Positions 1-64,000 of a stretch of 64,000 bases of DNA are shown one piece after another. Both the position numbers and the translations under genes were made by a program. Source of the stretch: a virus; the IMG/VR virus record IMGVR_UViG_3300028610_001490, positions 1-64,000 of that record; one strand, written 5' to 3'. The notes beneath the pieces are model-generated. The model searched no databases and had not been told where the DNA came from. It worked only from the letters and a program-made list of their open reading frames with translations. The stretch's first letter is position 1. Each line of letters begins with the position of its first letter.

Positions 1-171
1 ATCATCAATGCTTTTATCCCTATAGGGCATCATATCTATCCAATCATCAATTTCCCAAGACCACGCTTTCCACATCATTGATTTTGCCTGAGTTGCATTT
101 TTACCATGTACATGATCTCCCCATTCTTTATCAGGGTTGGCATATACAAAATATCCTTTATGTTTTGTCAT
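1..171 (-). CDS. Hypothetical protein, N-terminal part (runs off the window)
   Basis: The ATG at 171 opens 57 codons that stay open to base 1, so the C-terminus lies outside the window. The peptide begins MTKHKGYFVYANPDK and is rich in W and D. No family recognised. The junction motif at 172-189 ends directly at the start codon with no clear GGAG, unlike most neighbours. Confidence 0.6.
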   Translation of the reverse strand, partial: MTKHKGYFVYANPDKEWGDHVHGKNATQAKSMMWKAWSWEIDDWIDMMPYRDKSIDD

Positions 172-924
172 ATAAAATTCTTGTTTTATTTGTTCCCTAT
201 AAAATTTTTAAGTGTTCTAACTAATTGTTGTTTTGTATTGTTACTAATATTGAATTGATCATAGTCTTCATCCCATTCTGCAGGTTCTATTTCTTCAATG
301 TCTTTTATCCATGTGCCAAATGTATCTGTACTTTTTTCATAGTTTTCATCAAGTGTCATATATACAATTTGAACTTCTTCATTTCTCCCATGTTCTAATT
401 GTATTTTGCCTCTCAATGATGTAGTGCTACAAACTGTACCATCTTTAAAAAATACAGATATAGCACTTTTAACAATTTTTGAAGGTCTTCCGCACCCATC
501 AGATAACCAAATTTTTTCTGTAACAGTACGATAAAAATCCGTTCCTTTTTTATTTTTTGGCTTAGGAGCGCCACAAGCCCAACAACATCCTCTTTTAGTT
601 GTAGCAGAATTGCTATCACACCATTCACAATGAGTCCTGACTATTCCCTCTGATTGAATATAGTTTTCTTCTAGTCGCTGCAGTCTTTCTTCGATGGCAT
701 ATCGCCAATCCTCAAATGACATATGTTTTGGGTATGGACTCGCTGATCCAAATACACATTGTAGATCTTCTGAACTAATAAATGATCCAACCAATGCATT
801 TCCTGAAAGAACAAATGATCCAGCAGATGACCCAGATGGTATATAATTTGCCATATCTTTTTCTATTGCCTCAGCTATGTTAGCCATTACCATTATTTCG
901 CCTCAGATAAAAGACTTGTTTTAT
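172..924 (-). promoter_or_regulatory. Junction motif ATAAAA-N6-TTTTAT, copies in 0-1 kb
   Basis: Perfect copies at 172-189 and 907-924, each just after a minus-strand stop and before the next start. Confidence 0.75.
186..893 (-). CDS. Hypothetical protein with central zinc ribbon
   Basis: A 235-residue protein. Two cysteine pairs, HCEWC near residues 88-92 and CCWACG near 103-108, form a likely zinc ribbon. The N-terminus has a Gly/Ser-rich stretch and the C-terminal half is acidic. I do not recognise the family. Its stop lies inside the junction motif at 172-189 and another copy (907-924) sits upstream of its start, so it is a single-gene unit of the kind seen across the window. Confidence 0.75.
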   Translation of the reverse strand: MVMANIAEAIEKDMANYIPSGSSAGSFVLSGNALVGSFISSEDLQCVFGSASPYPKHMSFEDWRYAIEERLQRLEENYIQSEGIVRTHCEWCDSNSATTKRGCCWACGAPKPKNKKGTDFYRTVTEKIWLSDGCGRPSKIVKSAISVFFKDGTVCSTTSLRGKIQLEHGRNEEVQIVYMTLDENYEKSTDTFGTWIKDIEEIEPAEWDEDYDQFNISNNTKQQLVRTLKNFIGNK

Positions 925-2237
925 TGGTTCCAAATTTTTGCTAATTGTTTCGTATATTGTTTGTCATTAATGCAACGCCCAACTGGAATATAATTAATTC
1001 TAAGTTTATTAGATAATTCTTGGTCAAGAATTCGCCAAAAATCTATTACTGTAGTGTTTGGTAAAAAATCTTCTACAGTAAGAGATTTAAATACTGGATC
1101 TGGATTAGTAATTAACACAATGTTTGCTCGTTTTAAACAATATTTGAGCGAATTATATCCTTCCACCAAAGGATCATATCCAACAACCCGCACATCAATT
1201 CTATTTAATGCTTGCAACAAACTCATTGCTTGAGATTCTTCTGTTACTTGTGAATGTGGTTTATAAGCAAGTCCTAAAATAGCCACTGTTGTTTCTTTTG
1301 TTATCATAGGCATTAATTGATGAACAATGCGACTAGGCAATAACCGATTCATTTGATCTGTTACTTCCGCTATTCCAGATTCAGAACCAATTGCATTTGC
1401 AAAATAACCCAACGCAAGATTGTCTCTTGGAAAACAAGGGCCACCATAGCCTAAAGCACCTTTCAAATATTTATTGCCAATACGCGTGTCAGCCCCTAGC
1501 GCATCAGTTACTATATCTACATTGCCCCCAGGAATACGTTCACATAAATCAGCTAACATATTTGCATAAGTTATTTTAGTAGTAACATAAGTATTCAAAG
1601 CCACTTTAGTTAGCTCTGCATTTTCCAAACTCATACGTTTACAGGGTGAATTGTTTTCCATAATTTCTGAATAAAATTTTTCAAGGTATCCACCGCAGCG
1701 TTTATCAAATTCTCCAATAAGGGTAAAATCAGGATTGAGAAAATCTTGAATAATACTCCCCAAAGCAATAAATTCAGGGCTGTAACATAAGCCAAAGTGA
1801 TTGCCGCATTTTTTACTTGATACTTTTTCTAAAATGGGTAACAGCCCAAACCGTGTTGCGCCAGGGAGAACCGTACTCGCCAATACAATATTGTGATATT
1901 CATTTTTATTTTTAAGAACTTCACCTATTTGATAAAAAACTTCAGATACATATTCTAACGAAAAGGATCCGTTTGGATTACTGGGTGTGGGAACTATTAC
2001 GAATGACAGATCTGAATTCATAATGGCATCCGTATAGTCCTTGGTCGCCCTAATGCGAAGACTATTATCCGCTACAGTCTCTTCTAAGTTAGTCTCTTGT
2101 ACGGGCGCATGTCCTGCATTAACTAAATCTATTGTTTGTTGATTGTTATCAACGCCTATAACATTGAAACCTTTGCTTGCAATGGCTGCTGTCATGCTTG
2201 CCCCCAATTTTCCTAATCCGATGATTGATATTGTCAT
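921..2237 (-). CDS. UDP-glucose/GDP-mannose dehydrogenase family protein
   Basis: A 438-residue NAD-dependent nucleotide-sugar 6-dehydrogenase, which oxidises the C6 hydroxyl of a UDP- or GDP-sugar to a uronate in two steps. The N-terminal Rossmann motif GLGKLG is at residues 7-12, the CYSPEF segment at 151-156, and the catalytic cysteine is C268 in GGPCFPRDN. Length and domain order are those of UDP-glucose dehydrogenases, but the exact sugar cannot be read. It follows tRNA-Gly and tRNA-Asn and the epimerase gene at 2430-3407, and is probably transcribed from the promoter at 2413-2441. It would feed the glycosylation genes at 9.3-23.9 kb. Confidence 0.9.
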   Translation of the reverse strand: MTISIIGLGKLGASMTAAIASKGFNVIGVDNNQQTIDLVNAGHAPVQETNLEETVADNSLRIRATKDYTDAIMNSDLSFVIVPTPSNPNGSFSLEYVSEVFYQIGEVLKNKNEYHNIVLASTVLPGATRFGLLPILEKVSSKKCGNHFGLCYSPEFIALGSIIQDFLNPDFTLIGEFDKRCGGYLEKFYSEIMENNSPCKRMSLENAELTKVALNTYVTTKITYANMLADLCERIPGGNVDIVTDALGADTRIGNKYLKGALGYGGPCFPRDNLALGYFANAIGSESGIAEVTDQMNRLLPSRIVHQLMPMITKETTVAILGLAYKPHSQVTEESQAMSLLQALNRIDVRVVGYDPLVEGYNSLKYCLKRANIVLITNPDPVFKSLTVEDFLPNTTVIDFWRILDQELSNKLRINYIPVGRCINDKQYTKQLAKIWNQ

Positions 2238-2253
2238 TTGTTTAATCTCCTAG

Positions 2254-2326
2254 AGAGGGTGGTGAGATTCGGACTCACGGCTTCCAATTTGGAAGAATGG
2301 CACTCTACCAACTGAGTTACACCCTC
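2254..2326 (-). tRNA. tRNA-Gly(TCC)
   Basis: A 73-nt cloverleaf: 7-bp acceptor GAGGGTG/CACCCTC, D arm with AGTTGGTA loop, anticodon loop CTTCCAA and a T arm with loop TCCGAAT. The anticodon stem has one T-T mismatch. Discriminator base is T and CCA is not encoded. It lies 3 nt downstream of tRNA-Asn, under the same promoter. Confidence 0.9.
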
Positions 2327-2329
2327 GCA

Positions 2330-2402
2330 CTCCCACGCCTTGATTCGAACAAGGAACTTCAGTGTTAACAGCACCGTACTCTGCCAGTTGAGTTACATGG
2401 GA
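2330..2402 (-). tRNA. tRNA-Asn(GTT)
   Basis: A 73-nt cloverleaf with acceptor TCCCATG/CGTGGGA, D arm with GAGT, anticodon loop CTGTTAA and T loop TTCGAAT. CCA is not encoded. A perfect -35 and near-perfect -10 sit just upstream (2413-2441). Confidence 0.92.
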
Positions 2403-2412
2403 TCTACCTATA

Positions 2413-2441
2413 ACTATACCATTAATTCATCATTCTGTCAA
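2413..2441 (-). promoter_or_regulatory. Sigma-70-type promoter for tRNA-Asn/tRNA-Gly
   Basis: TTGACA at 2441-2436 and TATAGT at 2418-2413 with a 17-bp spacer. Transcription would begin a few bases before tRNA-Asn. The -35 overlaps the 3' end of the epimerase gene. Confidence 0.85.
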
Positions 2442-3407
2442 GGATAATTGATTAACTTGTTCCTCAATCCATGTATAAGTTCTTGTCAATCCATCTTCAA
2501 GAGATATTTGTGGCTCCCATCCAAGCACTTCTTTTAGTCTAGTGTTATCTGAATTACGCCCTCTTACTCCTTGTGGCCCAGATATGTGTTCGTACTCCGC
2601 TTCAACATTGGCAATTTTACAAATAATATCCGCCAATCTATTAATACTTATTATGCGATCTTGTCCTAAATTGAGAGGAGGGTGATAGTTTGACATCATT
2701 AATTTATATATGCCTTCTATACAATCATCAATATAGCAAAAAGAACGAGTTTGTTCACCATCTCCCCAGATTTGTATTGTGTAGTCGTTTCTTCGTTTTG
2801 CTAAAGCTACCTTGCGACATAGTGCAGCGGGTACTTTTTCTCGCCCGCCTCTCCAAGTTCCCATTGTTCCAAAAATATTGTGAAAACGAACAATCCGTGT
2901 TTCAAAACCATAATCAGAACGATAGCGCAAACACATTTGTTCACTTATTAATTTTTCCCATCCATAAGCATCTTGTGGTTGGGCTGGATACGCGTCATCT
3001 TCTTTAAGAGGAACAACCTCTTCGCTTTCTTGAAGATATTCTGGATATATACAGGCTGAAGATGTATAAAGATATCGTTCTACACCATTCAAGTATGCAG
3101 CATGAAGTGTGTGTGTATTGATAAGGCTGTTGTTGTGCAAAATTTGTGCATGATTACCAGAAATAAATCCCATGCCGCCCATATCGGCCGCTAAAGCATA
3201 AACATGGTCAACATTTCTAGTAGCTTGTAGACAATTATCCCACTTCCTTAAATCAAGTATTTCAAATATATCTGCTTTAGTGGTTTCAAACTTTGGATAA
3301 TGAAGATCCACACCTCTTACCCAATATCCCTTTGACTTGAGATCGTTAACGAGATGATGACCAATAAATCCACCAGCGCCAGTAACAAGAATATTTTTAT
3401 TTTGCAT
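2430..3407 (-). CDS. NAD-dependent epimerase, GDP-mannose 3,5-epimerase-like
   Basis: A 325-residue extended short-chain dehydrogenase/reductase. The NAD-binding TGAGGFIG motif is near residues 10-17 and the catalytic tyrosine-lysine pair is in YGWEKL. The segment AADMGGMGF matches the signature of GDP-mannose 3,5-epimerases, which convert GDP-D-mannose to GDP-L-galactose or GDP-L-gulose. That assignment is from motif resemblance only; another GDP-sugar epimerase is possible. It overlaps the DUF4326 gene upstream by 11 bp. Confidence 0.85.
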   Translation of the reverse strand: MQNKNILVTGAGGFIGHHLVNDLKSKGYWVRGVDLHYPKFETTKADIFEILDLRKWDNCLQATRNVDHVYALAADMGGMGFISGNHAQILHNNSLINTHTLHAAYLNGVERYLYTSSACIYPEYLQESEEVVPLKEDDAYPAQPQDAYGWEKLISEQMCLRYRSDYGFETRIVRFHNIFGTMGTWRGGREKVPAALCRKVALAKRRNDYTIQIWGDGEQTRSFCYIDDCIEGIYKLMMSNYHPPLNLGQDRIISINRLADIICKIANVEAEYEHISGPQGVRGRNSDNTRLKEVLGWEPQISLEDGLTRTYTWIEEQVNQLSLTE

Positions 3408-3738
3408 ATGATTCCTTAATAAGCCAGTTTGCAGCCATAATGATTATATCACCATGGCAAGGTAGTGGAGCACAATAACAAACTAAAGCACTATATTTAC
3501 CTTTGCCCATATTATCAAGCAATTGAATAACTTCTTCGTTTTTATTTTTAATCATTTTCCAAAGATGATGACGATATTTTTCAATAGTCTCATATCGCTT
3601 TCCTACAAATGGATTATGAAGAATGGATTCGGTTAGATTATATTTAGTACTTCTTCTCCCAATGTATAACCAATCATTGCCATAGTCTTTATTTATTTCA
3701 TCAATAGAAATATGTTTGAGATTCAATAAAATTAACAT
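3397..3738 (-). CDS. DUF4326 family protein
   Basis: About 113 residues. The pattern YIGR, then NPF, then EKYRHHLW, then a C-terminal CYCAPLPCHGD is the DUF4326 signature found in many phages; the cysteines and histidine probably bind metal. Function unknown. I chose the ATG at 3738 rather than a TTG at 3771 because this ATG overlaps the stop of the small gene upstream (ATGTTAA), a coupling arrangement. Confidence 0.85.
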   Translation of the reverse strand: MLILLNLKHISIDEINKDYGNDWLYIGRRSTKYNLTESILHNPFVGKRYETIEKYRHHLWKMIKNKNEEVIQLLDNMGKGKYSALVCYCAPLPCHGDIIIMAANWLIKESYAK

Positions 3739-3875
3739 TTTATTCTTATTTCTATATAAAACCATAGCCAAATAAATATCATAAACTCTTGTTTGCCTTT
3801 CATTAATTGTCTTTTATATCTCCAAGGGATAATGAAAAATTGTAAGTGGGGAGACCTACCTATTTTAATTTTCAT
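3732..3875 (-). CDS. Small hypothetical protein
   Basis: A 47-residue ORF with a good ribosome site (GGAGG, 8 bases before ATG). It is basic at the N-terminus and has an aromatic, hydrophobic C-terminal half that could be a membrane segment. Its TAA overlaps the ATG of the DUF4326 gene. Confidence 0.55.
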   Translation of the reverse strand: MKIKIGRSPHLQFFIIPWRYKRQLMKGKQEFMIFIWLWFYIEIRIKC

Positions 3876-3909
3876 TTTTTAAATCCTCCAAATAAAACTA
3901 ATCTTTTAT

Positions 3910-4245
3910 TTACGATGGATAATGAAGTAAAACATCCTTTATACCATCATTCAAATCTTCCATATTTTTTAATTTTGTTTCAAGTTTTTCAATGTGTTCA
4001 CTCATTCTACGAATAACTTTTGCAACAGCAAAATCATTTATCCATTTTTGAGTTTTAATATGTGTGAGTACAACTTCCTCAAGGCGATTCAAATCATAAA
4101 GCAATCCATCAACTGGTTGGTTGAAAATCAAATCATTAATGTCCACAGCAATAAGTTCATTAGTTGCTAATAGAACAACTTTATTTTCCTTTGCTTTATC
4201 AAGTATAAAATTTTTCAGATTCTCTATTTTTTCTTTTTCACTCAT
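3910..4245 (-). CDS. Hypothetical protein
   Basis: 111 residues from the ATG that follows GGAGAAAT at the junction motif (4256-4273). An upstream in-frame ATG would translate the motif itself and is rejected. The sequence is charged, with a helical C-terminal stretch (EHIEKLETKLKNMEDLN) likely to form a short coiled coil. Not recognised. Confidence 0.7.
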   Translation of the reverse strand: MSEKEKIENLKNFILDKAKENKVVLLATNELIAVDINDLIFNQPVDGLLYDLNRLEEVVLTHIKTQKWINDFAVAKVIRRMSEHIEKLETKLKNMEDLNDGIKDVLLHYPS

Positions 4246-4273
4246 ATTTCTCCAAATAAAACTAAAATTTTGT

Positions 4274-4618
4274 TTAGTATCCATCTACTATCTCTATCAA
4301 ATATGGGCCACGATGTCCATGCCAAGATAAAGTTATACAGTGCCCCTCCTCTTCCATGAATTCAAGTAAGTCTTCAATGCTGCCCATTTCAATTGTCCAT
4401 CCATTTTGTTCAAAATCTCTACTTATTTCTCCGTGTTCAACGCGATGATTTTTTCCTTCGATCCACCATTCAGAATCATCTTTTTTATAACATGGAATTT
4501 TCTTAGGATCGTCTACGCTTCTTGTATCAGTATAGATTACAATTTCCCTTATTGCATTTTTACACGGACTTCTATCATCATCCATGCGATAGGATCTTCT
4601 TTCACAAATAAATTTCAT
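4274..4618 (-). CDS. Hypothetical acidic protein
   Basis: 114 residues, acidic, with Trp-rich central part and a C-terminal segment GHCITLSWHGHRGPYLIEIVDGY. Start follows GAGAAT. Not recognised. Confidence 0.7.
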   Translation of the reverse strand: MKFICERRSYRMDDDRSPCKNAIREIVIYTDTRSVDDPKKIPCYKKDDSEWWIEGKNHRVEHGEISRDFEQNGWTIEMGSIEDLLEFMEEEGHCITLSWHGHRGPYLIEIVDGY

Positions 4619-4644
4619 GTTGTATTCTCAATAAAATGCATCCT

Positions 4645-4866
4645 TTATTTAAAATATAGTTCCCTTACTCTTTCATATTCATTGTCAGCTTTTGTTCTAC
4701 CCTTTAGATAGGCTATTTCATATTCTATTGCTTCTTTATCATCATAAATATATGGAATCGAAAACGGAGGCAAAGGTTCGACATTCTTATTCTCACAACG
4801 TTTCAACAATTTGAAATACCATCCCCAAACATTTTCTACTGTATATTTTTTTCTTTTCCAAAACAT
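4645..4866 (-). CDS. Small hypothetical protein
   Basis: 73 residues, basic N-terminus, then a proline-rich PLPPFSIPY segment and charged C-terminus. GGAG ribosome site directly after the junction motif (4882-4899). Not recognised. Confidence 0.65.
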   Translation of the reverse strand: MFWKRKKYTVENVWGWYFKLLKRCENKNVEPLPPFSIPYIYDDKEAIEYEIAYLKGRTKADNEYERVRELYFK

Positions 4867-4895
4867 TATATTTTTTCTCCAATAAAATGAGTCTT

Positions 4896-5084
4896 TTATT
4901 TAAGCAAAAGAACAAATGCAAATCCCCACCATACAAATAAAGTCACAGCAATAAATGGAGCACAAATTGGGTTTGGGTTCCCATCTTCATCTGTAAATGC
5001 CCACCAAATAATTATTGAAGGCCATATAACAGGTAAAAATGGTAGCCATATTAATATTCGTAGTGCTTTTTTTATAATTTCCAC
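4896..5084 (-). CDS. Small membrane protein
   Basis: 62 residues with two hydrophobic segments (about residues 9-29 and 41-61) separated by a polar DEDGNPNP turn: a small two-pass membrane protein. The start is GTG, located one base after the junction motif, with no GGAG; two other genes (8281-8505, 8741-8953) have the same layout. Confidence 0.6.
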   Translation of the reverse strand: MEIIKKALRILIWLPFLPVIWPSIIIWWAFTDEDGNPNPICAPFIAVTLFVWWGFAFVLLLK

Positions 5085-5091
5085 AATAAAA

Positions 5092-5400
5092 TCAGCCTTT
5101 TATCTCGTCAATAATGCCTTGTATCTGTCTCTGCGGGAATTGATTAGTATATTCACTGCCGCCACCTATTCGTTCTACAAAATGCAATATTGCATCAATT
5201 GTTTTTCTCAATCTTTCAATTTCCTTTTGCATTGCAGCAATGGATCCTCTTAGCTCCCCGTCTGGCGCTATGGTTTCTGTTTCCATAAATGCATTGGATA
5301 AATAATCGCTTTCAGATTTTAATTTCTTAATCTCTGCTTCAAGTTCGTCAATATACTTGCCAACAGCTTTCAAATCATTTCTGTTTATTATTCGTATCAT
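5092..5400 (-). CDS. Coiled-coil protein
   Basis: 102 residues with two heptad-rich helices (about 15-40 and 55-78) and a Gly-rich tail. Likely a small oligomeric protein. GGAGATATGA precedes the ATG. Function unknown. Confidence 0.7.
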   Translation of the reverse strand: MIRIINRNDLKAVGKYIDELEAEIKKLKSESDYLSNAFMETETIAPDGELRGSIAAMQKEIERLRKTIDAILHFVERIGGGSEYTNQFPQRQIQGIIDEIKG

Positions 5401-5429
5401 TCATATCTCCAAGTAAAAACATTTTTTAT

Positions 5430-5699
5430 CTAGTAAACCTTGCTCTCTCTTGTTATATCCAAATACCAATGGTTTTCTTTAACCCATTCTTTTAATTTTT
5501 TGTTATCTGGTTCTATCAATTGCAGGAGAATTATCATAGTGTTGTTACAAACAATATTCCATTCTACATTGTGCAATTCATTGATTGCATCCCATGCTTT
5601 ACATGCCTCTTTACTGTCAAGGCTTTTACGCAGAGATTTATGTAACGTATAACCCAAAGTGCTTGATAAATCTTCTATCCTTTTTTCTATGTCATTCAT
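5430..5699 (-). CDS. Hypothetical protein
   Basis: 89 residues, mixed charged/helical, ends with TAG. GGAGAA ribosome site after the junction motif at 5711-5728. Not recognised. Confidence 0.65.
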   Translation of the reverse strand: MNDIEKRIEDLSSTLGYTLHKSLRKSLDSKEACKAWDAINELHNVEWNIVCNNTMIILLQLIEPDNKKLKEWVKENHWYLDITRESKVY

Positions 5700-5728
5700 A
5701 ATTTCTCCAAATAAAACACATTTTTTAT

Positions 5729-5908
5729 CTAGTATGATTTAATATACCCAATTCTTAAACCAACCATTGGGAAAAATCCAATATAAACACACTGATCAGA
5801 AATATACATTCCAATCCAAATATCATACCATTTAAAATATGGTTCAAAGAACCATATATAAGTCCACTCCTTTTTCTTGCTTTTCCAAGTAAAAAAATTT
5901 GTTTTCAT
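5729..5908 (-). CDS. Small aromatic-rich hypothetical protein
   Basis: 59 residues from the ATG six bases after GGAG (MKTNFFTWKSK). Very rich in W, Y, F and I; possibly membrane-associated. Ends with TAG in the next junction motif. Not recognised. Confidence 0.6.
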   Translation of the reverse strand: MKTNFFTWKSKKKEWTYIWFFEPYFKWYDIWIGMYISDQCVYIGFFPMVGLRIGYIKSY

Positions 5909-5934
5909 ACATTGCTCCAAATAAAACGTGTCTT

Positions 5935-6456
5935 TTATCTTACAAAATCATGATACAACAATTGATCATACATAGCAACAATAAAATCTTGCCATTCTTG
6001 TAATTTATGACCCTTGCGTTGAGAAATCATATGTCTCAATGCTTTATAATTAGTACAAACAATTCTTCTTTGAAGAAATGATTCGGGTAAAAGACTTTTA
6101 GCTTTTTTCAATTTGTTAATACTTATTAATTTATTTAAAATAATAAGTATGGATCCTGGTATTGTATTCGCAAAATCATTTTGATCTAATTGTCTTTTCA
6201 TAAGCGTATGCATTGTACTCTCAGATTGCTTTGTTACGCCAACCCTGTAAGTATCAAACTCTTGCCACCAATACCTGGGAGCTACAATATCAATCCATAC
6301 AACAATACTTTCTAAGAATTTATTATGTCCCCCATCTTTCATTGCAAGTTTTTTTGCAATTGCTCTGGCCCGTACAACTGTTTGATTGTAAGACAAAGAA
6401 ATTCCCAACATTGCTTCATCACAACCAGCCTCTCGCAAAACAGTAAAAGTTGCCAT
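5935..6456 (-). CDS. ThyX-like fold protein (degenerate)
   Basis: 173 residues. The central segment PRYWWQEFDTYRVG and the C-terminal NYKALRHMISQR...HKLQEWQDF resemble, in order and spacing, the flavin/dUMP-binding and C-terminal parts of flavin-dependent thymidylate synthases. The canonical RHRxxSxxxxR signature is not present, so catalysis of dUMP methylation is doubtful; such ThyX-like proteins are common in phages of Gram-positive hosts. It is coupled by a one-base overlap to the gene upstream (6456-6638). Confidence 0.5.
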   Translation of the reverse strand: MATFTVLREAGCDEAMLGISLSYNQTVVRARAIAKKLAMKDGGHNKFLESIVVWIDIVAPRYWWQEFDTYRVGVTKQSESTMHTLMKRQLDQNDFANTIPGSILIILNKLISINKLKKAKSLLPESFLQRRIVCTNYKALRHMISQRKGHKLQEWQDFIVAMYDQLLYHDFVR

Positions 6457-6638
6457 TATTTATCTAACACGTTCTTTTTAGCAATTTCAAAAATTTCTTT
6501 AAGCGAATCTCTCATTTCACTAATACTATCATTATCAACCCATTGACATATATCATAAATCTCATCCCAGTTTTCTTCCATAATTTTTATATAATCTTTT
6601 AGTACTTCTAAATCTTCCTGCAATTCTTTAATATTCAT
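6456..6638 (-). CDS. Small acidic helical protein
   Basis: 60 residues, acidic, mostly predicted helix (leucine heptads in the first 25 residues). It overlaps the HNH gene upstream by 4 bp and the ThyX-like gene downstream by 1 bp, so the three are co-translated. Not recognised. Confidence 0.65.
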   Translation of the reverse strand: MNIKELQEDLEVLKDYIKIMEENWDEIYDICQWVDNDSISEMRDSLKEIFEIAKKNVLDK

Positions 6639-7111
6639 GCTCTTCTCCTTGCATAGGAAATTAAATAAGTTTTAGCCCATTTTTTCACTGCATTATCTGA
6701 CACACCATATTTTTTACCCATTGCTACCCAAGACATTCTTGATATGTCCTTTTGCAATTGTAGTTTGCTTGGTCTTCTAACTTTTCTACTGCCCCAAGCA
6801 CGACATTTTTCACAACAATATTTTTTGTTATAAGTTTTAACATCGCATATGGCACAAACCCTGGGCGGCATCTTGTTTGGCTTCAATAAATGATGCCTAT
6901 GATGTTCACCAGCATTCATTAATTCCAAATTATCTATAGAATTGTTTAATTTATTTCCATCTATATGATGAACATGTTCATTAGATTCTAAAATCCTTCC
7001 AAGTTTTTCATACATAATTAAACGATGTTTATATATTCTGCCTGTTGAATCTGCCATGGGATGATTTTTTATATGTACAGCTTCGTATCCATGACTTTTA
7101 TCTATCCACAT
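6635..7111 (-). CDS. HNH endonuclease with C-terminal helix-turn-helix
   Basis: 158 residues. The HNH core is HVHHIDGNKLNNSIDNLEL (residues about 47-65), followed by a zinc-binding CAIC...CCEKC region (about 86-101) and a C-terminal helix-turn-helix (MGKKYGVSDNAVKKWA). This layout is typical of free-standing phage homing endonucleases of the NUMOD/HNH type. It sits between tRNA-Trp and the ThyX-like operon. Confidence 0.88.
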   Translation of the reverse strand: MWIDKSHGYEAVHIKNHPMADSTGRIYKHRLIMYEKLGRILESNEHVHHIDGNKLNNSIDNLELMNAGEHHRHHLLKPNKMPPRVCAICDVKTYNKKYCCEKCRAWGSRKVRRPSKLQLQKDISRMSWVAMGKKYGVSDNAVKKWAKTYLISYARRRA

Positions 7112-7132
7112 TTTTTCTCCTTTTTATTTCTA

Positions 7133-7207
7133 CAGGACGTAAGGGAATCGAACCCAAGATTGCCTACTGTTTTGGAGACAGTTATGCTACCATTACACCA
7201 ACGTCCT
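7133..7207 (-). tRNA. tRNA-Trp(CCA)
   Basis: About 75 nt: acceptor AGGACGT/ACGTCCT, anticodon stem ACTGT/ACAGT with loop CTCCAAA, T loop TTCGATT. The T stem has only three good pairs and the variable loop is eight bases, so it may be weak. CCA is not encoded. A junction motif (7210-7227) lies immediately 5'. Confidence 0.8.
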
Positions 7208-7227
7208 AGATAAAATGATGCTTTTAT

Positions 7228-7446
7228 TTAAGGTGCTATTCCAACGTTCCACTCATAGCCACCATCACAATAACCGTCATCAATATGGGGATTGCACCCA
7301 CACTGTTCATATTCTTTGATAAATTTATCATACTGATCTTGAAGCAACACCCTAATCATTTGATCAATGACCCACATTTTATGATGCCCTCCGTCAATTT
7401 GTGCGTATTGATATGCCACTTGGATTGCCTCGTCTATTTTGCTCAT
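7228..7446 (-). CDS. Hypothetical protein
   Basis: 72 residues; the first 47 are helical and polar, the C-terminus has a CGC...CDGGYEW segment. GGAGAAAA ribosome site. Not recognised. Confidence 0.65.
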   Translation of the reverse strand: MSKIDEAIQVAYQYAQIDGGHHKMWVIDQMIRVLLQDQYDKFIKEYEQCGCNPHIDDGYCDGGYEWNVGIAP

Positions 7447-7469
7447 TTTTCTCCATATAAAAGATGTTT

Positions 7470-7649
7470 TTATTTAACTTCTTCGTAATTTATTTCAATC
7501 CATTCATTAGCCCAATGCTCTGCCTCTTTCCATTTTTCATCAGGAGACAACTCTTTCCATTCCTCTTCTGAATATCCTAAATCCTCCACGTCAAACACAT
7601 CTATTTGGTCGTTCATAAATCCAATTCCTACCGTAAATTTTACTTTCAT
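7470..7649 (-). CDS. Small acidic hypothetical protein
   Basis: 59 residues starting MKVKFTVGIG, strongly acidic with a Trp-rich helical C-terminal half. GGAGAGAAAT ribosome site after the junction motif at 7662-7679, and its TAA lies in the next one. Not recognised. Confidence 0.65.
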   Translation of the reverse strand: MKVKFTVGIGFMNDQIDVFDVEDLGYSEEEWKELSPDEKWKEAEHWANEWIEINYEEVK

Positions 7650-7679
7650 ATTTCTCTCCAGATAAAATGGCGCTTTTAT

Positions 7680-7874
7680 CTACTCACCTAAATCCCATTC
7701 TTCATACTCATCACAAACTGTATCTTCTTCTATTGAAAACTTTGATTCTTTCAACCTAATACAATAGTATTCCTCATGATCAAATTCTACAAGACAATGT
7801 GTGCAATAATTACAACATGGTACAGTTCTAAAATTAATTGATTCTTTGAATTTGGTTAATTCTTTATTATCCAT
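7680..7874 (-). CDS. Small cysteine-rich protein
   Basis: 64 residues from the ATG after GGAAAACT. Cysteines in CCNYCTHC, YYC and VCDEY suggest metal binding. The longer reading frame upstream would include the junction motif and is not used. Not recognised. Confidence 0.65.
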   Translation of the reverse strand: MDNKELTKFKESINFRTVPCCNYCTHCLVEFDHEEYYCIRLKESKFSIEEDTVCDEYEEWDLGE

Positions 7875-7900
7875 AGTTTTCCTTACATAAAACAACGATT

Positions 7901-8254
7901 TTATCTAGTTTTGAATGCATCACAACAATTATTTCCTTCCGTATAAAGAATTATTTCATCTCCCAATTTTGTGTATCCAATTTTTAAACATTTGTAATCT
8001 TCATCATAATATAGCATCTCGGAATATTCACAATTTTGACAACATTTAGATTCACTAAAATTATTTTCTTTCTTGAATTGAGAAATTTTATTATCTATTT
8101 CAATTTGCCTTTTCTCTAATTCTATATTCTTAGCAATAATTTTACATCTATCACATGATTTTGGTTCAATGTTCCTTGATCTTACTTGGGTTGTGCCACA
8201 CTCAACACATTCAAAATAATATTTCTTTTTTGTTTTTGCTTTCTTATAGGACAT
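7901..8254 (-). CDS. Double zinc-ribbon hypothetical protein
   Basis: About 117 residues from the ATG after GGAGAAAATT. The N-terminal ribbon (ECVECG...CDRC) is followed by a helical linker and a second cysteine cluster (CCQNCEY...CLKIGY...CCDAF). The second cluster resembles the protein encoded at 7680-7874. Function unknown. Confidence 0.7.
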   Translation of the reverse strand: MSYKKAKTKKKYYFECVECGTTQVRSRNIEPKSCDRCKIIAKNIELEKRQIEIDNKISQFKKENNFSESKCCQNCEYSEMLYYDEDYKCLKIGYTKLGDEIILYTEGNNCCDAFKTR

Positions 8255-8280
8255 AATTTTCTCCAAATAAAACCATCATT

Positions 8281-8505
8281 TTATTCTGGTTTAAGATCGC
8301 CTAATTTTTTTCCGCAAAATGGACAATAACGCATCATCATACTGTCGTCATGTAATGATGGTCTAATAAAAAGATTGTAAACAGAATTGATTCCGAAATA
8401 ATTTTTATAAATAGCAACACTTATTTCTTCACAGCAAGCATTTGCGGTTTCATGCCTTGTTACATCTTTTATTTTCATTTGTTTTGGACTAATTACTTTG
8501 TTCAC
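8281..8505 (-). CDS. Small protein with C-terminal CxxC
   Basis: 74 residues ending RYCPFCGKKLGDLKPE, a half zinc ribbon often seen at the C-terminus of small phage proteins. The start is GTG one base beyond the junction motif with no GGAG. Function unknown. Confidence 0.65.
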   Translation of the reverse strand: MNKVISPKQMKIKDVTRHETANACCEEISVAIYKNYFGINSVYNLFIRPSLHDDSMMMRYCPFCGKKLGDLKPE

Positions 8506-8556
8506 AATAAAACCCTTTTTTCATCTTGAATTTTTAATTCTTTTATTTTCATTATT

Positions 8557-8748
8557 TTACGTTAATAAACAAGATATTTTCATTTGAAAAATAGTAATAT
8601 AAGATTTATAAATATAGGTATAGGTTTGAATGTAACTAATACAAGATTTTGCTTCATAGTAATCTATTAAAAATATAATACATATAAGAAAAAAAATAGA
8701 AGTTGCCACCACAGAACGAAATATAATCTTTTTGTGTATTTTATTCAT
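8557..8748 (-). CDS. Small membrane protein
   Basis: 63 residues from the ATG after GAGAAAT; one hydrophobic segment (about residues 11-28) after a basic N-terminus, then a Tyr/Ile/Thr-rich tail. Overlaps the stop of the gene upstream. Function unknown. Confidence 0.5.
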   Translation of the reverse strand: MNKIHKKIIFRSVVATSIFFLICIIFLIDYYEAKSCISYIQTYTYIYKSYITIFQMKISCLLT

Positions 8749-8953
8749 ATTTCTCAAGATGTTTTTTTAGTTTATCAACCATTTCTTTTTCAATAGGACT
8801 ATTTTCTAAAGTAGGATCTTTATCGACATAATACCAGCCACTTTGCTCTAAATCTTTTTCAAAACAAATCCCAATTCTAAAATCATTGCTCACAAACTCA
8901 ATCGCCAAGCTTCCATCATCACATTCATAATAATCTAAAGAAACTTTACTCAC
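8741..8953 (-). CDS. Hypothetical acidic protein
   Basis: 70 residues, acidic; begins with GTG one base after a junction motif whose distal arm is degenerate. Not recognised. Confidence 0.6.
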   Translation of the reverse strand: MSKVSLDYYECDDGSLAIEFVSNDFRIGICFEKDLEQSGWYYVDKDPTLENSPIEKEMVDKLKKHLEKYE

Positions 8954-8962
8954 AATAAAATC

Positions 8963-9127
8963 TCATTCCATCTCGTCATAAATTAAATATTCTTCATCAC
9001 ATGAAAAACATTTTTCTTTTGTCATCTTGTTTTCCAAATTGTCTTTAAAAATAACATTGCAACTATAGTAACACTTAGGACATTCCCATCTAAAAACAGT
9101 TTCGCTTTTAGCTTTTATCTTTTTCAA
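8963..9127 (-). CDS. Small zinc-ribbon protein (TTG start)
   Basis: 54 residues with cysteine pairs CPKCYYSC and CFSCDEE, a compact zinc ribbon. The TTG start is five bases after GGAG, and overlaps the TGA of the gene upstream, which supports this start. Function unknown. Confidence 0.6.
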   Translation of the reverse strand: MKKIKAKSETVFRWECPKCYYSCNVIFKDNLENKMTKEKCFSCDEEYLIYDEME

Positions 9128-9267
9128 TAAATCTCCGTATATAAATTTTCATTATCATTTTCTAGTTTTTTAATTTCATTTTTTAATTCTTTATTTTCTT
9201 TTATAAGACAAGCGATTTTTTTATTCAAACTCTTTAATTTTTTCCCACACTTTTTACAACGTTTCAT
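9124..9267 (-). CDS. Small CxxC/coiled-coil protein
   Basis: 47 residues: MKRCKKCGKK, then a Lys/Glu/Asn coiled coil. Its TGA overlaps the next gene's TTG start. The start codon lies only four bases after the -10 box of the promoter at 9271-9299, so from that promoter the ATG would sit at or just before the mRNA 5' end; the real start is uncertain. Confidence 0.45.
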   Translation of the reverse strand: MKRCKKCGKKLKSLNKKIACLIKENKELKNEIKKLENDNENLYTEIY

Positions 9268-9270
9268 ATA

Positions 9271-9299
9271 AGCATACCACACTTTACTCACAATGTCAA
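9271..9299 (-). promoter_or_regulatory. Sigma-70-type promoter
   Basis: TTGACA (9299-9294) and TATGCT (9276-9271), 17-bp spacer, placed at the end of the glycan cassette. It would drive the small zinc-protein genes leftward. Confidence 0.7.
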
Positions 9300-10072
9300 G
9301 CGATTCTGGATAATCCCCTTTTCTCTAAAATACTATTTTGTGCTTTCATAGTTTCTAAAGTTGCGAACTCTTTATAACGATCATAAATAGTTGGTAACAG
9401 CGTATTGAATTCTGATCGGCTACTTGACATTGTGCTACCATCTTGCCTCCAAGTATACTCACAAGTAGCAACCCTCATATGATGAAAATCATGATCTCTT
9501 GATATTCGAATCCACAAATCCCAATCCTCATATGCCTTAAAATCTTCATCGAATAAACCAGCCTTTTCAAGACAGTCTTTTCTATGCATTACACACAATA
9601 CTGGTGTTATATTTTGAATCAATAAAAGATCTTTAGAAAAATCTACATCATATGCCATGTGTCTACCAATTGTTGTATAAAATCCATTGGGCTGTATCGT
9701 TTGCATATTTTGAATAGCATTACTATATATAACATGAATATCATTGGCTTCCATTTTCTCTACAAGCAATCTAACATGTTCTGGGAAATACCAATCATCA
9801 TCATCCAAATAGCAAATATATTTTCCCGAAGAATTTTTAATTCCTGTGTTTCTAGCCGCACCAAGTCCTTTATTTTTTTCATGGTTAAAGTATTTGATTC
9901 TACAATCATTCAATGTATCTACTACAATTTGAGCATCTTCACCGTAATCATTTATTACAATAATTTCTAAATTTTTATAGGTTTGATTTAAAACACTTTC
10001 AATCGTTTTAGATAACATATTTAAACGATTGAACGTTGGAACAACTATACTAACTAAAGGTGCTTCATTCAT
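9296..10072 (-). CDS. Family 2 glycosyltransferase
   Basis: About 258 residues, GT-A fold. The N-terminal PLVSIVVPTFNR strand, the metal-binding YLDDDDWY motif (about residue 90) and the downstream YEDWDLW, which supplies the catalytic acidic residue, are the hallmarks of inverting GT2 enzymes. It would move a sugar from a nucleotide donor to an acceptor at the membrane or on a protein. I use the internal ATG (ATGAATGA, overlapping the upstream TGA) rather than a GTG four codons earlier. Last gene of the cassette. Confidence 0.9.
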   Translation of the reverse strand: MNEAPLVSIVVPTFNRLNMLSKTIESVLNQTYKNLEIIVINDYGEDAQIVVDTLNDCRIKYFNHEKNKGLGAARNTGIKNSSGKYICYLDDDDWYFPEHVRLLVEKMEANDIHVIYSNAIQNMQTIQPNGFYTTIGRHMAYDVDFSKDLLLIQNITPVLCVMHRKDCLEKAGLFDEDFKAYEDWDLWIRISRDHDFHHMRVATCEYTWRQDGSTMSSSRSEFNTLLPTIYDRYKEFATLETMKAQNSILEKRGLSRIA

Positions 10073-10847
10073 TATCTTTTTCACTAAATTCCATTATGGG
10101 AAATCTATTCTCTATTTTTGTAGATATTGCCAAATAATTTGAGTGTAGATAATTTTCCATTTCATCTATCCATTCCGACATATGTAAAAGCCCACTAGGA
10201 ACTATCCTAAACAACGCATAATTATTTTTTAATAAACCAACAGTTTCTTTTAGTGTAGTTCTTGCATCTATAAAGCAACCACCATATTCAAACTGGATAT
10301 AATCAATGGTCTGCTTTTCCATCATTTCTTTAGCTCCATCGATTACACGAAACTCAGCGCCCTCTACATCTATTTTTAGATAGTCAATATGCTTTATTTT
10401 TCTTTCTTTACAAAAATAATCAATTGTAATTCCATCAACATATATTATTTCTTTTTCAATACTGTTAGCTGCTTCAACATTGGGTCTACCAAAAAGATTA
10501 CTCATTTCTGCAAGCTGCGGGTTATTTTTATACCAGTAAAAAGCAGTTTTACCACATTCATTTCCAATGATGTTATTTAATACTTCAACATTATTTCGTA
10601 GTGCAAAGAGTTGATAAGCTGCCAAGAATGCGTCTGGAACTGGCTCAAAACAGTAAATAAACTTTGGAACCATAATACATAATGCAATCTGTGTCCATCT
10701 ACCAGAGCTTGCTCCAACATCAAATATAACACTGTCTCTTTGTAAAAATCCATGAAGAACATGATATTCACCATTGCTATATATATTGTCGTCTCCTATG
10801 CCTAGCCCCTTCGTTTGTTCTGTATACGGATAAACCTGGTATTCCAT
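10065..10847 (-). CDS. FkbM family methyltransferase
   Basis: 260 residues. SAM-binding motif IFDVGASSGRWT (about residues 39-50) and the FkbM signature DYLKIDVEGAEF (about 154-165). FkbM enzymes O-methylate sugars or polyketides, so it probably caps or decorates the glycan made by this cassette. One of three divergent FkbM genes here (also 12428-13078 and 13796-14458). Ends with TGA overlapping the GT2 start. Confidence 0.9.
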   Translation of the reverse strand: MEYQVYPYTEQTKGLGIGDDNIYSNGEYHVLHGFLQRDSVIFDVGASSGRWTQIALCIMVPKFIYCFEPVPDAFLAAYQLFALRNNVEVLNNIIGNECGKTAFYWYKNNPQLAEMSNLFGRPNVEAANSIEKEIIYVDGITIDYFCKERKIKHIDYLKIDVEGAEFRVIDGAKEMMEKQTIDYIQFEYGGCFIDARTTLKETVGLLKNNYALFRIVPSGLLHMSEWIDEMENYLHSNYLAISTKIENRFPIMEFSEKDNE

Positions 10848-10854
10848 TATTTTT

Positions 10855-11643
10855 TTACTCCTTTATTATTATGTTTAAATTATGCTTTTTACCCTCAAGC
10901 AAATCACGATAGCGCTCTATTATAATTTTTACATTTTTTGTTGTAGATGCCACCCAAATATCATGGCTTACTGGATTGTTTCTAGTTTTACCCCATGAGG
11001 CAGGAGAATCATAATTGATTACATATGCGCCCACTAGCCAACCTTTCTTTTTATAAGCCCTAAATCCTATGTCCTTATCATCACAGTCGATAGGAGCAAA
11101 CTCTTCATCAAGATAATCCAATGTCTCTAGTTTTTGATGGTCAAACAATATTGGTGTTCTTACTATGATATCCCTTATTCCCAATGTGTTTCTAGGGCTA
11201 TCAACATCTTTTCCAAACACATCAAAACAATGAATTGTTTCATCAACTATTTTTTCATTCTGTGCATTTCTTCCAGTAACACCTAAAAGATCGGACACTT
11301 GTAAAAATGGTTTTAACATTCTTTTATCAAAATCTTTTTCTAAAATTTGACAATCATCTTGCACTGTCATAATGTATGGATAAGAGGCTGCCCTAAATGT
11401 TAAATTATTGGCAATAACTTCATTTACATTGCCAGCATATAAAAATTTTGTTGGTATTTTACATGTGTTACCAACAATCCCTTTTACTATCTCTTCTGTT
11501 GTATCTATACATCCATCAAAAAGAATAATAAGTTCTTTTACATTAGCAGACATATTTTGAATAATGCCATTCATTACCCTTGCAGCCAATCGCTCCTGAT
11601 TGTACATAGATATACAAAGTGAAATTGAAAAATCTTTATTTAT
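10855..11643 (-). CDS. Glycosyltransferase, GT2-like (probable AUA start)
   Basis: Close paralog of the gene at 11640-12431. The segments NGIIQNMSANVKELIILFDG, NEVIANNLTF and MTVQDDCQILEKDFDKRM align along the full length; QDD is the likely DxD metal site. With the only ATG (11607) the protein would lose its first beta strand. Reading on upstream gives NKDFSISLCISMYNQ, matching the paralog's N-terminus, and reaches ATA at 11643-11641, which overlaps the upstream TAA (ATAA) and lies five bases after GGAG. From ATA it is 262 residues versus 263 in the paralog. Confidence 0.8.
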   Translation of the reverse strand: MNKDFSISLCISMYNQERLAARVMNGIIQNMSANVKELIILFDGCIDTTEEIVKGIVGNTCKIPTKFLYAGNVNEVIANNLTFRAASYPYIMTVQDDCQILEKDFDKRMLKPFLQVSDLLGVTGRNAQNEKIVDETIHCFDVFGKDVDSPRNTLGIRDIIVRTPILFDHQKLETLDYLDEEFAPIDCDDKDIGFRAYKKKGWLVGAYVINYDSPASWGKTRNNPVSHDIWVASTTKNVKIIIERYRDLLEGKKHNLNIIIKE

Positions 11644-12431
11644 AAAGACTCCTTGATTATAATGTCTTGTGTATGTTTTTCCCCATTAATTAAATCTGCA
11701 TGTCTTTCTATAATCATTTTTATATTTTTTATTCTAGATTTGTCCCAGATTGCATTTCGTATTGGCCTAGACTGTCTTGTTTTGCCCCACAACAAAGGAG
11801 AATCGTAACCAACCATAAACGCCCCAACTATCCATCCATGTTCCCTATGAGCCCTAAAACTAATATCATGGTCATCGCCATATGTTGGCGCAAATTCTTC
11901 GTCAAGATAATTCATTGCTTCCAGTTTCTGATGGTCATACATAATAGGGCCCCTTATTATAATTTCGCGAACTCCTAAAATATCTCTAGGACTATCAACA
12001 TCATGCCCAAAAAGATTATAAAAACTCAATTCACCATTTTCAATACGTTGATCTTGAGCGTTTCTAGCACTTACTCCTAAAAGATTTTCAACTTTAAAAA
12101 AGGGAAGCATTATTCTCTTATCAAAATCTTTTTCCAACAATAACATATCGTCTTGAATAGTTAATATGTATGGACATGTTGCATTCTTAAATGTTAAATT
12201 ATTAGCCTTAACTTCCCAAATATCATCTGCATAAATATATTGTGTTGGAACTTTACAACCATTCATTATGCTTTTCACAATGGTATCAGATCCATCATCA
12301 CATCCATCAAAAACAAATATAATTTCTTTTACATTTTTGGATATATTTTTTATAATGCCATTAACTATACTTGTTATTATTGGTGCTTGATTATGTATAG
12401 ACATACAAACCGAAACTGAACAATCTTTCAT
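11640..12431 (-). CDS. Glycosyltransferase, GT2-like
   Basis: 263 residues, GT-A-like fold: VSVCMSIHNQAP N-terminal strand, IFVFDGCDDGSD, and LTIQDDMLLLEKDFD with QDD as probable metal site. Related in sequence to the neighbour at 10855-11643, so the pair arose by duplication. It overlaps the FkbM gene upstream by 4 bp. Confidence 0.82.
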   Translation of the reverse strand: MKDCSVSVCMSIHNQAPIITSIVNGIIKNISKNVKEIIFVFDGCDDGSDTIVKSIMNGCKVPTQYIYADDIWEVKANNLTFKNATCPYILTIQDDMLLLEKDFDKRIMLPFFKVENLLGVSARNAQDQRIENGELSFYNLFGHDVDSPRDILGVREIIIRGPIMYDHQKLEAMNYLDEEFAPTYGDDHDISFRAHREHGWIVGAFMVGYDSPLLWGKTRQSRPIRNAIWDKSRIKNIKMIIERHADLINGEKHTQDIIIKESL

Positions 12432-13078
12432 TTATCTTTCCAATAAATATTGTTTACAAAATCACTATAAATCCTTTCATAGTTATTTCTTGCAAAGTAT
12501 TTATTTATTTCGTTTGCAAATCTTCCCAATGGTTTAATAGGGTGATTTTCATGAGCCTCAATAATAACCATTTTTGGTTTCCACAAACCAATATTGAATT
12601 GTTGCATAATTGCAAGTTCTGTACCTTCTGTATCTATGGATAATAAATCAAATCCAAAAGGCACGTTGATGCATTGCTCAAGCAAATCATTTAAAGGTAA
12701 ACTATCCATTTCAGTATATTGTATATATTGATTAATCCAATCACATTCCTTATAATATCTAATTTGTTCTGCTGAGGTGGTTGAAAGAGTTGCATTCATT
12801 GAAATCATGACTATACCCCTCTCCCCAATGGCTGCTCTTATGCATGTTACTTGATGTTTTTTATCTTTATATGTTTTAAGTAATTCCTTAAAATTGAGTG
12901 GGTTTGGCTCAACACATATGCCCGACCACCCCACATCTACCAATCCTGAAACATTGCTAAAATCGTATCCATTATAGGCACCAATCTCAACAAAAAATCC
13001 ATCTGTTTTATTATCAAAATATTTTTCATATATTTCTGCCAGCCCTTTTATATCGCAATTATCAGCTATTTTATACAT
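12428..13078 (-). CDS. FkbM family methyltransferase
   Basis: 216 residues. SAM site GFFVEIGAYNGYDFSNV (about residues 27-43), EPNP acid loop, and DLLSIDTEGTEL FkbM motif. Ends in ATGA overlap with the glycosyltransferase gene. Probably a sugar O-methyltransferase. Confidence 0.88.
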   Translation of the reverse strand: MYKIADNCDIKGLAEIYEKYFDNKTDGFFVEIGAYNGYDFSNVSGLVDVGWSGICVEPNPLNFKELLKTYKDKKHQVTCIRAAIGERGIVMISMNATLSTTSAEQIRYYKECDWINQYIQYTEMDSLPLNDLLEQCINVPFGFDLLSIDTEGTELAIMQQFNIGLWKPKMVIIEAHENHPIKPLGRFANEINKYFARNNYERIYSDFVNNIYWKDK

Positions 13079-13079
13079 T

Positions 13080-13799
13080 TTATTCTCCTCGTTCTATAAG
13101 ATGAATTCCGTCCCGTTCATGCACAATATGAAATGGATATAGGTAATACGGTAGGTTATATTTTTCTCTGAGTATTGAGAATATACTTTGCTCATGTCTA
13201 TGATCATCAAATCTAGGCAAATTTTCCATTTCGTTTTTAATCATTGTATCATAATCTACAGCAAAATTTACCCATTCTTGTACAAAATTTATTGTAAAAT
13301 CTGTTCTATAAAACACCATAATGTTTACTTGCATCTGGGGGGCATCCCAATACCTTGACTCATCACAGTTCATTTTAACAAACATATCTTTATGGGTAAA
13401 ATTTTTATTATAATATACAATATTATGATGTTCATGACAAAATATGTTGTTGGTGGTGGCAATATCTATTAGTGATCTGGGATTAGCCATAATAACATGA
13501 TTAGAGTCGCACCACATAAGCACATCTTTATCTTCTATCTTGTTTAAAGCATCTTGAATAACTATAGGTTTAAAGCACCAACCATAGCTATCTTCTTTTA
13601 ATACCCAAGGATTATTTTTGCAATATGAAGAGTTTTCAAACCAGTCATTATCATAATAAAAGCAATCATCAAAGTAAGGCTTGGCAGATTCAAAAAGCCT
13701 ATGAACTTCTGACGTATAATCTCGATGAATTCCATATGATTCGTTATGGCGATTTTTTCCACGTTCCAAGCCTCCAAAAGATACAATATATTTTTTCAT
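13080..13799 (-). CDS. Putative glycosyltransferase
   Basis: 239 residues. The segment YGWCFKPIVIQDAL followed by KDVLMWCDSNHV matches the layout of surface-glycan transferases in which a W-KP-I motif precedes a Y-x-D-x-G/N metal-binding loop. Cluster position supports a glycosyltransferase role, but the family is not certain. Abuts the FkbM gene downstream and overlaps the one upstream by 4 bp. Confidence 0.65.
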   Translation of the reverse strand: MKKYIVSFGGLERGKNRHNESYGIHRDYTSEVHRLFESAKPYFDDCFYYDNDWFENSSYCKNNPWVLKEDSYGWCFKPIVIQDALNKIEDKDVLMWCDSNHVIMANPRSLIDIATTNNIFCHEHHNIVYYNKNFTHKDMFVKMNCDESRYWDAPQMQVNIMVFYRTDFTINFVQEWVNFAVDYDTMIKNEMENLPRFDDHRHEQSIFSILREKYNLPYYLYPFHIVHERDGIHLIERGE

Positions 13800-14458
13800 A
13801 TCAATTCTGCTAAATAATTATGTATTTCTTCGTCTTGAACCCCCCACCCCTTGGGCAAAATGTCCAAAGATCCATTATAAACCCTATAGCCCCTTGATTG
13901 CAACCATAATACAATATCTCCCGCCGTATAACCACTATATTTATTGCAATCACCAGATTCAAATTGAATATATTTTATTTGTTTACTATTTATCATAGTC
14001 TGAGCACTTTTTAATACTGACATTTCACTGCCTTCAGTGTCTATTTTAAGATAGGTAATTTTATTAGGCAATGCAACCAAATCCAAAGCAACAAAATCAA
14101 CAATAACTTCAGCCATAACACGCGGCTTTTTAAAAAAATCTTCACGATAATAAAGACTAGAACATCCTGTTTCTGGTTTCATTTGATAAAAAAGTTTTTT
14201 AGTCAAGAATGCATTTATTATACCCAAATTAAACAATTGCACTCTTTCATCTTCTTTATATTTCTCTAACCCTATATTATATGCATCTCTATTTGGCTCA
14301 AATCCAAAAACTTTTGATTTTACAAACCTATCTAAAAATTCTTGGGTAAACACTCCAACATTAAATCCTACATCAATCAATATGGCATCTTGGTTTTCAG
14401 GAATTTTTCTCCTAACATGATCAAGATAAAGACCTTCTTCTGGCATAATACTACTCAT
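13796..14458 (-). CDS. FkbM family methyltransferase
   Basis: 220 residues. LIDVGFNVGVFTQEF SAM site (about residues 28-42), FEPN acid loop, and YLKIDTEGSEM FkbM motif. Third methyltransferase of the cassette; its divergence from the other two suggests a different position or sugar as substrate. Confidence 0.88.
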   Translation of the reverse strand: MSSIMPEEGLYLDHVRRKIPENQDAILIDVGFNVGVFTQEFLDRFVKSKVFGFEPNRDAYNIGLEKYKEDERVQLFNLGIINAFLTKKLFYQMKPETGCSSLYYREDFFKKPRVMAEVIVDFVALDLVALPNKITYLKIDTEGSEMSVLKSAQTMINSKQIKYIQFESGDCNKYSGYTAGDIVLWLQSRGYRVYNGSLDILPKGWGVQDEEIHNYLAELI

Positions 14459-14460
14459 AG

Positions 14461-15255
14461 TTATTCCATCTCTCTTAAAAATTTCTCTTGTTGTTGTGGG
14501 TTCATAGACATAAAATTATGTGGATAATTGAGCAACATATCTTTTGCATTTTGTTGCCACTGATAAGGAAATAAGTTTGGTAATTGCGAAATAATGTATG
14601 ATCTATATACTACTTCTAATTTTTTTCTGCGTTCAGATTGAAAGGACGAATCCTCTCTTACTCTATAATAAAAAAGATCTGATGCAATATGTTTGCCATA
14701 CCAACCCTTTGCCCCAAGTCTCAAATATAATTGGTAGTCTTCTAGGTAGCAGAAATTATTCAAATCATATCCACCAATATCCACATATGCTGCTTTTCTA
14801 AATAGCGAACAGTAACTTATAAAATTACTTTGTATGAGTTGAAAAAGAGAATATTCTAGAGAAGGCGTTCTGTTAAATAACTGTTGTGCAAAATACACTG
14901 TATCAACATAAGCGAATCCAACATTTGGGCATTTTTCTAATGTTATTAATGTCGTATCTAAAAACACTGATTGAATTTTATCATCTGGATCAAGAGGCAT
15001 ATAAAAATCATTATTTGATTTCATTATTCCTAAATGTCTAGCTTTTGTGGCTCCAATATTGTTTGTTCTTATTACATCTATAGAATAATCAGAATATTTT
15101 TCACATACTTCCTTTATTGGTTTATTTAAGTCATTATTAGAACTATCGTTAATTATTATTATATCCCAGTATTTAAATGTTTGATCAATAACGCTTTTAA
15201 TTGCTTCTTCTAAATAATCTGCTTTATTATAGCAAGGAATAATTACACTAATCAT
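14461..15255 (-). CDS. Family 2 glycosyltransferase
   Basis: 264 residues, GT-A. N-terminal MISVIIPCYNKADYLEEA, the IINDSS nucleotide loop, the PLDPDDKI DxD motif (about residue 90) and a YLEDYQLYLR acidic segment are all as in GT2 enzymes. It overlaps the upstream gene by 4 bp. Confidence 0.9.
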   Translation of the reverse strand: MISVIIPCYNKADYLEEAIKSVIDQTFKYWDIIIINDSSNNDLNKPIKEVCEKYSDYSIDVIRTNNIGATKARHLGIMKSNNDFYMPLDPDDKIQSVFLDTTLITLEKCPNVGFAYVDTVYFAQQLFNRTPSLEYSLFQLIQSNFISYCSLFRKAAYVDIGGYDLNNFCYLEDYQLYLRLGAKGWYGKHIASDLFYYRVREDSSFQSERRKKLEVVYRSYIISQLPNLFPYQWQQNAKDMLLNYPHNFMSMNPQQQEKFLREME

Positions 15256-16103
15256 ACTAAATCTACTTCCATATGTACAGAATTGGATATGAGTCCATCA
15301 AATTTTTTAGGATCAATTCTAATACCATTATTATAAAACCATAAAAGATTTCTTGCAGAATGGTTTACTTTATTTCCAGATCTGTTGTCTGGAGCAACAT
15401 CCTGCACCTTATTACATGGATTACAAAAGGCTACAGACTGTTCATAGCAAGATAAAGTTGGCATTTTATTTAAAAATGTATTCTTGTCCGAATCCATATA
15501 TACATTGGCTATACTATTCATTAAAGATTCTAGCTCATTAGGATTTTTAAAATCATACATTTTTAATGGCTCAATGAAATTTTTCACTCTATATACAGAA
15601 CTAGATACCTCTGCAGGATATCCAAAATCTCCATCTGCATTTGTCCAATTATATCCTAACATACTACTAGTAACTTCTGCTACAAATGGAGTATCTTGTA
15701 TTCTATCAAGAGTATAACAATAATTTGTATTCTTTCCTAACCTTAAAGAAAATCCAACTGTGTTCTTGCGACTATCTAAAACATGAACAATCTTTTTTAA
15801 ACTAAAATCATGAGTAAAAATACAATCATCCACCAGAAATAAAACGTGCGTTTTATCTTTGAGAAGATTCAACACATCTTGTTTGAAATTAATTTCTTTA
15901 ACTAAATGTGTATAATCTCCCCATTCAATGTCTAATTGACTATATGCGTCTTGATATTCTGGATCGCAAGTATAAATAGTTGTTATATCCATCTCTTTCC
16001 AAAAATTATATGAAGAAACATCTGAATGGCGATGAAAAGATGATAAACAAAGGTCAAGTTGCAAGGGGCGATTGCGACTGAATACAATAACTGCCATGTT
16101 CAT
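15252..16103 (-). CDS. Putative glycosyltransferase
   Basis: 283 residues. AVIVFSRNRPLQLDLCLSS at the N-terminus and LFLVDDCIFT with VDD as metal site suggest a GT-A enzyme. C-terminal domain not recognised. It overlaps both neighbours by 4 bp. A perfect ATAAAA-N6-TTTTAT string at 15839-15856 lies inside this coding region and encodes DKTHVLF. Confidence 0.75.
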   Translation of the reverse strand: MNMAVIVFSRNRPLQLDLCLSSFHRHSDVSSYNFWKEMDITTIYTCDPEYQDAYSQLDIEWGDYTHLVKEINFKQDVLNLLKDKTHVLFLVDDCIFTHDFSLKKIVHVLDSRKNTVGFSLRLGKNTNYCYTLDRIQDTPFVAEVTSSMLGYNWTNADGDFGYPAEVSSSVYRVKNFIEPLKMYDFKNPNELESLMNSIANVYMDSDKNTFLNKMPTLSCYEQSVAFCNPCNKVQDVAPDNRSGNKVNHSARNLLWFYNNGIRIDPKKFDGLISNSVHMEVDLV

Positions 16104-16798
16104 ATAGTATATCCTGATTTTTGTGCAGCATCATAAAACATTTTGACTGTTTCTAAAGAAAAATCATTCAAGTTTTTTCCTAACAATGGAATTTTATCTA
16201 TCAGGGATTTTGGCATTGTTATAATATGACAATTGCTTTTATCTGCCAATACTACATCATATACTTGTCTTGGAGAAGCCCACAATAATTGCTGGTTTTC
16301 ATATTTGGAACGCATCCATGCAGCCATATCAGCCATAATAGGAAAGGGGGCTACTCCTGCATCTGCTATTCTACCAGCAAACACAGAAACAATTCCTTTG
16401 TTTTCTCCAATAGCTAACATAGCATCTTTGGCTTGAGGTGTAGTAAAAACAGCAGTGACATTTACTTTGATTTTTTGAAGACATAAATGATTGATCTTAC
16501 CAACTGTAAATTCGCCTCTTGTATTGGTTATAGGAATTTTTACATATACGTTTTTTCCCCAAGATGCTATTTCTTTTGCTTGTTCTTCCATCTCATCTAA
16601 ATTATCAGAGAAAACTTCAAATGAAATTGACTTTTTTACAATATGTCTCAGTGCACTTTGAGCAAATTGTTTATAATCTGTAATGCCAGCTTTTGCCAAT
16701 ATGGAGGGATTTGTAGTAAACCCTGACACAATTGGATTTTCATTCAACTCAATCATTTCTTTCAAATCAGCCCCATCAGCAAAAATTTTAGCTCTCAT
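16100..16798 (-). CDS. Transaldolase family protein (TalC/FSA-like)
   Basis: 232 residues, the size of the small transaldolase/fructose-6-phosphate aldolase subfamily. GFTTNPSIL is at residues 26-34; the Schiff-base lysine is K87 in NVYVKIPITN; ISVFAGRIAD-like sequence follows. Transaldolases exchange dihydroxyacetone units to make sedoheptulose 7-phosphate, the precursor of the heptose pathway encoded next to it. Its position between glycosyltransferases and gmhB supports this role; a fructose-6-phosphate aldolase activity cannot be excluded. Confidence 0.88.
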   Translation of the reverse strand: MRAKIFADGADLKEMIELNENPIVSGFTTNPSILAKAGITDYKQFAQSALRHIVKKSISFEVFSDNLDEMEEQAKEIASWGKNVYVKIPITNTRGEFTVGKINHLCLQKIKVNVTAVFTTPQAKDAMLAIGENKGIVSVFAGRIADAGVAPFPIMADMAAWMRSKYENQQLLWASPRQVYDVVLADKSNCHIITMPKSLIDKIPLLGKNLNDFSLETVKMFYDAAQKSGYTI

Positions 16799-17331
16799 TT
16801 ATACTCCTTCATTATCAATGGAAAAATTTCTTTCACACTTGAAACTGTATGTGTTTGTTTTGAAGGTCGTAATTCATCTCCATATTGATAGTCTATAAAT
16901 ATTGTTTGGCATCTTGCTCTGTATCCGGCTTCAATATCTTTCCATCTATCACCAACCATCCAAGATTGACGCAAACTTATATTAAATATTTCTGCGGCCA
17001 AAAAAAGAAATCCAGGCATTGGCTTTCTACAATTACAAAGATCATCATCGTCATGTGGGCATACAAAAATTGATCTTATATATGGCGACCAACTAGCAAT
17101 TTTGGCATTGAGTTTACCTGCTTCATCTTGGGTAATTTTACCTCTTGCAATATCTGGCTGATTGGTTATGCCAATTATAGTAAAATCATCTTTCCATAAG
17201 TCAGTTATGACAGACAATATTCCATCAACTGGAACAGCTTCTTCAATAGTTAGTGGAGAGGCTGGTAATCCATCTTTCACAATTGCCTTATTAATAATGC
17301 CATCCCTATCTAAAAATACAGCCTTATTCAT
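16795..17331 (-). CDS. gmhB: HAD phosphatase, GmhB-like
   Basis: 178 residues from the ATG at 17331, which overlaps the upstream gene by 8 bp; a longer frame upstream is only a shadow of the isomerase gene. FLDRDGIINK is the HAD nucleophile motif, ITNQPDIARG motif II, and CPHDDDDLCNCRKP the zinc loop typical of GmhB. VGDRWKDIEAG is motif IV. GmhB removes the C7 phosphate from heptose 1,7-bisphosphate. Confidence 0.88.
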   Translation of the reverse strand: MNKAVFLDRDGIINKAIVKDGLPASPLTIEEAVPVDGILSVITDLWKDDFTIIGITNQPDIARGKITQDEAGKLNAKIASWSPYIRSIFVCPHDDDDLCNCRKPMPGFLFLAAEIFNISLRQSWMVGDRWKDIEAGYRARCQTIFIDYQYGDELRPSKQTHTVSSVKEIFPLIMKEYK

Positions 17332-17914
17332 CCATTGACTCCCATTTAGTTTGTGATCTTTGTAATTTGGGATGGGATACAAGTAAGTGAAGAACAACAG
17401 ATTGAAAAGCTTCTGTATGAGGAGTAATCCTATCCTCATGAACAATAGAAACAACAACGCATGCCTGAGCATTTTGTTTAGTGTAGCCACCGTCTCTACC
17501 AACAACACCCAGAACTCTAGCCCCCACTGTTGTAGCACAATCTATTGCCTTGACCAAGTTAGAACTTATTCCAGTCGCCCCACCTCCAACAGAAAAAATA
17601 AGAATTGCATCGTTTGAATTGATTTTACTTGTTCTTAGCCATGATGAAAACACACACTCAAACCCACTATCATTCGTTCTTGCGGTTAATTCTGCCACAT
17701 TGTCTGTAGGAGCATACGACTCTATACCACAAATTTTTCTAAAATCATTTACAGCATGGCTAGAAATTGAAGAGCCACCACCATTCCCAAGAATAAACAA
17801 CCTGCCTTTCGCCTTGCGCACATGATACAAAATTTCAACCATAGATTCTATTTCTTCATGATCAAAATTATTAATAATAAACCTTGATTCTTCTAAATAT
17901 TTTCTAGCAAACAT
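17324..17914 (-). CDS. gmhA: SIS-domain phosphoheptose isomerase, GmhA-like
   Basis: 196 residues, the usual GmhA length. FILGNGGGSSISSHAVNDF is the sugar-phosphate loop; LIFSVGGGATGIS the second SIS loop; HTEAFQSVVLHLL carries the C-terminal catalytic residues. GmhA converts sedoheptulose 7-phosphate to D-glycero-D-manno-heptose 7-phosphate in the cytosol. Flanked by gmhB- and hddC-like genes, abutting the latter by one base. Confidence 0.88.
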   Translation of the reverse strand: MFARKYLEESRFIINNFDHEEIESMVEILYHVRKAKGRLFILGNGGGSSISSHAVNDFRKICGIESYAPTDNVAELTARTNDSGFECVFSSWLRTSKINSNDAILIFSVGGGATGISSNLVKAIDCATTVGARVLGVVGRDGGYTKQNAQACVVVSIVHEDRITPHTEAFQSVVLHLLVSHPKLQRSQTKWESMDE

Positions 17915-18616
17915 TTAATTTCCTTTAGTTTTTGTTATATACTCCTCAAAATCTTTCAATCCTTCTGGAGATCCTATCTCATAAAATCTGGATTTCATTT
18001 CATATCCCATAATTCTATTGTGTTGATGGTTATAAACTTCACTCAAGTCATATTTGATATTAGGTTTTAACACATCAAATGCTTCTTTATTAAAAACAGA
18101 TAATCCATAATCAATGTGTTCCATTTCAGTTGTGCTGCTTTTCTTGCCATATTTTATAATTCGTCCATCCCTATATAAAACATTGCTCTTATCATATTTG
18201 TTTTGATTTTTATAAACCGTCATCATGCCCGATTTGTTCCAACATAGCTGTACAAAAGCATATCCAACTTCAACAAAGTCTACTGGCAAATAACTATCAC
18301 CATACATTACAAAAAAACATTCTCCCAGTAGTGGAAGCGCTTTTTTTATTGCTCCTGCAGTTCCCAATGGCGTCCGTTCAATTGAATAAGATATTTTTAA
18401 TCCGAATCTTTGTGTCCCTACAACATCAATTATTTTATTTGCTAAATGCCCTACACACAATACGACATTTTTAAATCCATTTTTGCTCAATAATTCTAAC
18501 TGGTAAAAAATAAATGGCTTGTTGGCAATTGTTATCAATGATTTAGGAACATTATTTCCTTGTTCTATTCGTGTTCCCAAGCCACCACAAAGAATTGTTA
18601 TTGTTGGAAGTTTCAT
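17915..18616 (-). CDS. Sugar-1-phosphate nucleotidyltransferase, HddC-like
   Basis: 233 residues. ILCGGLGTRIEQ...PKSLI is the nucleotide-binding signature and FVMYGDSYLPVDF contains the metal-binding aspartate. Size and context (HddA, GmhA, GmhB neighbours) point to D-glycero-alpha-D-manno-heptose 1-phosphate guanylyltransferase, giving GDP-heptose. Which nucleotide is used is inferred from context. Confidence 0.8.
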   Translation of the reverse strand: MKLPTITILCGGLGTRIEQGNNVPKSLITIANKPFIFYQLELLSKNGFKNVVLCVGHLANKIIDVVGTQRFGLKISYSIERTPLGTAGAIKKALPLLGECFFVMYGDSYLPVDFVEVGYAFVQLCWNKSGMMTVYKNQNKYDKSNVLYRDGRIIKYGKKSSTTEMEHIDYGLSVFNKEAFDVLKPNIKYDLSEVYNHQHNRIMGYEMKSRFYEIGSPEGLKDFEEYITKTKGN

Positions 18617-19587
18617 ACTATTCGTTGACTACCCTCAAAATCAAATGAAAAAACTAGCTCTTGCAAGCTATTTTTTTTCATATATTGTTTTAGTTTCCTT
18701 TTGTTTTCTATATAGCCAAGCAAAAATCCACCATTGCCAGATCCAACCAATTTCATTCCTATTGCGCCATTATTTAAAGCATCATTTCTAATTTGCTCTA
18801 TTTTGGGAGAGGTGTTGGTTCGCTCTTTTTTATTGTCCCATTGTACATTAAGCATTTCAGCAAATTCTTGCATCTTTCCTTTCTCAAGAAGTTTTTTTGA
18901 TAATATTCCTATTTCTTTCAAATTCATAAGATTAGATAACATTGCCTTATCATTATTTTTCGTAGCCTTGTCTTGAAAATACAATACGTTGTTGGTATTA
19001 TGTTCAATATTTGTATAAAACAACATTAGATTCTCTTGAAGTTTTTCCAATGTGTCATGTGAAATATTGAGTGGAACATGTTTGACATTTCCGTTCTTCT
19101 GAAATTCTAAACACATAATTCCGCCTAACGAAGATATATATTCATCTTGTTTGCCCTGTATCATACCCAATTTATCAATATTAATATTGCAAGCTAGTTC
19201 AGCAATTTCATGTGGCAATGTTGCTATATTTTTATGCAAATATAAAGCCTTTAAAAGAGCTACAGTAAATGCACCGCTACTTCCCAATCCACTTCCATTG
19301 GATGGCACATCGGCATGAGAAACAATTTCAAGTTGGGGTGTTTGAAAATCGAGTAATTTTATACATTCCTTTATAATTGGATGTGAAATATCTTGAGGAG
19401 ATTTTACATTTTCTGTTTTAGAATATTTTAAAATAATTTTTTCTGTAAAAGTTCTATGAATGCTTATATAAATATATTTATTGATTGCTGCAGAGATGCA
19501 AAATCCGCCATGATTGTGAGAAAAACTTCCCAAATCAGTTCCACCTCCGCCAAGCGTAATTCTCAATGGGCTACGAACAATAATCAT
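18613..19587 (-). CDS. hddA: GHMP kinase, HddA-like
   Basis: 324 residues. MIIVRSPLRITLGGGGTDL is the N-terminal signature of heptose-7-phosphate 1-kinases of the HddA type, and PSNGSGLGSSGAFTVALL is the GHMP phosphate loop; C-terminal GMKLVGSGNGGFLLG completes the fold. It would make D-glycero-alpha-D-manno-heptose 1,7-bisphosphate. Overlaps the HddC-like gene by 4 bp and the HNH gene by 17 bp. Confidence 0.88.
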   Translation of the reverse strand: MIIVRSPLRITLGGGGTDLGSFSHNHGGFCISAAINKYIYISIHRTFTEKIILKYSKTENVKSPQDISHPIIKECIKLLDFQTPQLEIVSHADVPSNGSGLGSSGAFTVALLKALYLHKNIATLPHEIAELACNINIDKLGMIQGKQDEYISSLGGIMCLEFQKNGNVKHVPLNISHDTLEKLQENLMLFYTNIEHNTNNVLYFQDKATKNNDKAMLSNLMNLKEIGILSKKLLEKGKMQEFAEMLNVQWDNKKERTNTSPKIEQIRNDALNNGAIGMKLVGSGNGGFLLGYIENKRKLKQYMKKNSLQELVFSFDFEGSQRIV

Positions 19588-20065
19588 TGGGCAATTCCAA
19601 TAGATGCTTCCAAGACTTCTCTTTCCTTATATTGTATATAGTATCAATACAAACGCCATACTTACTAGCAATATTTTTAACTGTGTCAGACCTACACTCC
19701 TCTCTTATGTTCATTACCTTATTTTCATCAAGTTTTGCATAATGACTTTCTGAGCCACAAAGACTTCTTTGCCTTCCTTTATTGTCCCTATCTCTTACAT
19801 TATCAATATGAGTTCCTAAATCTAAATGTCTTGGATTGCAACAGGGCGGATTGTCGCATTTATGCATAACAATAAGCCCATCTATTTCTTTTTTATAAGT
19901 TATCAAAAATGAAAATCTGTGTGCTCTTACAATCTTTTTGCCCACGCCAAGTCTGCCATAATTCTTTCTGTCTTTGAAGGCTTTCCACTCCCAACACTCA
20001 TCCTCAGATTTTTTATCCACATACCCCCAAAATCTTTCAATATCTTTTTGATCATATTTTATCAT
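19571..20065 (-). CDS. HNH endonuclease
   Basis: 164 residues. CWEWKAF, then AHRFSFLI, then MHKCDNPPCCNPRHLDLGT form the HNH_3-type zinc nuclease core (about residues 24-92), followed by a C-terminal helix-turn-helix (ASKYGVCIDTIYNIRK). A homing endonuclease inserted between two sugar genes: its ATGA overlaps the oxidoreductase stop and its 3' end overlaps the kinase start, so it keeps the operon's coupled translation. Confidence 0.88.
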   Translation of the reverse strand: MIKYDQKDIERFWGYVDKKSEDECWEWKAFKDRKNYGRLGVGKKIVRAHRFSFLITYKKEIDGLIVMHKCDNPPCCNPRHLDLGTHIDNVRDRDNKGRQRSLCGSESHYAKLDENKVMNIREECRSDTVKNIASKYGVCIDTIYNIRKEKSWKHLLELPNDYCS

Positions 20066-21051
20066 CTATTCACCTTATAAACTTTCTCTACAACATCCAA
20101 AACCATTCCAGCATGATATAATCCTGGCTCTGGGCTTCTGTTTTCAGTAATATCTCTATAAAATTCTTTATATTCAATTCCCCAAGAGTTATCTGGTTTT
20201 GGATATTCATAATGTGTAATATCTGGAATGCCTAAATCTGGAGACATCTTGTAATATGAAAGTCTCTCAATACCGTAAGATCCGCCTAAGCCCTCAATTT
20301 GAAGTTTTCCAGTTCTGCCATATATTTCAAATGAAAACATATTGCGCCATTCAGTACAGCTTGCATGGAGAAATGCCATTTGATCATTTTTAGTTCTGAG
20401 CCACATAAAGCCATTATCTTCTACAGGCATATCCCAAAAATAGGTGTTTGTAAATCCACCAACTTCATTAAAATTTTCCAAAAACATTAGAGAAAGGTCA
20501 ATTAAATGGCTTCCCTGGTCGAGAGTTTCGCCGCCTCCTGATAGTGCTAGATTAGATCTCCATTCTTTGTTATATCCTCTTCTTCCGCCATGACCATATC
20601 TACCTCGTATAAACATAATTTGTCCAATGCCATTATAATATTGAATAATTTTTCGTGCCTTCATAATGGCTGGATGATAACGATGATTATAACCTATCCT
20701 TACTTTAACATTGTTTTCTGTGGCTGCAGCCATAAGTTCAACAATCTCTATGGTACTTATTCCTCCTGGTTTCTCTATAAAAACATGTTTGCCAGCACTG
20801 ATTGCCTTCAAAGCATTGGGAGCCAAATAAGCATTTGGAGTACAAATAAATACAGCATCAACTGTTGATAACATGCCGTCTGTTGTTGTGGTTGCAATTG
20901 CACTCGCCCCATCTAATCCATTAACCATCTTCTGTGCTTTGTTAATATCAGAATCTACACAAAGTTTTAATGATCCATATGGTAAATATTTAGCACGCTT
21001 ATTTCCCATAAGGCCACACCCAACAATCCCAAAGCGCAAACTATCTACCAT
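20062..21051 (-). CDS. Gfo/Idh/MocA family oxidoreductase
   Basis: 329 residues. FGIVGCGLMGNKRA Rossmann motif (residues 7-20), FIEKPGG catalytic EKP motif (about 93-99) and a C-terminal alpha/beta domain with GGGETLDQGSHLIDL. NAD(P)-dependent oxidation or reduction of a sugar ring; probably acts on a nucleotide-linked sugar intermediate of the cassette. Confidence 0.88.
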   Translation of the reverse strand: MVDSLRFGIVGCGLMGNKRAKYLPYGSLKLCVDSDINKAQKMVNGLDGASAIATTTTDGMLSTVDAVFICTPNAYLAPNALKAISAGKHVFIEKPGGISTIEIVELMAAATENNVKVRIGYNHRYHPAIMKARKIIQYYNGIGQIMFIRGRYGHGGRRGYNKEWRSNLALSGGGETLDQGSHLIDLSLMFLENFNEVGGFTNTYFWDMPVEDNGFMWLRTKNDQMAFLHASCTEWRNMFSFEIYGRTGKLQIEGLGGSYGIERLSYYKMSPDLGIPDITHYEYPKPDNSWGIEYKEFYRDITENRSPEPGLYHAGMVLDVVEKVYKVNR

Positions 21052-21886
21052 AATTTTTATCCAATGAATTTGGAATACCCCTGCAATCTCTTGCAGTCAA
21101 TCTTCGCAAAGTATATACATTGCTTTCTATAATTTTTTGTTTTATTCGCAATATGTCTTCCCAATTGTCCCACATTGCGCTCATTGTTTTTCCAGTTATG
21201 CCATTGCTTTCTTCTGAAAGTAAAAACATAGCGAGATTAATCGCATCGCTACTAACAGAGGGGTTACGTTCTTTTACTCTTTGGGCTTTTTGATATTCTT
21301 CTTTTCCCACCAAATCAATTCCCGCAACAAGAGTTTCTTCAGTCATATTTGAATACATTATGCCAGGAGAGACACAATTAACATCTATACCTATCTCTTT
21401 CAATTCTTCTGCAAGATTTTCAGACAGCCTAACAAGACCAGTTTTAGAAACTGCATAGGGAGAAAACATTGGTCTGGGAGAGACAGCACCTCCGCCAGAC
21501 AAATTGATTATTTTACTTCCTATTTTCATTTTAGGTATCAATATTCTCATTAACTGAAATGGTGCAGTTAAATTCGTTTGAATCGCCTTATGCCATTCCT
21601 TAGATGAAAGCATCCAAGTGTTATTAATTTGTCCTTGAATTGCTGCATTATTAATTAGGGCATGAACAATTGGGAACGCAGTAGTTAATCTTAAACAAAC
21701 ACTTGAAGTTTTTTCTTCTTTAGATAAATCACATTTGAACCACCTAATTCTTTTACTTATCAAATCTGGTTTAGTTCTAGAAATTAAGACAAGATTCGCT
21801 CCTTCATCATGGCATCTTTGTGCTATTGCCAAGCCCAATCCTCTACTGGCTCCTGTAATTACAATGTTCTTATCTTGTAGTTTCAT
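21041..21886 (-). CDS. Short-chain dehydrogenase/reductase
   Basis: 281 residues. NIVITGASRGLGLAIA cofactor motif, NNAAIQ, active-site serine in IINLSGGGAV and YAVSK (Tyr-Lys pair). Classical SDR with an extra 35-residue C-terminal tail. Likely reduces a keto-sugar. Overlaps the Gfo/Idh gene by 11 bp and the epimerase by 4 bp. Confidence 0.88.
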   Translation of the reverse strand: MKLQDKNIVITGASRGLGLAIAQRCHDEGANLVLISRTKPDLISKRIRWFKCDLSKEEKTSSVCLRLTTAFPIVHALINNAAIQGQINNTWMLSSKEWHKAIQTNLTAPFQLMRILIPKMKIGSKIINLSGGGAVSPRPMFSPYAVSKTGLVRLSENLAEELKEIGIDVNCVSPGIMYSNMTEETLVAGIDLVGKEEYQKAQRVKERNPSVSSDAINLAMFLLSEESNGITGKTMSAMWDNWEDILRIKQKIIESNVYTLRRLTARDCRGIPNSLDKNYGR

Positions 21887-22827
21887 AAATTATTCACACA
21901 ATCCTTTTCTATTAAAAAATCCAAAGTCTCTTGTATTGATTCTTTAATAGTATACTTTGGTTTCCATCCTAACGACATTATCTTTGCGATATCTAACCAA
22001 ATAAATGAATTATCTCCCTTCCAACTTTCTCCAGTAAAAGAAAATTTAGGAAGTAAATTTAAATGTTCAGCTACAACTCTTGCACAATCTGTTACACTTA
22101 AATATTCATCTGTTCCCAAATTAAAAATATTTACTTGCTCTTTTGATTTATCAATTGCTACCAACATTCCCTCAATACAGTCTTGCACATTCAAATAACT
22201 TTTACAAATGGTTCCATCTCCAATTATTTCAAGATTATAAACATCTTCTCTCAATTTATTGTAAAAATCTACAACAAATCCCTTATGGTAATTTTTCCCA
22301 AGCAATGACACAAACCTAAATATCCAACTTTGAAATCCATATCCTTCACAATATGCTTGTATTAAACTTTCTCCAGCTAATTTAGAAGCTCCATATAATG
22401 ATGTTTGAATTGGAAATGGCGCATCTTCTGGAATAGGAACATCTTTTGTTTCTCCATATACAGACCCAGTAGAAGCAAACATAATATTTTTTATTTTATT
22501 TTTTCGCATTGCTTCTAAGATTGTAAATGTTCCCATTGTATTTTGATTTAAGTCTTTTTCAGGAGTTTTTAATCCATACCTAACATCTGCATTTGCAGCC
22601 AAATGAAAAATAAAACCACAATCTTTCATTGCCCATGTTAAATTTTCAAAATCTAGTATGTCACCATTTATCATACAAAAATTAGAAAATTTATATGCGT
22701 CATATAGATACTTGCTTTTCCCAGTACTAAAATTATCATATCCTACAACTTCATATCCATCAGTTAGCAGCCTATCAACTAGGTTGCTTCCAACAAATCC
22801 TGCAGCGCCAGTAACAAACGCTTTCAT
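21883..22827 (-). CDS. NAD-dependent nucleotide-sugar epimerase/dehydratase
   Basis: 314 residues, extended SDR. FVTGAAGFVGSNLVDRL NAD motif, ASTGSVYGE with catalytic serine, YGASKLAGE with Tyr-Lys. Similar to UDP-glucose 4-epimerase-type enzymes. The exact substrate is unknown. Confidence 0.87.
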   Translation of the reverse strand: MKAFVTGAAGFVGSNLVDRLLTDGYEVVGYDNFSTGKSKYLYDAYKFSNFCMINGDILDFENLTWAMKDCGFIFHLAANADVRYGLKTPEKDLNQNTMGTFTILEAMRKNKIKNIMFASTGSVYGETKDVPIPEDAPFPIQTSLYGASKLAGESLIQAYCEGYGFQSWIFRFVSLLGKNYHKGFVVDFYNKLREDVYNLEIIGDGTICKSYLNVQDCIEGMLVAIDKSKEQVNIFNLGTDEYLSVTDCARVVAEHLNLLPKFSFTGESWKGDNSFIWLDIAKIMSLGWKPKYTIKESIQETLDFLIEKDCVNNL

Positions 22828-23912
22828 TCATTATATCCTTTATCAATAATTTCTTTGCATGTATTTAAAATCTTAGATACATTCTTATCTATAGTTTGAT
22901 TCATTGCAAATTTATATGGTTCTTCTTTAGCAAACTTGCGATGATCATCAAGATTTTGTATCATTTCTTCTATTGTTGTGTACCAAATATTTTGTTGATT
23001 TTTTATTACTTTCCCATACTGTTTAATATCATCATACGATTTATTATCTGATCCAATCCAAGGAATTTTCAACAACATATATTCAAGTGGCTTAATCCAA
23101 GAACGTCTTTGATCATATTGTCCGCAGAGTGGAGCTAACCCAATGTCAAAATTAGCTAAAACTTTAGGCCATTCAGAAAATTTAACAAATTTATTATAAG
23201 TTTTCTTATCGTCTGGCAAATTAATTTTATCATATACTCTCTTATCGCCAGCAATCATAATCTTTACTTGAGGATAATTTTTACATATTTTTTGTAATGC
23301 TTTTATTATTCCACTCTCTTCAAAACTTTGCACATGAGAAAGACTTCCGCCCCATCCTATGATTATATTATCACCATTGTCTTCTTTTATAACATTTTTA
23401 TAATGAGTAATATCGACATAGTTAGGAACATAATATGCATCTGAGTACCTATCCCAATCTTTCATCAAAACTTTAGACGGTAACATAATTCCCGCCACCA
23501 TTCTCAGCCCCCACTTAAATTGTGTTAGGGGCAATGGCTTTATCTCAACATCTACCTCTCCCTCTGGAGTTTTATTTTTTGCAGATCCTAAAACCCAAAA
23601 TGGATAGGCAATGTTAGTGTCACGCATCATATCATATGCATCATCAAAGTTTGCAACTATCATTTTATTACGAACTTTCCAGTACATAATCATTGTCAAA
23701 TTATCACCAAAGAAATTTCTTTCAATGATAATTATGTCTGCCTTGTTACATAGGTTTTGTACTTCTGGTGAATTTGCAGCAAATTGACCAGAATTAATTA
23801 AATAAGCCTCATTTTTCTTTGTTTTATTAATGGCATCAACTGGCATCACACATCTCCAATTGGTGGTATTATATTCCTTGTAGGAATCCGCATAAACATA
23901 TACAATTATCAA
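22824..23912 (-). CDS. Glycosyltransferase, GT-B type
   Basis: 362 residues. The C-terminal half has IIGWGGSLSHVQSF, FDIGLAPL and WIKPLEYMLLKIPWIGS, the donor-binding pattern of GT4-like enzymes with the conserved glutamate in PLEY. First gene of the cassette after tRNA-Asp; ribosome site GGAGATAAAA. Confidence 0.8.
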   Translation of the reverse strand: MIIVYVYADSYKEYNTTNWRCVMPVDAINKTKKNEAYLINSGQFAANSPEVQNLCNKADIIIIERNFFGDNLTMIMYWKVRNKMIVANFDDAYDMMRDTNIAYPFWVLGSAKNKTPEGEVDVEIKPLPLTQFKWGLRMVAGIMLPSKVLMKDWDRYSDAYYVPNYVDITHYKNVIKEDNGDNIIIGWGGSLSHVQSFEESGIIKALQKICKNYPQVKIMIAGDKRVYDKINLPDDKKTYNKFVKFSEWPKVLANFDIGLAPLCGQYDQRRSWIKPLEYMLLKIPWIGSDNKSYDDIKQYGKVIKNQQNIWYTTIEEMIQNLDDHRKFAKEEPYKFAMNQTIDKNVSKILNTCKEIIDKGYNE

Positions 23913-23953
23913 TTTTATCTCCTCATTCCACGCATATTGTTAAAAGCAAAAAC

Positions 23954-24026
23954 GCTGATGACGAGATTTGAACTCGCAAGCCTTCTGTTCGACAGACAGA
24001 TGTGCTACCATTTACACCACACCAGC
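23954..24026 (-). tRNA. tRNA-Asp(GTC)
   Basis: 73-nt cloverleaf: acceptor GCTGGTG/CATCAGC (one G-T pair), anticodon stem TCTGT/ACAGA with loop CTGTCGA, T arm GCGAG/CTCGT with loop TTCAAAT. CCA is not encoded. It heads the glycan operon. Confidence 0.92.
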
Positions 24027-24050
24027 ACAATAAAATTTTCACTAATTCAA

Positions 24051-24079
24051 ATTATACCACACAATTGTTATTTTGTCAA
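24051..24079 (-). promoter_or_regulatory. Sigma-70 promoter for tRNA-Asp and glycan operon
   Basis: Consensus TTGACA (24079-24074) and TATAAT (24056-24051) with 17-bp spacer. No other convincing promoter or junction motif is seen before the 18-gene cassette, so it probably supplies the whole operon by read-through. Confidence 0.9.
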
Positions 24080-24108
24080 TGGTTATTTTATAATATTTCC
24101 AAATAAAA

Positions 24109-24264
24109 TCAAAGTTTTATTTCAAATTGTAACAAGAAACATAATACAATTCCACCTATAATAAGAAATAAAAAATTAGCTAATCCCAACACATATACAG
24201 GTAAATATAAAACTATTCCAATTAAAGCAATATTTATTATCCATTTGCCAATAATTCGTAACAT
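24109..24264 (-). CDS. Small membrane protein
   Basis: 51 residues, almost wholly hydrophobic with two likely membrane segments (about 9-27 and 30-46). Starts just after the stop of the guanylate kinase-like gene. Its TGA lies in the junction motif at 24103-24120. Confidence 0.6.
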   Translation of the reverse strand: MLRIIGKWIINIALIGIVLYLPVYVLGLANFLFLIIGGIVLCFLLQFEIKL

Positions 24265-24266
24265 AT

Positions 24267-24785
24267 TTATTTATTTTCCAATGTGTTTGTTATATCAAAT
24301 AAAATTTCTTGGATTTTTCTATTGCTATCAATGATGTGTGTAACTTCACTTTCAATTCCTTGAAAAACTCCTTGGTCTGAAAATATTCGTTTTACTATTT
24401 CCATGATTTCATCGCCTCGTTTTGCCATACGAATTAGCCTTTCCCTTTCTGTACATTTCAAATAAAAAGATGTAATATTTAGGTTTTTCATTTTCTTTAA
24501 TTGTCGTAATCCACTTGGTTCTACAACTACAACAGCATCATTTGTGCAATCGTCTTTAGCAATGCCATAATGCCAACCACGATATGTAACGTGTTCTGCA
24601 AAAAATCCATCTTGCTTATTATACTCAAAAGCCTCTTCAGTTAAAAAATGATAGTCTTTCCCATCGTTTTCGCTGGATCTTCCTGGCCGTGTAGTGTAAG
24701 ATATTATTTTATCGTATCCCAATTTTACTAATTCGTTTTCAATAGTGCTTTTCCCTGATGCAGATTCTCCCATGAGTACAATCAT
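24267..24785 (-). CDS. Guanylate kinase-like protein
   Basis: 172 residues. P-loop GESASGKST (6-14) and SYTTRPGR...NDGKDYHFLTEEAF match the GMP-binding region of guanylate kinase. The C-terminal lid carries ERLIRMAKRGDE. Probably phosphorylates (d)GMP or a modified nucleotide for phage DNA synthesis. Overlaps the 5'-nucleotidase-like gene by 4 bp. Confidence 0.82.
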   Translation of the reverse strand: MIVLMGESASGKSTIENELVKLGYDKIISYTTRPGRSSENDGKDYHFLTEEAFEYNKQDGFFAEHVTYRGWHYGIAKDDCTNDAVVVVEPSGLRQLKKMKNLNITSFYLKCTERERLIRMAKRGDEIMEIVKRIFSDQGVFQGIESEVTHIIDSNRKIQEILFDITNTLENK

Positions 24786-25336
24786 AATTCCGCTGCTTCA
24801 ATCACAAATTTGACACAATTCACTACCTTTTCCCAATTTTCTGCTATAAGAAAACCTGAAGAATTTTTTTGTTCAAGTTCATTCCAAGGTCTTGCATATA
24901 GAATTGATAATCCAGAAAAATTATTTATATTATGTATAGCATCATCAATCATTATGTTTGCTTTGATAAGACTCTTATCGTGGCATTCAAAATAATCCAT
25001 TTTATTACACTCATATCCATGGTCATTTAGCCATCTAAGTTTTCTTCCAGCAGATCCATTGGTAGAAGCTGTTGTAAAAATAACCCTATGTCCCATTCGT
25101 CTTAATCTAATTATGCCAACTTGAGATCCTAGCACTGGATGTATGTAATCATACATGTTTGGATTTTCAATGTAATCAAGAATCTTATTCCCACATTTTG
25201 GACTAACAAACTTCTCTATGTCCCATTCAATTATATCTTGCGGACGAAGATAATCTCTGTAGTCGCGGTTATATTCAAGCAACCACCTAGAAATTAAATC
25301 AGCACACACATCATCTACATCTACCATAACAATCAT
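24782..25336 (-). CDS. HAD 5'-nucleotidase (NT5C-like)
   Basis: 184 residues. MVDVDDVCADL is the nucleophile motif (DxD), FTTAST motif II, and ANIMIDDAIHNI the acidic motif IV. Layout matches 5'(3')-deoxyribonucleotidases, which trim dNMP pools. Coupled to the guanylate kinase-like gene, suggesting nucleotide-pool control. Confidence 0.8.
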   Translation of the reverse strand: MIVMVDVDDVCADLISRWLLEYNRDYRDYLRPQDIIEWDIEKFVSPKCGNKILDYIENPNMYDYIHPVLGSQVGIIRLRRMGHRVIFTTASTNGSAGRKLRWLNDHGYECNKMDYFECHDKSLIKANIMIDDAIHNINNFSGLSILYARPWNELEQKNSSGFLIAENWEKVVNCVKFVIEAAEL

Positions 25337-25367
25337 ATATTTTTCCTGAATAAAATAATCATTTTAT

Positions 25368-25760
25368 TTAAGTATACCACACTTCACCTTCAACTTTGTG
25401 ATATTTTTTTTCATAAACAAGAACGCCCCCTTCTATTGATCCATCCTGAATAGAAAGCATAACATTTTTGTTTTTTAAAAAATCATATTCAATCTTGAGA
25501 TATTTTTCAATGTTATCTTTCTGATCATTCATGTAAAAGACAACGGTTTCAAACTTACCAAATGCATAAACATCTCTATTTAAACTAGATAAGATTGCTT
25601 CTGCATCTTCAAGTTTTGTTGTATAAATGTTTTCATGATGTGCAAAAGTGTTTGCTGTAAAATCATGTGGCATAACAACAACTGTCTTATATATTCCTCC
25701 AAATACAGCTTGTTCTCCTATCCTTTTAGATTTAAAACCCTTTCCTTGAAAAATCAACAT
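25368..25760 (-). CDS. Hypothetical protein
   Basis: 130 residues, mixed alpha/beta, starting MLIFQGKGFKSKRIG. GGAGAACA ribosome site. Flanked on both sides by perfect junction motifs (25350-25367 and 25780-25797). Not recognised. Confidence 0.7.
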   Translation of the reverse strand: MLIFQGKGFKSKRIGEQAVFGGIYKTVVVMPHDFTANTFAHHENIYTTKLEDAEAILSSLNRDVYAFGKFETVVFYMNDQKDNIEKYLKIEYDFLKNKNVMLSIQDGSIEGGVLVYEKKYHKVEGEVWYT

Positions 25761-25800
25761 TCTGTTCTCCTGATATTCAATAAAATGATCGTTTTATCTT

Positions 25801-26091
25801 TTAAAGTTTGAATTGAATTGACGAGAACAAGTACTTATTTATAAAGGGAAACAACACTCTACCACACCACACAATACTCAACCAACCCAAAGGAAGTATA
25901 GAAACAGGAATAAAACTTGCTACAAGCCATCCGTTTTCCTTAGTGTCTTGTTTTATCATATCGGAAAAACACCATGCCAATGATGCCCAAGTTAAGAACA
26001 TAGGCAATCCCATAATTAATATGATAATTCCAATAATATAAAAAATAATTTTCCACAATATCGTATTTATTTTTCTCAATAAAATAGCCAT
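25801..26091 (-). CDS. Membrane protein
   Basis: About 96 residues with two or three hydrophobic segments. The start is unclear: the ATG at 26091 lies within the variable centre of the junction motif (26079-26096), and there is no GGAG; a TTG a dozen codons later is an alternative. Function unknown. Confidence 0.55.
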   Translation of the reverse strand: MAILLRKINTILWKIIFYIIGIIILIMGLPMFLTWASLAWCFSDMIKQDTKENGWLVASFIPVSILPLGWLSIVWCGRVLFPFINKYLFSSIQFKL

Positions 26092-26092
26092 T

Positions 26093-26284
26093 TTATTTAT
26101 CGTCATCGTTCCAATGATTTCCAATCCACCAAAATATAACAATAACTATTGCCGCAGAACTAAACACTAAAGTTATTATTGGTAAATCTAGCCAATCTCC
26201 ATCGAACTGTGTTACACACCAAATACAACTTGCATATGTTCCGCCGCACAAAAATGCCAATGCGTACTTTATTCCTTGTATCAT
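26093..26284 (-). CDS. Small membrane protein
   Basis: 63 residues with two hydrophobic segments (about 5-24 and 34-54) and an acidic C-terminus (DDDK). GGAGATAAA ribosome site. Function unknown. Confidence 0.65.
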   Translation of the reverse strand: MIQGIKYALAFLCGGTYASCIWCVTQFDGDWLDLPIITLVFSSAAIVIVIFWWIGNHWNDDDK

Positions 26285-26293
26285 TTTATCTCC

Positions 26294-26497
26294 TCAGTTT
26301 TTATTTTCTTCTTTATTATTTGTTGCTGAATAAAAATCTTTTCCAATAAATTTAATTGTTGGAACAGCAAACAATTTTTTAGCAATTTGATTACAAATGG
26401 GACATGCTATATTTAGTTTGCTAGGATCTTCCCAGTGTTTAAAAAGTTTTTCAAATGTTAATTCGCAAGAAGCGCATTCAAATTCATACAGAGGCAT
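26294..26497 (-). CDS. FmdB-type zinc ribbon protein
   Basis: 67 residues. MPLYEFECASCELTFEKL then ACPICNQIAKKLF is the FmdB/CxxC-CxxC zinc ribbon pattern, here followed by an Asn/Lys-rich tail. Small regulators of this type are common in bacteria and phages; target unknown. Confidence 0.82.
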   Translation of the reverse strand: MPLYEFECASCELTFEKLFKHWEDPSKLNIACPICNQIAKKLFAVPTIKFIGKDFYSATNNKEENKN

Positions 26498-26999
26498 TTT
26501 TCTTTTTCAATTTCTTCAATGGCTTTTTAGACGTTGAATGATAAGCTCTCTTAATCACACGCATATAATGCATTCTTCCCCTATGATTATTGCCAAAAAC
26601 TCTTTTCAGAGTAGCCATAGCTAGACCAAATTCTTCAGAGAATTTATCTTCTTTTGTGCATCTCACTGTAGTTTTAGTGCCATCAGGCCATAAAACAGTT
26701 GTGAATGGATCAGCAAACCAAATTTTTTCTGGTGTAAGTTGTTCAATCTTATTGAATTTCACTTGTCTTTTCCTTTTTTGTTTATTTCTATCATATATAA
26801 TTTCTTCTTCTTTTGTGACTTTTACAATATTATATTGGTTTTGAGGATATACCATATCTTCATTGTATCTGCTAGGATTTACAGCTATCCATCCACCTTT
26901 TCGTCTTCCCTTCAATTCTCCAGCCTCCAAAACTATAGTATATACTCTTCCATTGGCTAATTCTACAACCATTCCTGGTTCTAAATCTTTAAGTTTCAT
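26484..26999 (-). CDS. Hypothetical protein with SH3-like N-terminus
   Basis: 171 residues from the ATG at 26999. MKLKDLEPGMVVELANGRVYTIV is a small beta-barrel-type opening; a similar opening occurs at 31352-31711. The C-terminus is very basic (KKPLKKLKKKNASV), suggesting nucleic-acid binding. Overlaps the FmdB-type gene. Confidence 0.65.
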   Translation of the reverse strand: MKLKDLEPGMVVELANGRVYTIVLEAGELKGRRKGGWIAVNPSRYNEDMVYPQNQYNIVKVTKEEEIIYDRNKQKRKRQVKFNKIEQLTPEKIWFADPFTTVLWPDGTKTTVRCTKEDKFSEEFGLAMATLKRVFGNNHRGRMHYMRVIKRAYHSTSKKPLKKLKKKNASV

Positions 27000-27003
27000 A
27001 TAT

Positions 27004-27459
27004 TTATTTATCCTTTTCTTGTATAACAATTGAATCAATTTGATTTATATATGCTTCCATTACTAATCTATAACATGTCATATTCGGAAAATATTTTTTA
27101 GGATTTAAAAATTTCCAATCCTGTTCATCTTGAAAAATTTTTCCTATTGCTGCCGCTATACCAGCAGATCTTGAAATTCCAGCAGTGCAATGAATTATCA
27201 AATAGTTGGCATTTTTCTCAGGGATATCGTGAATAACGAATCCTACGATTTGTTCTGCGTCTCTTTTTGACATTGGAGTAGCATATTTAGTCTCGTTCCA
27301 TTCAACGTCATCAAATGACATTCTTAAAATACTAATCAAAGATCCCAGTTTAATTTTTGCCCAAGGCGCATTATTATCAACAATAGATATCATAATAGAA
27401 TTTTCTGGAAATTTCTCAGTTTCTTCTGCTTCTCTCTGTGACATTACTATAATTTTCAT
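27004..27459 (-). CDS. Tyrosine/dual-specificity phosphatase-like protein
   Basis: 151 residues. The CX5R active-site loop HCTAGISRSAG is at 90-100 (C91, R97), preceded by a beta strand YLIIH; a potential general-acid aspartate is in the FDDVEW region. Protein tyrosine phosphatase fold of the short phage type. Likely dephosphorylates a protein or nucleotide-linked substrate. Confidence 0.85.
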   Translation of the reverse strand: MKIIVMSQREAEETEKFPENSIMISIVDNNAPWAKIKLGSLISILRMSFDDVEWNETKYATPMSKRDAEQIVGFVIHDIPEKNANYLIIHCTAGISRSAGIAAAIGKIFQDEQDWKFLNPKKYFPNMTCYRLVMEAYINQIDSIVIQEKDK

Positions 27460-27483
27460 AATTCTCCAGATAAAATCTTGTTT

Positions 27484-28470
27484 TTATTGGGTATCGTTTT
27501 GATCCCAACTACCTTGATACAATTTCATATGTTCAACTTCTGTTCTATCCATGATAACACGAAAATACAATTCTGTCAAGCCCTTTCGGTCTGCTGAGAA
27601 AGGCAATTCTGAATGCTCGTACCATTTATTAAAATTTAAATCAATCTTTTCTGCTTCTTCAACCACTTGTTCGTATGAAAAGGATCCATTTTTTATTCCC
27701 AAAAGGAATTCTCTGTTATTTAATGGGAACCTAATCTCTCCAGTAAGTAAAAGCTGTCTTCCTTCTTCAATCAATCTAAATAAATGATAGGCATGTTTAG
27801 TATCATAACCATGTTTATCTTCTAAGATTTTTCGTTCTGGGTTACGATTCTTAAACCATTGCATATAATTGTCCCATTTCTTTTTTTCAATCCTATATTC
27901 AACTTCTCTATAGATTTCATCCACTACTGCTTCATGTAAGTATGCCTTACCAATTTTTGCAATTGCATCAAGACCTTCGCCAGAAATAAGAGGAACATCA
28001 GGTAATCCACGTTCAAATCTAGTTGGTTTTTTTGTTGGTGGATTGATAAACCATTGCCTACGTCTCTTGATCGCATTCAACTGGCTAATAGCATATCCAG
28101 AGAAAGTATACCTTGCTTTTTTGCTAAGAAACAAATGTTTATTCTCAAGTATAAGTTTCCATCTGTTATTCATATGCAAAATGTTTTCATTGGGAATGAA
28201 AAGCATTTCAATAATGTTTGGATTGGCATCAGCACACAGTTTGAAGAATTTAGCTAATGCATAAATTGTTTTATCTTCATTTTCAAACCCGCTATCTTTT
28301 TGATCGAAGTTCATAAAGGGGTCTAAAAGAATTTCTTCTGGCGGAAGACACACTCCCCTATAATCATAGTCAGAAATCTCTGTATGTGTGCCGTATAATC
28401 TGCTGCCTGTCACACACTCAAAAATTTTAAAATCTAGATGGTCAGGATCAAACTTTATTTTTTGTTTCAT
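27484..28470 (-). CDS. RlaP-like nucleotidyltransferase
   Basis: 328 residues. GSRLYGTHTEISDYDYRGV is the GS...D.D nucleotidyltransferase motif (about residues 22-40) of the RlaP/COG3541 family, a DNA polymerase beta superfamily branch linked to RNA repair, followed by a long helical domain. It may add or remove nucleotides at RNA ends; with a CCA-adding enzyme and tRNAs in the same genome a tRNA-repair role is attractive but inferred. Confidence 0.85.
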   Translation of the reverse strand: MKQKIKFDPDHLDFKIFECVTGSRLYGTHTEISDYDYRGVCLPPEEILLDPFMNFDQKDSGFENEDKTIYALAKFFKLCADANPNIIEMLFIPNENILHMNNRWKLILENKHLFLSKKARYTFSGYAISQLNAIKRRRQWFINPPTKKPTRFERGLPDVPLISGEGLDAIAKIGKAYLHEAVVDEIYREVEYRIEKKKWDNYMQWFKNRNPERKILEDKHGYDTKHAYHLFRLIEEGRQLLLTGEIRFPLNNREFLLGIKNGSFSYEQVVEEAEKIDLNFNKWYEHSELPFSADRKGLTELYFRVIMDRTEVEHMKLYQGSWDQNDTQ

Positions 28471-28494
28471 AAAATTTTCACGGAAGTCCTTATT

Positions 28495-28716
28495 CTAAAA
28501 ACAATTATTGTTTTTAAAATCTTCTGCTATTTCTTTATCTAGCAAGTCAAAATCAAATTCCCTATGTTTTGTAATTTTTCTTCTATCGCATCTTATGCAT
28601 CTCTTATAGGCGGCCCAATGTCTTACTGGCATTCCAAAGTCACTATGGCCAAGATATTCTGTTTTATCCATTTTCCAAATGTGATCGCAAAAAATTTGTG
28701 TTATAAATTTTAACAT
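28495..28716 (-). CDS. Small CxxC protein
   Basis: 73 residues: CDHIW near the N-terminus and RCIRCDRRK in the middle, a His/Cys metal-site arrangement common in small phage proteins (compare 37777-37923). Function unknown. Confidence 0.65.
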   Translation of the reverse strand: MLKFITQIFCDHIWKMDKTEYLGHSDFGMPVRHWAAYKRCIRCDRRKITKHREFDFDLLDKEIAEDFKNNNCF

Positions 28717-28718
28717 AT

Positions 28719-28895
28719 TTATTTTGGAGCTCCTCTTCTTAGTTTACTATAAGGAGAATCCTTGCAATCACATGTTATGGTCTTTTCTATTGCTCCCTTT
28801 TTCAATAAAAAATGCATGTATCCATCGCAAACCCATATTTTGTCTTGAAGAATCTCGCGCTTTGAATACTCAACAATATTGTCACATTTATCCAT
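28719..28895 (-). CDS. Small hypothetical protein
   Basis: 58 residues from the ATG after GGAAAGGAA. Cysteines in MDKCDN and TCDCKDS. An upstream in-frame start would translate the junction motif (28913-28930). Not recognised. Confidence 0.6.
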   Translation of the reverse strand: MDKCDNIVEYSKREILQDKIWVCDGYMHFLLKKGAIEKTITCDCKDSPYSKLRRGAPK

Positions 28896-28926
28896 TATTT
28901 TATTCCTTTCCAATAAAACATTCATT

Positions 28927-29334
28927 TTATCTGTCATTGTAGATTGCTGTTTCTGCCATAATTTTTCTTAATATGTCCATATCTCCAGTTTTGTTATGTT
29001 GTCGTAAATCCTCTCTAATCTTTTTTATACATTCTATTGCATGTTCATTTTCTTTTCTAAGAGATTCGACTTTAATTGTCTCGCTTCTTTTATTAACTTG
29101 TTCGCCATACATTTCCCACCACTTTTCATCTAAATCGCCAGCGAATAGATGATTTGCTTCAGATTTTTCTATTTTTACCATAACAAATTTTCTTGTTACT
29201 TCATTTTCAAGTAACTTTTTGTGAGATTTGGCAATCCAATGAGCTAAATCAATAGCTTCCAATGTTACGAGTCCATTTTCAGAGGTTGACCATATAACCC
29301 AACAAGGAATTTTTGGTTTATTTTCGTCTATCAT
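28927..29334 (-). CDS. Hypothetical protein
   Basis: 135 residues: a beta-rich N-terminal part (PCWVIWSTSENG...FVMVKIEKSE) and a helical C-terminus. GGAGAAGAC ribosome site. Not recognised. Confidence 0.7.
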   Translation of the reverse strand: MIDENKPKIPCWVIWSTSENGLVTLEAIDLAHWIAKSHKKLLENEVTRKFVMVKIEKSEANHLFAGDLDEKWWEMYGEQVNKRSETIKVESLRKENEHAIECIKKIREDLRQHNKTGDMDILRKIMAETAIYNDR

Positions 29335-29358
29335 GTCTTCTCCAATAAAATATTGCTT

Positions 29359-29607
29359 TTATCTGAATAAGACAATTTTATTTTTTTTATCAACAAAGAT
29401 ATATACTGTTTCTTGGTGTTTTTCCAATGTTCTGCCTAACAGTTGCCTTGATAACCAACAAGACTCCTTTTTCCATTTCATGTTTTCTTTTTTAATTTTA
29501 AGATTATCTATAATTAAGTCTTCATATTGCTGATAATAATAAACATTATAGCCCCAAAATTCTCGTTCTATCTCTGCTTTTATTGCATCCACTATTTCTT
29601 TTTTCAT
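29359..29607 (-). CDS. Hypothetical protein, longer member of a tandem pair
   Basis: 82 residues, basic/helical. It shares its N-terminal 43 residues and its last residues with the gene at 30086-30244, which lacks a 30-residue centre. GGAGAAAAT ribosome site. Function unknown. Confidence 0.7.
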   Translation of the reverse strand: MKKEIVDAIKAEIEREFWGYNVYYYQQYEDLIIDNLKIKKENMKWKKESCWLSRQLLGRTLEKHQETVYIFVDKKNKIVLFR

Positions 29608-29630
29608 ATTTTCTCCAATAAAAATTCATT

Positions 29631-29822
29631 TTATTTAATTTTTTGAATCATTAATCTGGTTGCAAGATACACTATCGGACAAGGCCATGTAAATACTAGA
29701 ATAATCCATGTCCAAACTTTTAACAATGAAGACTTGCTTTCATCATCTCTTAAAGTACAATCCCAGTATGCTGATGCAAGAGCTAAACCACATAAATAAT
29801 AAAGTATATATATTATAACCAC
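29631..29822 (-). CDS. Small membrane protein
   Basis: 63 residues; two hydrophobic segments (about 2-18 and 37-57). Start overlaps the stop of the gene upstream by one base. Function unknown. Confidence 0.6.
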   Translation of the reverse strand: MVIIYILYYLCGLALASAYWDCTLRDDESKSSLLKVWTWIILVFTWPCPIVYLATRLMIQKIK

Positions 29823-30076
29823 TAAGACGCTCCCTTTCCCTTAGTATCATTAAAAATATTGGCAACATCCCATTCCCACTGTTCTTCTGGATCTCCTATT
29901 TCTTGTTCCAAGATTGTTTGTGTCCTATGCCACATATCTATTTGTAATTCTGGTGCTGCAAAAGATGCACTTGTTTGAGCTTTTCTAAGATTCATTATGA
30001 AAACGCCATGTTCTCTTATCTTAGGAATACATTCTATAATTTCTTCTATTATATCATAAATATTTCTATCTGTCAT
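29822..30076 (-). CDS. Hypothetical protein
   Basis: 84 residues, helical. AAAGGAAAAA ribosome site; the junction motif here has lost its distal arm. Not recognised. Confidence 0.65.
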   Translation of the reverse strand: MTDRNIYDIIEEIIECIPKIREHGVFIMNLRKAQTSASFAAPELQIDMWHRTQTILEQEIGDPEEQWEWDVANIFNDTKGKGAS

Positions 30077-30085
30077 TTTTTCCTT

Positions 30086-30244
30086 TTATCTGAACAAAAC
30101 AATTTTATTCTTTTTCATGTTTTCTTTTTTAATTTTAAGATTATCTATAACCAAATCTTCATATTGTTGATAATAATAAACATTATAACCCCAAAATTCT
30201 CGTTCTATCTCTGCTTTTATTGCATCTATTATTTCTTTTTTCAT
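30086..30244 (-). CDS. Shortened paralog of the gene at 29359-29607
   Basis: 52 residues. The first 43 residues differ from the 82-residue neighbour by only two substitutions, then the sequence jumps to KNKIVLFR, so a 30-residue block is missing in frame. The ribosome site and upstream motif (30255-30272) are also conserved, so the duplicated unit included the regulatory motif. Confidence 0.75.
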   Translation of the reverse strand: MKKEIIDAIKAEIEREFWGYNVYYYQQYEDLVIDNLKIKKENMKKNKIVLFR

Positions 30245-30272
30245 ATTTTCTCCAATAAAACGTTGGTTTTAT

Positions 30273-30545
30273 CTAAATTACTACAACTGAATTTTCAATC
30301 ACAAATTCAATCTCAACAAAATCTTTTCCTATTGTTACTGAAAACCCACCAGTGCTACATGCCCCAACATCTTTTTCACACAAATCAAACAACGTTTTGC
30401 AATTTTCTTTCATGTCTGATATGTTTGGCACTCCTTCAATGCCTGTCCAAGCCCAATTTAGATATTCCATAACATCTTTAACTGTTTTAAAATTAAAATT
30501 TTTCATTGCTTCATCAAATGCATTTTGTTTTTGTTCATTATTCAT
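30273..30545 (-). CDS. Hypothetical protein
   Basis: 90 residues, N-terminal helical part, then a beta-rich C-terminus ending in VEIEFVIENSVVVI. GGAGAGAAATA ribosome site. Not recognised. Confidence 0.7.
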   Translation of the reverse strand: MNNEQKQNAFDEAMKNFNFKTVKDVMEYLNWAWTGIEGVPNISDMKENCKTLFDLCEKDVGACSTGGFSVTIGKDFVEIEFVIENSVVVI

Positions 30546-30580
30546 TATTTCTCTCCAATAAAACGCCTGTTTTATTTAAA

Positions 30581-30823
30581 TTATTCTTGTTTCAAACTAT
30601 TAATTTCTTCCTTTAAATCATCAATGGTATCAAGATATTGGGATTCACCTGATTCAAGAACTTCATAACCATAAGTCAAATCGGATAATTCCTCTTTTAG
30701 GTCTTCCACATTCTTTGTTAGTTTTTCAATAGCTTTTTCTTTATCATTTAAAAGTTGTGTTATCTCAAAATCAACAGCAAATCGTTTTCCGTTTATTTCA
30801 ACCAAATATACTGTATCAACCAT
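30581..30823 (-). CDS. Coiled-coil protein
   Basis: 80 residues. Short beta hairpin (VYLVEINGKRFAVDF) then a long Glu/Lys/Leu coiled coil from about residue 25 to the end. Function unknown. Confidence 0.7.
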   Translation of the reverse strand: MVDTVYLVEINGKRFAVDFEITQLLNDKEKAIEKLTKNVEDLKEELSDLTYGYEVLESGESQYLDTIDDLKEEINSLKQE

Positions 30824-30850
30824 ATTTTTACTCCAGATAAAACAAGTGTT

Positions 30851-31018
30851 TTATTCAAATCCCATTTTCTTATAACAATCATCACATACTATTGAACAGT
30901 CATCTGTAGTAGAATCTTCGCCAAAATTATTCTTCATTTCAGCCACAGCTTCTTCCTCTGACCAACCTTTTTCAAATTCTCCAGAACATACTGCACACTT
31001 ATACTCATTATCTTTCAT
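30851..31018 (-). CDS. Small zinc-ribbon protein
   Basis: 55 residues with CAVC near residues 8-11 and CDDC near 45-48. GGAGATAATT ribosome site. Bounded by junction motifs at 30837-30854 and 31032-31049. Function unknown. Confidence 0.65.
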   Translation of the reverse strand: MKDNEYKCAVCSGEFEKGWSEEEAVAEMKNNFGEDSTTDDCSIVCDDCYKKMGFE

Positions 31019-31040
31019 AATTATCTCCAAGATAAAACTG

Positions 31041-31325
31041 TCATTTTATCTTTATTCTATATCCAAGTGCTTGTTCAATTTCTTCATGTGTCATTTCGTT
31101 TACTTGAAAATATTTTTCATAATCTTCCTGTGTTGCTCCACTTCTATTGATATCAATATCATCACCCCAATTTACAGGCGCAACTTGCACATCAAACTCA
31201 TTGAGCATTGCTTCGCACTTAAGATCCATGGCGTACAATAAATCATTTGCCGTTTTATAGCAATTATTCATATCAACAGCATACAATGTCATTTTATATA
31301 TTTTGATTGGGTGTGTTTCTGTCAT
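31041..31325 (-). CDS. Hypothetical protein with EIEQxLGYxI tail
   Basis: 94 residues. The C-terminal MTHEEIEQALGYRIKIK closely matches the end of the next gene (31352-31711), pointing to a shared short interaction module. Function unknown. Confidence 0.7.
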   Translation of the reverse strand: MTETHPIKIYKMTLYAVDMNNCYKTANDLLYAMDLKCEAMLNEFDVQVAPVNWGDDIDINRSGATQEDYEKYFQVNEMTHEEIEQALGYRIKIK

Positions 31326-31351
31326 CTTTACTCCTAGATAAAACGGTTATT

Positions 31352-31711
31352 TTATTTAGTCACAATTCCTATTTTATATCCTAATTGATCTTCAATTTCT
31401 TGTTGAGTCATTTTTATAATTTGATGATCTTTATCCAAAATATTTTTCCAAAGATCACTTAATGGATTCCATGTAAATCCAGTTGTTCTTGTTGGCGCAT
31501 ATATTTTTGTTATGTTCATTCTTTCAACATCAACAAATTCTATGTCATTTTTGGTAAAATAATAAATTGGATTCCATCCTTCATCATTACAATCATTAGT
31601 TTGACTAAATATAGTATCTTCCCCCATATAGGAATTTAAAACAACCATATATATTTTTCCCCCAAACGCTTCTATCAGCATTCCGCTTTTTAAATCACTT
31701 CTTTTTATCAT
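31352..31711 (-). CDS. Hypothetical protein with EIEDxLGYxI tail
   Basis: 119 residues. SH3-like opening (SDLKSGMLIEAFGGKIYMVV) related in pattern to 26484-26999, and C-terminal MTQQEIEDQLGYKIGI shared with the neighbouring gene. Function unknown. Confidence 0.7.
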   Translation of the reverse strand: MIKRSDLKSGMLIEAFGGKIYMVVLNSYMGEDTIFSQTNDCNDEGWNPIYYFTKNDIEFVDVERMNITKIYAPTRTTGFTWNPLSDLWKNILDKDHQIIKMTQQEIEDQLGYKIGIVTK

Positions 31712-31738
31712 TTTTATCTCCTAGATAAAACAGGTATT

Positions 31739-31831
31739 TCATTTGCCAAAAATAAATGTAAGACCCAACATGATTAAAAATACAACAATGATAAGAGTCC
31801 CTGGATCGATTTCAAATTTTCCAAATTTCAT
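31739..31831 (-). CDS. Very small membrane protein
   Basis: 30 residues: a polar start (MKFGKFEIDPG) and one hydrophobic segment (TLIIVVFLIMLGLTFIF). AGGAGAAAAAAT ribosome site; its ATG overlaps the TGA of the interrupted gene upstream. Confidence 0.6.
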   Translation of the reverse strand: MKFGKFEIDPGTLIIVVFLIMLGLTFIFGK

Positions 31832-32049
31832 ATTTTTTCTCCTCGCTCTTCCATAATCCAATATTTTGCTTTATTTATAAATTGTCTGGCTGTTTCTGTA
31901 TCTCCATGTTCCAACACTTATTGAGCATCACTAAGGATTGACATAGCCCACAATAAATTATCATAGAACGAGCTTTGTTCTAATTGCATTTGTTTAATTG
32001 TTATACCAAACATTTCTATTTCTTGATCTTTTTTGGATCCTGCTAACAT
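31828..32049 (-). pseudogene. Small gene interrupted by an in-frame TAA
   Basis: The ATG at 32049, with a strong AGGAGAAAAC site, opens 43 codons ending in SILSDAQ then TAA (31918-31920). The same frame continues VLEHGDTETARQF to a TGA at 31828 that overlaps the next ATG, as at intact junctions. So the full gene would be 73 codons and is broken by one stop. GTG directly follows the TAA and could restart translation. Confidence 0.65.
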
Positions 32050-32097
32050 TTGTTTTCTCCTATTTTCTTGTATATTTAAATGAAATGAACCTTTTAT

Positions 32098-32280
32098 TTA
32101 AAGTATATATACTTGTTGTTTAATTTCTGTTATGCTTTCTACCCAACCTTCTTCTTTTAATTCTGGAACAACATTTTGAATGTTTAAACAAACGGCTGTA
32201 ACATCTTGAGCAACTATAGAAACCGTCTTGTTATTGGCATATTCTTTTTTAAGTCTTATAACTACGTCATATACTTTCAT
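32098..32280 (-). CDS. Small hypothetical protein
   Basis: 60 residues from the ATG after GAGGAGATGCAAA (MKVYDVVIRLKKEYANN). Beta-alpha-beta-like pattern. A similar beginning (MKFKIIAEQVVEF) is seen at 48440-48613. Function unknown. Confidence 0.65.
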   Translation of the reverse strand: MKVYDVVIRLKKEYANNKTVSIVAQDVTAVCLNIQNVVPELKEEGWVESITEIKQQVYIL

Positions 32281-32330
32281 TTTGCATCTCCTCATATTTT
32301 ACTATATCATACTTGTTCGCTTTTATCAAA

Positions 32331-32406
32331 TCACCACCCACTAGCCAATATTATAAGAGCACCTACCAAACAGAATAAACATCCATATTAAAGTACTATC
32401 TTCCAT
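32331..32406 (-). pseudogene. Small membrane protein gene with apparent frameshift
   Basis: An AAGGAGATATAAA site precedes ATG at 32406, opening MEDSTLIWMFI. In frame it stops at 32341 after 21 residues, but a +1 shift near codon 12 would continue as LVGALIILASGWW, a typical single membrane segment. Either a mutation, a sequencing indel or a 21-residue peptide. Confidence 0.35.
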
Positions 32407-32446
32407 TTTATATCTCCTTGTATCTTACTAAATTTTGATTTACTCA

Positions 32447-32492
32447 GTTCTCCTTCGGGATTCGAACCCAACACACCAATTCATGAGGAGAA
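32447..32492 (-). ncRNA. tRNA-like minihelix lacking D and anticodon arms
   Basis: 46 nt: a perfect 7-bp acceptor stem (TTCTCCT/AGGAGAA) and a 5-bp T stem with canonical T loop TTCGAAT, joined by only 14 nt that still contain a D-loop-like AATTGGT. No anticodon arm can be formed. A consensus promoter lies just upstream (32504-32532), so it is likely transcribed. It may be a decayed tRNA or a functional acceptor/T-arm RNA. Confidence 0.6.
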
Positions 32493-32503
32493 GTATTTCT
32501 ATT

Positions 32504-32532
32504 ATTGTAACATATTTGACTTATTCTGTCAA
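32504..32532 (-). promoter_or_regulatory. Sigma-70 promoter for the minihelix RNA
   Basis: TTGACA (32532-32527) and TACAAT (32509-32504), 17-bp spacer; predicted start about five bases before the minihelix. Confidence 0.85.
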
Positions 32533-32916
32533 GCCTAAATCTACTTCGACATCTGGAACAATTGTGCTTGGTCTAAAAATAACACGATAACGGTAAATAC
32601 TTTCCGTTGATGATTCAATCTGTTCCGCAAAATACGTCACGTTATCTGATAATCCAAGAAAGTGTTTCTTGTATGCTTCAGGGCCAACCTTGCAAGTTAC
32701 GGTCAATTCACCATCACTGTCATAATTTCCAAGAGAACACAGTCCTTCAATTTGCAAAATATATTCGCTTGTTATCCCATTGTAAAATACGATACGGCGC
32801 GTTACTTCAAAGTTATCAGCCGCAAGCGACAGATTCCTTGATGCTACGTCTGCTGGTTGAGCGCATCCACTGAAAATCAGAACAATCAACAATACAATCC
32901 AAAGTAATCTTTTCAT
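32521..32916 (-). CDS. Beta-sandwich lipoprotein
   Basis: 131 residues. Lipoprotein signal peptide MKRLLWIVLLIVLIFSGC, with lipobox cysteine at residue 18. The mature part is beta-rich; IVFYNGITSEYIL, LTVTCKV and LGLSDNVTYF match a lipoprotein family common in actinobacteriophages under the name beta-sandwich lipoprotein. Displayed on the host membrane during infection; a superinfection role is possible but unproven. Confidence 0.82.
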   Translation of the reverse strand: MKRLLWIVLLIVLIFSGCAQPADVASRNLSLAADNFEVTRRIVFYNGITSEYILQIEGLCSLGNYDSDGELTVTCKVGPEAYKKHFLGLSDNVTYFAEQIESSTESIYRYRVIFRPSTIVPDVEVDLGLTE

Positions 32917-33003
32917 TTTTTATCCTTTTTATTTTTATAGTTTAGTCAATCTAAGTTATATCACATTTCTTATAAGCATCTCCAAATAAAATGTTGTTTT
33001 TAT

Positions 33004-33168
33004 TTAAAAGCTGTAATGATCTGTAAACCAAGAAATTCCTTTACCGCATATACAAATACCAGTAACCCACCCCCCAACGTGAATTAATCCACTGGCAGGA
33101 AAGAACCCTCCGATCAGACAAAATAAAAGCCCAATAAAAATAAGTATATCTGTTGCTGTTATTTTCAT
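33004..33168 (-). CDS. Small membrane protein
   Basis: 54 residues: hydrophobic DILIFIGLLFCLIGGFF and a second Gly-rich hydrophobic stretch. ATGA overlap with the gene upstream. A longer open frame in another phase over this region is a shadow. Confidence 0.6.
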   Translation of the reverse strand: MKITATDILIFIGLLFCLIGGFFPASGLIHVGGWVTGICICGKGISWFTDHYSF

Positions 33169-33536
33169 ATCGTTTCCTTATACAATGCATTTTGAATTTC
33201 AAAAAATCCAAACGGCAAACCATTTAATTTACCCTGCTTATCATAACTTGCTTTGGTTACATTGCCATTAATTATATGTACATCAATGTCCCAATAATCT
33301 AACCTGTTATCATTAATCATATGTCCAATAAATGTAGGTGTTGTTTGTCTCAACGTATAAATATTTAAACAATTATAATCTCCCCCTTTTGCTAATGAAA
33401 TATGTTCTAATATATACTCACATTCTTCTACTGGATTTCTTGATCTCTCTGGATAAAAAAGCTGCAATCCTTTCTTTTTTTGTTTAAATAATCCCACATC
33501 TTTTTCATTCTTCATAATTATTAAATTAATTTTCAT
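33165..33536 (-). CDS. Hypothetical protein
   Basis: 123 residues from the ATG after GGAGATATACA (MKINLIIMKNEKDVG). Alpha/beta pattern. Overlaps by 4 bp both the gene upstream and the one downstream. Not recognised. Confidence 0.68.
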   Translation of the reverse strand: MKINLIIMKNEKDVGLFKQKKKGLQLFYPERSRNPVEECEYILEHISLAKGGDYNCLNIYTLRQTTPTFIGHMINDNRLDYWDIDVHIINGNVTKASYDKQGKLNGLPFGFFEIQNALYKETI

Positions 33537-33718
33537 TGTATATCTCCTGTTAGACAACCATTTTTACAATATGGATCACTATCTAAAAATTCTGTGTCAT
33601 CACAATGATTTTCTTTACCACAAAAAACACATGGCAACATTAATGGATCCTCTTCAAACATTTTTTTTACTTCTTTACTGTTACTTTCGATTAAACGTAT
33701 GGTATTACTCATTACCAT
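33533..33718 (-). CDS. Small zinc-finger-like protein
   Basis: 61 residues; CVFCGKENHCDD and CKNGC form a probable zinc site in the C-terminal half. Start may be the third codon. Overlaps neighbours on both sides. Confidence 0.65.
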   Translation of the reverse strand: MVMSNTIRLIESNSKEVKKMFEEDPLMLPCVFCGKENHCDDTEFLDSDPYCKNGCLTGDIQ

Positions 33719-33960
33719 TGATTCTCAGATTCTACTGGAACTTTGAATGCAAGAGCAAAACTTTGCAAGCATTTCTCACACAAATCAAAGTGCCATATTT
33801 GACCATCAAATCTAGATCCATAGCCAAACCCAATTTTTATTTCTTGCATCAAACTTACAAAATGTTCGCTTGTTACTTGCTCTATTTCCCCACAACTATT
33901 GCAAACAATTTCAGACACTTCATAAACAGTCTTTTTAGTTTCTCTTAGGAAATCTCTCAT
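33712..33960 (-). CDS. Small zinc-ribbon protein
   Basis: 82 residues; CNSCGE (about 20-25) and CEKC (about 61-64) pairs. Translationally coupled to the methyltransferase gene upstream. Function unknown. Confidence 0.7.
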   Translation of the reverse strand: MRDFLRETKKTVYEVSEIVCNSCGEIEQVTSEHFVSLMQEIKIGFGYGSRFDGQIWHFDLCEKCLQSFALAFKVPVESENQW

Positions 33961-34637
33961 GATTCCTCCAATCTTTTTTGTGCAATTTGGAACATGACTG
34001 GATCATTTTCGAGCCCCACACAATTCCTGTTATTGTCTTTTGCCCACCTTGCAGTAGTTCCTGAGCCAAGAAATGGATCAAGTATCCAATCATCTTCATC
34101 AGTAAATGGCAATAGCAATCTATCCATAAGTTTCAATGATTTTTGCCATTGAACATTTTTGCCACTTTTGTCCTTGACTCTTTCTTTTGACATTGTATGA
34201 AAATTGCCCAAATCATAGAATACGTCACAAGGAATTTTCAATCCAGTTCCCTTTTTATCTAATGCTGTACCTGCAGTTTTTTTGGGCACTCTAATACGAT
34301 CATGATAAAACTTGTAATCTTTTCCTTTAGCCCAAATAAGAATGTCATCATGTTTTCTTGGAAAATATCGTTTAGAAACCCCTCCCCATTCCATGACATA
34401 TATGGCATGATTAACAAAGTATGCTTTCAAATCATACTTGAATATCATCATATATTCACCTACAGTATGATGGTCTGTTTGCACAATAAATATACCATTT
34501 TCTTTGAGCAATTTCCAGCATATCTCTACCCAATCAAAATTCATACTTTCATAGATACAATCTCCATAGACTAAATCAAACTGTTTATTAATCTGATTTA
34601 GCCATGTAAGATTGTCTGTGTTATGAAGTTCTATCAT
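33957..34637 (-). CDS. DNA methyltransferase (N4/N6 class), variant catalytic motif
   Basis: 226 residues. C-terminal DPFLGSGTT (about 187-195) and CVGLENDP form the SAM site, so the motif order is that of beta-class N6-adenine/N4-cytosine methyltransferases, with motif IV at the N-terminus. That motif, normally DPPY, reads YGDCIYES at 24-31, keeping only D and Y. Activity is therefore uncertain. Coupled to the DUF932 gene by a 4-bp overlap. Confidence 0.82.
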   Translation of the reverse strand: MIELHNTDNLTWLNQINKQFDLVYGDCIYESMNFDWVEICWKLLKENGIFIVQTDHHTVGEYMMIFKYDLKAYFVNHAIYVMEWGGVSKRYFPRKHDDILIWAKGKDYKFYHDRIRVPKKTAGTALDKKGTGLKIPCDVFYDLGNFHTMSKERVKDKSGKNVQWQKSLKLMDRLLLPFTDEDDWILDPFLGSGTTARWAKDNNRNCVGLENDPVMFQIAQKRLEES

Positions 34638-35665
34638 GCTGCCAACGCATACTCTTCTATGACTTTTACGCCACGATTCATTGCATTGGCGCGCTGACCA
34701 AAAAGGATTGAATTTTCAGGTTTCTTCCTTGTAGCTCTAGCCCAGTTTTCCATTTCGCTGACTGAATTCCAGAGATCATAACACGTATTTCCAGCAATTC
34801 CAGTTCCTTCACCATCAAACAATCTCATTGTCAAATCAACATCTCGCTCAGACTTTACAATTGATTGTTCAACTAAATCTTCCCTGGCTGGCCTCAATTC
34901 ATCTGGGTAGTATTCTGGAACTTGTGGCAATGAAGGATAGACATCAAACAATAAGTTATATGCTTCAGAACGACCTATTGAAGTTCGTTCAAACAGATTG
35001 AACAAATTCTCTGTAGCAAAAGCTTGTTGTTCTGCATTCTGTTGAACATAGTTCATCCAGATACCCAACTCTTTTGCCATCTCTTTAGAGTTATGTCTTC
35101 CTGTCCAAATCTTTCCCCTTCCCTTTTCTTTAGATTGTTCAGCTTGTGAAATAGCAGCCATCCATGTATTCTGACATACCACACGAATTGTAACTACATT
35201 TAGTTGCGCTCCCAATTTAGAATCAAATCCAAGCGCTACAAATCCATAAGTATCAATTTGGTCGTTTTTACGTACATCAAAACTATTCAACTTCCAAGTG
35301 AGAAACATTTTTTCACCCTTTCCTAAAAATCCAAGAGTTTCTACAGGACGATTAACCTTTTCATCAAACAGATCAATGGCTGTTTCTGGCTGAAGAATCT
35401 GATATCTGTCACTGGCGAATCCCATGACGCGTTCCTGCGGATCTTCTAGAATCGGAGAACGAACAATACAAATCTGCTCAGTCTCCCTCAGTTCACCATT
35501 GAGAAACACACTTACTGGTCTAGTGTCAAACACTACAAATCCGTTAATCTTCTCCATAGAATCCCTGCCATTTAGAGGCTCTTGGGATACATGACCTAAT
35601 TCATGCCATGCTGGAGTTCTCAACCCATAAAATCTTTCGCCTAGCACATTTCCTGACATCATCAT
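34634..35665 (-). CDS. DUF932 (TIGR03299) phage/plasmid-like protein
   Basis: 343 residues. N-terminal LRTPAWHELG, then ASDRYQILQPETAIDLFD, VVTIRVVCQNTWMAA and LFDGEGTGIAGNTCYDLWNSVSEM match this widespread phage/plasmid family. Biochemical role not established. It heads an operon with the methyltransferase under the promoter at 35709-35737. Confidence 0.9.
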   Translation of the reverse strand: MMMSGNVLGERFYGLRTPAWHELGHVSQEPLNGRDSMEKINGFVVFDTRPVSVFLNGELRETEQICIVRSPILEDPQERVMGFASDRYQILQPETAIDLFDEKVNRPVETLGFLGKGEKMFLTWKLNSFDVRKNDQIDTYGFVALGFDSKLGAQLNVVTIRVVCQNTWMAAISQAEQSKEKGRGKIWTGRHNSKEMAKELGIWMNYVQQNAEQQAFATENLFNLFERTSIGRSEAYNLLFDVYPSLPQVPEYYPDELRPAREDLVEQSIVKSERDVDLTMRLFDGEGTGIAGNTCYDLWNSVSEMENWARATRKKPENSILFGQRANAMNRGVKVIEEYALAA

Positions 35666-35708
35666 TTTATATATCTCCTTTATTTTCTAGTCTAATTTAT
35701 CTTACTTA

Positions 35709-35737
35709 ATTATATCATATTTGATTCATTATGTCAA
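35709..35737 (-). promoter_or_regulatory. Sigma-70 promoter for DUF932/methyltransferase operon
   Basis: Perfect TTGACA (35737-35732) and TATAAT (35714-35709), 17-bp spacer, about 40 bp before the DUF932 start. Confidence 0.92.
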
Positions 35738-35776
35738 GTCAAAATTGTTATTGTAGCTACGGATAAAATCCATGTT

Positions 35777-35968
35777 TTATTTGGGAAACCATGAGCCTGA
35801 TTTTTCGTCTTGTTGCCAAAATCTTTTTGCAACTTCTAAGTCCCTTTTCAAGCATCTTATTTCATGAGAAATATTAACTTCATCATTAAAATTGGTGCAA
35901 CAATGCAATGCACCTATAGCTTTATCAAGCCTGTTTTGTATGTCTATGGGATTGAATTTTCTATTCAT
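35777..35968 (-). CDS. Small hypothetical protein
   Basis: 63 residues, helical, polar, with CC at 23-24. AAGGAGAAAA ribosome site. It is preceded by a 130-nt leader holding three operator-like boxes. Not recognised. Confidence 0.65.
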   Translation of the reverse strand: MNRKFNPIDIQNRLDKAIGALHCCTNFNDEVNISHEIRCLKRDLEVAKRFWQQDEKSGSWFPK

Positions 35969-35990
35969 TTTTCTCCTTGTTTCACTTAAT

Positions 35991-36104
35991 TATCTAGTAT
36001 ACTAGATAATTATATAATTGTTAAGAATCTTTTTTAATTTTGTTATTAATATTTATCTAGAATACTATATTATTATGGTTGTATCTAGTATTCTATATTA
36101 TTAA
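35991..36104 (-). promoter_or_regulatory. Three palindromic operator-like boxes
   Basis: Three related 23-bp boxes at 35991-36013, 36054-36076 and 36082-36104. On the plus strand all start TATCTAG; the first is the near-perfect palindrome TATCTAGTATACTAGATA. The third overlaps the -10 region of the promoter at 36102-36130. They occur nowhere else in the window. Confidence 0.65.
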
Positions 36105-36130
36105 ATATCATACTTTTCAAATTTTGTCAA
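36102..36130 (-). promoter_or_regulatory. Sigma-70 promoter, likely repressor-controlled
   Basis: Perfect TTGACA (36130-36125), 17-bp spacer and a weaker -10 TATTTA (36107-36102) that overlaps an operator-like box. Confidence 0.7.
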
Positions 36131-36141
36131 GGGTACAAATG

Positions 36142-36498
36142 TTATGACTTTGCTAAATCTTTTCCACATTTACATGTACAGTTTTTAAATGTATCTAAAT
36201 CAACATCTTGGGCTTTGCGTCCACATTCACATGCAATTACGGATATCGTTTTTTCTTCTTCCATGTCTCGAATGAAATATTTATACATATCATTTTTCTT
36301 GTTCCATAACTTGATCAATTTGCGAAATGCTGTTATGTTCTTGCACCACACAGAGCCCTTTGTTATTTCTTTGTTGCGCCATAGATTTTCACATTCATAG
36401 AAAAATTGTTTATAGGGTCGCAATTCAACTGGCACTTGCCATTCTTCGTAGAAGTGTTTAAGTTGATCAAGTTCGTCTTTTGGTTTAGTTACGTTCAT
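36142..36498 (-). CDS. Hypothetical protein with C-terminal zinc ribbon
   Basis: 118 residues. Helical N-terminal two-thirds with many Trp/Lys, then ACECGRKAQDVD...CTCKCGKDL, a four-cysteine ribbon. Function unknown. Confidence 0.7.
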   Translation of the reverse strand: MNVTKPKDELDQLKHFYEEWQVPVELRPYKQFFYECENLWRNKEITKGSVWCKNITAFRKLIKLWNKKNDMYKYFIRDMEEEKTISVIACECGRKAQDVDLDTFKNCTCKCGKDLAKS

Positions 36499-36525
36499 AG
36501 CCTACCTCCAAATAAAATGTCTCTT

Positions 36526-36692
36526 TTATTGTGGCATTATCAAAAATACACCAGTAACAACAACCAATATTATTGTGGCTATTGCCACATATATTTTATT
36601 GTAGTTGCTAATCCCATGGTCTGCCACATCATAATAAAAGAAGCAATGAATGGTGAAGCTATAAGCAAGCATCCTATTATAAGTCTTATCAT
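36526..36692 (-). pseudogene. Small membrane protein gene with apparent frameshift
   Basis: GGAGAAAATT before the ATG at 36692 opens MIRLIIGCLLIASPF, which stops at 36579. The -1 frame continues as KIYVAIATIILVVVTGVF and ends with TAA at 36526, exactly where stops fall relative to junction motifs (36512-36529). The parts look like one membrane protein split by a one-base change. An alternative ATG in the second frame lacks a good ribosome site. Confidence 0.4.
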
Positions 36693-36724
36693 AATTTTCT
36701 CCTTCAAATAAACATTTTTTTTAT

Positions 36725-37060
36725 TTAATCCATATTATCAGAAATAAGTTTGGCTCCATACGCTACTATTGCTAATACCACAAATGCTATAGCCCATCCT
36801 ATCAGTATTTGCCAGCCCTTAGTAATAATTGATATAATCATTATAATTGTAATTGGAGAGGTCGCCATTAGGATACCCATAAATAGCTTAAATTTTCTTT
36901 TATTCATGCTTACAAAGCTACCAAGAATCAATCCAAGAATCAAACAAGAAGTCCACCCTGCCCAAAACGGTAAACCCCCAATGATAACTAAGAATATGTA
37001 TAAAATTGTCCCGCAAAACATAATGAAAATTGCTTTTCCAATATTTCTTATTACTCTCAT
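36725..37060 (-). CDS. Membrane protein
   Basis: 111 residues with four hydrophobic segments (about 9-29, 32-51, 58-77, 82-104), basic loop MNKRKFK. Function unknown. Confidence 0.7.
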   Translation of the reverse strand: MRVIRNIGKAIFIMFCGTILYIFLVIIGGLPFWAGWTSCLILGLILGSFVSMNKRKFKLFMGILMATSPITIIMIISIITKGWQILIGWAIAFVVLAIVAYGAKLISDNMD

Positions 37061-37085
37061 ATTTTTCTCCTTCAGAAATCTTTTA

Positions 37086-37262
37086 TTATGTTGATTTCAA
37101 TATCACGATTATAAATATAAGGATCATACAAACAAAAGAAGAACCTAAAACAATTCTTGTTCCTTCAATATCTTTTTCTGAGTCTAGGCGCAGACCGTTG
37201 AAAAAATTGATTATTGTAATTGCAATATTAAAAATCATCCAGCCTTTATCAAATGTATTCAT
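37086..37262 (-). CDS. Small membrane protein
   Basis: 58 residues: hydrophobic WMIFNIAITIINFF at the N-terminus, a polar middle and a C-terminal SSFVCMILIFIIVIL segment. AAGGAGAAAGT ribosome site. Function unknown. Confidence 0.6.
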   Translation of the reverse strand: MNTFDKGWMIFNIAITIINFFNGLRLDSEKDIEGTRIVLGSSFVCMILIFIIVILKST

Positions 37263-37293
37263 ACTTTCTCCTTTGATAAAACCAACCTTTTAT

Positions 37294-37497
37294 CTAGCTT
37301 ACAACACGTCTTTGAATTTCCTTTCTTTGTAGAGAAACAACATACCCACTAAGATCAAGTCTTATATCATAGGGTTTATCAAATGATGGGTTGATTTCTT
37401 CTATTGTTCCTTTAATTTCATCACCATAGAATTTCTGCTCTGGGGTGTTGAAAAATTTAATCATTACGGTATCTCCTACATCTAGTTTTCTAGTCAT
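37294..37497 (-). CDS. Small beta-rich protein
   Basis: 67 residues from the ATG after GGAGAAAT. KLDVGDTVMIKFF...KGTIEEI...IRLDLSG resembles a small SH3-like barrel. Function unknown. Confidence 0.65.
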   Translation of the reverse strand: MTRKLDVGDTVMIKFFNTPEQKFYGDEIKGTIEEINPSFDKPYDIRLDLSGYVVSLQRKEIQRRVVS

Positions 37498-37542
37498 ATT
37501 TCTCCTTGACAAATTTCAAATTTTGTGGTAGAATTTTTTATT

Positions 37543-37776
37543 TTACCAATTGGCACAGACAAATTTTGCAAAGTCGCCATGCCAAATTTGTGAGTTACCA
37601 GTGCTTTCTCGTCTACGGGGAAAATTCTTAAAATGTTGATATATGTATTCAAGTTCATTGCCTGTTGCTTTTACCCAAACTACCGTATTAACATAGTTGA
37701 TTGGGTGTATATCGTTACCAAGATATTGCCTATATTCAATTAGTTCAAATTGCTGAGATGTTTTTATATATAGCAT
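37543..37776 (-). CDS. Hypothetical protein
   Basis: 77 residues, beta-rich with aromatic residues, ends SQIWHGDFAKFVCANW. Directly abuts the upstream gene's stop. Not recognised. Confidence 0.65.
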   Translation of the reverse strand: MLYIKTSQQFELIEYRQYLGNDIHPINYVNTVVWVKATGNELEYIYQHFKNFPRRRESTGNSQIWHGDFAKFVCANW

Positions 37777-37923
37777 TTATTCTTCCTTTCTGGCAAATAT
37801 AGTTTTTTTACATTTTGTGCATCTTATTGTAATACTCATTAAAATTATTTCATTGCCATTAATCATACACGATCCGATTCTCCAATTATGTTTGCATAGC
37901 AATTGTTTTATCCAACTTAACAT
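37777..37923 (-). CDS. Small His/Cys metal-binding-like protein
   Basis: 48 residues: CKHNWRIGSC then RCTKCKKT, the C-x-H-x-W ... CxxC pattern of many small phage proteins (compare 28495-28716). GGAGAAAAT ribosome site. Confidence 0.6.
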   Translation of the reverse strand: MLSWIKQLLCKHNWRIGSCMINGNEIILMSITIRCTKCKKTIFARKEE

Positions 37924-37941
37924 ATTTTCTCCTAAATAAAA

Positions 37942-38163
37942 TCACTGTTTTATTTGACTGCTGTGCCCCTTCCAGTCAACTTGAAATTGAACATTTGCTA
38001 ATTCTAGGATAGCAGTAATGATTGTTGCGGGCACACTTGCGTTGCATAATTTGTGTGGAGCCCAATCCATTGTTGGATCGACTTCATTCAATATATCACA
38101 TGTCCACTTTATTTTTTCTTCCCATATTTTACTCCAATGAATTGTGCCTTTATTTTTATCCAT
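37942..38163 (-). CDS. Hypothetical protein
   Basis: 73 residues, Trp-rich N-terminal half. AAAAGGAAACAATAA precedes the ATG, directly after the hairpin at 38180-38212. Not recognised. Confidence 0.65.
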   Translation of the reverse strand: MDKNKGTIHWSKIWEEKIKWTCDILNEVDPTMDWAPHKLCNASVPATIITAILELANVQFQVDWKGHSSQIKQ

Positions 38164-38179
38164 TTATTGTTTCCTTTTC

Positions 38180-38212
38180 TTGGTGTACCAACTTTGTTGG
38201 TTAGCACACCAA
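38180..38212 (-). other. Strong intergenic hairpin after the sliding clamp gene
   Basis: TTGGTGT/ACACCAA (7 bp) continued by ACCAAC/GTTGGT (6 bp) around a 3-nt loop, with a 4-nt one-sided bulge. No U-run follows on the minus strand, so it is more likely an mRNA end-protecting or processing hairpin than a terminator. Confidence 0.6.
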
Positions 38213-38224
38213 TAAATTTGGTTG

Positions 38225-39421
38225 TTATCCTAAATTCATGGGCATGATAACCATTGATCGTGAGTTTTCTTCTGTTGATATTAGAATAGGGTGATTGTGT
38301 GTGTTAGCTTCAATGCATACTGTTTCTCCAACCTGAACAACTTCTTTTAGGAACTTGTATTGAAATGCAATACACCAATGTTTTACCGCATCAAGAGTTT
38401 CATCTGATTCCTTCACTCTTTTTTCACTTGTCAATTTTACCAATACGTTTTCTAAATTGCTATTTGTAACATAGAAGCCAGTATCCACTTCGCCCATTTC
38501 TTCTGATGTTGCATTCATGTTGCATATATTTAAAGTATCTCCATAAAAACCCAACTTGACCACACCCGTTCCTTCTGCAGCAATAACACCAGCTTCTTCG
38601 CATGCTTCAGCAATTTCCTTGGATGATGCATTGAATGAAAATGTGCTTTCTTTAGGGTAAATAGCCATATAGTCAGGGTAATTGCCATCAATTTCTGCCA
38701 ATACTAATTCTCCACCCTGCCATGTGAATTTGAGTTGTCCTGGCTTATGATACATTGCAATTACCCCAACAGCATGCTTGAGATTGATTGCGCTTGGGCT
38801 AATAATGGTTTTGAATTCAGGTATCAGTATGCTATGTGGGTTGGAATCAACTTTAGCAATCCTAAATCCATCCGTTGCAGCTAACGTAACAGAATCCGAT
38901 TCCATATTGGTAGTCAGAAGAACGCCCATTAATACAGGTCGCGCTTCATCAGTACTAGCAACAGACTGAACATACTTGTAATCATTAAGAAATACTTCAT
39001 TGTCAAAACTGGCTATGAGATCGTCAAATTCTCCCATAGGTGGAAATTCGTCTGAATGAAGACCCTTTAGTGTATAGGTTGCTTTTCCTGCCTGTAGAGT
39101 AAGGTTGTACTCTGTTCTAGTGTATGTATCTTCTCCTTCTCCATGTTTAGTTGTTTTTTCTTTATACCCAAATTTAACATCTTTTGCCTTGACTTTGCCA
39201 ATCAATTTTTTCAGATTCACATAATCAACACACACAGAAAATTCTTGATCTGTGGGATTATCAATCCACAACTTGAAATATGCTTCAAGATTGCTGGTTG
39301 TCAACGTAGTTGATTCTGGCGACACTTCAATCAGAACATGTGCCAGAACTGGCAATGTTGCTCTTTTGGAAACCGTACCGTTCAATTTTGTTAAAGCTTT
39401 CTTTAGTTCTGCAGTTTTCAT
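38225..39421 (-). CDS. dnaN: DNA polymerase III sliding clamp (beta subunit)
   Basis: 398 residues, close to the usual clamp length with three repeated domains. Recognisable stretches are KRATLPVLAHVLIEV, ATDGFRIAKVDS in domain two, and the C-terminal MVIMPMNLG in place of the bacterial MPMRL. It encircles DNA and tethers the replicative polymerase. An insertion-like KTTKHGEGEDTYTRTEY loop lies in domain one. Preceded by a consensus promoter and a junction motif (39446-39463). Confidence 0.93.
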   Translation of the reverse strand: MKTAELKKALTKLNGTVSKRATLPVLAHVLIEVSPESTTLTTSNLEAYFKLWIDNPTDQEFSVCVDYVNLKKLIGKVKAKDVKFGYKEKTTKHGEGEDTYTRTEYNLTLQAGKATYTLKGLHSDEFPPMGEFDDLIASFDNEVFLNDYKYVQSVASTDEARPVLMGVLLTTNMESDSVTLAATDGFRIAKVDSNPHSILIPEFKTIISPSAINLKHAVGVIAMYHKPGQLKFTWQGGELVLAEIDGNYPDYMAIYPKESTFSFNASSKEIAEACEEAGVIAAEGTGVVKLGFYGDTLNICNMNATSEEMGEVDTGFYVTNSNLENVLVKLTSEKRVKESDETLDAVKHWCIAFQYKFLKEVVQVGETVCIEANTHNHPILISTEENSRSMVIMPMNLG

Positions 39422-39472
39422 TTGTTATCTCCTAGTATAGTTTAAATAAAAGTGTTATTTTATCTTACCTTA

Positions 39473-39501
39473 ATTATAGCACATTTGACTGTGATTGTCA
39501 A
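39473..39501 (-). promoter_or_regulatory. Sigma-70 promoter for the sliding clamp
   Basis: Perfect TTGACA (39501-39496) and TATAAT (39478-39473), 17-bp spacer. A junction motif lies immediately downstream of the expected start. Confidence 0.92.
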
Positions 39502-39695
39502 GTCAATTTTGATTTCCATTTATAGGGAAATACTTTGGTTAGATAGTTCTTGTTATCTTTGAGATACCATTGATTCATAATAAAAATGGCTTCAAATGTT
39601 CCATCACTATGTTTCCAGCCACACAAGTATTTGCCTATTTTTTCAGGATAGACATCGCTTGCCCATTTCCATCCTTCCTCAATTGTTTCTGCCAT
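39498..39695 (-). CDS. Small Trp/Lys-rich hypothetical protein
   Basis: 65 residues, beta-rich, GWKWASDVYPEKIGKYLCGWKH. Ends inside the clamp promoter. Not recognised. Confidence 0.65.
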   Translation of the reverse strand: MAETIEEGWKWASDVYPEKIGKYLCGWKHSDGTFEAIFIMNQWYLKDNKNYLTKVFPYKWKSKLT

Positions 39696-39732
39696 ATTTT
39701 TATTCTCTTGTTATCCAGATAAAAGCATGATT

Positions 39733-40095
39733 TTATTTGAGACAATCAATTTTATTGTAACATATTTTGATAAGTCTCGTTGCTTCACCCCATGTCAGTT
39801 TTCCAATAACTCTTATGGATGTGCTATTTTCCAAATGTACAATAATTTTATATCCTACATTATAATTGAGTCCCCTATAATCATTGTCAACTATTATGCT
39901 TAGAATATCTTTCTTTTTCAAAATTGAATTTCCTATTCTGATATAGACGGAGTCTTTGCAGTCTACAATATCTTCATCCCACTCTCGATTATGGATTATC
40001 TCTCCCTTGTCTTTCAAACATTGTTTCAAATCACTTATTTCTATTTTTAGTTGATGATTCTGCAATTGCATTCTTTCTTCTTCTTTACGATTCAT
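39733..40095 (-). CDS. Hypothetical protein
   Basis: 120 residues: N-terminal coiled coil (about 3-33), then a beta-rich domain. Not recognised. Confidence 0.68.
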   Translation of the reverse strand: MNRKEEERMQLQNHQLKIEISDLKQCLKDKGEIIHNREWDEDIVDCKDSVYIRIGNSILKKKDILSIIVDNDYRGLNYNVGYKIIVHLENSTSIRVIGKLTWGEATRLIKICYNKIDCLK

Positions 40096-40098
40096 TTA

Positions 40099-40335
40099 TT
40101 ATTTCCTTGTATTCAACTCTTGTTCTATCTGTGCTCCATATAATATATAGAAACGCGTCCATCCATTACAAATGGGTTTAGCTTGACTGTTATATACCCA
40201 ACGATTAGGAGGGCTTTTCTTATAATAGCCATGCTTTTTACCGTACTCTTTAGCCAGCACAACTGCTTTGTGTTGTGATATTCCTATAGCCTTCAAGTAT
40301 TCATATACAAATATTGCATCTATTTGTTTTGGCAT
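40099..40335 (-). CDS. Hypothetical basic protein
   Basis: 78 residues, basic; KAIGISQHKAVVLAKEYGKKHGYY could be a helix-turn-helix-like region. Not recognised. Confidence 0.65.
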   Translation of the reverse strand: MPKQIDAIFVYEYLKAIGISQHKAVVLAKEYGKKHGYYKKSPPNRWVYNSQAKPICNGWTRFYILYGAQIEQELNTRK

Positions 40336-40340
40336 TTTGT

Positions 40341-40616
40341 TTATTCTTCAATCTCTATATCTTTATTATGCAAACCATGACTTTTTAAAATTTCATGAAC
40401 AACACGAAAAGATAGTGATTGTATCATCCCAATTCTTACCTTTATTTTTCCCTCTCCAGCATAATATTTCTCATAAAAACCTATTTGAAAACCTGGATCA
40501 AACCCAGTTACTTTTATTGCGGACATTAAAGATTCTAATTTTTTAATATAGTCTTCATAGAAATCAATTCGTTCCATTTTTTCCATGTTTGGCATTTTTA
40601 ATCTTATTGTTTCCAT
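40341..40616 (-). CDS. Hypothetical protein
   Basis: 91 residues from the ATG after GGAGACATT (METIRLKMPNMEKM). The upstream frame would translate the junction motif (40628-40645). Helical/beta mixture. Not recognised. Confidence 0.65.
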   Translation of the reverse strand: METIRLKMPNMEKMERIDFYEDYIKKLESLMSAIKVTGFDPGFQIGFYEKYYAGEGKIKVRIGMIQSLSFRVVHEILKSHGLHNKDIEIEE

Positions 40617-40645
40617 AATGTCTCCAGATAAAACTGTTATTTTAT

Positions 40646-40957
40646 TCAAACTACAAAATTTAAAAATTTAGAATGAGCCTTTTTTGGTATTGCAATCCAA
40701 TCATTGAAATATTTCGTGTATTCTTCAATGGTATCATGCATTCCATTGTCCATGCCAGGATCATTTATAAAATAAACAATGCAAGTTGTTGGGCTAGTTT
40801 TGAGTGCTATTTCATCTTCTGTTATTTCAAATTTTCCTGAAATTACACCGTCTCCATCAGTGATAATATATCCATCATCAATAAGATTATTGAATGTTTC
40901 TGCAATTCTAACGGCATTATTCCATCTTGCTTCATATATGTTCATTTTAGTTTCCAT
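40646..40957 (-). CDS. Hypothetical acidic protein
   Basis: 103 residues, acidic. DDGYIITDGDGVISGKFEI is beta-rich. Start could be the fifth codon. Overlaps the upstream gene by 16 bp. Not recognised. Confidence 0.62.
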   Translation of the reverse strand: METKMNIYEARWNNAVRIAETFNNLIDDGYIITDGDGVISGKFEITEDEIALKTSPTTCIVYFINDPGMDNGMHDTIEEYTKYFNDWIAIPKKAHSKFLNFVV

Positions 40958-41241
40958 ATTTCAATATATTTCTTGACATCTTCAGCTATTTTCCATGTCT
41001 CAATGTTTTCAAAGATATTTGGCCAGTCTTTCTTTTCCCAATCAAAAGGTTTGGGCATCATATAATTTTTATATTCAAAATATTGACTATCTATCATTCC
41101 ATTTATTTTATGTTTTATATAGACAATTAAATATTTATCAAAATCATTTTTGAAAATTATTGCAATTAGATTGTCTTTCATTTCATGATATAGCGATCTA
41201 TTTATAGTTATTCCGCTTATATATTTTTCTAATGTATTCAT
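40942..41241 (-). CDS. Hypothetical protein
   Basis: 99 residues; central beta strands (IIFKNDFDKYLIVYIKHK), Trp/Lys-rich C-terminus. Not recognised. Confidence 0.62.
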   Translation of the reverse strand: MNTLEKYISGITINRSLYHEMKDNLIAIIFKNDFDKYLIVYIKHKINGMIDSQYFEYKNYMMPKPFDWEKKDWPNIFENIETWKIAEDVKKYIEIWKLK

Positions 41242-41256
41242 AATGAAATACCCATT

Positions 41257-41472
41257 TTATTTAAGATTTCTAGTGGGGATGTCTACAACTAAAATGCTAT
41301 GATCATACCATCCTTCTTTTCTTGGATAAGTTGTTTCTGCCTTTTGATGTGTTTTAGAAAATGCAATATGTTCATTTTCAAACTCACCATATGTTACTAC
41401 ATGAACTACATCTACATCATACTCTCCCCACTCTTTACTTCTTTTTACAATATATGATATTGCGAATAACAT
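41257..41472 (-). CDS. Hypothetical protein
   Basis: 71 residues, beta-rich (MLFAISYIVKR...VVHVVTYG). GGAGAAAATT ribosome site. Not recognised. Confidence 0.65.
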   Translation of the reverse strand: MLFAISYIVKRSKEWGEYDVDVVHVVTYGEFENEHIAFSKTHQKAETTYPRKEGWYDHSILVVDIPTRNLK

Positions 41473-41484
41473 AATTTTCTCCTT

Positions 41485-41667
41485 TTATCCAACATGATCT
41501 AGCATATAGCCAGTCCATTCATAATTCAATATGCATCGTTGGCCAAATACAAGCAGAGGAATATTGACAATTCCACAAAAAACATTCAATAAACACTCTA
41601 CGAAATACATCCATAGCGGAATGGTTTTCGCCACTCCTGAAAACACCTTTAGGTCTGTTATTTTCAT
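41485..41667 (-). CDS. Small membrane-associated protein, paralog of 42780-42980
   Basis: 60 residues. IPLWMYFVECLLNVFCGIVNIPLLVF is one hydrophobic region; the pattern P-x-WM...FCGI-x-N is shared with the gene at 42780-42980. Function unknown. Confidence 0.62.
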   Translation of the reverse strand: MKITDLKVFSGVAKTIPLWMYFVECLLNVFCGIVNIPLLVFGQRCILNYEWTGYMLDHVG

Positions 41668-41668
41668 A

Positions 41669-41944
41669 TTATTTGTTTTCCTTTTCTAAAGTCTTTTCTG
41701 CTTCATCAATATCAAACTCGTCAATATATTTTACCACATCCCAAAAATTATATCTTGGGTCAGGGGTAAGACTATAGGATCCAATTCTTTCAGTCCAAAT
41801 ATGTCCAAGTTTAGAGAAAAATCTTATAAATATTTTATGATCGCACCATATTGTTATGGTGCTATCGAGATCAATTACGCTTTTGTCCTCATAATTATAA
41901 ATCTTGTATTCTAATTTACTTATCATTTTTGGTGGTTTATTCAT
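41669..41944 (-). CDS. Hypothetical protein
   Basis: 91 residues, beta-rich centre (STITIWCDHKIFIRFF), acidic C-terminal helix. Not recognised. Confidence 0.66.
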   Translation of the reverse strand: MNKPPKMISKLEYKIYNYEDKSVIDLDSTITIWCDHKIFIRFFSKLGHIWTERIGSYSLTPDPRYNFWDVVKYIDEFDIDEAEKTLEKENK

Positions 41945-41975
41945 TGTGCCTCCTTCAATGAAATGTACGTTTTAT

Positions 41976-42239
41976 CTATCCCATAATGCTTTTAATATCA
42001 TCAGGACTCAAGCCAGCCATTAACAATGTTGCCAAATTTTCATTACGCTCTCGTTCTTGATTGCCAGCCATTATTAGTAATCCCGCGACTACATCATCTT
42101 TTTTGGCATGGTTAGACTGTTTCATTTCCCTTGCCATAGCACCCATTAATATGACCATAGCATTAGGATTGTTTGGGTCATCCCACCTACATCCAGCTTC
42201 ACGTTCTGCTCTTTCAATTAAATTAGTTGCATTATTCAT
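41976..42239 (-). CDS. Hypothetical helical protein
   Basis: 87 residues, mostly helical with many Met/Asn/Ala; NNATNLIERAEREAGCRWDDPN at the start. Ribosome site AAGGAGAAATACA. Not recognised. Confidence 0.66.
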   Translation of the reverse strand: MNNATNLIERAEREAGCRWDDPNNPNAMVILMGAMAREMKQSNHAKKDDVVAGLLIMAGNQERERNENLATLLMAGLSPDDIKSIMG

Positions 42240-42250
42240 TGTATTTCTCC

Positions 42251-42451
42251 TTATTCAATTGGATCTAAATCTCTTTGTACCATTTCCCATTGTGAATTAG
42301 CAACTAAAGCATTGGGTAGATCAAGCTGGTGTTCAAATCCAGGCGTGCATTTAATCAACATCCATTCTCTATCTTCTTCGCTCATTTCGTTCCATTTCTT
42401 TTTGCTGATCTCAACTATTACTGTTGCTTTTGCTAAAATAATTGTGTCCAT
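42251..42451 (-). CDS. Hypothetical protein
   Basis: 66 residues: beta strand IILAKATVIVEIS then a helix KKWNEMSEEDREWML. First gene after the promoter at 42476-42504. Not recognised. Confidence 0.66.
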   Translation of the reverse strand: MDTIILAKATVIVEISKKKWNEMSEEDREWMLIKCTPGFEHQLDLPNALVANSQWEMVQRDLDPIE

Positions 42452-42475
42452 TGATTCTCCTTGTATCTTATTATA

Positions 42476-42504
42476 AGTATATCAGATTACATATGTTATG
42501 TCAA
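42476..42504 (-). promoter_or_regulatory. Sigma-70 promoter
   Basis: TTGACA (42504-42499) and TATACT (42481-42476), 17-bp spacer, about 25 bp before the gene at 42251-42451. A junction motif (42506-42523) lies on its upstream edge. Confidence 0.85.
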
Positions 42505-42519
42505 GATAAAATGACGATT

Positions 42520-42783
42520 TTATTGAATCTCATCAACCCTTTTTATTGTCTTGCAATTTTTTGCAATCATAAAACTTTTAATATAAACGCTGCCATTATC
42601 TGGTTGAGAAGAATTAGACCTAAGTGAATTGTTATCAATACCTAGAGGAATTGCATTGCCAGAATATATTGCATTTATACCATCTTGAAGATATTTTCCA
42701 CTTATTGCTTCGCATTCACAATGTCTGGTTTTCATTCTTAGACCAAAAATATCTTTGCACCTTCTACAATATAATAATTTCAT
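42520..42783 (-). CDS. Conserved hypothetical zinc-ribbon protein
   Basis: 87 residues. LYCRRCKDIFGLRMKTRHCECEA is a zinc ribbon, and YLQDGINAIYSGNAIPLGI matches a conserved hypothetical family in bacteria and phages that carries a G-NA-YSG-AIPLG motif. Function unknown. Confidence 0.75.
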   Translation of the reverse strand: MKLLYCRRCKDIFGLRMKTRHCECEAISGKYLQDGINAIYSGNAIPLGIDNNSLRSNSSQPDNGSVYIKSFMIAKNCKTIKRVDEIQ

Positions 42784-42980
42784 TTTACAACTCTAATTCC
42801 CTTTGAGAGTGTTCTTATCATTTTTCCAAACCACCATAGTTGCATAAATCCCAATTTTCTGTTGAATGGCAATAAGAACAAATTTGTAATGCCACAAAAA
42901 ATGTCAATTAAATTACCAATGGCTTGCATCCATTTTGGAACTTCATTCAATCTTGTTATTTTAAGAGGGTAGGGGATCAT
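42780..42980 (-). CDS. Small membrane-associated protein, paralog of 41485-41667
   Basis: 66 residues from the ATG after GGAGAATAAT. VPKWMQAIGNLIDIFCGITNLFLLPF matches the hydrophobic core of the gene at 41485-41667; tail is basic. Overlaps the next gene by 4 bp. Confidence 0.62.
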   Translation of the reverse strand: MIPYPLKITRLNEVPKWMQAIGNLIDIFCGITNLFLLPFNRKLGFMQLWWFGKMIRTLSKGIRVVK

Positions 42981-42981
42981 A

Positions 42982-43329
42982 TTATTCTCCAAATAAAATA
43001 GTTGTTTTATCTGTGCCAATCAGATCAGTTACACTTATTGTATCTGTTGGTATTTTGTTTTCAACATATTTCAGCATTTCTTCTGTTATTTCAAATTCCA
43101 ACACTGGTACTTCATAAATTTCAATTATACTACCAGGATATTGTTTATTTAATATCTTCAATACCATTCTGATATCTCGCACTGAACCTTTTCTTAAATG
43201 TTCTTTTGCTGTTGATGGTGTTAAAAACATATGGTGTTCAAAAATAAGCGGATTACTAAATCCTTCTAAGCCTTTACGTCTAATAATTGTTACTGTCCTA
43301 GTTGCATTATGTTTTTCTCTATAGTTCAT
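42982..43329 (-). CDS. Hypothetical protein
   Basis: 115 residues, alpha/beta. The nearest good GGAG is about 25 bases upstream of the chosen ATG, so the start is uncertain. The 58-bp gap upstream shows no other feature. Not recognised. Confidence 0.62.
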   Translation of the reverse strand: MNYREKHNATRTVTIIRRKGLEGFSNPLIFEHHMFLTPSTAKEHLRKGSVRDIRMVLKILNKQYPGSIIEIYEVPVLEFEITEEMLKYVENKIPTDTISVTDLIGTDKTTILFGE

Positions 43330-43387
43330 AGTATTATGTATATATTCTTATATACTTCTCCTTTACGTATATCGAAATATGGGAAAA

Positions 43388-43609
43388 TTATACACATGGA
43401 ATTTCTGGCAATATGGCAGATATCCATAAACCACTATTTTTGCTTTTGTTATGTGGATAGAAAAAATGTCCTTCTCTTACAAATGATATCTCATTATTCC
43501 CTTGCCACCCACGTACTAAACACAGAGATGGCTTTTCTCCAGCGTATTCTTGTCCATACCACCAATAAATTCCTGGTTTAGTAGGTATTTTTTTTGACCA
43601 TGTATTCAT
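43388..43609 (-). CDS. Hypothetical protein
   Basis: 73 residues: WSKKIPTKPGIYWWYGQEYAGEKPSLCLVRG resembles small phage beta-sheet proteins that open with a W...PG-YW motif. GGAGAAAT ribosome site. Function unknown. Confidence 0.68.
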   Translation of the reverse strand: MNTWSKKIPTKPGIYWWYGQEYAGEKPSLCLVRGWQGNNEISFVREGHFFYPHNKSKNSGLWISAILPEIPCV

Positions 43610-43633
43610 ATTTCTCCTAGATAAAACAATTTT

Positions 43634-43825
43634 TTACCTAATATTTTCTAATTCTAACAGCCTGTTATTTATCCAACGTCTTCTTTTTGGCGAACAAGCA
43701 TACCTTTCTGACTCTAAAGATTTTTTTTCTCCCTTTAATGATTCATGTAACAAAAAATTGAATGCCAACGGATAATTTTTTAGAAATTTTTGCCAAGCAT
43801 TATAAGACACGTATTTTATTTGCAT
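43634..43825 (-). CDS. Small basic protein
   Basis: 63 residues, basic, helical (CSPKRRRWINNRLLELENIR at the end). Not recognised. Confidence 0.62.
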   Translation of the reverse strand: MQIKYVSYNAWQKFLKNYPLAFNFLLHESLKGEKKSLESERYACSPKRRRWINNRLLELENIR

Positions 43826-43855
43826 TTATATATCCTTCCAGATAAAATCAATCTT

Positions 43856-44041
43856 TTATTTAACATACATTAAATCTATAGCTACAGATAAATCAAAAGT
43901 TTCTTCAAACCAACGCCAAATATCTTCTCTGGGTGTTCCTGGCTCAAACTCCAAAACCCACTCTTCGATTTTTTCATCATCGTTAATTGGAATATCGCCC
44001 AATAATTGCCAAAGTTCTTTTGCTTCCTCTAATTTATTCAT
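43856..44041 (-). CDS. Small acidic protein
   Basis: 61 residues, acidic and Trp-rich: EEWVLEFEPGTPREDIWRWFEE. Ribosome site GGAGAACAAC. Not recognised. Confidence 0.65.
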   Translation of the reverse strand: MNKLEEAKELWQLLGDIPINDDEKIEEWVLEFEPGTPREDIWRWFEETFDLSVAIDLMYVK

Positions 44042-44069
44042 GTTGTTCTCCTAAGATAAAATGGATCTT

Positions 44070-44324
44070 TTATTTGGGATACATTTCCATTGCGTGAATT
44101 TGAATACATGAAGTGCCTTTTTTTACATGTTCCATAACACCATCAATTTGACCCCTTTCATACAAATATTCTTCTGCAACTGCATGATTAATTTGTTTGA
44201 TTTGACATCCAGTTCTTGAACAATCAATTATAAATACTGGCAAACCTTCTCCATGTTTTTTAATAAGGTGATTGACAACGCTTTTTAATTCACCTAAAGT
44301 CATTGTTATGTCTTCAACTTTCAT
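44070..44324 (-). CDS. Hypothetical protein
   Basis: 84 residues from the ATG after GGAGAACAAC (MKVEDITMTLGELKSVV). LKSVVNHLIKKHGEGLPVFI resembles a small alpha/beta domain. Not recognised. Confidence 0.65.
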   Translation of the reverse strand: MKVEDITMTLGELKSVVNHLIKKHGEGLPVFIIDCSRTGCQIKQINHAVAEEYLYERGQIDGVMEHVKKGTSCIQIHAMEMYPK

Positions 44325-44353
44325 GTTGTTCTCCTTCAAATGAAATAAACCTT

Positions 44354-44644
44354 TTATTCAGTATATCCAAAATCTTGAACATATCCAAAAAACATATCAC
44401 GCGGATCTCCTGCTCGTTCAATTTTTGAAATAAGAAATCTTGCTGTTTTTCCACTTTCCATTTTTGCTCTTAACTCATCACCAATGCTAGGGATGGGTGT
44501 CATATGTCCTGTTATGCGTCTTGAGTTCCAATCAGAAAAATATATTGAGTTTCCCCAACCGCTATGGTTACTCATATTTATAATTGTTCCAGTTAGTGGT
44601 GGTCGTCTAACTTTCTTTTTGAAAATTTTATTAAGTAATTTCAT
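44354..44644 (-). CDS. Hypothetical beta-rich protein
   Basis: 96 residues from the ATG after GGAGATAAAA. Basic N-terminus, then GTIINMSNHSGWGNSIYFSD...PSIGDELRAKM, a likely OB/cold-shock-like barrel: small, beta-rich, aromatic. The fold is inferred only. Confidence 0.6.
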   Translation of the reverse strand: MKLLNKIFKKKVRRPPLTGTIINMSNHSGWGNSIYFSDWNSRRITGHMTPIPSIGDELRAKMESGKTARFLISKIERAGDPRDMFFGYVQDFGYTE

Positions 44645-44673
44645 TTTTATCTCCTTCAGATAAAATAGACCTT

Positions 44674-44823
44674 TTATTTCCAGCGATATTCTACTGACTG
44701 GCAACTAATCCATAGCGGAATAATTCCCAATAGAAAATATCCGTGCCATTTGCGTTCTACAAAATTGCCAAACGACTTTATTTTTGTCTTTCTTTCTGTT
44801 ATCCATATATTTTTTATAATCAT
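44674..44823 (-). CDS. Small basic protein
   Basis: 49 residues, basic N-terminal half and a short hydrophobic stretch (FLLGIIPLWI). GAGAAAAATACT precedes the ATG. Not recognised. Confidence 0.55.
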   Translation of the reverse strand: MIIKNIWITERKTKIKSFGNFVERKWHGYFLLGIIPLWISCQSVEYRWK

Positions 44824-44854
44824 AGTATTTTTCTCAATAAAACAGACATTTCAT

Positions 44855-45073
44855 TTAAAAATTCTTTAAATTTTTATATGTTTCTTTTACATATCCATAA
44901 CTACTCATAACATTTTCCATAGCCACATAATGCAAAGTGCTTATGGGAATGTCTTGGTCAGTATCTAATGCTCCACAATATAAAAGTTTCTTAACTTCAT
45001 TGGCAAATTTTTCTGTTATTTGTGCTAAAAATCTTTCCATGTGTATTGAGTCTAGGTATTCTTTTCTGTTCAT
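44855..45073 (-). CDS. Hypothetical helical protein
   Basis: 72 residues, helical; AQITEKFANEVKKLLYCGALDTDQDI. CAAGGAAAATACAT ribosome site. Not recognised. Confidence 0.65.
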   Translation of the reverse strand: MNRKEYLDSIHMERFLAQITEKFANEVKKLLYCGALDTDQDIPISTLHYVAMENVMSSYGYVKETYKNLKNF

Positions 45074-45097
45074 ATGTATTTTCCTTGTTTGATTTTA

Positions 45098-45122
45098 TGT
45101 GGAGGGATTTGCACCCTCCACA
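45098..45122 (-). other. GC-rich hairpin with T-arm-like loop
   Basis: Perfect 9-bp stem TGTGGAGGG/CCCTCCACA around the 7-nt loop TGCAAAT, close to a tRNA T loop (TTCAAAT). It lies between two genes; no U-run follows, so intrinsic termination is doubtful. Confidence 0.55.
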
Positions 45123-45132
45123 CAAACTAAAA

Positions 45133-45522
45133 TTATCCTAGCCTGTCAAGCATTTCTTCCAATTCCTCCATTGTCTTACCTTCCAACGCAGCATCTTGCT
45201 TTGATGCCATGATTGCCATAATTTTTTGCTTTTGTTCTCGTCTTTCTTTTGCTAGAAGGCGTGTTGCTGTTTCCTCCTGTTTTACTGTTACAACATGCTT
45301 GACAACCTCAATTCTGAGTGCCAATTCCCTATCTTCTTTTGTCTGCTTATCAAGCAAGCTTTCCTCATTGGCGCGTCTCAGTTGGGAATTAAGAGACTTG
45401 AAAATTCCATCCAAATTTTCAACGGACAAATCCCACAAATCTTCCGTTGAGATTGATCCCAAGTAAGGAAATCGTGCTTTTGATCGTGTTGCTACTTCAA
45501 ATATATTCTGTTTTTTTGCCAT
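45133..45522 (-). CDS. Conserved phage protein, helical
   Basis: 129 residues. FEVATRSKARFPYLGSISTEDLWDLSVENLDGI then a long Glu/Lys coiled coil and a C-terminal ALEGKTMEELEEML. This layout is found in a conserved phage family usually encoded next to a large companion, here the 680-residue gene. Function unknown. Confidence 0.78.
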   Translation of the reverse strand: MAKKQNIFEVATRSKARFPYLGSISTEDLWDLSVENLDGIFKSLNSQLRRANEESLLDKQTKEDRELALRIEVVKHVVTVKQEETATRLLAKERREQKQKIMAIMASKQDAALEGKTMEELEEMLDRLG

Positions 45523-45537
45523 TTTTTGTATTCTCCT

Positions 45538-47580
45538 TTAGAATCGTACTTTGATTACTCTTTCTGATTGACCCTTTACTTTGACTACTAGTTCATTTCT
45601 TCTGGTTGACGAAAATCCAACACCAGATAACTGATCGTTAACATCTTTTACTGCCATTCTTCCGCCTAATGCTTCAAATACTCTCTTATGTCTTAATAAA
45701 TCCTCCTTTAAGAATTCATTGTAGAACCCGTTTGGATTTTCTGTATTGACACAATCTTTTAACATGAACAGGTAGTGCCTGTTGCCAATTCCACTCTGCT
45801 CATCCCAATAGTTAGGTGAGAACATTACTACAGATACAGGAATAAACTGATTTGTTTTCAATCCCCATGCTTCTCTGGAAGATACATTTGAAGGTAGTTT
45901 TTCCTTGATTGTAAAACCTTCCTCATTTAATGTAACTTCTGCTACTTGAACCCTTTCATTTTGTCTTAGTTCTTCACCATAGTCAAATGAGAATATTTGT
46001 CCGTCATATTCTATTTCTGCTCTAAAACCCTCTCTTCCGCCGCGATTAGCAAACTGAAGAACAAAAAATTTATAAACACCTGATTCCATTTGATCTTTGT
46101 TGATCCAAGTGATGTTTTCAACCGCAACAGTATTTGGTTTTGGACGTTGTATGTCAACATCAAGTCTTCCGCTTGTTGATAAATTTCTTAGATTTCTAAA
46201 GAAAATTTCATTTCCTCCAGGTTCAATACAGTGTGCATCTAAATCATTTTTATCATGATCTCCTGCGTCATTCCATTGAATTGAAAACCTGAGAATACCT
46301 TCAACATTGCCACCAGCAGATTTTACTCTTTTTTTCATAGAACTGTCTGTTATGTTGCCAGAATAAGCCCAACTGAATGCATTATTCCATTTAAACATTG
46401 TTGGAGAATCGCCATTTTCTGGAGCGATCAAAGATACAAGATTTGGCGAATGCTTATTCTCAAAGAAAACTTCAATTTCTTGTGCCGTAGGAAGTACACC
46501 AGAAACAAAATCCTCTATAGAAACTTCCTCAATTTTTGAAAACTTTTTTGGGTTGATGGAGACATCTACAATCATTTCTTCAAAAACATCTTCGCCACTG
46601 ATTCTTCTAGATGCATCTCTATTTGAAAACAGTATATTGTTAACGGTAATGTTATCAAGCTTTGCATAACGCCTGTTTAAAGACTTTAAATATCCAAGTT
46701 CTTCAACTGTCTTTTTGGCTTCTTCTAACATCTTCTTGGTGAAAATAGCCTTTGGCCGTTTGTAGTTTGATGGTGCTACAATAACTTCATACTTCTTTAC
46801 CGCAACATCTAAATCCATATCTTCACTAACATTGATAAGCAGAGTACCAATACTATGATTTCTAATCCTTCCAATTGCCATGCCAGCTTTAACAGACTGT
46901 TCCCAAGCATAGTTTTCTTCTTGTTCTTGGGTTTGCAACTTGTCATAGGATTTTTTCAATTTTAAGAATTGTGTTAATACGCCTTTCCACTCTTCTCCCT
47001 TGTATAAAGAGTTTTGAGCAATCAGTTCCAGGATGGTTTCAATGCTATCTCTTGTAATCTCGTCCAACGACCTCTTGAACACATTCTTTGTGGCTTCGTA
47101 TGATCCTCTAATATCCCCCAATGTTCGTCCTGTATTATTGACAAATTTGTCTGGTAAATCCAAAAAGAAATGATGCCATTCAATAATCTTTCCATCATCA
47201 TCCTCAAAGTTCTTGTCTGTTCCCATCTTTTTTACTTTGCTGAGATGGATGCCAGCAATAATTTTAGATTTTATATATGTGTTCAATGCATCAATAACAG
47301 GCTGATATCTTGAGTTGTTGGTATCAAAATCCCAAATTGTCTTTACTTGGTTGTTATGAATGGCAACTACACCACCCATAGTCTTAATGAAGTGTCTACA
47401 ACAAGAGCAATCATGATCTCTCCTCTCTCTGTAGACTTCATTTGTACCTGGAGCAAAGCTATCTAGATAAAGATTCCACATCTCATCTTTATCTAACTCA
47501 ACTTCAAATAGATGGGTTGAATTTTTTGTTGTTTGTTCGAAATTCTTTTGAAATAAATTTTTGAATTCTTTAAATTCCAT
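45538..47580 (-). CDS. Large conserved phage protein with DUF2135-like domain
   Basis: 680 residues. N-terminal HDCSCCRHFIKTMGG cysteine motif (about residues 56-70), a long helical middle, and at about 420-520 a beta domain RFSIQWNDAGDHDKNDLDAH...EPGGNEIFF with a W...DLD...P-G pattern like DUF2135/YfaP domains. Conserved phage hypothetical; possibly binds nucleic acid or carbohydrate, but no activity can be assigned. Driven by the promoter at 47601-47629 and followed by its usual partner. Confidence 0.75.
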   Translation of the reverse strand: MEFKEFKNLFQKNFEQTTKNSTHLFEVELDKDEMWNLYLDSFAPGTNEVYRERRDHDCSCCRHFIKTMGGVVAIHNNQVKTIWDFDTNNSRYQPVIDALNTYIKSKIIAGIHLSKVKKMGTDKNFEDDDGKIIEWHHFFLDLPDKFVNNTGRTLGDIRGSYEATKNVFKRSLDEITRDSIETILELIAQNSLYKGEEWKGVLTQFLKLKKSYDKLQTQEQEENYAWEQSVKAGMAIGRIRNHSIGTLLINVSEDMDLDVAVKKYEVIVAPSNYKRPKAIFTKKMLEEAKKTVEELGYLKSLNRRYAKLDNITVNNILFSNRDASRRISGEDVFEEMIVDVSINPKKFSKIEEVSIEDFVSGVLPTAQEIEVFFENKHSPNLVSLIAPENGDSPTMFKWNNAFSWAYSGNITDSSMKKRVKSAGGNVEGILRFSIQWNDAGDHDKNDLDAHCIEPGGNEIFFRNLRNLSTSGRLDVDIQRPKPNTVAVENITWINKDQMESGVYKFFVLQFANRGGREGFRAEIEYDGQIFSFDYGEELRQNERVQVAEVTLNEEGFTIKEKLPSNVSSREAWGLKTNQFIPVSVVMFSPNYWDEQSGIGNRHYLFMLKDCVNTENPNGFYNEFLKEDLLRHKRVFEALGGRMAVKDVNDQLSGVGFSSTRRNELVVKVKGQSERVIKVRF

Positions 47581-47600
47581 TTGTTTCTCCTTGTTTTATA

Positions 47601-47629
47601 ATTGTATCAGATTTGATTTGTTATGTCAA
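47601..47629 (-). promoter_or_regulatory. Sigma-70 promoter for the 680-residue gene
   Basis: Perfect TTGACA (47629-47624) and TACAAT (47606-47601), 17-bp spacer; ribosome site AAGGAGAAAC follows. Confidence 0.9.
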
Positions 47630-47632
47630 GTT

Positions 47633-48055
47633 TTATTTATAATCATCATATATTTTTTGTAAGTGTGGATGTAGCTTCTTTTTGTATCCCAACCAATACC
47701 ATTGCAAATTGCGATAAAGCTTTATAATCCACCACCTATTGATTTTCTCATCAAAGTGTGTATAAAACCAATCCCATGAAAAAATTGCTTCAGAACTGTC
47801 TTCCCAATTGAATACTTTTCTTGTAGCTTCCCAATCTATAGTATAAAACCCTCCATCCTCATCCCAATAGGCTACGTTTTCAGGTAAACAATTTTTACAT
47901 ACATAAGTATCACGCAATGGTCTTTCATATTCATCGTTGGGATCTAAGCAATGTTCTGCCGTATTTGTAAATCTTCTTTTTTCGCCTAGCGTAAGTACCT
48001 GCTTACATTTTGGACAACGATTTTTAAGTTTTGTGTGTAAGTTGTTAATTCTCAT
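47633..48055 (-). CDS. Zinc-ribbon hypothetical protein
   Basis: 140 residues. RCPKCKQVLTLGEKR and VCKNCLPE pairs flank a loop, forming an N-terminal zinc ribbon; the rest is Trp/Tyr-rich. Function unknown. Confidence 0.7.
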   Translation of the reverse strand: MRINNLHTKLKNRCPKCKQVLTLGEKRRFTNTAEHCLDPNDEYERPLRDTYVCKNCLPENVAYWDEDGGFYTIDWEATRKVFNWEDSSEAIFSWDWFYTHFDEKINRWWIIKLYRNLQWYWLGYKKKLHPHLQKIYDDYK

Positions 48056-48085
48056 TGCATATTCCTTTCAGATAAAATTAGTCTT

Positions 48086-48403
48086 TTATTTGTCAAATTT
48101 ATCATTTAATTTTTCCATTACCATCTGCAAAATCTCTTCTTTTTTCAATACCATCCTAGTATTCATTCTTACATTTTGTCCTAAAATATGTCGAGCAGTA
48201 CTAATAATGTCAGGTATTTTCTTTTTGTTCTCACATTCTTTTAGTTTCTGCAAGATTAAATATATGCCATCCATCAAATGTTCATGTCGTTCTACCATAT
48301 TATTCTTTTTATGTTCAGAAATTATTAGCTTACCTGTTGTTATTTTAAGTTTCTTTTTTAGCACTTCATTTTCTTTTTGTAGGGTTTTTGTTTTCAACCA
48401 CAT
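48086..48403 (-). CDS. Coiled-coil protein
   Basis: 105 residues, nearly all helical heptads with many lysines; N-terminal LQKENEVLKKKLKITTGKL. Function unknown. Confidence 0.68.
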   Translation of the reverse strand: MWLKTKTLQKENEVLKKKLKITTGKLIISEHKKNNMVERHEHLMDGIYLILQKLKECENKKKIPDIISTARHILGQNVRMNTRMVLKKEEILQMVMEKLNDKFDK

Positions 48404-48439
48404 AATATTTTCCTTTCAAGATAAAATTGTCGTTTTATT

Positions 48440-48613
48440 TTAGTCTTTCGTTTGTGCTGGAATTTCTTCTGCCTTGATTACATGAAAATCTTGGCAGTCT
48501 TCCTTTCCATCTAGTTCTCCCGCTAAAACTTTATCAATTGCGCTAGATATATCAATTGCTTCAACTTCATAATAGAATTCCACCACTTGTTCTGCTATTA
48601 TTTTGAATTTCAT
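48440..48613 (-). CDS. Small hypothetical protein
   Basis: 57 residues from the ATG after AAGGAGAATAAA (MKFKIIAEQVVEFYYEVEA). Beta-alpha pattern similar to the start of 32098-32280. Follows the three-tRNA cluster. Function unknown. Confidence 0.68.
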   Translation of the reverse strand: MKFKIIAEQVVEFYYEVEAIDISSAIDKVLAGELDGKEDCQDFHVIKAEEIPAQTKD

Positions 48614-48642
48614 TTTATTCTCCTTGTATATTTTGTTATTCA

Positions 48643-48715
48643 AGCCCGTAGTAGGATTTGAACCTACATTCTCCTATTTCGAAGATAGTTGCTGATCCAG
48701 TTTAGCTATACGGGC
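48643..48715 (-). tRNA. tRNA-Arg(TCG)
   Basis: 73 nt: acceptor GCCCGTA/TACGGGC, anticodon loop CTTCGAA with stem ACTAT/ATAGG (one weak pair), T arm GTAGG/CCTAC with loop TTCAAAT. CCA is not encoded. Confidence 0.88.
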
Positions 48716-48717
48716 AA

Positions 48718-48792
48718 AGTCCGTGACAGGATTCGAACCTGCATAACTTTCTCCTTAGAAGGGAGATGTTCATCCTCTTGAACTACACGGAC
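48718..48792 (-). tRNA. tRNA-Arg(TCT)
   Basis: 75 nt: acceptor GTCCGTG/CACGGAC, anticodon stem TCTCC/GGAGA with loop CTTCTAA, T loop TTCGAAT. CCA is not encoded. Reads AGA, a codon frequent in AT-rich phage genes. Confidence 0.92.
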
Positions 48793-48798
48793 GTTAGA

Positions 48799-48873
48799 TG
48801 CGCCTGGGAGGATTTGAACCTCGCGACTCTTGGCTTAAAAGGCCACTACTCTACCAGACTGAGTTACAGGCGC
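48799..48873 (-). tRNA. tRNA-Lys(TTT)
   Basis: 75 nt: acceptor GCGCCTG/CAGGCGC, anticodon loop CTTTTAA, T arm CGAGG/CCTCC-type with loop TTCAAAT. CCA is not encoded. A junction motif lies three bases upstream (48876-48893). Confidence 0.92.
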
Positions 48874-48889
48874 AAATGAAATGGTCATT

Positions 48890-49153
48890 TTATTGGTAAC
48901 ATTCTCGTTTATCAAGACTTGTGCTTTCAAGAGAAATTCTTCTGGGATCTTCTTTGTTGATATCATCCCAAATTAAAAGCTGTAGTTCACCATCAAACAC
49001 TTCAAGAGTGACAAGAATGTTTTGGTTTGTAAAAGTACCATACCCATCAGCAGAAATATCTATGCCGTCACCATTGCTTCCAATTACCATTTTTATTCTT
49101 ACTTCTTTGGGTGTTATCTCATCTTTCAAAATTTCTTCAGTCCATTTTGCCAT
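48890..49153 (-). CDS. Hypothetical beta-rich protein
   Basis: 87 residues: KEVRIKMVIGSNGDGIDISADGYG and LVTLEVFDGELQLLIWDD form beta strands. GGAGAATAAC ribosome site. Not recognised. Confidence 0.68.
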   Translation of the reverse strand: MAKWTEEILKDEITPKEVRIKMVIGSNGDGIDISADGYGTFTNQNILVTLEVFDGELQLLIWDDINKEDPRRISLESTSLDKRECYQ

Positions 49154-49154
49154 G

Positions 49155-49418
49155 TTATTCTCCTAATGCATCCAAGCATTGTTCAAGCGCTTTTGGATCA
49201 CTTTGTTCTAAGTACTCTCTAATATGTGGTGTGAGTATGATTACTTTCAATGCCTTTACCATGTTGTTGCGCCTTATTGGATGTTCAATTGCCGTTACTT
49301 CTTCCATCGTATAAGGATTTTTATTACCAGAAATCCAATTGCGTTCTATATAATTTTTTGCACATTGCTGGTTTACCAATGTTGCTACTGGTTGGCCTAA
49401 TTTTTTTACTATAACCAT
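49155..49418 (-). CDS. Hypothetical protein
   Basis: 87 residues, alpha/beta, starting MVIVKKLGQPVATLVNQQCAK; C-terminal helix EYLEQSDPKALEQCLDAL. One base before the next gene. Not recognised. Confidence 0.68.
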   Translation of the reverse strand: MVIVKKLGQPVATLVNQQCAKNYIERNWISGNKNPYTMEEVTAIEHPIRRNNMVKALKVIILTPHIREYLEQSDPKALEQCLDALGE

Positions 49419-49435
49419 TTTATTTTCCTTTTTAG

Positions 49436-49609
49436 TTATGTTATCCTTTCAAAATCTTCTGTTATTATTATGTTTGATTCTTGTGACCTGGGATCAAACC
49501 ACATTGGTTGCATATCGCGCTCTTCAATTTCTTCAGCAATAGAATCTCTAGTTCCCTCCCAATCTATTCTATATAAGTCTATCAAGTTATTTTCTATACT
49601 CCAATTCAT
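49436..49609 (-). CDS. Small acidic protein
   Basis: 57 residues, acidic: DWEGTRDSIAEEIEERDMQPMWF. TGGAGATAAA ribosome site; TSS predicted about eight bases upstream from the promoter at 49625-49653. Confidence 0.65.
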   Translation of the reverse strand: MNWSIENNLIDLYRIDWEGTRDSIAEEIEERDMQPMWFDPRSQESNIIITEDFERIT

Positions 49610-49624
49610 TTTATCTCCATTGTT

Positions 49625-49653
49625 ATTGTAGCATACCTCAAGGCGAATGTCAA
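49625..49653 (-). promoter_or_regulatory. Sigma-70 promoter
   Basis: Perfect TTGACA (49653-49648) and TACAAT (49630-49625), 17-bp spacer. Confidence 0.9.
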
Positions 49654-49677
49654 GTAAAAATGGTGTTGTGATAAAAT

Positions 49678-49914
49678 CTAGCTTTCATCTATGGATTTTG
49701 CATTTTGAAAATCTTGAAACATACAGTGATTGAATTTTTGATTCAACATTTTTTCAATGTTCTCATCTGTTATGATTGTTTCAAGTTTATATAATACTAA
49801 TCTTGTTTGAGGCAAACATTTTTTTATTTCTTTAAATGTTTGTTTTGCTTTATCTTCATCAAAATAATAATGTGTGTTTAGAGTTCCCGTTATCCAATAT
49901 ATTGTTTTTTTCAT
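49678..49914 (-). CDS. Hypothetical protein
   Basis: 78 residues, beta-alpha; MKKTIYWITGTLNTHYYFDEDKA. Not recognised. Confidence 0.65.
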   Translation of the reverse strand: MKKTIYWITGTLNTHYYFDEDKAKQTFKEIKKCLPQTRLVLYKLETIITDENIEKMLNQKFNHCMFQDFQNAKSIDES

Positions 49915-49916
49915 TA

Positions 49917-50312
49917 TTATCCTTCGCTATGCCCACCCATACTAATAGCCATAAGATTAGAAATTGTTCCATCCCTATCTAATCCATCTGTATAATCCAC
50001 ATATCCACATCTTTTATCTGTGGGTGTCATCAATGCCCATTCGCATTCACTGAACAATTCTTTATACATTGCTTCAACTTCTGATTCTGTGGGATCAACT
50101 TTACCTGGATAGTCAGAGTCAAAATACTCACCACAATTCTGACAAAACATATCGCAACCGTCTTCATTTTCTCCTTTTTCATCCTCATATAAATCGAAAA
50201 GGTGTTGTGCATCAGCATCAATATCATCATGATACCAATGTGCTTCACAATTAGGACAAAGCGTATATGGTTCTTTGTTATTTTGATATTCTGATTGCAT
50301 TTTTATTCTCAT
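49917..50312 (-). CDS. Hypothetical protein with zinc ribbon
   Basis: 131 residues from the ATG after GGAGGATAAC. CPNCEAHWYHDD and MFCQNCGEYFDSD are the two halves of a zinc ribbon separated by an acidic helix. Last 45 residues not recognised. Overlaps no other gene once the correct start is used. Confidence 0.7.
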   Translation of the reverse strand: MRIKMQSEYQNNKEPYTLCPNCEAHWYHDDIDADAQHLFDLYEDEKGENEDGCDMFCQNCGEYFDSDYPGKVDPTESEVEAMYKELFSECEWALMTPTDKRCGYVDYTDGLDRDGTISNLMAISMGGHSEG

Positions 50313-50313
50313 G

Positions 50314-50529
50314 TTATCCTCCAAACCTAGTTGGGTGTGTCTGAATGGGTTTGCCCAATTTCCAATTGAGCAAATCAATTTGGTCACCATTAGAAATATA
50401 TTCTTGTTCTACTCGTGTTAATGTATCAAAAGGGTCTTCATCGTTTGTGCCACAAAATGAATCACCCATTATCTCTTCAATTTCTTGTTGTCTAGCCAAA
50501 AGTTGTTCAAGCTTTTCTTTATCTGACAT
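50314..50529 (-). CDS. Small coiled-coil protein
   Basis: 71 residues: KEKLEQLLARQQEIEEIMG coiled coil, then a polar tail. Its ATG is embedded in the distal arm of the junction motif (50528-50545), whose variable centre supplies the GGAG. Confidence 0.62.
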   Translation of the reverse strand: MSDKEKLEQLLARQQEIEEIMGDSFCGTNDEDPFDTLTRVEQEYISNGDQIDLLNWKLGKPIQTHPTRFGG

Positions 50530-50541
50530 AAAATGCTCCTT

Positions 50542-50727
50542 TTATCTGGAATATTGAGTATTGGAAGTTGCAACAACTAAATGAATATAGTCACACGTAT
50601 CGCATGTTTGGTTTCCATTTGTTGGGTTGTAATTTTCCAATTGTAATTCTAAACATTTTGGACACGCCCACGCATATTCATCCTCGCCGTTATATTTTCC
50701 TACTTGAATTAATTCTGCTGTTTTCAT
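50542..50727 (-). CDS. Small zinc-ribbon protein
   Basis: 61 residues with ACPKCLEL and TCDTCDY pairs. TAGGAGAATAAA ribosome site, promoter at 50750-50779. Function unknown. Confidence 0.7.
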   Translation of the reverse strand: MKTAELIQVGKYNGEDEYAWACPKCLELQLENYNPTNGNQTCDTCDYIHLVVATSNTQYSR

Positions 50728-50749
50728 TTTATTCTCCTAGTCTACATTC

Positions 50750-50779
50750 ATTATAACACATCTGTTATGTACTTGTCAA
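50750..50779 (-). promoter_or_regulatory. Sigma-70 promoter
   Basis: TTGACA (50779-50774) and TATAAT (50755-50750) with an 18-bp spacer, within the end of the CCA-enzyme gene; drives 50542-50727. Confidence 0.85.
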
Positions 50780-52130
50780 GCCAAACTTGACCTTCTTCTA
50801 AATTATTGAACACACCATCTAACTGAGCCTCAAACGCATCTCTTAAAATATCTCCAAACTTTGGAGATGGATTCATTCCTCTTTCAATTAAATGCCTACC
50901 TAATAAAATCTCTTTTGGTGCTTGAGATTCTACTTGTAAATCTTTTGCTATTTCACGAATTTGAATTGCTTCTTTAGGCAATCCTCCCTTTAATGGTGGT
51001 CTTCCATCATGATCTGCTTCCATAATCATAAGCAATTCTGTTATGGTACATGGGTGCAATCTTCTGGCTAATCTTCTAACTGCGCGCTTAGATGGATTCC
51101 TGTTATGTACATGTGCCATGTGTTCACGTACAAGAGGAATGATTCTCTCAATTAGATATGTTTCTTTCATACCAATTGAGTCAAGAAATTGGCGCGCTGG
51201 TTCTTCTCCCATTATATCATGCGCATGGGAGATTATTTTGCCATCCTTCACCTCTGTTGTAGCTGGTTTCCCCACATCATGCAATAATGCAGCGTACAGA
51301 ACATTTAATTTGTCTGTTATCACTCTGGCAGCATCTATTGTATGCAATGTATGATCCCATGCATTCCCTTCTGGATGATGTGCTGGTTCTTGTGGTGTGC
51401 TTCTGAGCGCATCCAAGACAGGAAATTTAGATATCCAACCTGTTTGGACAAGAACATCAAGTCCAAGCGAAATATACTTTCCCTTCTGCAACATCTTATT
51501 AAATTCAATAAGAATTCTTTCTTTGGCCAACGAATCAAATTCTGTTATCATAAATTTACTAAGATTAATTGTCTCTGTAGCCACAACAAAACTAAATCTC
51601 GCGGCAAATTGCATTATACGCAAGACCCTTAATGGATCCTCCATAAATGCTTTGCTTGTATGTCTTATTATCTTGTTATGTATGTCTTCAATTCCACCAT
51701 AGAAGTCAATAACTTCTTGCAAGAATGGATCATAAAACATGCTATTACAAGTGATATCGCGTCTAGACGCGGCTTCTTTCAGTGTTATTGTAGGATCAAT
51801 TTCTACAATAAAACCTTTATGTCCTTGCCCTTCCTTATTCTCTGTTCTTGGAAGAGAGAAATCTAATTCATCTCCTCCCTCTTTTCTCATATCAACTTTA
51901 AATATTCCAAATGCCATACCTACTGCATCAACATTTGAGGTATGTTTGCGAAGAACAAACTCTAATTTCTTTGCTGTTATATTGAAACACTCAACGTCTA
52001 CATCTTTAGAATTGATTCCCATTATTAAATCCCTAACCCATCCTCCAATGATATAAGGTTTTCCGCCTGCTTTTTTTATGTCTTTAAGGATTGTAAGAGT
52101 TTTGGGATTAATTTTTGACGGTATTCTCAT
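50751..52130 (-). CDS. cca: CCA-adding enzyme (tRNA nucleotidyltransferase) with HD domain
   Basis: 459 residues from the ATG at 52130. GGWVRDLIMG (29-38) and KDVDVECF (with D43 and D45) form the class II nucleotidyltransferase site; RRDITCNSMFYDP and RVLRIMQFAARFSF follow as in the family. LLHDVGKPATTE is an HD phosphohydrolase motif as in some bacterial CCA enzymes. It adds or repairs the 3' CCA of tRNAs; all tRNA genes here lack encoded CCA. A longer upstream frame runs through the promoter and is rejected. Confidence 0.9.
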   Translation of the reverse strand: MRIPSKINPKTLTILKDIKKAGGKPYIIGGWVRDLIMGINSKDVDVECFNITAKKLEFVLRKHTSNVDAVGMAFGIFKVDMRKEGGDELDFSLPRTENKEGQGHKGFIVEIDPTITLKEAASRRDITCNSMFYDPFLQEVIDFYGGIEDIHNKIIRHTSKAFMEDPLRVLRIMQFAARFSFVVATETINLSKFMITEFDSLAKERILIEFNKMLQKGKYISLGLDVLVQTGWISKFPVLDALRSTPQEPAHHPEGNAWDHTLHTIDAARVITDKLNVLYAALLHDVGKPATTEVKDGKIISHAHDIMGEEPARQFLDSIGMKETYLIERIIPLVREHMAHVHNRNPSKRAVRRLARRLHPCTITELLMIMEADHDGRPPLKGGLPKEAIQIREIAKDLQVESQAPKEILLGRHLIERGMNPSPKFGDILRDAFEAQLDGVFNNLEEGQVWLDKYITDVL

Positions 52131-52136
52131 TGTGTA

Positions 52137-52165
52137 ATTATATCCTTTTTCAATGTGTTTGTCAA
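52137..52165 (-). promoter_or_regulatory. Sigma-70 promoter giving a probably leaderless cca mRNA
   Basis: Perfect TTGACA (52165-52160) and TATAAT (52142-52137), 17-bp spacer. Only six bases separate the -10 from the ATG, so transcription should start at or beside the start codon; no Shine-Dalgarno sequence exists. Confidence 0.88.
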
Positions 52166-52220
52166 GCTCCCATAAGCAGTAGCGAACTGCAATCATCCTC
52201 TGTTATGGGATTTAGGATTG

Positions 52221-52292
52221 CTATCCTAAAAAGGCAACAACCAATACAACTATTACTAAAAGAGCTATTCCAAAAGCAACTCCTGCAGCCAT
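52221..52292 (-). CDS. Very small single-pass membrane protein
   Basis: 23 residues, one hydrophobic helix (AFGIALLVIVVLVVAFL). Strong GGAGATAATT site and TAG stop. The neighbour at 52320-52391 is of the same size and type. Confidence 0.55.
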   Translation of the reverse strand: MAAGVAFGIALLVIVVLVVAFLG

Positions 52293-52319
52293 AATTATCT
52301 CCTTTCTTTTAAAAAATAT

Positions 52320-52391
52320 CTAAAGGCCCAATATCAACGCCACAATACAAATCACTAGTAATATTCCCAATCCCATTACGACTGTTCCCAT
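52320..52391 (-). CDS. Very small single-pass membrane protein
   Basis: 23 residues, one hydrophobic helix (MGLGILLVICIVALILGL). Ribosome site AAGGAGAACAAA. Probably made, with its neighbour, as a tandem pair. Confidence 0.55.
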   Translation of the reverse strand: MGTVVMGLGILLVICIVALILGL

Positions 52392-52427
52392 TTTGTTCTC
52401 CTTTTATTCTTGGATGAAATTATGATT

Positions 52428-52808
52428 TTATCTGGCAAAACCAGATTCAATTTCAACTTTATAGTATTCTTCTGCAGTATTCATGATTTCCTTGTAGCCT
52501 GGATCACTATCCCAATTTATACCACAATATGGGCATATCAAATCTGTTTTTCCAACGTGTCCTTTTATTTTGTTTATCAGTCTTTCAAATAATTTTCCTG
52601 TTGGCACAAATTTTAGTTTTCCGTAACATAAAGGACAATTTTCACATCCCTCCATATCTAAGTCAATAATGAAATGACATTCTGGTGGATTGATTACATC
52701 TTGCACTAAACCACCTTTAACAAAAATGTATGTAGGTTCTTTTTCGTTATATGATGGTTCTTCATGGTTTAAAAGTTCGTCTTGAATTTTTTCTTCATGT
52801 TCGTTCAT
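52428..52808 (-). CDS. Zinc-ribbon hypothetical protein
   Basis: 126 residues, acidic N-terminus. CENCPLCYGKLKF and LICPYCGINWDSD make a zinc ribbon in the middle. Ribosome site AGGAGAAATAAC. Function unknown. Confidence 0.7.
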   Translation of the reverse strand: MNEHEEKIQDELLNHEEPSYNEKEPTYIFVKGGLVQDVINPPECHFIIDLDMEGCENCPLCYGKLKFVPTGKLFERLINKIKGHVGKTDLICPYCGINWDSDPGYKEIMNTAEEYYKVEIESGFAR

Positions 52809-52851
52809 GTTATTTCTCCTTTTTGTATCTAATGAAATATGCTTTTATCTG

Positions 52852-53151
52852 TTACATACTCTTATACAATCGTGGGTTGTCGCGCTTGTCTTTAGGTAGA
52901 AATGAACAAGCAAAACATGTTCCGTCTAGGCAAACACATTCCTCTGTATCTCCTATATATATAAGAATTTGTTCAATTCTATCAAGATTGTCAATCTCTT
53001 CCTGAATTTTGTTCTCCCATTCCATTAGATGTCCTTCAATATATTCAAATGGTTTATGAACATACTTATTGCCAGTTAAATTTTCCCAATCTTGTAGAGA
53101 AAGATTTGATTTTAAGGATTCAAGTGCATATTCAACTAATTTCTTGTTCAT
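52852..53151 (-). CDS. Hypothetical protein
   Basis: 99 residues, helical with a C-terminal CVCLDGTCFAC cysteine cluster. AGGAGAAATAAC ribosome site. Not recognised. Confidence 0.68.
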   Translation of the reverse strand: MNKKLVEYALESLKSNLSLQDWENLTGNKYVHKPFEYIEGHLMEWENKIQEEIDNLDRIEQILIYIGDTEECVCLDGTCFACSFLPKDKRDNPRLYKSM

Positions 53152-53152
53152 G

Positions 53153-53434
53153 TTATTTCTCCTTTATTTTAGCTTCACCAATAGCTGCTAATGCGGCACT
53201 AACCATGCTGTATGCAGATTCTTGTGCATTGCCACACATTGTATTAAACAATTCGTTGAATGCTTTTACATGGTTGTCTGATCCAAACTCAATAAGATTG
53301 ATAATCAAACTGATTTTCTCAGACAATTCCTTATTGCCAACCACATATAACGCACTTCTAATTTCACAAAGCATAGACAACCCATCATCTATGTCTGCTT
53401 TTGCGTTACTAAAATTATCTATGTATTCTGTCAT
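53153..53434 (-). CDS. Hypothetical helical protein
   Basis: 93 residues, predicted all-helical, Ala/Ser-rich C-terminus (MVSAALAAIGEAKIKEK). Ribosome site AAGGAGAAAACA. Not recognised. Confidence 0.68.
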   Translation of the reverse strand: MTEYIDNFSNAKADIDDGLSMLCEIRSALYVVGNKELSEKISLIINLIEFGSDNHVKAFNELFNTMCGNAQESAYSMVSAALAAIGEAKIKEK

Positions 53435-53453
53435 TGTTTTCTCCTTTTTTTAT

Positions 53454-53648
53454 TTAATTATTTTTGGAAATTAATGTGTCTACCTTGTCTTTTAAAAGTA
53501 TTATTGCAGATGATAAAGTGTCTATAGCATCTATCAAGATAGTGGATTCATAGGGTGATAATTCACAATGTTCTCCAGAGATTACAGAAACCCATAAATC
53601 TTTTTTTATTTTTTTCATAATTAATTGCATTTCTTTTGTTTTATCCAT
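53454..53648 (-). CDS. Small helical protein
   Basis: 64 residues from the ATG after AGGAGCAAA (MDKTKEMQLIMKKIKK). C-terminal helix with Leu/Ile heptads. Not recognised. Confidence 0.65.
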   Translation of the reverse strand: MDKTKEMQLIMKKIKKDLWVSVISGEHCELSPYESTILIDAIDTLSSAIILLKDKVDTLISKNN

Positions 53649-53673
53649 TTTGCTCCTAGATGAAATCACGATT

Positions 53674-53865
53674 TTATGTATGGTTAGTCATACGTATAGT
53701 CTTTTTTAGATATTTTGCATCATTTAGTGCATAGCTTCTATGAATGCGCGGAATATTTGTGGGTATATTATAAGATACTGTGTCTGTTATTCTAACATAG
53801 CCCATATAATGTTGTCCTAAGTCTATTGTTGTTCTTTTTCTAGTATATGCTTTTATTTCTGACAT
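53674..53865 (-). CDS. Small basic protein
   Basis: 63 residues from the ATG after GAGGAATAACA (MSEIKAYTRKRTTIDL). Basic; not recognised. Confidence 0.63.
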   Translation of the reverse strand: MSEIKAYTRKRTTIDLGQHYMGYVRITDTVSYNIPTNIPRIHRSYALNDAKYLKKTIRMTNHT

Positions 53866-53875
53866 TGTTATTCCT

Positions 53876-54109
53876 CTAAAATGGATTATCTGGATGCTTG
53901 TTAGTGTTATATGAATCAATTCGCTTTTGAGCAAATTCTTGTGTTGAATGAAAACTTGCAGACCTCCATCCAGTCCAAACAGATTCTTTGTTATCTCTGG
54001 TGCATAGTTGAGTTACAAAGTTTGCAATCAAAGCTGAATGTTCTACAATCCTAAATTTCATTGTATCACTTACTCTTTGTGTTTTTATAAGTTTGCCCAT
54101 AAATCCCAT
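53876..54109 (-). CDS. Hypothetical protein
   Basis: 77 residues. GGAGAAAATC before the ATG. Central FRIVEHSALIANFVTQLC helix. Overlaps the upstream gene by 25 bp. Not recognised. Confidence 0.65.
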   Translation of the reverse strand: MGFMGKLIKTQRVSDTMKFRIVEHSALIANFVTQLCTRDNKESVWTGWRSASFHSTQEFAQKRIDSYNTNKHPDNPF

Positions 54110-54360
54110 GATTTTCTCCTGTTATCCTGTAAAAACAATCTAAACATAATCAATCTGAATAAAGATATTTCAAAAAATCTTTGTCGTCTTTTTTCGCCAG
54201 TTTTAGTATCTGAAAATGATCTTGTGTTATAGAACGTTGGTTTGGAATATGATTTGTATATAACCAAATTAATCTTGGGTAGGTAATGGTACACTCTTTG
54301 TTTGCCTGGATATTTGATTGCTCCAAACGCCCAATCTGATTTGCCTATGTGAACATTCAT
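54085..54360 (-). CDS. Hypothetical basic protein
   Basis: 91 residues, basic with many aromatics. Its last eight codons overlap the next gene's start region, so the true end could be affected by a frameshift; nothing proves this. Not recognised. Confidence 0.58.
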   Translation of the reverse strand: MNVHIGKSDWAFGAIKYPGKQRVYHYLPKINLVIYKSYSKPTFYNTRSFSDTKTGEKRRQRFFEISLFRLIMFRLFLQDNRRKSWDLWANL

Positions 54361-54623
54361 TATACAATACTATGCTCGCAGGTGTGTTTGAATGTATACT
54401 TGCTTTGTTTTCCTTTAGTCGTATACATATACCCCATGCAGTTTAGCCAAGACATATCAAATCCATCAGGAATCAAATCCTTGATAATTGGCCCACGCAA
54501 TCTTACGATGTAGTGTACCATGTCTGATCTTTCTTCGCTGGTCAAATTCTTTATCTTGCGAATGTCGAGTCGTTTTCGTGTTGTTATTCTGTTCAATAGT
54601 TTTCGAAAGTCTCTTTTTTTCAT
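54360..54623 (-). CDS. Small basic protein
   Basis: 87 residues, very basic N-terminus (MKKRDFRKLLNRITTRKRLD), possibly nucleic-acid binding. GGAGTTTAAA ribosome site just after the structured RNA. Overlaps the next gene by one base. Confidence 0.65.
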   Translation of the reverse strand: MKKRDFRKLLNRITTRKRLDIRKIKNLTSEERSDMVHYIVRLRGPIIKDLIPDGFDMSWLNCMGYMYTTKGKQSKYTFKHTCEHSIV

Positions 54624-54639
54624 TTTAAACTCCTAGTCT

Positions 54640-54715
54640 ACAACATAACTGTTTTCACCCTTTCAGGATCATTCAGGCCAGACACACATCTGACTAACGC
54701 CCCCTGTTATGTTGT
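54640..54715 (-). ncRNA. Structured leader RNA, three-way junction
   Basis: A perfect 10-bp outer stem (ACAACATAAC/GTTATGTTGT) encloses two hairpins on the minus strand: GTCAGA/TCTGGC with a 6-nt loop (54677-54694) and ATCCT/AGGGT with loop GAA (54657-54669). The linkers CTGAATG and GAAAA flank the second hairpin, recalling a hammerhead core but with the CUGAUGA order not matching. It sits directly before the ribosome site of 54360-54623. Confidence 0.55.
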
Positions 54716-54894
54716 TATTTGCGATTGATGCGCCTGGATTCCTTGCGCTGCTTGCGTTTCTTTTTTGTATCTGCTGCAATCTTGCGCGTATAGCCACGAC
54801 CACGCAAACCACGCCCACGATTTTCGCGTTCTTCTGTATTTTTTGCTCTGATTGCTTTTATTCTTGAAACCTTATCTTTGATCGATTCTAACAT
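54715..54894 (-). CDS. Small Arg/Lys-rich protein
   Basis: 59 residues, extremely basic: NRGRGLRGRGYTRK and KKKRKQRKESRR. Likely binds RNA or DNA. AAGGAGATAACAAA ribosome site; ends at the structured RNA. Confidence 0.65.
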   Translation of the reverse strand: MLESIKDKVSRIKAIRAKNTEERENRGRGLRGRGYTRKIAADTKKKRKQRKESRRINRK

Positions 54895-54898
54895 TTTG

Positions 54899-55051
54899 TT
54901 ATCTCCTTATTTGTCCATACATATCTCTAAGACGGACTCTACCTGATTGTGCTACATATAGTTTATCGCCATATTTCATCTTTGCCAGTCATGTATCAAG
55001 TTTATCTTTATCTCCTTTTAATGCTTCTAGTATTGTTTTGCTATGTGACAT
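54899..55051 (-). pseudogene. Small gene interrupted by an in-frame TGA
   Basis: The ATG at 55051 opens 20 codons ending KDKLDT, then TGA (54989-54991); the same frame continues LAKMKYGDKLYVAQSGRV to TAA at 54899, immediately overlapping the next gene's ribosome site. A TGG-to-TGA change would explain it, or TGA may be read through. It overlaps the upstream gene by 11 bp. Confidence 0.62.
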
Positions 55052-55232
55052 ATTTTTCAAATTCCTTTTGCAAGAGATATTCTGTTTCAGCATATAAAAC
55101 TTGCAAAACGCATTGTTCATCATATCCATATGTTACCGTGTCTTCAATGAGGTATATTTCTCCATAGAATCCCATGTTGTCTTGTCGTTGGTCGTCTGGT
55201 ATAATACGTAGATGAAAATCTCCAATATTCAT
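55041..55232 (-). CDS. Hypothetical protein
   Basis: 63 residues from the ATG after AAGGATAACACA (MNIGDFHLRIIPDDQ). An upstream in-frame start would translate the junction motif (55247-55264). Beta-rich. Not recognised. Confidence 0.65.
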   Translation of the reverse strand: MNIGDFHLRIIPDDQRQDNMGFYGEIYLIEDTVTYGYDEQCVLQVLYAETEYLLQKEFEKYVT

Positions 55233-55264
55233 TGTGTTATCCTTAAATGAAATGTTCCTTTTAT

Positions 55265-55696
55265 CTAGCCCCAAATAGCCTTGTCATATTCTGGAAGGTC
55301 TTGTACAATCATTGTTGCAAGGTCACCAGCATATTTATCTAATACCTGATATAGCATATCTTCTGGAACATTTCCTTCTGCGCATTGATAAAGCAAGCAC
55401 TTTATTGACGACATTGCTTGAATTCTTTGTGGAGGAACAATGCTTGTATATTGATATTCTGATCCACCAGTAAATTCTTTAATTGTTTTCTGGTTATATC
55501 TGGCAATGATGGCTTTTTCATTCATTTTTCTTATTGCATTGCCTAAATTTTTACATTCTTCTTTGGTTGAAACTAAAAGCATTGCATTATTATATTTGGG
55601 GTCTGGCATTTTGGATGTCCATCCCCTTTCAGTTGCATATTGAAGTGTTGATACAATTCTGTTGATTGTTATGTCGTCCACGATATAAGCACTCAT
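55265..55696 (-). CDS. Conserved phage hypothetical protein
   Basis: 143 residues. The opening MSAYIVDDITINRIVS is seen at the start of several conserved phage proteins; mostly helical. AAGGAGATAAAA ribosome site. Function unknown. Confidence 0.72.
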   Translation of the reverse strand: MSAYIVDDITINRIVSTLQYATERGWTSKMPDPKYNNAMLLVSTKEECKNLGNAIRKMNEKAIIARYNQKTIKEFTGGSEYQYTSIVPPQRIQAMSSIKCLLYQCAEGNVPEDMLYQVLDKYAGDLATMIVQDLPEYDKAIWG

Positions 55697-55739
55697 TTTT
55701 ATCTCCTTGTATTTGTTATAGATGAAATATATCTTTTAT

Positions 55740-55976
55740 CTACAGATTCTTAGTGACATAGCCAAGATGATAAATACTCTTACCATCTTTATAATCATTG
55801 TAGCTTACAATATCTTTATCATTCAATATCGCAACTAATATTTTTTGGTTTGGATCTTTCCTATCAAATTGGAATCTTTCTGTTTCATATGCACCAGTTT
55901 TCTTGTTAATGGTTTTCACTGCTACATATGCCACATTACTTTGATGATCTGCTTCAACTTCAATTATGACTGACAT
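55740..55976 (-). CDS. Small beta-rich protein
   Basis: 78 residues from the ATG after AAGGAGTTAAC (MSVIIEVEADHQSNVAYVAV). All-beta pattern. Not recognised. Confidence 0.65.
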   Translation of the reverse strand: MSVIIEVEADHQSNVAYVAVKTINKKTGAYETERFQFDRKDPNQKILVAILNDKDIVSYNDYKDGKSIYHLGYVTKNL

Positions 55977-55977
55977 G

Positions 55978-56193
55978 TTAACTCCTTGCACCACTTAAAA
56001 AATTAATGATCTTGCCAGTAGTTTTTTCAACTATAGCAAAGTCATTTAAATTAACGGGCTTTAAATCATACCTGTTATGGAATGATTCTGCCCCGCGTTT
56101 ACCAATTGATTGCATGTGTTCTGTTCCATGCTTTTTATATGTGGCTAAATCTCCCATTTTGCCACATTCAACTTTTGTAAGTTTTTGTTTCAT
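55978..56193 (-). CDS. Small protein with GKRGAESF motif
   Basis: 71 residues: MGDLATYKKHG then SIGKRGAESFHNRYDLKPV, basic and helical. Overlaps its neighbour by 4 bp. Not recognised. Confidence 0.65.
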   Translation of the reverse strand: MKQKLTKVECGKMGDLATYKKHGTEHMQSIGKRGAESFHNRYDLKPVNLNDFAIVEKTTGKIINFLSGARS

Positions 56194-56477
56194 TCTTTAT
56201 TATCCTCACATAGAAATTCTGGTATGTCTGATATTTGCATAGGTCGTGGTATTTTATGAATTTTGTATTTTCCATAATTTTTTAGAAGATAATTTTTAAC
56301 ACGGTTTAACCCATTATCTAAATAGGGAAAACTATCAAGGATACAACTTTTCCCACATTTATAATGAGAGTGACGATACCATCGATTCTTAAATCTAATA
56401 ATGTATGGTGGTTGTACTACACTTCCCTGATATCCACTCGCATACCAAACTTTTCCAGTATATTTTTTGTATTTCAT
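56190..56477 (-). CDS. Hypothetical basic protein
   Basis: 95 residues, Tyr/Lys/Trp-rich with CGKSC in the middle. Follows tRNA-Cys. Not recognised. Confidence 0.65.
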   Translation of the reverse strand: MKYKKYTGKVWYASGYQGSVVQPPYIIRFKNRWYRHSHYKCGKSCILDSFPYLDNGLNRVKNYLLKNYGKYKIHKIPRPMQISDIPEFLCEDNKE

Positions 56478-56503
56478 TCTATTATCCTAGTATTTTGTTA
56501 TCA

Positions 56504-56576
56504 AAGATGATGGTGGGAATTGAACCCACATAAACTGTTTTGCAGACAGTTACCTTACCAATTGGATACACCATCT
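56504..56576 (-). tRNA. tRNA-Cys(GCA)
   Basis: 73 nt: acceptor AGATGGT/ATCATCT (one G-T pair), anticodon stem ACTGT/ACAGT with loop CTGCAAA, T arm GTGGG/CCCAC with loop TTCAATT. CCA is not encoded. Its own promoter lies 12 bp upstream. Confidence 0.92.
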
Positions 56577-56587
56577 AATGTACCTTA

Positions 56588-56616
56588 ATTATAACATATT
56601 GAGACTGTTATGTCAA
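56588..56616 (-). promoter_or_regulatory. Sigma-70 promoter for tRNA-Cys
   Basis: Perfect TTGACA (56616-56611) and TATAAT (56593-56588), 17-bp spacer. Confidence 0.93.
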
Positions 56617-56634
56617 GCTAAAAACAACTTTCTG

Positions 56635-56871
56635 TTATTGTCCTAAAATCTCAACACACTCAGGACAATAATGATCTTCGTTCAAATTTTCATCTGTAGC
56701 TGCGCAATGAAGACACCAACCATCTTCAAAATCATACAATAAATGCCAAGCGTCAATAAGTTTTTTTAATTCTTCTCGCTTTTCCCAATTCATCATTCCA
56801 GGGTCTTCAAATATCCAATCATTTACAAAATTACAAATTTTATGTTCATGTTCATGAATTTTTTTGCTCAT
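56635..56871 (-). CDS. Small zinc-ribbon protein
   Basis: 78 residues, His/Glu-rich N-terminus and C-terminal WCLHCAATDENLNEDHYCPECVE zinc ribbon. GGAGAAAAA ribosome site. Function unknown. Confidence 0.7.
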   Translation of the reverse strand: MSKKIHEHEHKICNFVNDWIFEDPGMMNWEKREELKKLIDAWHLLYDFEDGWCLHCAATDENLNEDHYCPECVEILGQ

Positions 56872-56905
56872 TTTTTCTCCTGTTATATGATTATAGATGA
56901 AACAC

Positions 56906-57166
56906 TCATTTTATCTGTGGAACTGGATTTAAGCATTTGCCAGACAACCATACAACAGATTCATCATGTAAAATAACTTCATAAACGCAACCCATATCAT
57001 CATTCCAATAAGAAAAATCACCAGTTAGTCTGCATTCAGTTCTTACATATTCTGCGCTTGTATCGCCTTCAAAATATGCTTGTGTTGTTATTATTGCCTT
57101 CGTCCATGCCATTGTATGACTAAATTCAATTGCGTTTTTAGATGGGCATACCTTATTCATTGTCAT
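56906..57166 (-). CDS. Hypothetical protein
   Basis: 86 residues from the ATG after AAGGAGTTTTATT (MTMNKVCPSKNAIEF). Beta-rich. Not recognised. The upstream frame would include the junction motif (57182-57199). Confidence 0.66.
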   Translation of the reverse strand: MTMNKVCPSKNAIEFSHTMAWTKAIITTQAYFEGDTSAEYVRTECRLTGDFSYWNDDMGCVYEVILHDESVVWLSGKCLNPVPQIK

Positions 57167-57199
57167 AATAAAACTCCTTAAATGAAATCTGTCTTTCAT

Positions 57200-57511
57200 C
57201 TATCTTGATAATCCCATACATCCTATTGGATTACCATTATCATCGCGCACTAATTCACCTGGAGCATATAAATCAGGTCTGCTACAAGCATTTAATACTA
57301 ATCGCGACACAATAAAAATCGTACCTTCTTCTGGTTCTGGAAGATTTTCCAATTCGCCAAAAGTTGTAGTTACTACAGGAATACCAAATATATCAGGCAA
57401 TTCTGTTTTTGTTGTTGCTACACGTGCAATCTGTTTACAATGTGGTACAATTGCCAATATTCCTTTTTTGTCCATGATTGTTATATCGTGAGGGGTTAAA
57501 TTTTTGATCAT
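57200..57511 (-). CDS. Conserved phage NLTPHDI-type protein
   Basis: 103 residues. IKNLTPHDITIMD, then a beta-rich middle with FGELENLPEPEEGTIFIVSRLVLNA and RPDLYAPGELVRDDNGNPIGC match a conserved small phage protein found in diverse tailed phages. Function unknown. Confidence 0.82.
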   Translation of the reverse strand: MIKNLTPHDITIMDKKGILAIVPHCKQIARVATTKTELPDIFGIPVVTTTFGELENLPEPEEGTIFIVSRLVLNACSRPDLYAPGELVRDDNGNPIGCMGLSR

Positions 57512-57759
57512 TATTTTTCTCCTTGTGTTATATCGAATCCTACTGATTTTCCAAAGTTAATTATCTTTTCAGATAAATGACCAACAACTTCAAATTGTCC
57601 TAGCTGACATTCATCAAACATAGCCCAATTTTCTGACATAAATGTGTTAAAGTCTTTGTACGTATCAGAGTCAATTATTACAGTCTTTCTTGTTGAGTCC
57701 CATCTTGCCCATGCTCTGTTATCCCAAATACCCCACCAAATATCTGTTTGTTCTCTCAT
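57511..57759 (-). CDS. Hypothetical protein
   Basis: 82 residues from the ATG after GGAGATTGAA (MREQTDIWWGIWDNRAWA). One-base overlap with the next gene. Not recognised. Confidence 0.66.
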   Translation of the reverse strand: MREQTDIWWGIWDNRAWARWDSTRKTVIIDSDTYKDFNTFMSENWAMFDECQLGQFEVVGHLSEKIINFGKSVGFDITQGEK

Positions 57760-57788
57760 TTCAATCTCCAATAAAATATGTGTTTTAT

Positions 57789-58100
57789 TTATACTAAATC
57801 TGTAATTTGTTCTCTGAATGCAGACAACAAATCGTTAAAACTTGAATTATCACTGTAATCTATCATTACAGTGTTTTCCAATCGTTCTACTAAAATTGAT
57901 TTTTGTTCTTTAGTCATTGCCCTGATTCGAAAATCCATAGCACATCCAGACAATCGATTCTGTTCAATCAGTTCTTGTAATCTGTTATCTGCAAGAAATT
58001 CTTCATGATCTGCTTTAATAATATCGTATTTATCTATCAGATTACCATCAATCAGTTTTTTCTGTTCTTGTGTAGGTACTCTCATACTATCTTGTATCAT
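57789..58100 (-). CDS. Hypothetical helical protein
   Basis: 103 residues, helical, acidic. Follows the upstream gene by one base. Not recognised. Confidence 0.66.
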   Translation of the reverse strand: MIQDSMRVPTQEQKKLIDGNLIDKYDIIKADHEEFLADNRLQELIEQNRLSGCAMDFRIRAMTKEQKSILVERLENTVMIDYSDNSSFNDLLSAFREQITDLV

Positions 58101-58101
58101 G

Positions 58102-58296
58102 TTATCCTCTCAAATCATCTAAAAAATATTGCATTGCGGAATATTGGTCGTCTGTTAGCAGATTTGAAATGTATTCTGGCACATCATTTTTAACGTCTGC
58201 AACTGCTATGATTCTGGTATCTTTAATAAAGGAAACATTGGTGGGAATTGTTTCCAATATTAAAACTTTGTTATCTTTGAATTGTATACTAATCAT
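58102..58296 (-). CDS. Small hypothetical protein
   Basis: 64 residues from the ATG after GAGAGGCAAA (MISIQFKDNKVLILE). Beta-rich N-terminus, helical acidic C-terminus. Not recognised. Confidence 0.64.
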   Translation of the reverse strand: MISIQFKDNKVLILETIPTNVSFIKDTRIIAVADVKNDVPEYISNLLTDDQYSAMQYFLDDLRG

Positions 58297-58321
58297 TTTG
58301 CCTCTCAATGAATTGTGGGTT

Positions 58322-58480
58322 TTATGTGTACATTGTCAATTCTGCGCGCAATGTTATAGCTGCATTTTTGGCTCTCATACATTCAGATTCTTTTCGCTGA
58401 TTCTTTTGTGCCATTCGCATTAATTGCTTGCGTCTTTTTTGTTGTAGTTTATGAAATTCTCTTTTATGATTTTTTCTCAT
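58322..58480 (-). CDS. Small basic helical protein
   Basis: 52 residues, Lys/Arg/Gln-rich helix: KREFHKLQQKRRKQLMRM. May bind nucleic acid. Ribosome site AAGGATCATAACA. Confidence 0.6.
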   Translation of the reverse strand: MRKNHKREFHKLQQKRRKQLMRMAQKNQRKESECMRAKNAAITLRAELTMYT

Positions 58481-58497
58481 TGTTATGATCCTTCCAC

Positions 58498-58707
58498 TTA
58501 AACTTTCTTAATTCTTCTATTTCTTTGTGCATAAGTATTGAGTGTTAATGATAATTCATACTTATCTGTACATACATGCATTGCGGTACAAGCGAAGGCA
58601 TTATCCCTGCTATAATTCCACTGTGTTCTCAAATACTTATAATGCTTGTGTGATTTTACTTTGTCTATTGCTTCATCTGCCTTTTCTCTGTTGAATATTG
58701 CCGTCAT
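58498..58707 (-). CDS. Small hypothetical protein
   Basis: 69 residues from the ATG after AAAGGAGTCTAAA (MTAIFNREKADEAID). First gene after the promoter at 58735-58763. Not recognised. Confidence 0.66.
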   Translation of the reverse strand: MTAIFNREKADEAIDKVKSHKHYKYLRTQWNYSRDNAFACTAMHVCTDKYELSLTLNTYAQRNRRIKKV

Positions 58708-58734
58708 TTTAGACTCCTTTTTTAGTATAATATA

Positions 58735-58763
58735 ATTATAGCACATTTGTCCTACAACGTTAA
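58735..58763 (-). promoter_or_regulatory. Putative sigma-70 promoter (weak -35)
   Basis: TATAAT at 58740-58735, 17-bp spacer and TTAACG at 58763-58758. Confidence 0.6.
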
Positions 58764-58770
58764 GCTAAAA

Positions 58771-58947
58771 CTAAATTCTTGTTATGGATGCTACAGTGTA
58801 CCATGCTCCATTAAATAAGAATCTATCGCCTGTTATCAAATTTGAAATTTTCTTCCAATGAGACATCCAACAATTGCCAACGCGGACTCTTATACTTCCA
58901 GGAATTTCTTTAGGGTCAAACTGTGCACTTACATAAATTTGATACAT
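58771..58947 (-). CDS. Small beta-rich protein
   Basis: 58 residues from the ATG after AAGGAGTCTAAA (MYQIYVSAQFDPKEI). GDRFLFNGAWYTVASITRI suggests a small barrel. Not recognised. Confidence 0.64.
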   Translation of the reverse strand: MYQIYVSAQFDPKEIPGSIRVRVGNCWMSHWKKISNLITGDRFLFNGAWYTVASITRI

Positions 58948-58979
58948 TTTAGACTCCTTGTATGTAATAAAAGATTGCT

Positions 58980-59153
58980 TTATTTCTTGTTGGATCCAAA
59001 TATGCGCTGCCATACACACATATTTTTATATTCTAATCTATACCATCTAACAGATGGTAGTATTTTGAAGGTAAATTTTCCTAGGCGATATAGAGTAATT
59101 TCTTTGCCTGCTTCGTCTGGTTGTTTCGTTTTAATTATTTTACGTTTCAACAT
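58980..59153 (-). CDS. Small basic protein
   Basis: 57 residues, basic: MLKRKIIKTKQPDEAG, LGKFTFKILPSVRWYRLEY. GAGGAGCAAATT ribosome site. Not recognised. Confidence 0.62.
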   Translation of the reverse strand: MLKRKIIKTKQPDEAGKEITLYRLGKFTFKILPSVRWYRLEYKNMCVWQRIFGSNKK

Positions 59154-59199
59154 AATTTGCTCCTCGTTTTGAGATAAAATATTGGTTTTATTGTGGATC

Positions 59200-60519
59200 T
59201 TAGGATATTTTCATGGCATTCATGATTATTGCTGCGCTTACATCAGTACATGCCTTAACGTGTTGGTTTGTTAAATCTTCTGTGTCATGTTCTGCATGTG
59301 CTAATTCATGTAGAAATGTACTGATTGCGTCTTGTTTGTGATTGAGTCTTCTTACATTAATTCTGATTTTCTTTGTTATCCTGTCACAATCACCATTAGC
59401 AGATGGTAGTCGCGCAATAGAAATTTTATTAGTATCAAAACCAAACTTTCTCGCGACTCTTCTTACTGCCTTAACTGATTCTTTCTGATATGGTTCAAGT
59501 GAATTATAACTTACATTGAAAGCCTTTTCCCCCATTTTTTCTTCAACGTATGATTCATCTGTTCCCACAATTTGTTCTAAAATCTGGCAAACATATGTGC
59601 CAAATTTTGATCTTTCTATTGGTTTGGCCTTTCTATGTTTTGCTTCGCGAGTGGCATTTTCTGTTGTTGATATTACAGCGTTTTTACCATAGACTGTTTC
59701 AAATGCTTCTTTAATTACATTATCAGTATCTTGAGGAATTCTAGGAATATATAAATCTTTTTCCTTGCATCCAGATGCTACCGCTTCAAAGAAGAGAGTC
59801 CAAGCACTTTCACCATCAATATTTTGCCAAATATTACCTATACATTCCAGCATTTCCCAAATTGAAATAATGTCGCGGTCTCTGTTAATTTTGTTGGTGA
59901 AAATGTTATAACCATATTTAAAATCTTTTAAATCTTGTACATAAATTCCATTAACGTACAGTTTAGGTTTAATTGGTTGTGGAGGATCATCATCTGTTAC
60001 ATCATAAATAATCCAGCCATTGCGAGTTTTACATGCAATGTCAGATGATTCAGGATCAATTAGTTTATCCTGAAATGTTTCATATTCCCAATTATGAATT
60101 ATAATTTTTGTTCCAACAAAAGGATCATCATTTTCTGAATAGTATAACACAAAAGTTTCTGTGTCTGCAATTATCTCTATACCATTGGTAATATAGAGTC
60201 CATTAGTGAAAATTTCTGCTTCGAGTCCCATCCTAGTTATAACAAGCATTGCCAATTTTAAACCTTCTCCAAATTGGCCAATGGGGTTGTCTGTGGTTTT
60301 TTCAGAAATTCCTAATAACAATTGTTTAACTGTCAAACCACTTCCAGAGTCTTCAATCACTAAATTATCTCCCTTCATTTTTACTGAATATTCAAATCCA
60401 GTATCAATAGCATTGGAAGTTAATTCCCTTACAATTTCCCATGCTCCCCATGTAGGAACATAATCAAGACTCATTCCATATGAAACTTTTTCTGCTGGTT
60501 TTTCTAGTGTATTTTCCAT
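59200..60519 (-). CDS. GHKL (Hsp90-like) ATPase with C-terminal HExxH motif
   Basis: 439 residues. The N-terminal ATPase has the N box EIVRELTSNAID (E32, N36, D39), the G1 box EDSGSGL (57-61) and the G2 box GQFGEGLKLA (81-90). The C-terminus carries TFLHELAHAEHD (H404-E405...H408), a zinc-metallopeptidase-type HExxH signature in a helical region. The middle, about residues 130-390, is not recognised. Such ATP-binding/HExxH proteins are known from phages and bacteria, but the substrate and any peptidase activity are undetermined. Promoter at 60590-60618. Confidence 0.8.
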   Translation of the reverse strand: MENTLEKPAEKVSYGMSLDYVPTWGAWEIVRELTSNAIDTGFEYSVKMKGDNLVIEDSGSGLTVKQLLLGISEKTTDNPIGQFGEGLKLAMLVITRMGLEAEIFTNGLYITNGIEIIADTETFVLYYSENDDPFVGTKIIIHNWEYETFQDKLIDPESSDIACKTRNGWIIYDVTDDDPPQPIKPKLYVNGIYVQDLKDFKYGYNIFTNKINRDRDIISIWEMLECIGNIWQNIDGESAWTLFFEAVASGCKEKDLYIPRIPQDTDNVIKEAFETVYGKNAVISTTENATREAKHRKAKPIERSKFGTYVCQILEQIVGTDESYVEEKMGEKAFNVSYNSLEPYQKESVKAVRRVARKFGFDTNKISIARLPSANGDCDRITKKIRINVRRLNHKQDAISTFLHELAHAEHDTEDLTNQHVKACTDVSAAIIMNAMKIS

Positions 60520-60589
60520 TTTACTCTCCTTTTTTCTAGTATAAAAAACTCAATGAAATTACTATTTTATTGTATAGTTCTGTTATATA

Positions 60590-60618
60590 ATTATACCATA
60601 TTTAATGGTTGTTGTCTA
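60590..60618 (-). promoter_or_regulatory. Sigma-70 promoter for the GHKL gene
   Basis: TAGACA (60618-60613) and TATAAT (60595-60590), 17-bp spacer; the -35 overlaps the helicase stop. A junction motif (60553-60570) follows. Confidence 0.75.
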
Positions 60619-62319
60619 ATGTAAACCATTATCTTTATTTACCCAAAACATATTATCTTTGCTGCGCGTCATTGCCACATAGATAATATTTTGTTCTTGC
60701 TGTATATCTTCTTTGCTTATAGCTTTTGTTGATGGCATTAATTCTGGACGCAAGATAAAGATATTTTCTGCTTCTTTACCTTTTGCTTTATGAATAGATG
60801 AAAATCGTATGCCATAACTATCATCTGAAAACATCTCATCTATTTGAGATATTAATTCATTTACTGTTTCAACTTCTTCTGCTATTGCAGAAATTGCCAA
60901 TATATTGTCTTCTAGATTCTCTAATTTTCTGTCAGTATCATTGTCATTTTTTGCAATGATAATATCTCTTCTTTTCATATGATGGTCATCTAGCACTTGC
61001 CAAAACTTTTTAATTTCCTGGATACTAGTATTTCCTATAGCCTGTTGAATTGTATTGATTAAACCTACTCCAATTTGTTTTCCCAAAACATAAGCTTTGA
61101 TTCCCTTCTTTAATAATGAGAAACAAGGTTTCATTAATGGAGCATTCATTCTACAAATTGCTAAATCACCATCTTTAATGTGGGATAGCAGATTCGTTTC
61201 ATTTATATATCGTTCTGATCCTTCTTTTGCTCCTGAAAAAGTTTGAAATTTTATGTGGTTAAATTCCCTGTTTACTGCCGCGACTACTGCCTTACTACAT
61301 CTAAAACATACAGTTAATGGCATAATATCTGCCTGAAGTTTTTCAATCAACAATGGTATCGCGTTAGTATCTGCACCGCGAAAACCATATATACTTTGAT
61401 ATTCATCTCCTACCGCGATAATTCTACCATTTTCTGTTAGACTATTCATTGCAAAATGAATTTGTGCTAGAGTAAAATCTTGTACTTCGTCTAGCATAAG
61501 TACATCAAATTTTCTGCATGATACCCCATGCATTCCTGTTGCACAGAATAGGATAACATCTGAAAAATCTACATCTCTTTGAATTAGATTCCCATCTTTA
61601 TCTAACATTTCAATTGATGTGTAGAAAATCTCATTGATTCCCCCATAAATCGTTTCTAAATACGGACTGTCAAAATCCACATTGTATTTAGAGCATACCA
61701 TGTCAATGTTTTCTTCTGTTGGATATAGAAGTTTTCCCTTCAATAAATTTATGACATGCTTCATTTTAAATATGTTCTTTTTTACTTCTTTTGCTTTTCC
61801 CTTATCATCAAAATCTTTTATTCTTTCCCTAATAAGATTTTGTATCTTGTATTTTTGAATTTGAATTTCCTTGCCTAGTGTTGCTCTTACATTTTTTAAT
61901 GCTAGAGAATGAGTAGTGGAATTATAAACCCATGCAGGAGTAATTTCTGCATTATCTTCTGCATTTTGAGTGTTGAAAACAATTAATCCTGCTTGAATAT
62001 CTGTAGGCAAAAAATCAATTACTCCCATTAATGTTGTTGTTTTCCCAGTTCCAGCGCGTGCCTTTACCACTAGATGATTATTAGTGGTTTGGATTCTGGT
62101 ATAGATATTTGTTTGTTCAATTGTTGGAGGGAATTTTTTTCTTTCCACCTTAATTGTTGATTTTACTGTTTTCTTTTTTGAATAATAACTTACAGTACTA
62201 CCAGAACATTTAGTTTTTGATTTAATATGATGCCAATTAGAACATGCCCAAAACTTTCCCCCATTTTTTGATTTTAAAATCATTGGAGCATTGCATTTTT
62301 TGCAATTGGGTATTGTCAT
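60616..62319 (-). CDS. Superfamily I (UvrD/Rep-like) helicase with N-terminal zinc ribbon
   Basis: 567 residues from the ATG at 62319. The N-terminal CKKCNAPMIL...FWACSNW is a topoisomerase-type zinc ribbon. Helicase motifs follow: I KARAGTGKTTTLM, II LMLDEVQDF, III GRIIAVGDEYQSIYGFRG, V SSIHKAKGKEAENIFIL, VI IIYVAMTRSKDNMFW. A 3'-5' DNA helicase for replication or recombination. The upstream frame to 62523 crosses its own promoter (62495-62523) and is rejected, leaving a roughly 170-nt structured leader. Confidence 0.92.
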   Translation of the reverse strand: MTIPNCKKCNAPMILKSKNGGKFWACSNWHHIKSKTKCSGSTVSYYSKKKTVKSTIKVERKKFPPTIEQTNIYTRIQTTNNHLVVKARAGTGKTTTLMGVIDFLPTDIQAGLIVFNTQNAEDNAEITPAWVYNSTTHSLALKNVRATLGKEIQIQKYKIQNLIRERIKDFDDKGKAKEVKKNIFKMKHVINLLKGKLLYPTEENIDMVCSKYNVDFDSPYLETIYGGINEIFYTSIEMLDKDGNLIQRDVDFSDVILFCATGMHGVSCRKFDVLMLDEVQDFTLAQIHFAMNSLTENGRIIAVGDEYQSIYGFRGADTNAIPLLIEKLQADIMPLTVCFRCSKAVVAAVNREFNHIKFQTFSGAKEGSERYINETNLLSHIKDGDLAICRMNAPLMKPCFSLLKKGIKAYVLGKQIGVGLINTIQQAIGNTSIQEIKKFWQVLDDHHMKRRDIIIAKNDNDTDRKLENLEDNILAISAIAEEVETVNELISQIDEMFSDDSYGIRFSSIHKAKGKEAENIFILRPELMPSTKAISKEDIQQEQNIIYVAMTRSKDNMFWVNKDNGLH

Positions 62320-62383
62320 TTTTTTAACCTCATTTTTTTGTATAATTTGTCGATTCTGGTATTTTTGCCTGTTATTGGCGGCT

Positions 62384-62475
62384 ACAGGAAAATTTTCTGT
62401 TATAGTGGAAAAACAGTTTTCTTGGGGAAAATGCAATCCCAAAATTTTCCTGTGGTCGCGCGGTAATAACGCGAC
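62384..62475 (-). promoter_or_regulatory. Structured 5' leader of the helicase mRNA
   Basis: A perfect 13-bp stem ACAGGAAAATTTT/AAAATTTTCCTGT (62384-62396/62441-62453) encloses two hairpins, CTGTT/AACAG (62397-62416) and GGGA/TCCC (62425-62440), both directly adjoining the main stem: a three-way junction. Upstream in the transcript a 6-bp GTCGCG/CGCGAC hairpin (62455-62475) begins the leader. The layout resembles a cis-regulatory RNA. Confidence 0.6.
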
Positions 62476-62494
62476 AAACTTTAAATATACTTTA

Positions 62495-62523
62495 AGTATA
62501 GCATTAATAGTGGTAATTGTCAA
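62495..62523 (-). promoter_or_regulatory. Sigma-70 promoter for the helicase
   Basis: Perfect TTGACA (62523-62518) and TATACT (62500-62495), 17-bp spacer; start predicted near 62488. Confidence 0.88.
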
Positions 62524-62588
62524 GTAATAATGATTATTATGAATTAAATATTAAATATTAAGATCTGTAATTTTTGTCCAGTTTAAAA

Positions 62589-62720
62589 CAGCTCTCACAC
62601 CTGGCAGAGCTGTAAGCCAGGTCGCAGCTCTCACACCTGGCAGAGCTGTAAGCCAGGTCGCAGCTCTCACACCTGGCAGAGCTGTAAGCCAGGTCGCAGC
62701 TCTCACACCTGGCAGAGCTG
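62589..62720. repeat. 36-bp tandem repeat with interleaved inverted repeats
   Basis: Three full copies (62589-62624, 62625-62660, 62661-62696) and a 24-bp partial copy to 62720, identical over all compared bases and much more GC-rich than the surroundings. Each unit is a (CAGCTCT), b (ACCTGGC), a' (AGAGCTG), b' (GCCAGGT): the two 7-bp inverted repeats interleave, as in a pseudoknot. No coding function; sits between the DUF262 gene and the helicase promoter. Confidence 0.92.
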
Positions 62721-62822
62721 ATTAACCCATCGGATTAAAACGTCTTTAAACCCCATTTTAAGCGATTCTAAGGAGTATTATTGTCAATAACTGGAAACAT
62801 ATACCAGCACAGTCTTAAACGC

Positions 62823-62851
62823 AAAAATCGCCAATTTTGCAATTGGCGATT
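62823..62851 (-). terminator. Rho-independent terminator after the DUF262 gene
   Basis: An 11-bp perfect stem AATCGCCAATT/AATTGGCGATT with loop TTGC (plus strand) followed on the minus strand by TTTTT. It separates the DUF262 gene from the repeat and helicase. Confidence 0.8.
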
Positions 62852-62885
62852 CTTGTCTATGGATTCAGATAAAATCTGAATTTTA

Positions 62886-64000
62886 TCAGTCTAATTCATT
62901 GGTCTTAATCATGCCGGTAACATTGCCGCGCGGAGTAAAATCATTTACGGATTCTTCTTTGGCGGATTCTACTTTTGCCATTTTTTCTGTCATGGTATCC
63001 GCGTCAATAATTTCAGGTTCGCCATTGCGCGATTTATTGGTTTGTTTCTTTGGTTTGGTTTTTTCTACAATGGGCTTGGGTTTGTCACCATTGCCTGATA
63101 GAATCTTGCCAATTATTTCATGACGCTTGACAATTTGACCGTTTGACGCTGTAGCAGAAGAACAAGAATCGCCGTAGAAAATGCGCATATCGGACCGCGC
63201 ATTGCGCAATTGCCCAAAAAATTCAATGAGATAAAGAGTCATATTCTCACATGATTCTTTTTTCTCATTGCCTACCAGATTCGCAAGGATTGCTTCTACA
63301 TGAGTCTTTTTTGAGAAACGCTTTACACTTGCGATATCACTTTTTTCAGTGAATTCTACTGATACAATCCAGTACAATCTATCCAGTTTTTTCTTCAAAT
63401 TGGCGATATCTTGCTTCGTCAATGTATGCGCAATAAACCAGTCTATTGCCTTGCGCGAGGTATAGTCAAGGTTTGCGGATTCTTCGTTCATTGACATAAT
63501 AGATTGTATAACAATTGACTCAACAACCAAAGATTTAAACGGGTTGTTTTTCAAGTTTGCTTTGTCGTTCATAAAATCCCAAACCTTATGATTCACGCAA
63601 GAATCAAGGTCTAATAATTTGTCAACTATTTCACCGCGTTTCGCTTCTAACAGAGTCAATGGAATTCCACCGCGGTTTATATCGATGAAATATTCTACTA
63701 CTTCGCTATCATCGAGAGACAATACAACCATCATGATAACAGTGTTTAAAAATTGTTCGCGTTCGCGTTCTTGCCAATCCATAACACCATTTCCATTAAC
63801 ATTGTCGTCATAGTCTGTAGGGGTAAGCAACCCATCATACAAGCTTGACAACGTGCGCGTCCGTTGCTTCCCATCTACCATATTATACATGCCATTATCA
63901 CGTGTGGCCAAAAATAAACCAATTGGTCTACCAGTCAAAATTGAACGAACAAAATTATCAACTATGTTTGGTTTATTCCAGTGATTTTTATCAGTTCGCT
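62886..64000 (-). CDS. DUF262 family protein, N-terminus outside window
   Basis: At least 370 residues; the frame stays open to base 64000 and upstream residues NIVDNFVRSILTGRPIGLF fit the family, so the gene begins outside. MVDGKQRTRTLSSLYDG is the DUF262 D-G-Q/K-Q-R signature, a ParB/Srx-type fold present in GmrSD-like nucleases and other proteins. The C-terminal 80 residues are low-complexity Lys/Glu/Asn. Role in a phage is unknown; nuclease activity is not shown. Confidence 0.82.
   Translation of the reverse strand, partial: RTDKNHWNKPNIVDNFVRSILTGRPIGLFLATRDNGMYNMVDGKQRTRTLSSLYDGLLTPTDYDDNVNGNGVMDWQEREREQFLNTVIMMVVLSLDDSEVVEYFIDINRGGIPLTLLEAKRGEIVDKLLDLDSCVNHKVWDFMNDKANLKNNPFKSLVVESIVIQSIMSMNEESANLDYTSRKAIDWFIAHTLTKQDIANLKKKLDRLYWIVSVEFTEKSDIASVKRFSKKTHVEAILANLVGNEKKESCENMTLYLIEFFGQLRNARSDMRIFYGDSCSSATASNGQIVKRHEIIGKILSGNGDKPKPIVEKTKPKKQTNKSRNGEPEIIDADTMTEKMAKVESAKEESVNDFTPRGNVTGMIKTNELD

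Follow-up and report, generated by a model that had tools for sequence, protein, structure and literature searches.

An eight-gene unit in a viral genome, an operon that bacteria possess as well, may make a nucleotide-activated octose (NDP-octose) and then tailor and transfer it, a reading that we regard as about evenly balanced between right and wrong. The unit is located within a 64,000-nucleotide stretch (positions 1 to 64,000 of IMG/VR record IMGVR_UViG_3300028610_001490; the window). As far as sequence comparison reaches, the enzyme classes, the catalytic residues of the transaldolase, the conservation of the operon and the exclusive linkage of transaldolase to a long-loop type of SIS isomerase are established; we infer how long the sugar chain is, which substrates and nucleotide are used, in what order tailoring proceeds and what the final acceptor is.

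Gene order, enzyme classes and distribution

The transaldolase, isomerase, kinase, phosphatase and nucleotidyltransferase that the sequence-only reading had named as neighbors are indeed all encoded head to tail on the minus strand at 16100-19587, with genes overlapping or abutting (Table 1). The interval assigned to them, 15252-19587, does hold these five enzymes but starts with a sixth gene, and the co-conserved unit reaches upstream to 22827, the extension comprising the Gfo/Idh/MocA oxidoreductase, short-chain dehydrogenase (SDR) and epimerase genes. From 22827 to 16100, the order is epimerase, SDR, Gfo/Idh/MocA, GHMP kinase, nucleotidyltransferase, SIS isomerase, HAD phosphatase and transaldolase, interrupted by one HNH gene, which is missing at the corresponding place in bacterial operons and does not belong to the pathway. 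The phosphatase gene, overlapping the isomerase stop, starts with the ATG at 17331 inside a listed GTG open reading frame to 17538, which is too long.

Table 1. Features of the sugar operon and its surroundings in the window.
Feature	Coordinates	Strand	Basis
Transfer and methylation block	9296-15255	-	family matches
GT2 genes	9296-10084, 10855-11607, 11640-12431, 14461-15255	-	
FkbM methyltransferases (n = 3)	10065-10847, 12428-13078, 13796-14458	-	
Further gene of the block	13080-13799	-	no family label
Probable glycosyltransferase	15252-16103	-	inference; 4-nt overlap with transaldolase stop
Transaldolase, 232 aa, small "staph-type" subfamily (TIGR02134)	16100-16798	-	TIGR02134, Pfam TAL_FSA, active-site residues
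HAD-IIIA phosphatase, GmhB/LmbK-like, 178 aa	16795-17331	-	NF006506, HAD-IIIA domain
SIS-domain ketose/aldose phosphate isomerase, long-loop subfamily, 196 aa	17324-17914	-	SIS_2
Sugar-1-phosphate nucleotidyltransferase, HddC/LmbO-like, 233 aa	17915-18616	-	NTP_transferase
GHMP sugar kinase, HddA/LmbP-like, 324 aa	18613-19587	-	GHMP N and C domains
HNH endonuclease-like gene, between oxidoreductase and kinase genes	19571-20065	-	HNH_3
Gfo/Idh/MocA oxidoreductase, proposed tailoring enzyme	20062-21051	-	profile match
Short-chain dehydrogenase, proposed tailoring enzyme	21041-21886	-	adh_short 7e-38
NAD-dependent nucleotide-sugar epimerase, GalE-like, proposed tailoring enzyme	21883-22827	-	profile matches
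Probable group 1 glycosyltransferase	22824-23912	-	Glyco_trans_1_4, PHROG 7162

Of the five core enzymes, the transaldolase alone scores above a curated equivalog threshold (TIGR02134, 290.1 versus 281.95 bits; Pfam TAL_FSA, 9.6e-38). Its residues D8, T28, N30, E61, K87 and N113 correspond to D17, T33, N35, E96, K132 and N154 of TalB, and T115, S138, F140, R143, S175 and R177 to T156, S176, F178, R181, S226 and R228. Since every catalytic residue of TalB that was compared has its counterpart here, including the Schiff-base lysine, and these residues are likewise present in 99-100 of 100 relatives, sequence comparison identifies this enzyme as a genuine transaldolase. Fructose-6-phosphate aldolase was rejected as an identity, Phe140 and Glu61 standing in place of Tyr131 and Gln59 (FsaA numbering).

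For the other four core enzymes, the best family matches are models of the heptose pathway, all scoring far below the respective equivalog cut-offs. The kinase, clearly of the GHMP superfamily, matches HddA best (NF049969, 1.2e-44, 153 versus 600 bits), with 3k85, 4usm and 4n3o as closest solved structures. For the nucleotidyltransferase, the HddC model (NF049965, 1.3e-28, 100 versus 300 bits) is followed by that of MurU at 97 bits, and the closest solved structures are a 6-deoxy-D-mannoheptose pathway protein, 6jq8 and 5xhw. The phosphatase reaches the HAD-IIIA subfamily level but not that of GmhB (NF006506, 1e-30, 107 versus 178 bits) and, as read from the sequences, bears the CPH...CNC zinc-loop pattern of the E. 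coli enzyme, whereas the isomerase attains only 53.5 of the 209 bits set for the gmhA model TIGR00441. An octose model was not among the matches in the profile-library search. The epimerase has its closest solved structures in 8rdg and 3ehe.

Chance does not account for the arrangement, as the gene order recurs across many bacterial phyla and in independent phages. Many bacteria carry the operon, among them Rhizobium tubonense, Bryocella elongata and Polynucleobacter, as do hundreds of further viral contigs, with SIS-transaldolase pairs in most of the SIS-bearing viral contigs examined; megablast of 10000-24000 returned no near-identical phages, and no annotated phage record carried the long-loop SIS at E 1e-5. 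Among 80 bacterial loci, a Gfo/Idh/MocA neighbor is present in 50, an SDR neighbor in 44 and an epimerase match in 61, and the phage Gfo/Idh/MocA protein and epimerase are 48-55% and 52-59% identical, respectively, to the operon copies of most full-operon bacteria. A nucleotide-sugar dehydrogenase is added in Lawsonia (locus L188) and in viral contig L025.

Glycosyltransferases and three FkbM methyltransferases do surround the pathway genes, as had been proposed, and several genes of the block at 9296-15255 have counterparts in phage contig L111, where they adjoin the same core genes. On the other side of the operon, the product of 22824-23912 (43% identical to its L111 counterpart) matches a glycosyltransferase family of PHROG at 1.5e-12 and Glyco_trans_1_4 at 3.7e-05, the latter under its gathering score. 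The protein of 15252-16103 is probably also a glycosyltransferase: it has no match in Pfam, NCBIfam or PHROG, but phage contigs L111 (47%) and L208 (34%) encode homologues with a conserved VDD motif; the confidence of its structure model, only 47, is too low for usable fold matches.

Isomerase loop type and transaldolase linkage

The isomerase shows the SIS fold and the His, acidic, Glu/Gln and His positions of the GmhA/HddA type, with H53, D57, E168 and H176 at the positions of H61, E65, Q172 and H180 in GmhA, and its AlphaFold2 model (pLDDT 93) superimposes on the GmhA fold with a TM-score of about 0.8. The phosphate loop, however, reads SVGGG plus an insertion where GmhA has STSGNS, and does not follow the short-loop pattern S-T/S-S-G-N-S. 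This insertion sits at the equivalent of the GmhA phosphate site, i.e., at the far end of the substrate. The exchange of H-E-Q-H for H-D-E-H was dropped as a signature of the family, being found in ordinary HddA-linked isomerases and in phage Cr30 as well.

Across a sample of 434 genomes of Chloroflexota, Myxococcota and Alphaproteobacteria, 20 of the 33 long-loop SIS genes (insertion of 4-9 residues in the phosphate loop) have a transaldolase gene no more than 1.5 kb away, compared with none of the 43 short-loop, GmhA/HddA-type ones (Fisher p = 5e-10), a correlation that stems in part from the common ancestry of the long-loop clade; 11 of the short-loop genes adjoin an HddA-type kinase. A divergent SIS (L219/L242, 32% identity) likewise pairs an insertion with an adjoining transaldolase. 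When allowing a distance of about 10 kb, the long-loop SIS is accompanied by a transaldolase in 16 of 17 bacterial genomes, and canonical gmhA matches (>100 bits, 10 genomes) in none of about 15 cases. A second transaldolase is encoded elsewhere in 14 of the 17 genomes bearing the SIS gene. Hence, the idea that transaldolase had been added to free the phage from host sedoheptulose 7-phosphate (S7P) is not borne out: bacteria have the same transaldolase in the same operon, mostly in addition to a further transaldolase, and in the genomes sampled it accompanies long-loop isomerases only, never the short-loop isomerases of GmhA/HddA clusters.

Candidate products of the operon

The exclusive linkage to the long loop, together with the spare transaldolases of the hosts, suggests that the operon enzyme supplies a substrate not otherwise available, most simply octulose 8-phosphate, and thus favors an octose over a heptose. 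We propose transaldolase as the committed first step, in which a C3 ketol unit from fructose 6-phosphate (F6P) or S7P would be transferred to a C5 aldose phosphate, yielding octulose 8-phosphate. The long-loop isomerase would convert this to octose 8-phosphate, the GHMP kinase would phosphorylate C1, the HAD phosphatase would remove the C8 phosphate, and the nucleotidyltransferase would form NDP-octose, by analogy the GDP derivative. Tailoring of the latter might be due to the epimerase, SDR and Gfo/Idh/MocA enzymes, before the adjacent glycosyltransferases place the sugar on a glycan and FkbM enzymes methylate it.

The main rival product, an NDP-heptose as originally proposed, appears doubtful to us. 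Here, transaldolase would provide S7P, the isomerase heptose 7-phosphate, and the HddA/GmhB/HddC-like enzymes GDP-heptose, in line with the profile and solved-structure matches of the four enzymes to heptose-pathway proteins and with the GmhA fold of the isomerase. S7P can be obtained by transaldolase from F6P and erythrose 4-phosphate, and transaldolases take several acceptors, which weakens the case for an octose; S7P, however, is normally a transketolase product. Besides the missed cut-offs, this rival has to face that no transaldolase accompanies the ordinary GmhA/HddA clusters of the genomes sampled, that a canonical gmhA and a further transaldolase are often present in operon hosts, and that the phosphate loop is remodeled only in the transaldolase-linked type. 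What stands of the earlier proposal is a phage-borne route that starts from a ketose phosphate of the pentose-phosphate type and, via isomerase, anomeric kinase, phosphatase and nucleotidyltransferase, arrives at an NDP-sugar with a chain longer than six carbons, the heptose being less favored than the octose.

Still less probable is a sugar that is neither octose nor D-glycero-D-manno-heptose, arising from a different acceptor aldehyde or being a differently configured heptose or hexose. Acceptor specificity is not readable from sequence, the activating enzymes are swapped in viral relatives (a small HldE-C-type nucleotidyltransferase for the HddC type, or a bifunctional HldE-like protein in L130), and the tailoring genes of L111 are strongly diverged or different. 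On the other hand, the transaldolase retains its phosphate-binding Arg and Ser positions, so that it probably uses ordinary sugar phosphates both as donor and as acceptor. A bacterial polysaccharide island that has decayed or fallen out of use and is passing through the phage, to which the inserted HNH gene might point, is hardly credible: every gene is intact, active sites are conserved and overlaps tight, the core recurs in related phage contigs together with several of the transferases, and the G+C content of the operon matches that of the rest of the phage.

Returning to the octose, a wider proposal is tentative and falls slightly short of an even chance: an undescribed operon for surface glycans, widely distributed among bacterial phyla and acquired by phages time and again, would make NDP-octose by lincosamide chemistry with interchangeable activation modules (GHMP plus HddC type, GHMP plus small HldE-C-type nucleotidyltransferase, or bifunctional HldE-like protein), and aldo-octoses would be common but overlooked in bacterial and phage glycans. 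In the literature searched, no octose was reported for any operon-bearing organism, and nothing relevant was found on transaldolase in glycan operons or on phage heptose auxiliary metabolic genes. If the operon does make octoses, many environmental bacteria and many phages would be producers of such sugars, the SIS loop insertion with an adjoining transaldolase would be a genomic flag for octose clusters, and the phage would carry a complete, self-contained route leading from phosphates of central metabolism to an uncommon sugar for surfaces, such as would be expected to change receptors or virion glycans.

Comparison with known systems

Phage-borne HddA-like kinases are present in Caulobacter phage Cr30 and in cyanophage kinase/SIS sets, Cr30 also having a phosphoheptose-isomerase-like gene, but these sets have no adjoining transaldolase, and the Cr30 SIS is short-loop. 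Cyanophage TalC is likewise a phage transaldolase of the TAL_FSA family (identity about 30%), but is known as a gene of carbon metabolism and not as a member of a sugar-nucleotide operon. The loop insertion is absent from E. coli GmhA and from the other isomerases of the short-loop type. The characterized Campylobacter GDP-heptose route shares four of the five enzyme classes, presumably with the same reaction types, but starts at S7P and employs four enzymes without a transaldolase (PMC10680097), and the phage proteins score well under its equivalog cut-offs.

The closest likeness by enzyme class is to the GDP-octose pathway of lincosamide (lincomycin/celesticetin) biosynthesis, the only route to an activated aldo-octose described in the literature searched, in which a dedicated transaldolase is encoded together with SIS, GHMP, HAD and nucleotidyltransferase enzymes (LmbR-LmbN-LmbP-LmbK-LmbO, then LmbM/LmbL/LmbZ). 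LmbR forms the octulose from ribose 5-phosphate plus F6P or S7P (PMC5854111), LmbN isomerizes it, LmbP/K/O activate the product, and the epimerase LmbM and the oxidoreductase LmbZ/CcbZ then act (PMC4351081, PMC12945683). An epimerase and an oxidoreductase are common to both systems, and the dehydrogenase of L188 and L025 is comparable to LmbL. The lincosamide genes, however, form a Streptomyces antibiotic cluster with transaminase, ergothioneine S-transfer and condensation genes (Streptomyces plasmid matches belong to a hygromycin-type and an unrelated cluster), whereas the present operon is of the glycan type, with glycosyltransferases and FkbM methyltransferases, and resides in phages and mostly Gram-negative-type bacteria.

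Genomic setting of the operon

The virus record has a length of 88,920 bases, of which the window is a part, and bears terminase and portal genes beyond the window limits. From these, together with genes for a DNA helicase, a polymerase processivity factor and a tRNA nucleotidyltransferase as well as eight tRNAs, a tailed phage can be deduced. The five enzymes named in the sequence-only reading are all encoded at 16100-19587 on the minus strand by overlapping or abutting genes, but the interval assigned to them (15252-19587) also holds a sixth gene (15252-16103) having no family match. Near the operon, glycosyltransferases and three FkbM methyltransferases are encoded. A 35% relative of the HNH gene is located amid glycosyltransferase genes in phage contig L111. 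Dehydrogenases of the class found in the window lie within the operon in Lawsonia (L188) and in a viral locus (L025) and are comparable to LmbL of the lincomycin cluster.

Features of the operon, its surroundings and one compared viral contig (L130)
Feature	Position	Strand	Remark
Nucleotide-sugar dehydrogenase, UDP-glucose/GDP-mannose type	921-2237	-	TIGR03026 over cut-off
Nucleotide-sugar epimerase	2430-3407	-	adjoins the dehydrogenase; best NCBIfam match GDP-fucose synthase, below cut-off
Transaldolase	16100-16798	-	
HAD phosphatase	16795-17331	-	GmhB/LmbK-like
SIS isomerase	17324-17914	-	GmhA-like
Nucleotidyltransferase	17915-18616	-	HddC/LmbO-like
GHMP kinase	18613-19587	-	HddA-like
HNH endonuclease-like gene	19571-20065	-	inserted between Gfo/Idh/MocA and kinase genes
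tRNA nucleotidyltransferase (CCA-adding type)	50751-52196	-	along with eight tRNA genes
Bifunctional HldE-like protein	L130 12150-13622	-	HldE nucleotidyltransferase domain, then PfkB kinase domain

Recurrence and variation of the gene cluster

The window genes were compared with IMG/VR contigs bearing transaldolase or SIS relatives and with the 80 top GTDB hits for the SIS family. The conserved unit exceeds five genes, running epimerase-SDR-Gfo-kinase-nucleotidyltransferase-SIS-HAD-transaldolase, which is the window order from 22827 to 16100 apart from the phage HNH insertion. Exactly this eight-gene order occurs in 19 loci from Chloroflexota, Pseudomonadota, Chlorobiota and others. In the 80 bacterial loci, many on cut contigs, transaldolase (71), kinase (70), nucleotidyltransferase (67) and phosphatase (67) are accompanied by the tailoring-type epimerase (61), Gfo/Idh/MocA (50) and SDR (44) genes; further cases of the operon are an annotated Lawsonia intracellularis plasmid and a Rhizobium jaguaris plasmid. 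The 79 viral loci hold transaldolase (76), kinase (67) and phosphatase (65); among 50,697 annotated phage records no operon-type SIS was found at E 1e-5. In a tree of concatenated SIS, transaldolase and kinase, the window forms a long branch and at least five bacteria/virus changes are needed, pointing to repeated phage uptake of the operon or exchange with bacteria.

Among phage versions, the core of L111 (kinase, nucleotidyltransferase, SIS, HAD and transaldolase) is 58, 45, 56, 43 and 49% identical to that of the window, and counterparts of the 15252 gene and several transferases are also present, whereas its epimerase, SDR and Gfo proteins reach only 27-36%. A large viral group carries a small CTP_transf_like/HldE-C-type nucleotidyltransferase beside the SIS gene: the two lie no more than 9 kb apart in 39 viral loci and adjoin in 26 of these. 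Loci L015-L022 and L120-L186, where such an enzyme of 130-160 aa adjoins SIS-HAD-transaldolase along with a group 1 glycosyltransferase and a GHMP kinase, are a second, compact phage form of the pathway. In L130, the bifunctional protein has the reverse domain order of HldE, with a long-loop SIS (bearing a phosphate-loop insertion) and a transaldolase nearby. SIS and transaldolase are the constant part, and the activation enzymes are swapped between versions.

Isomerase and transaldolase

Judged by sequence, the window isomerase is no ordinary GmhA. With the GmhA model it reaches 53.5 bits (cut-off 209), and its family is set apart from other SIS proteins by a wide gap, the lowest member reaching 297 bits and the next protein 111 bits (151 Chloroflexota genomes). 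The predicted structure (pLDDT 93) has the GmhA fold with a TM of about 0.8, and H, D, E and H occupy its four catalytic positions; the phosphate loop reads SVGGG-(insertion)-S in this family versus STSGN-S in GmhA. A Chloroflexota nucleotidyltransferase-SIS-HAD-transaldolase cluster (L242, 7873-10653), with a distant SIS (32% identity) and a longer loop insertion, is possibly closer to the lincosamide type. In the alphaproteobacterial genomes G399, G433, G371, G416 (TAG), G419 and G408 (TGA), one stop codon is reported within the matched SIS stretch, which could be the gene end.

The window transaldolase is genuine: it exceeds the TIGR02134 cut-off and retains, as do 99-100 of 100 relatives, twelve active-site residues of TalB, the Schiff-base Lys among them. 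Marker positions of fructose-6-phosphate aldolase, a rejected identity, are absent. Two Staphylococcus phage records (OR844993, MG543995) hold transaldolases 47-49% identical to it, probably as host housekeeping DNA.

That the transaldolase would free the phage from host sedoheptulose 7-phosphate (S7P) supply is not supported, as bacteria carry it too, 14 of 17 genomes with the SIS gene having another elsewhere. A canonical GmhA is also present in 10 of these 17; by listed coordinates, 16 of them have a transaldolase no more than about 10 kb from the long-loop SIS, and none has one that close to a canonical gmhA. Across 434 genomes sampled from three lineages (Chloroflexota, Myxococcota, Alphaproteobacteria), 20/33 long-loop but 0/43 short-loop SIS genes have a transaldolase within 1.5 kb (Fisher p=5e-10), the long-loop genes being mostly of one clade and the samples, with partly shared ancestry, not fully independent. 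For some of the 33, the transaldolase is slightly further away (L216/L240, G021), and 11 of the 43 adjoin HddA-type kinases. This linkage, and the combination of loop insertion and adjoining transaldolase also in the divergent L219/L242 (32% identity), suggest that the transaldolase product goes with an isomerase whose phosphate end is enlarged.

Proposed product and the lincomycin precedent

An NDP-octose is favoured as operon product, with middling confidence, because the lincomycin octose pathway has five enzyme classes in common with the operon, a likeness at class level, and because SIS and transaldolase are linked; carbon number and nucleotide we infer. The NDP-heptose of the sequence-only reading is the less favoured candidate, since the described GDP-heptose route, starting from S7P, uses four enzymes (PMC10680097). 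The epimerase, SDR and Gfo/Idh/MocA proteins would then tailor the NDP-sugar, glycosyltransferases would transfer it and the FkbM methyltransferases methylate it, candidate acceptors being host surface glycan, virion protein or others.

In lincomycin biosynthesis, LmbR takes a C3 unit from either F6P or S7P and adds it to R5P, giving octulose 8-phosphate (PMC5854111), which is followed by isomerization by LmbN, the steps of LmbP kinase, LmbK phosphatase and LmbO guanylyltransferase, and then LmbM, LmbL and LmbZ (PMC4351081, PMC12945683).
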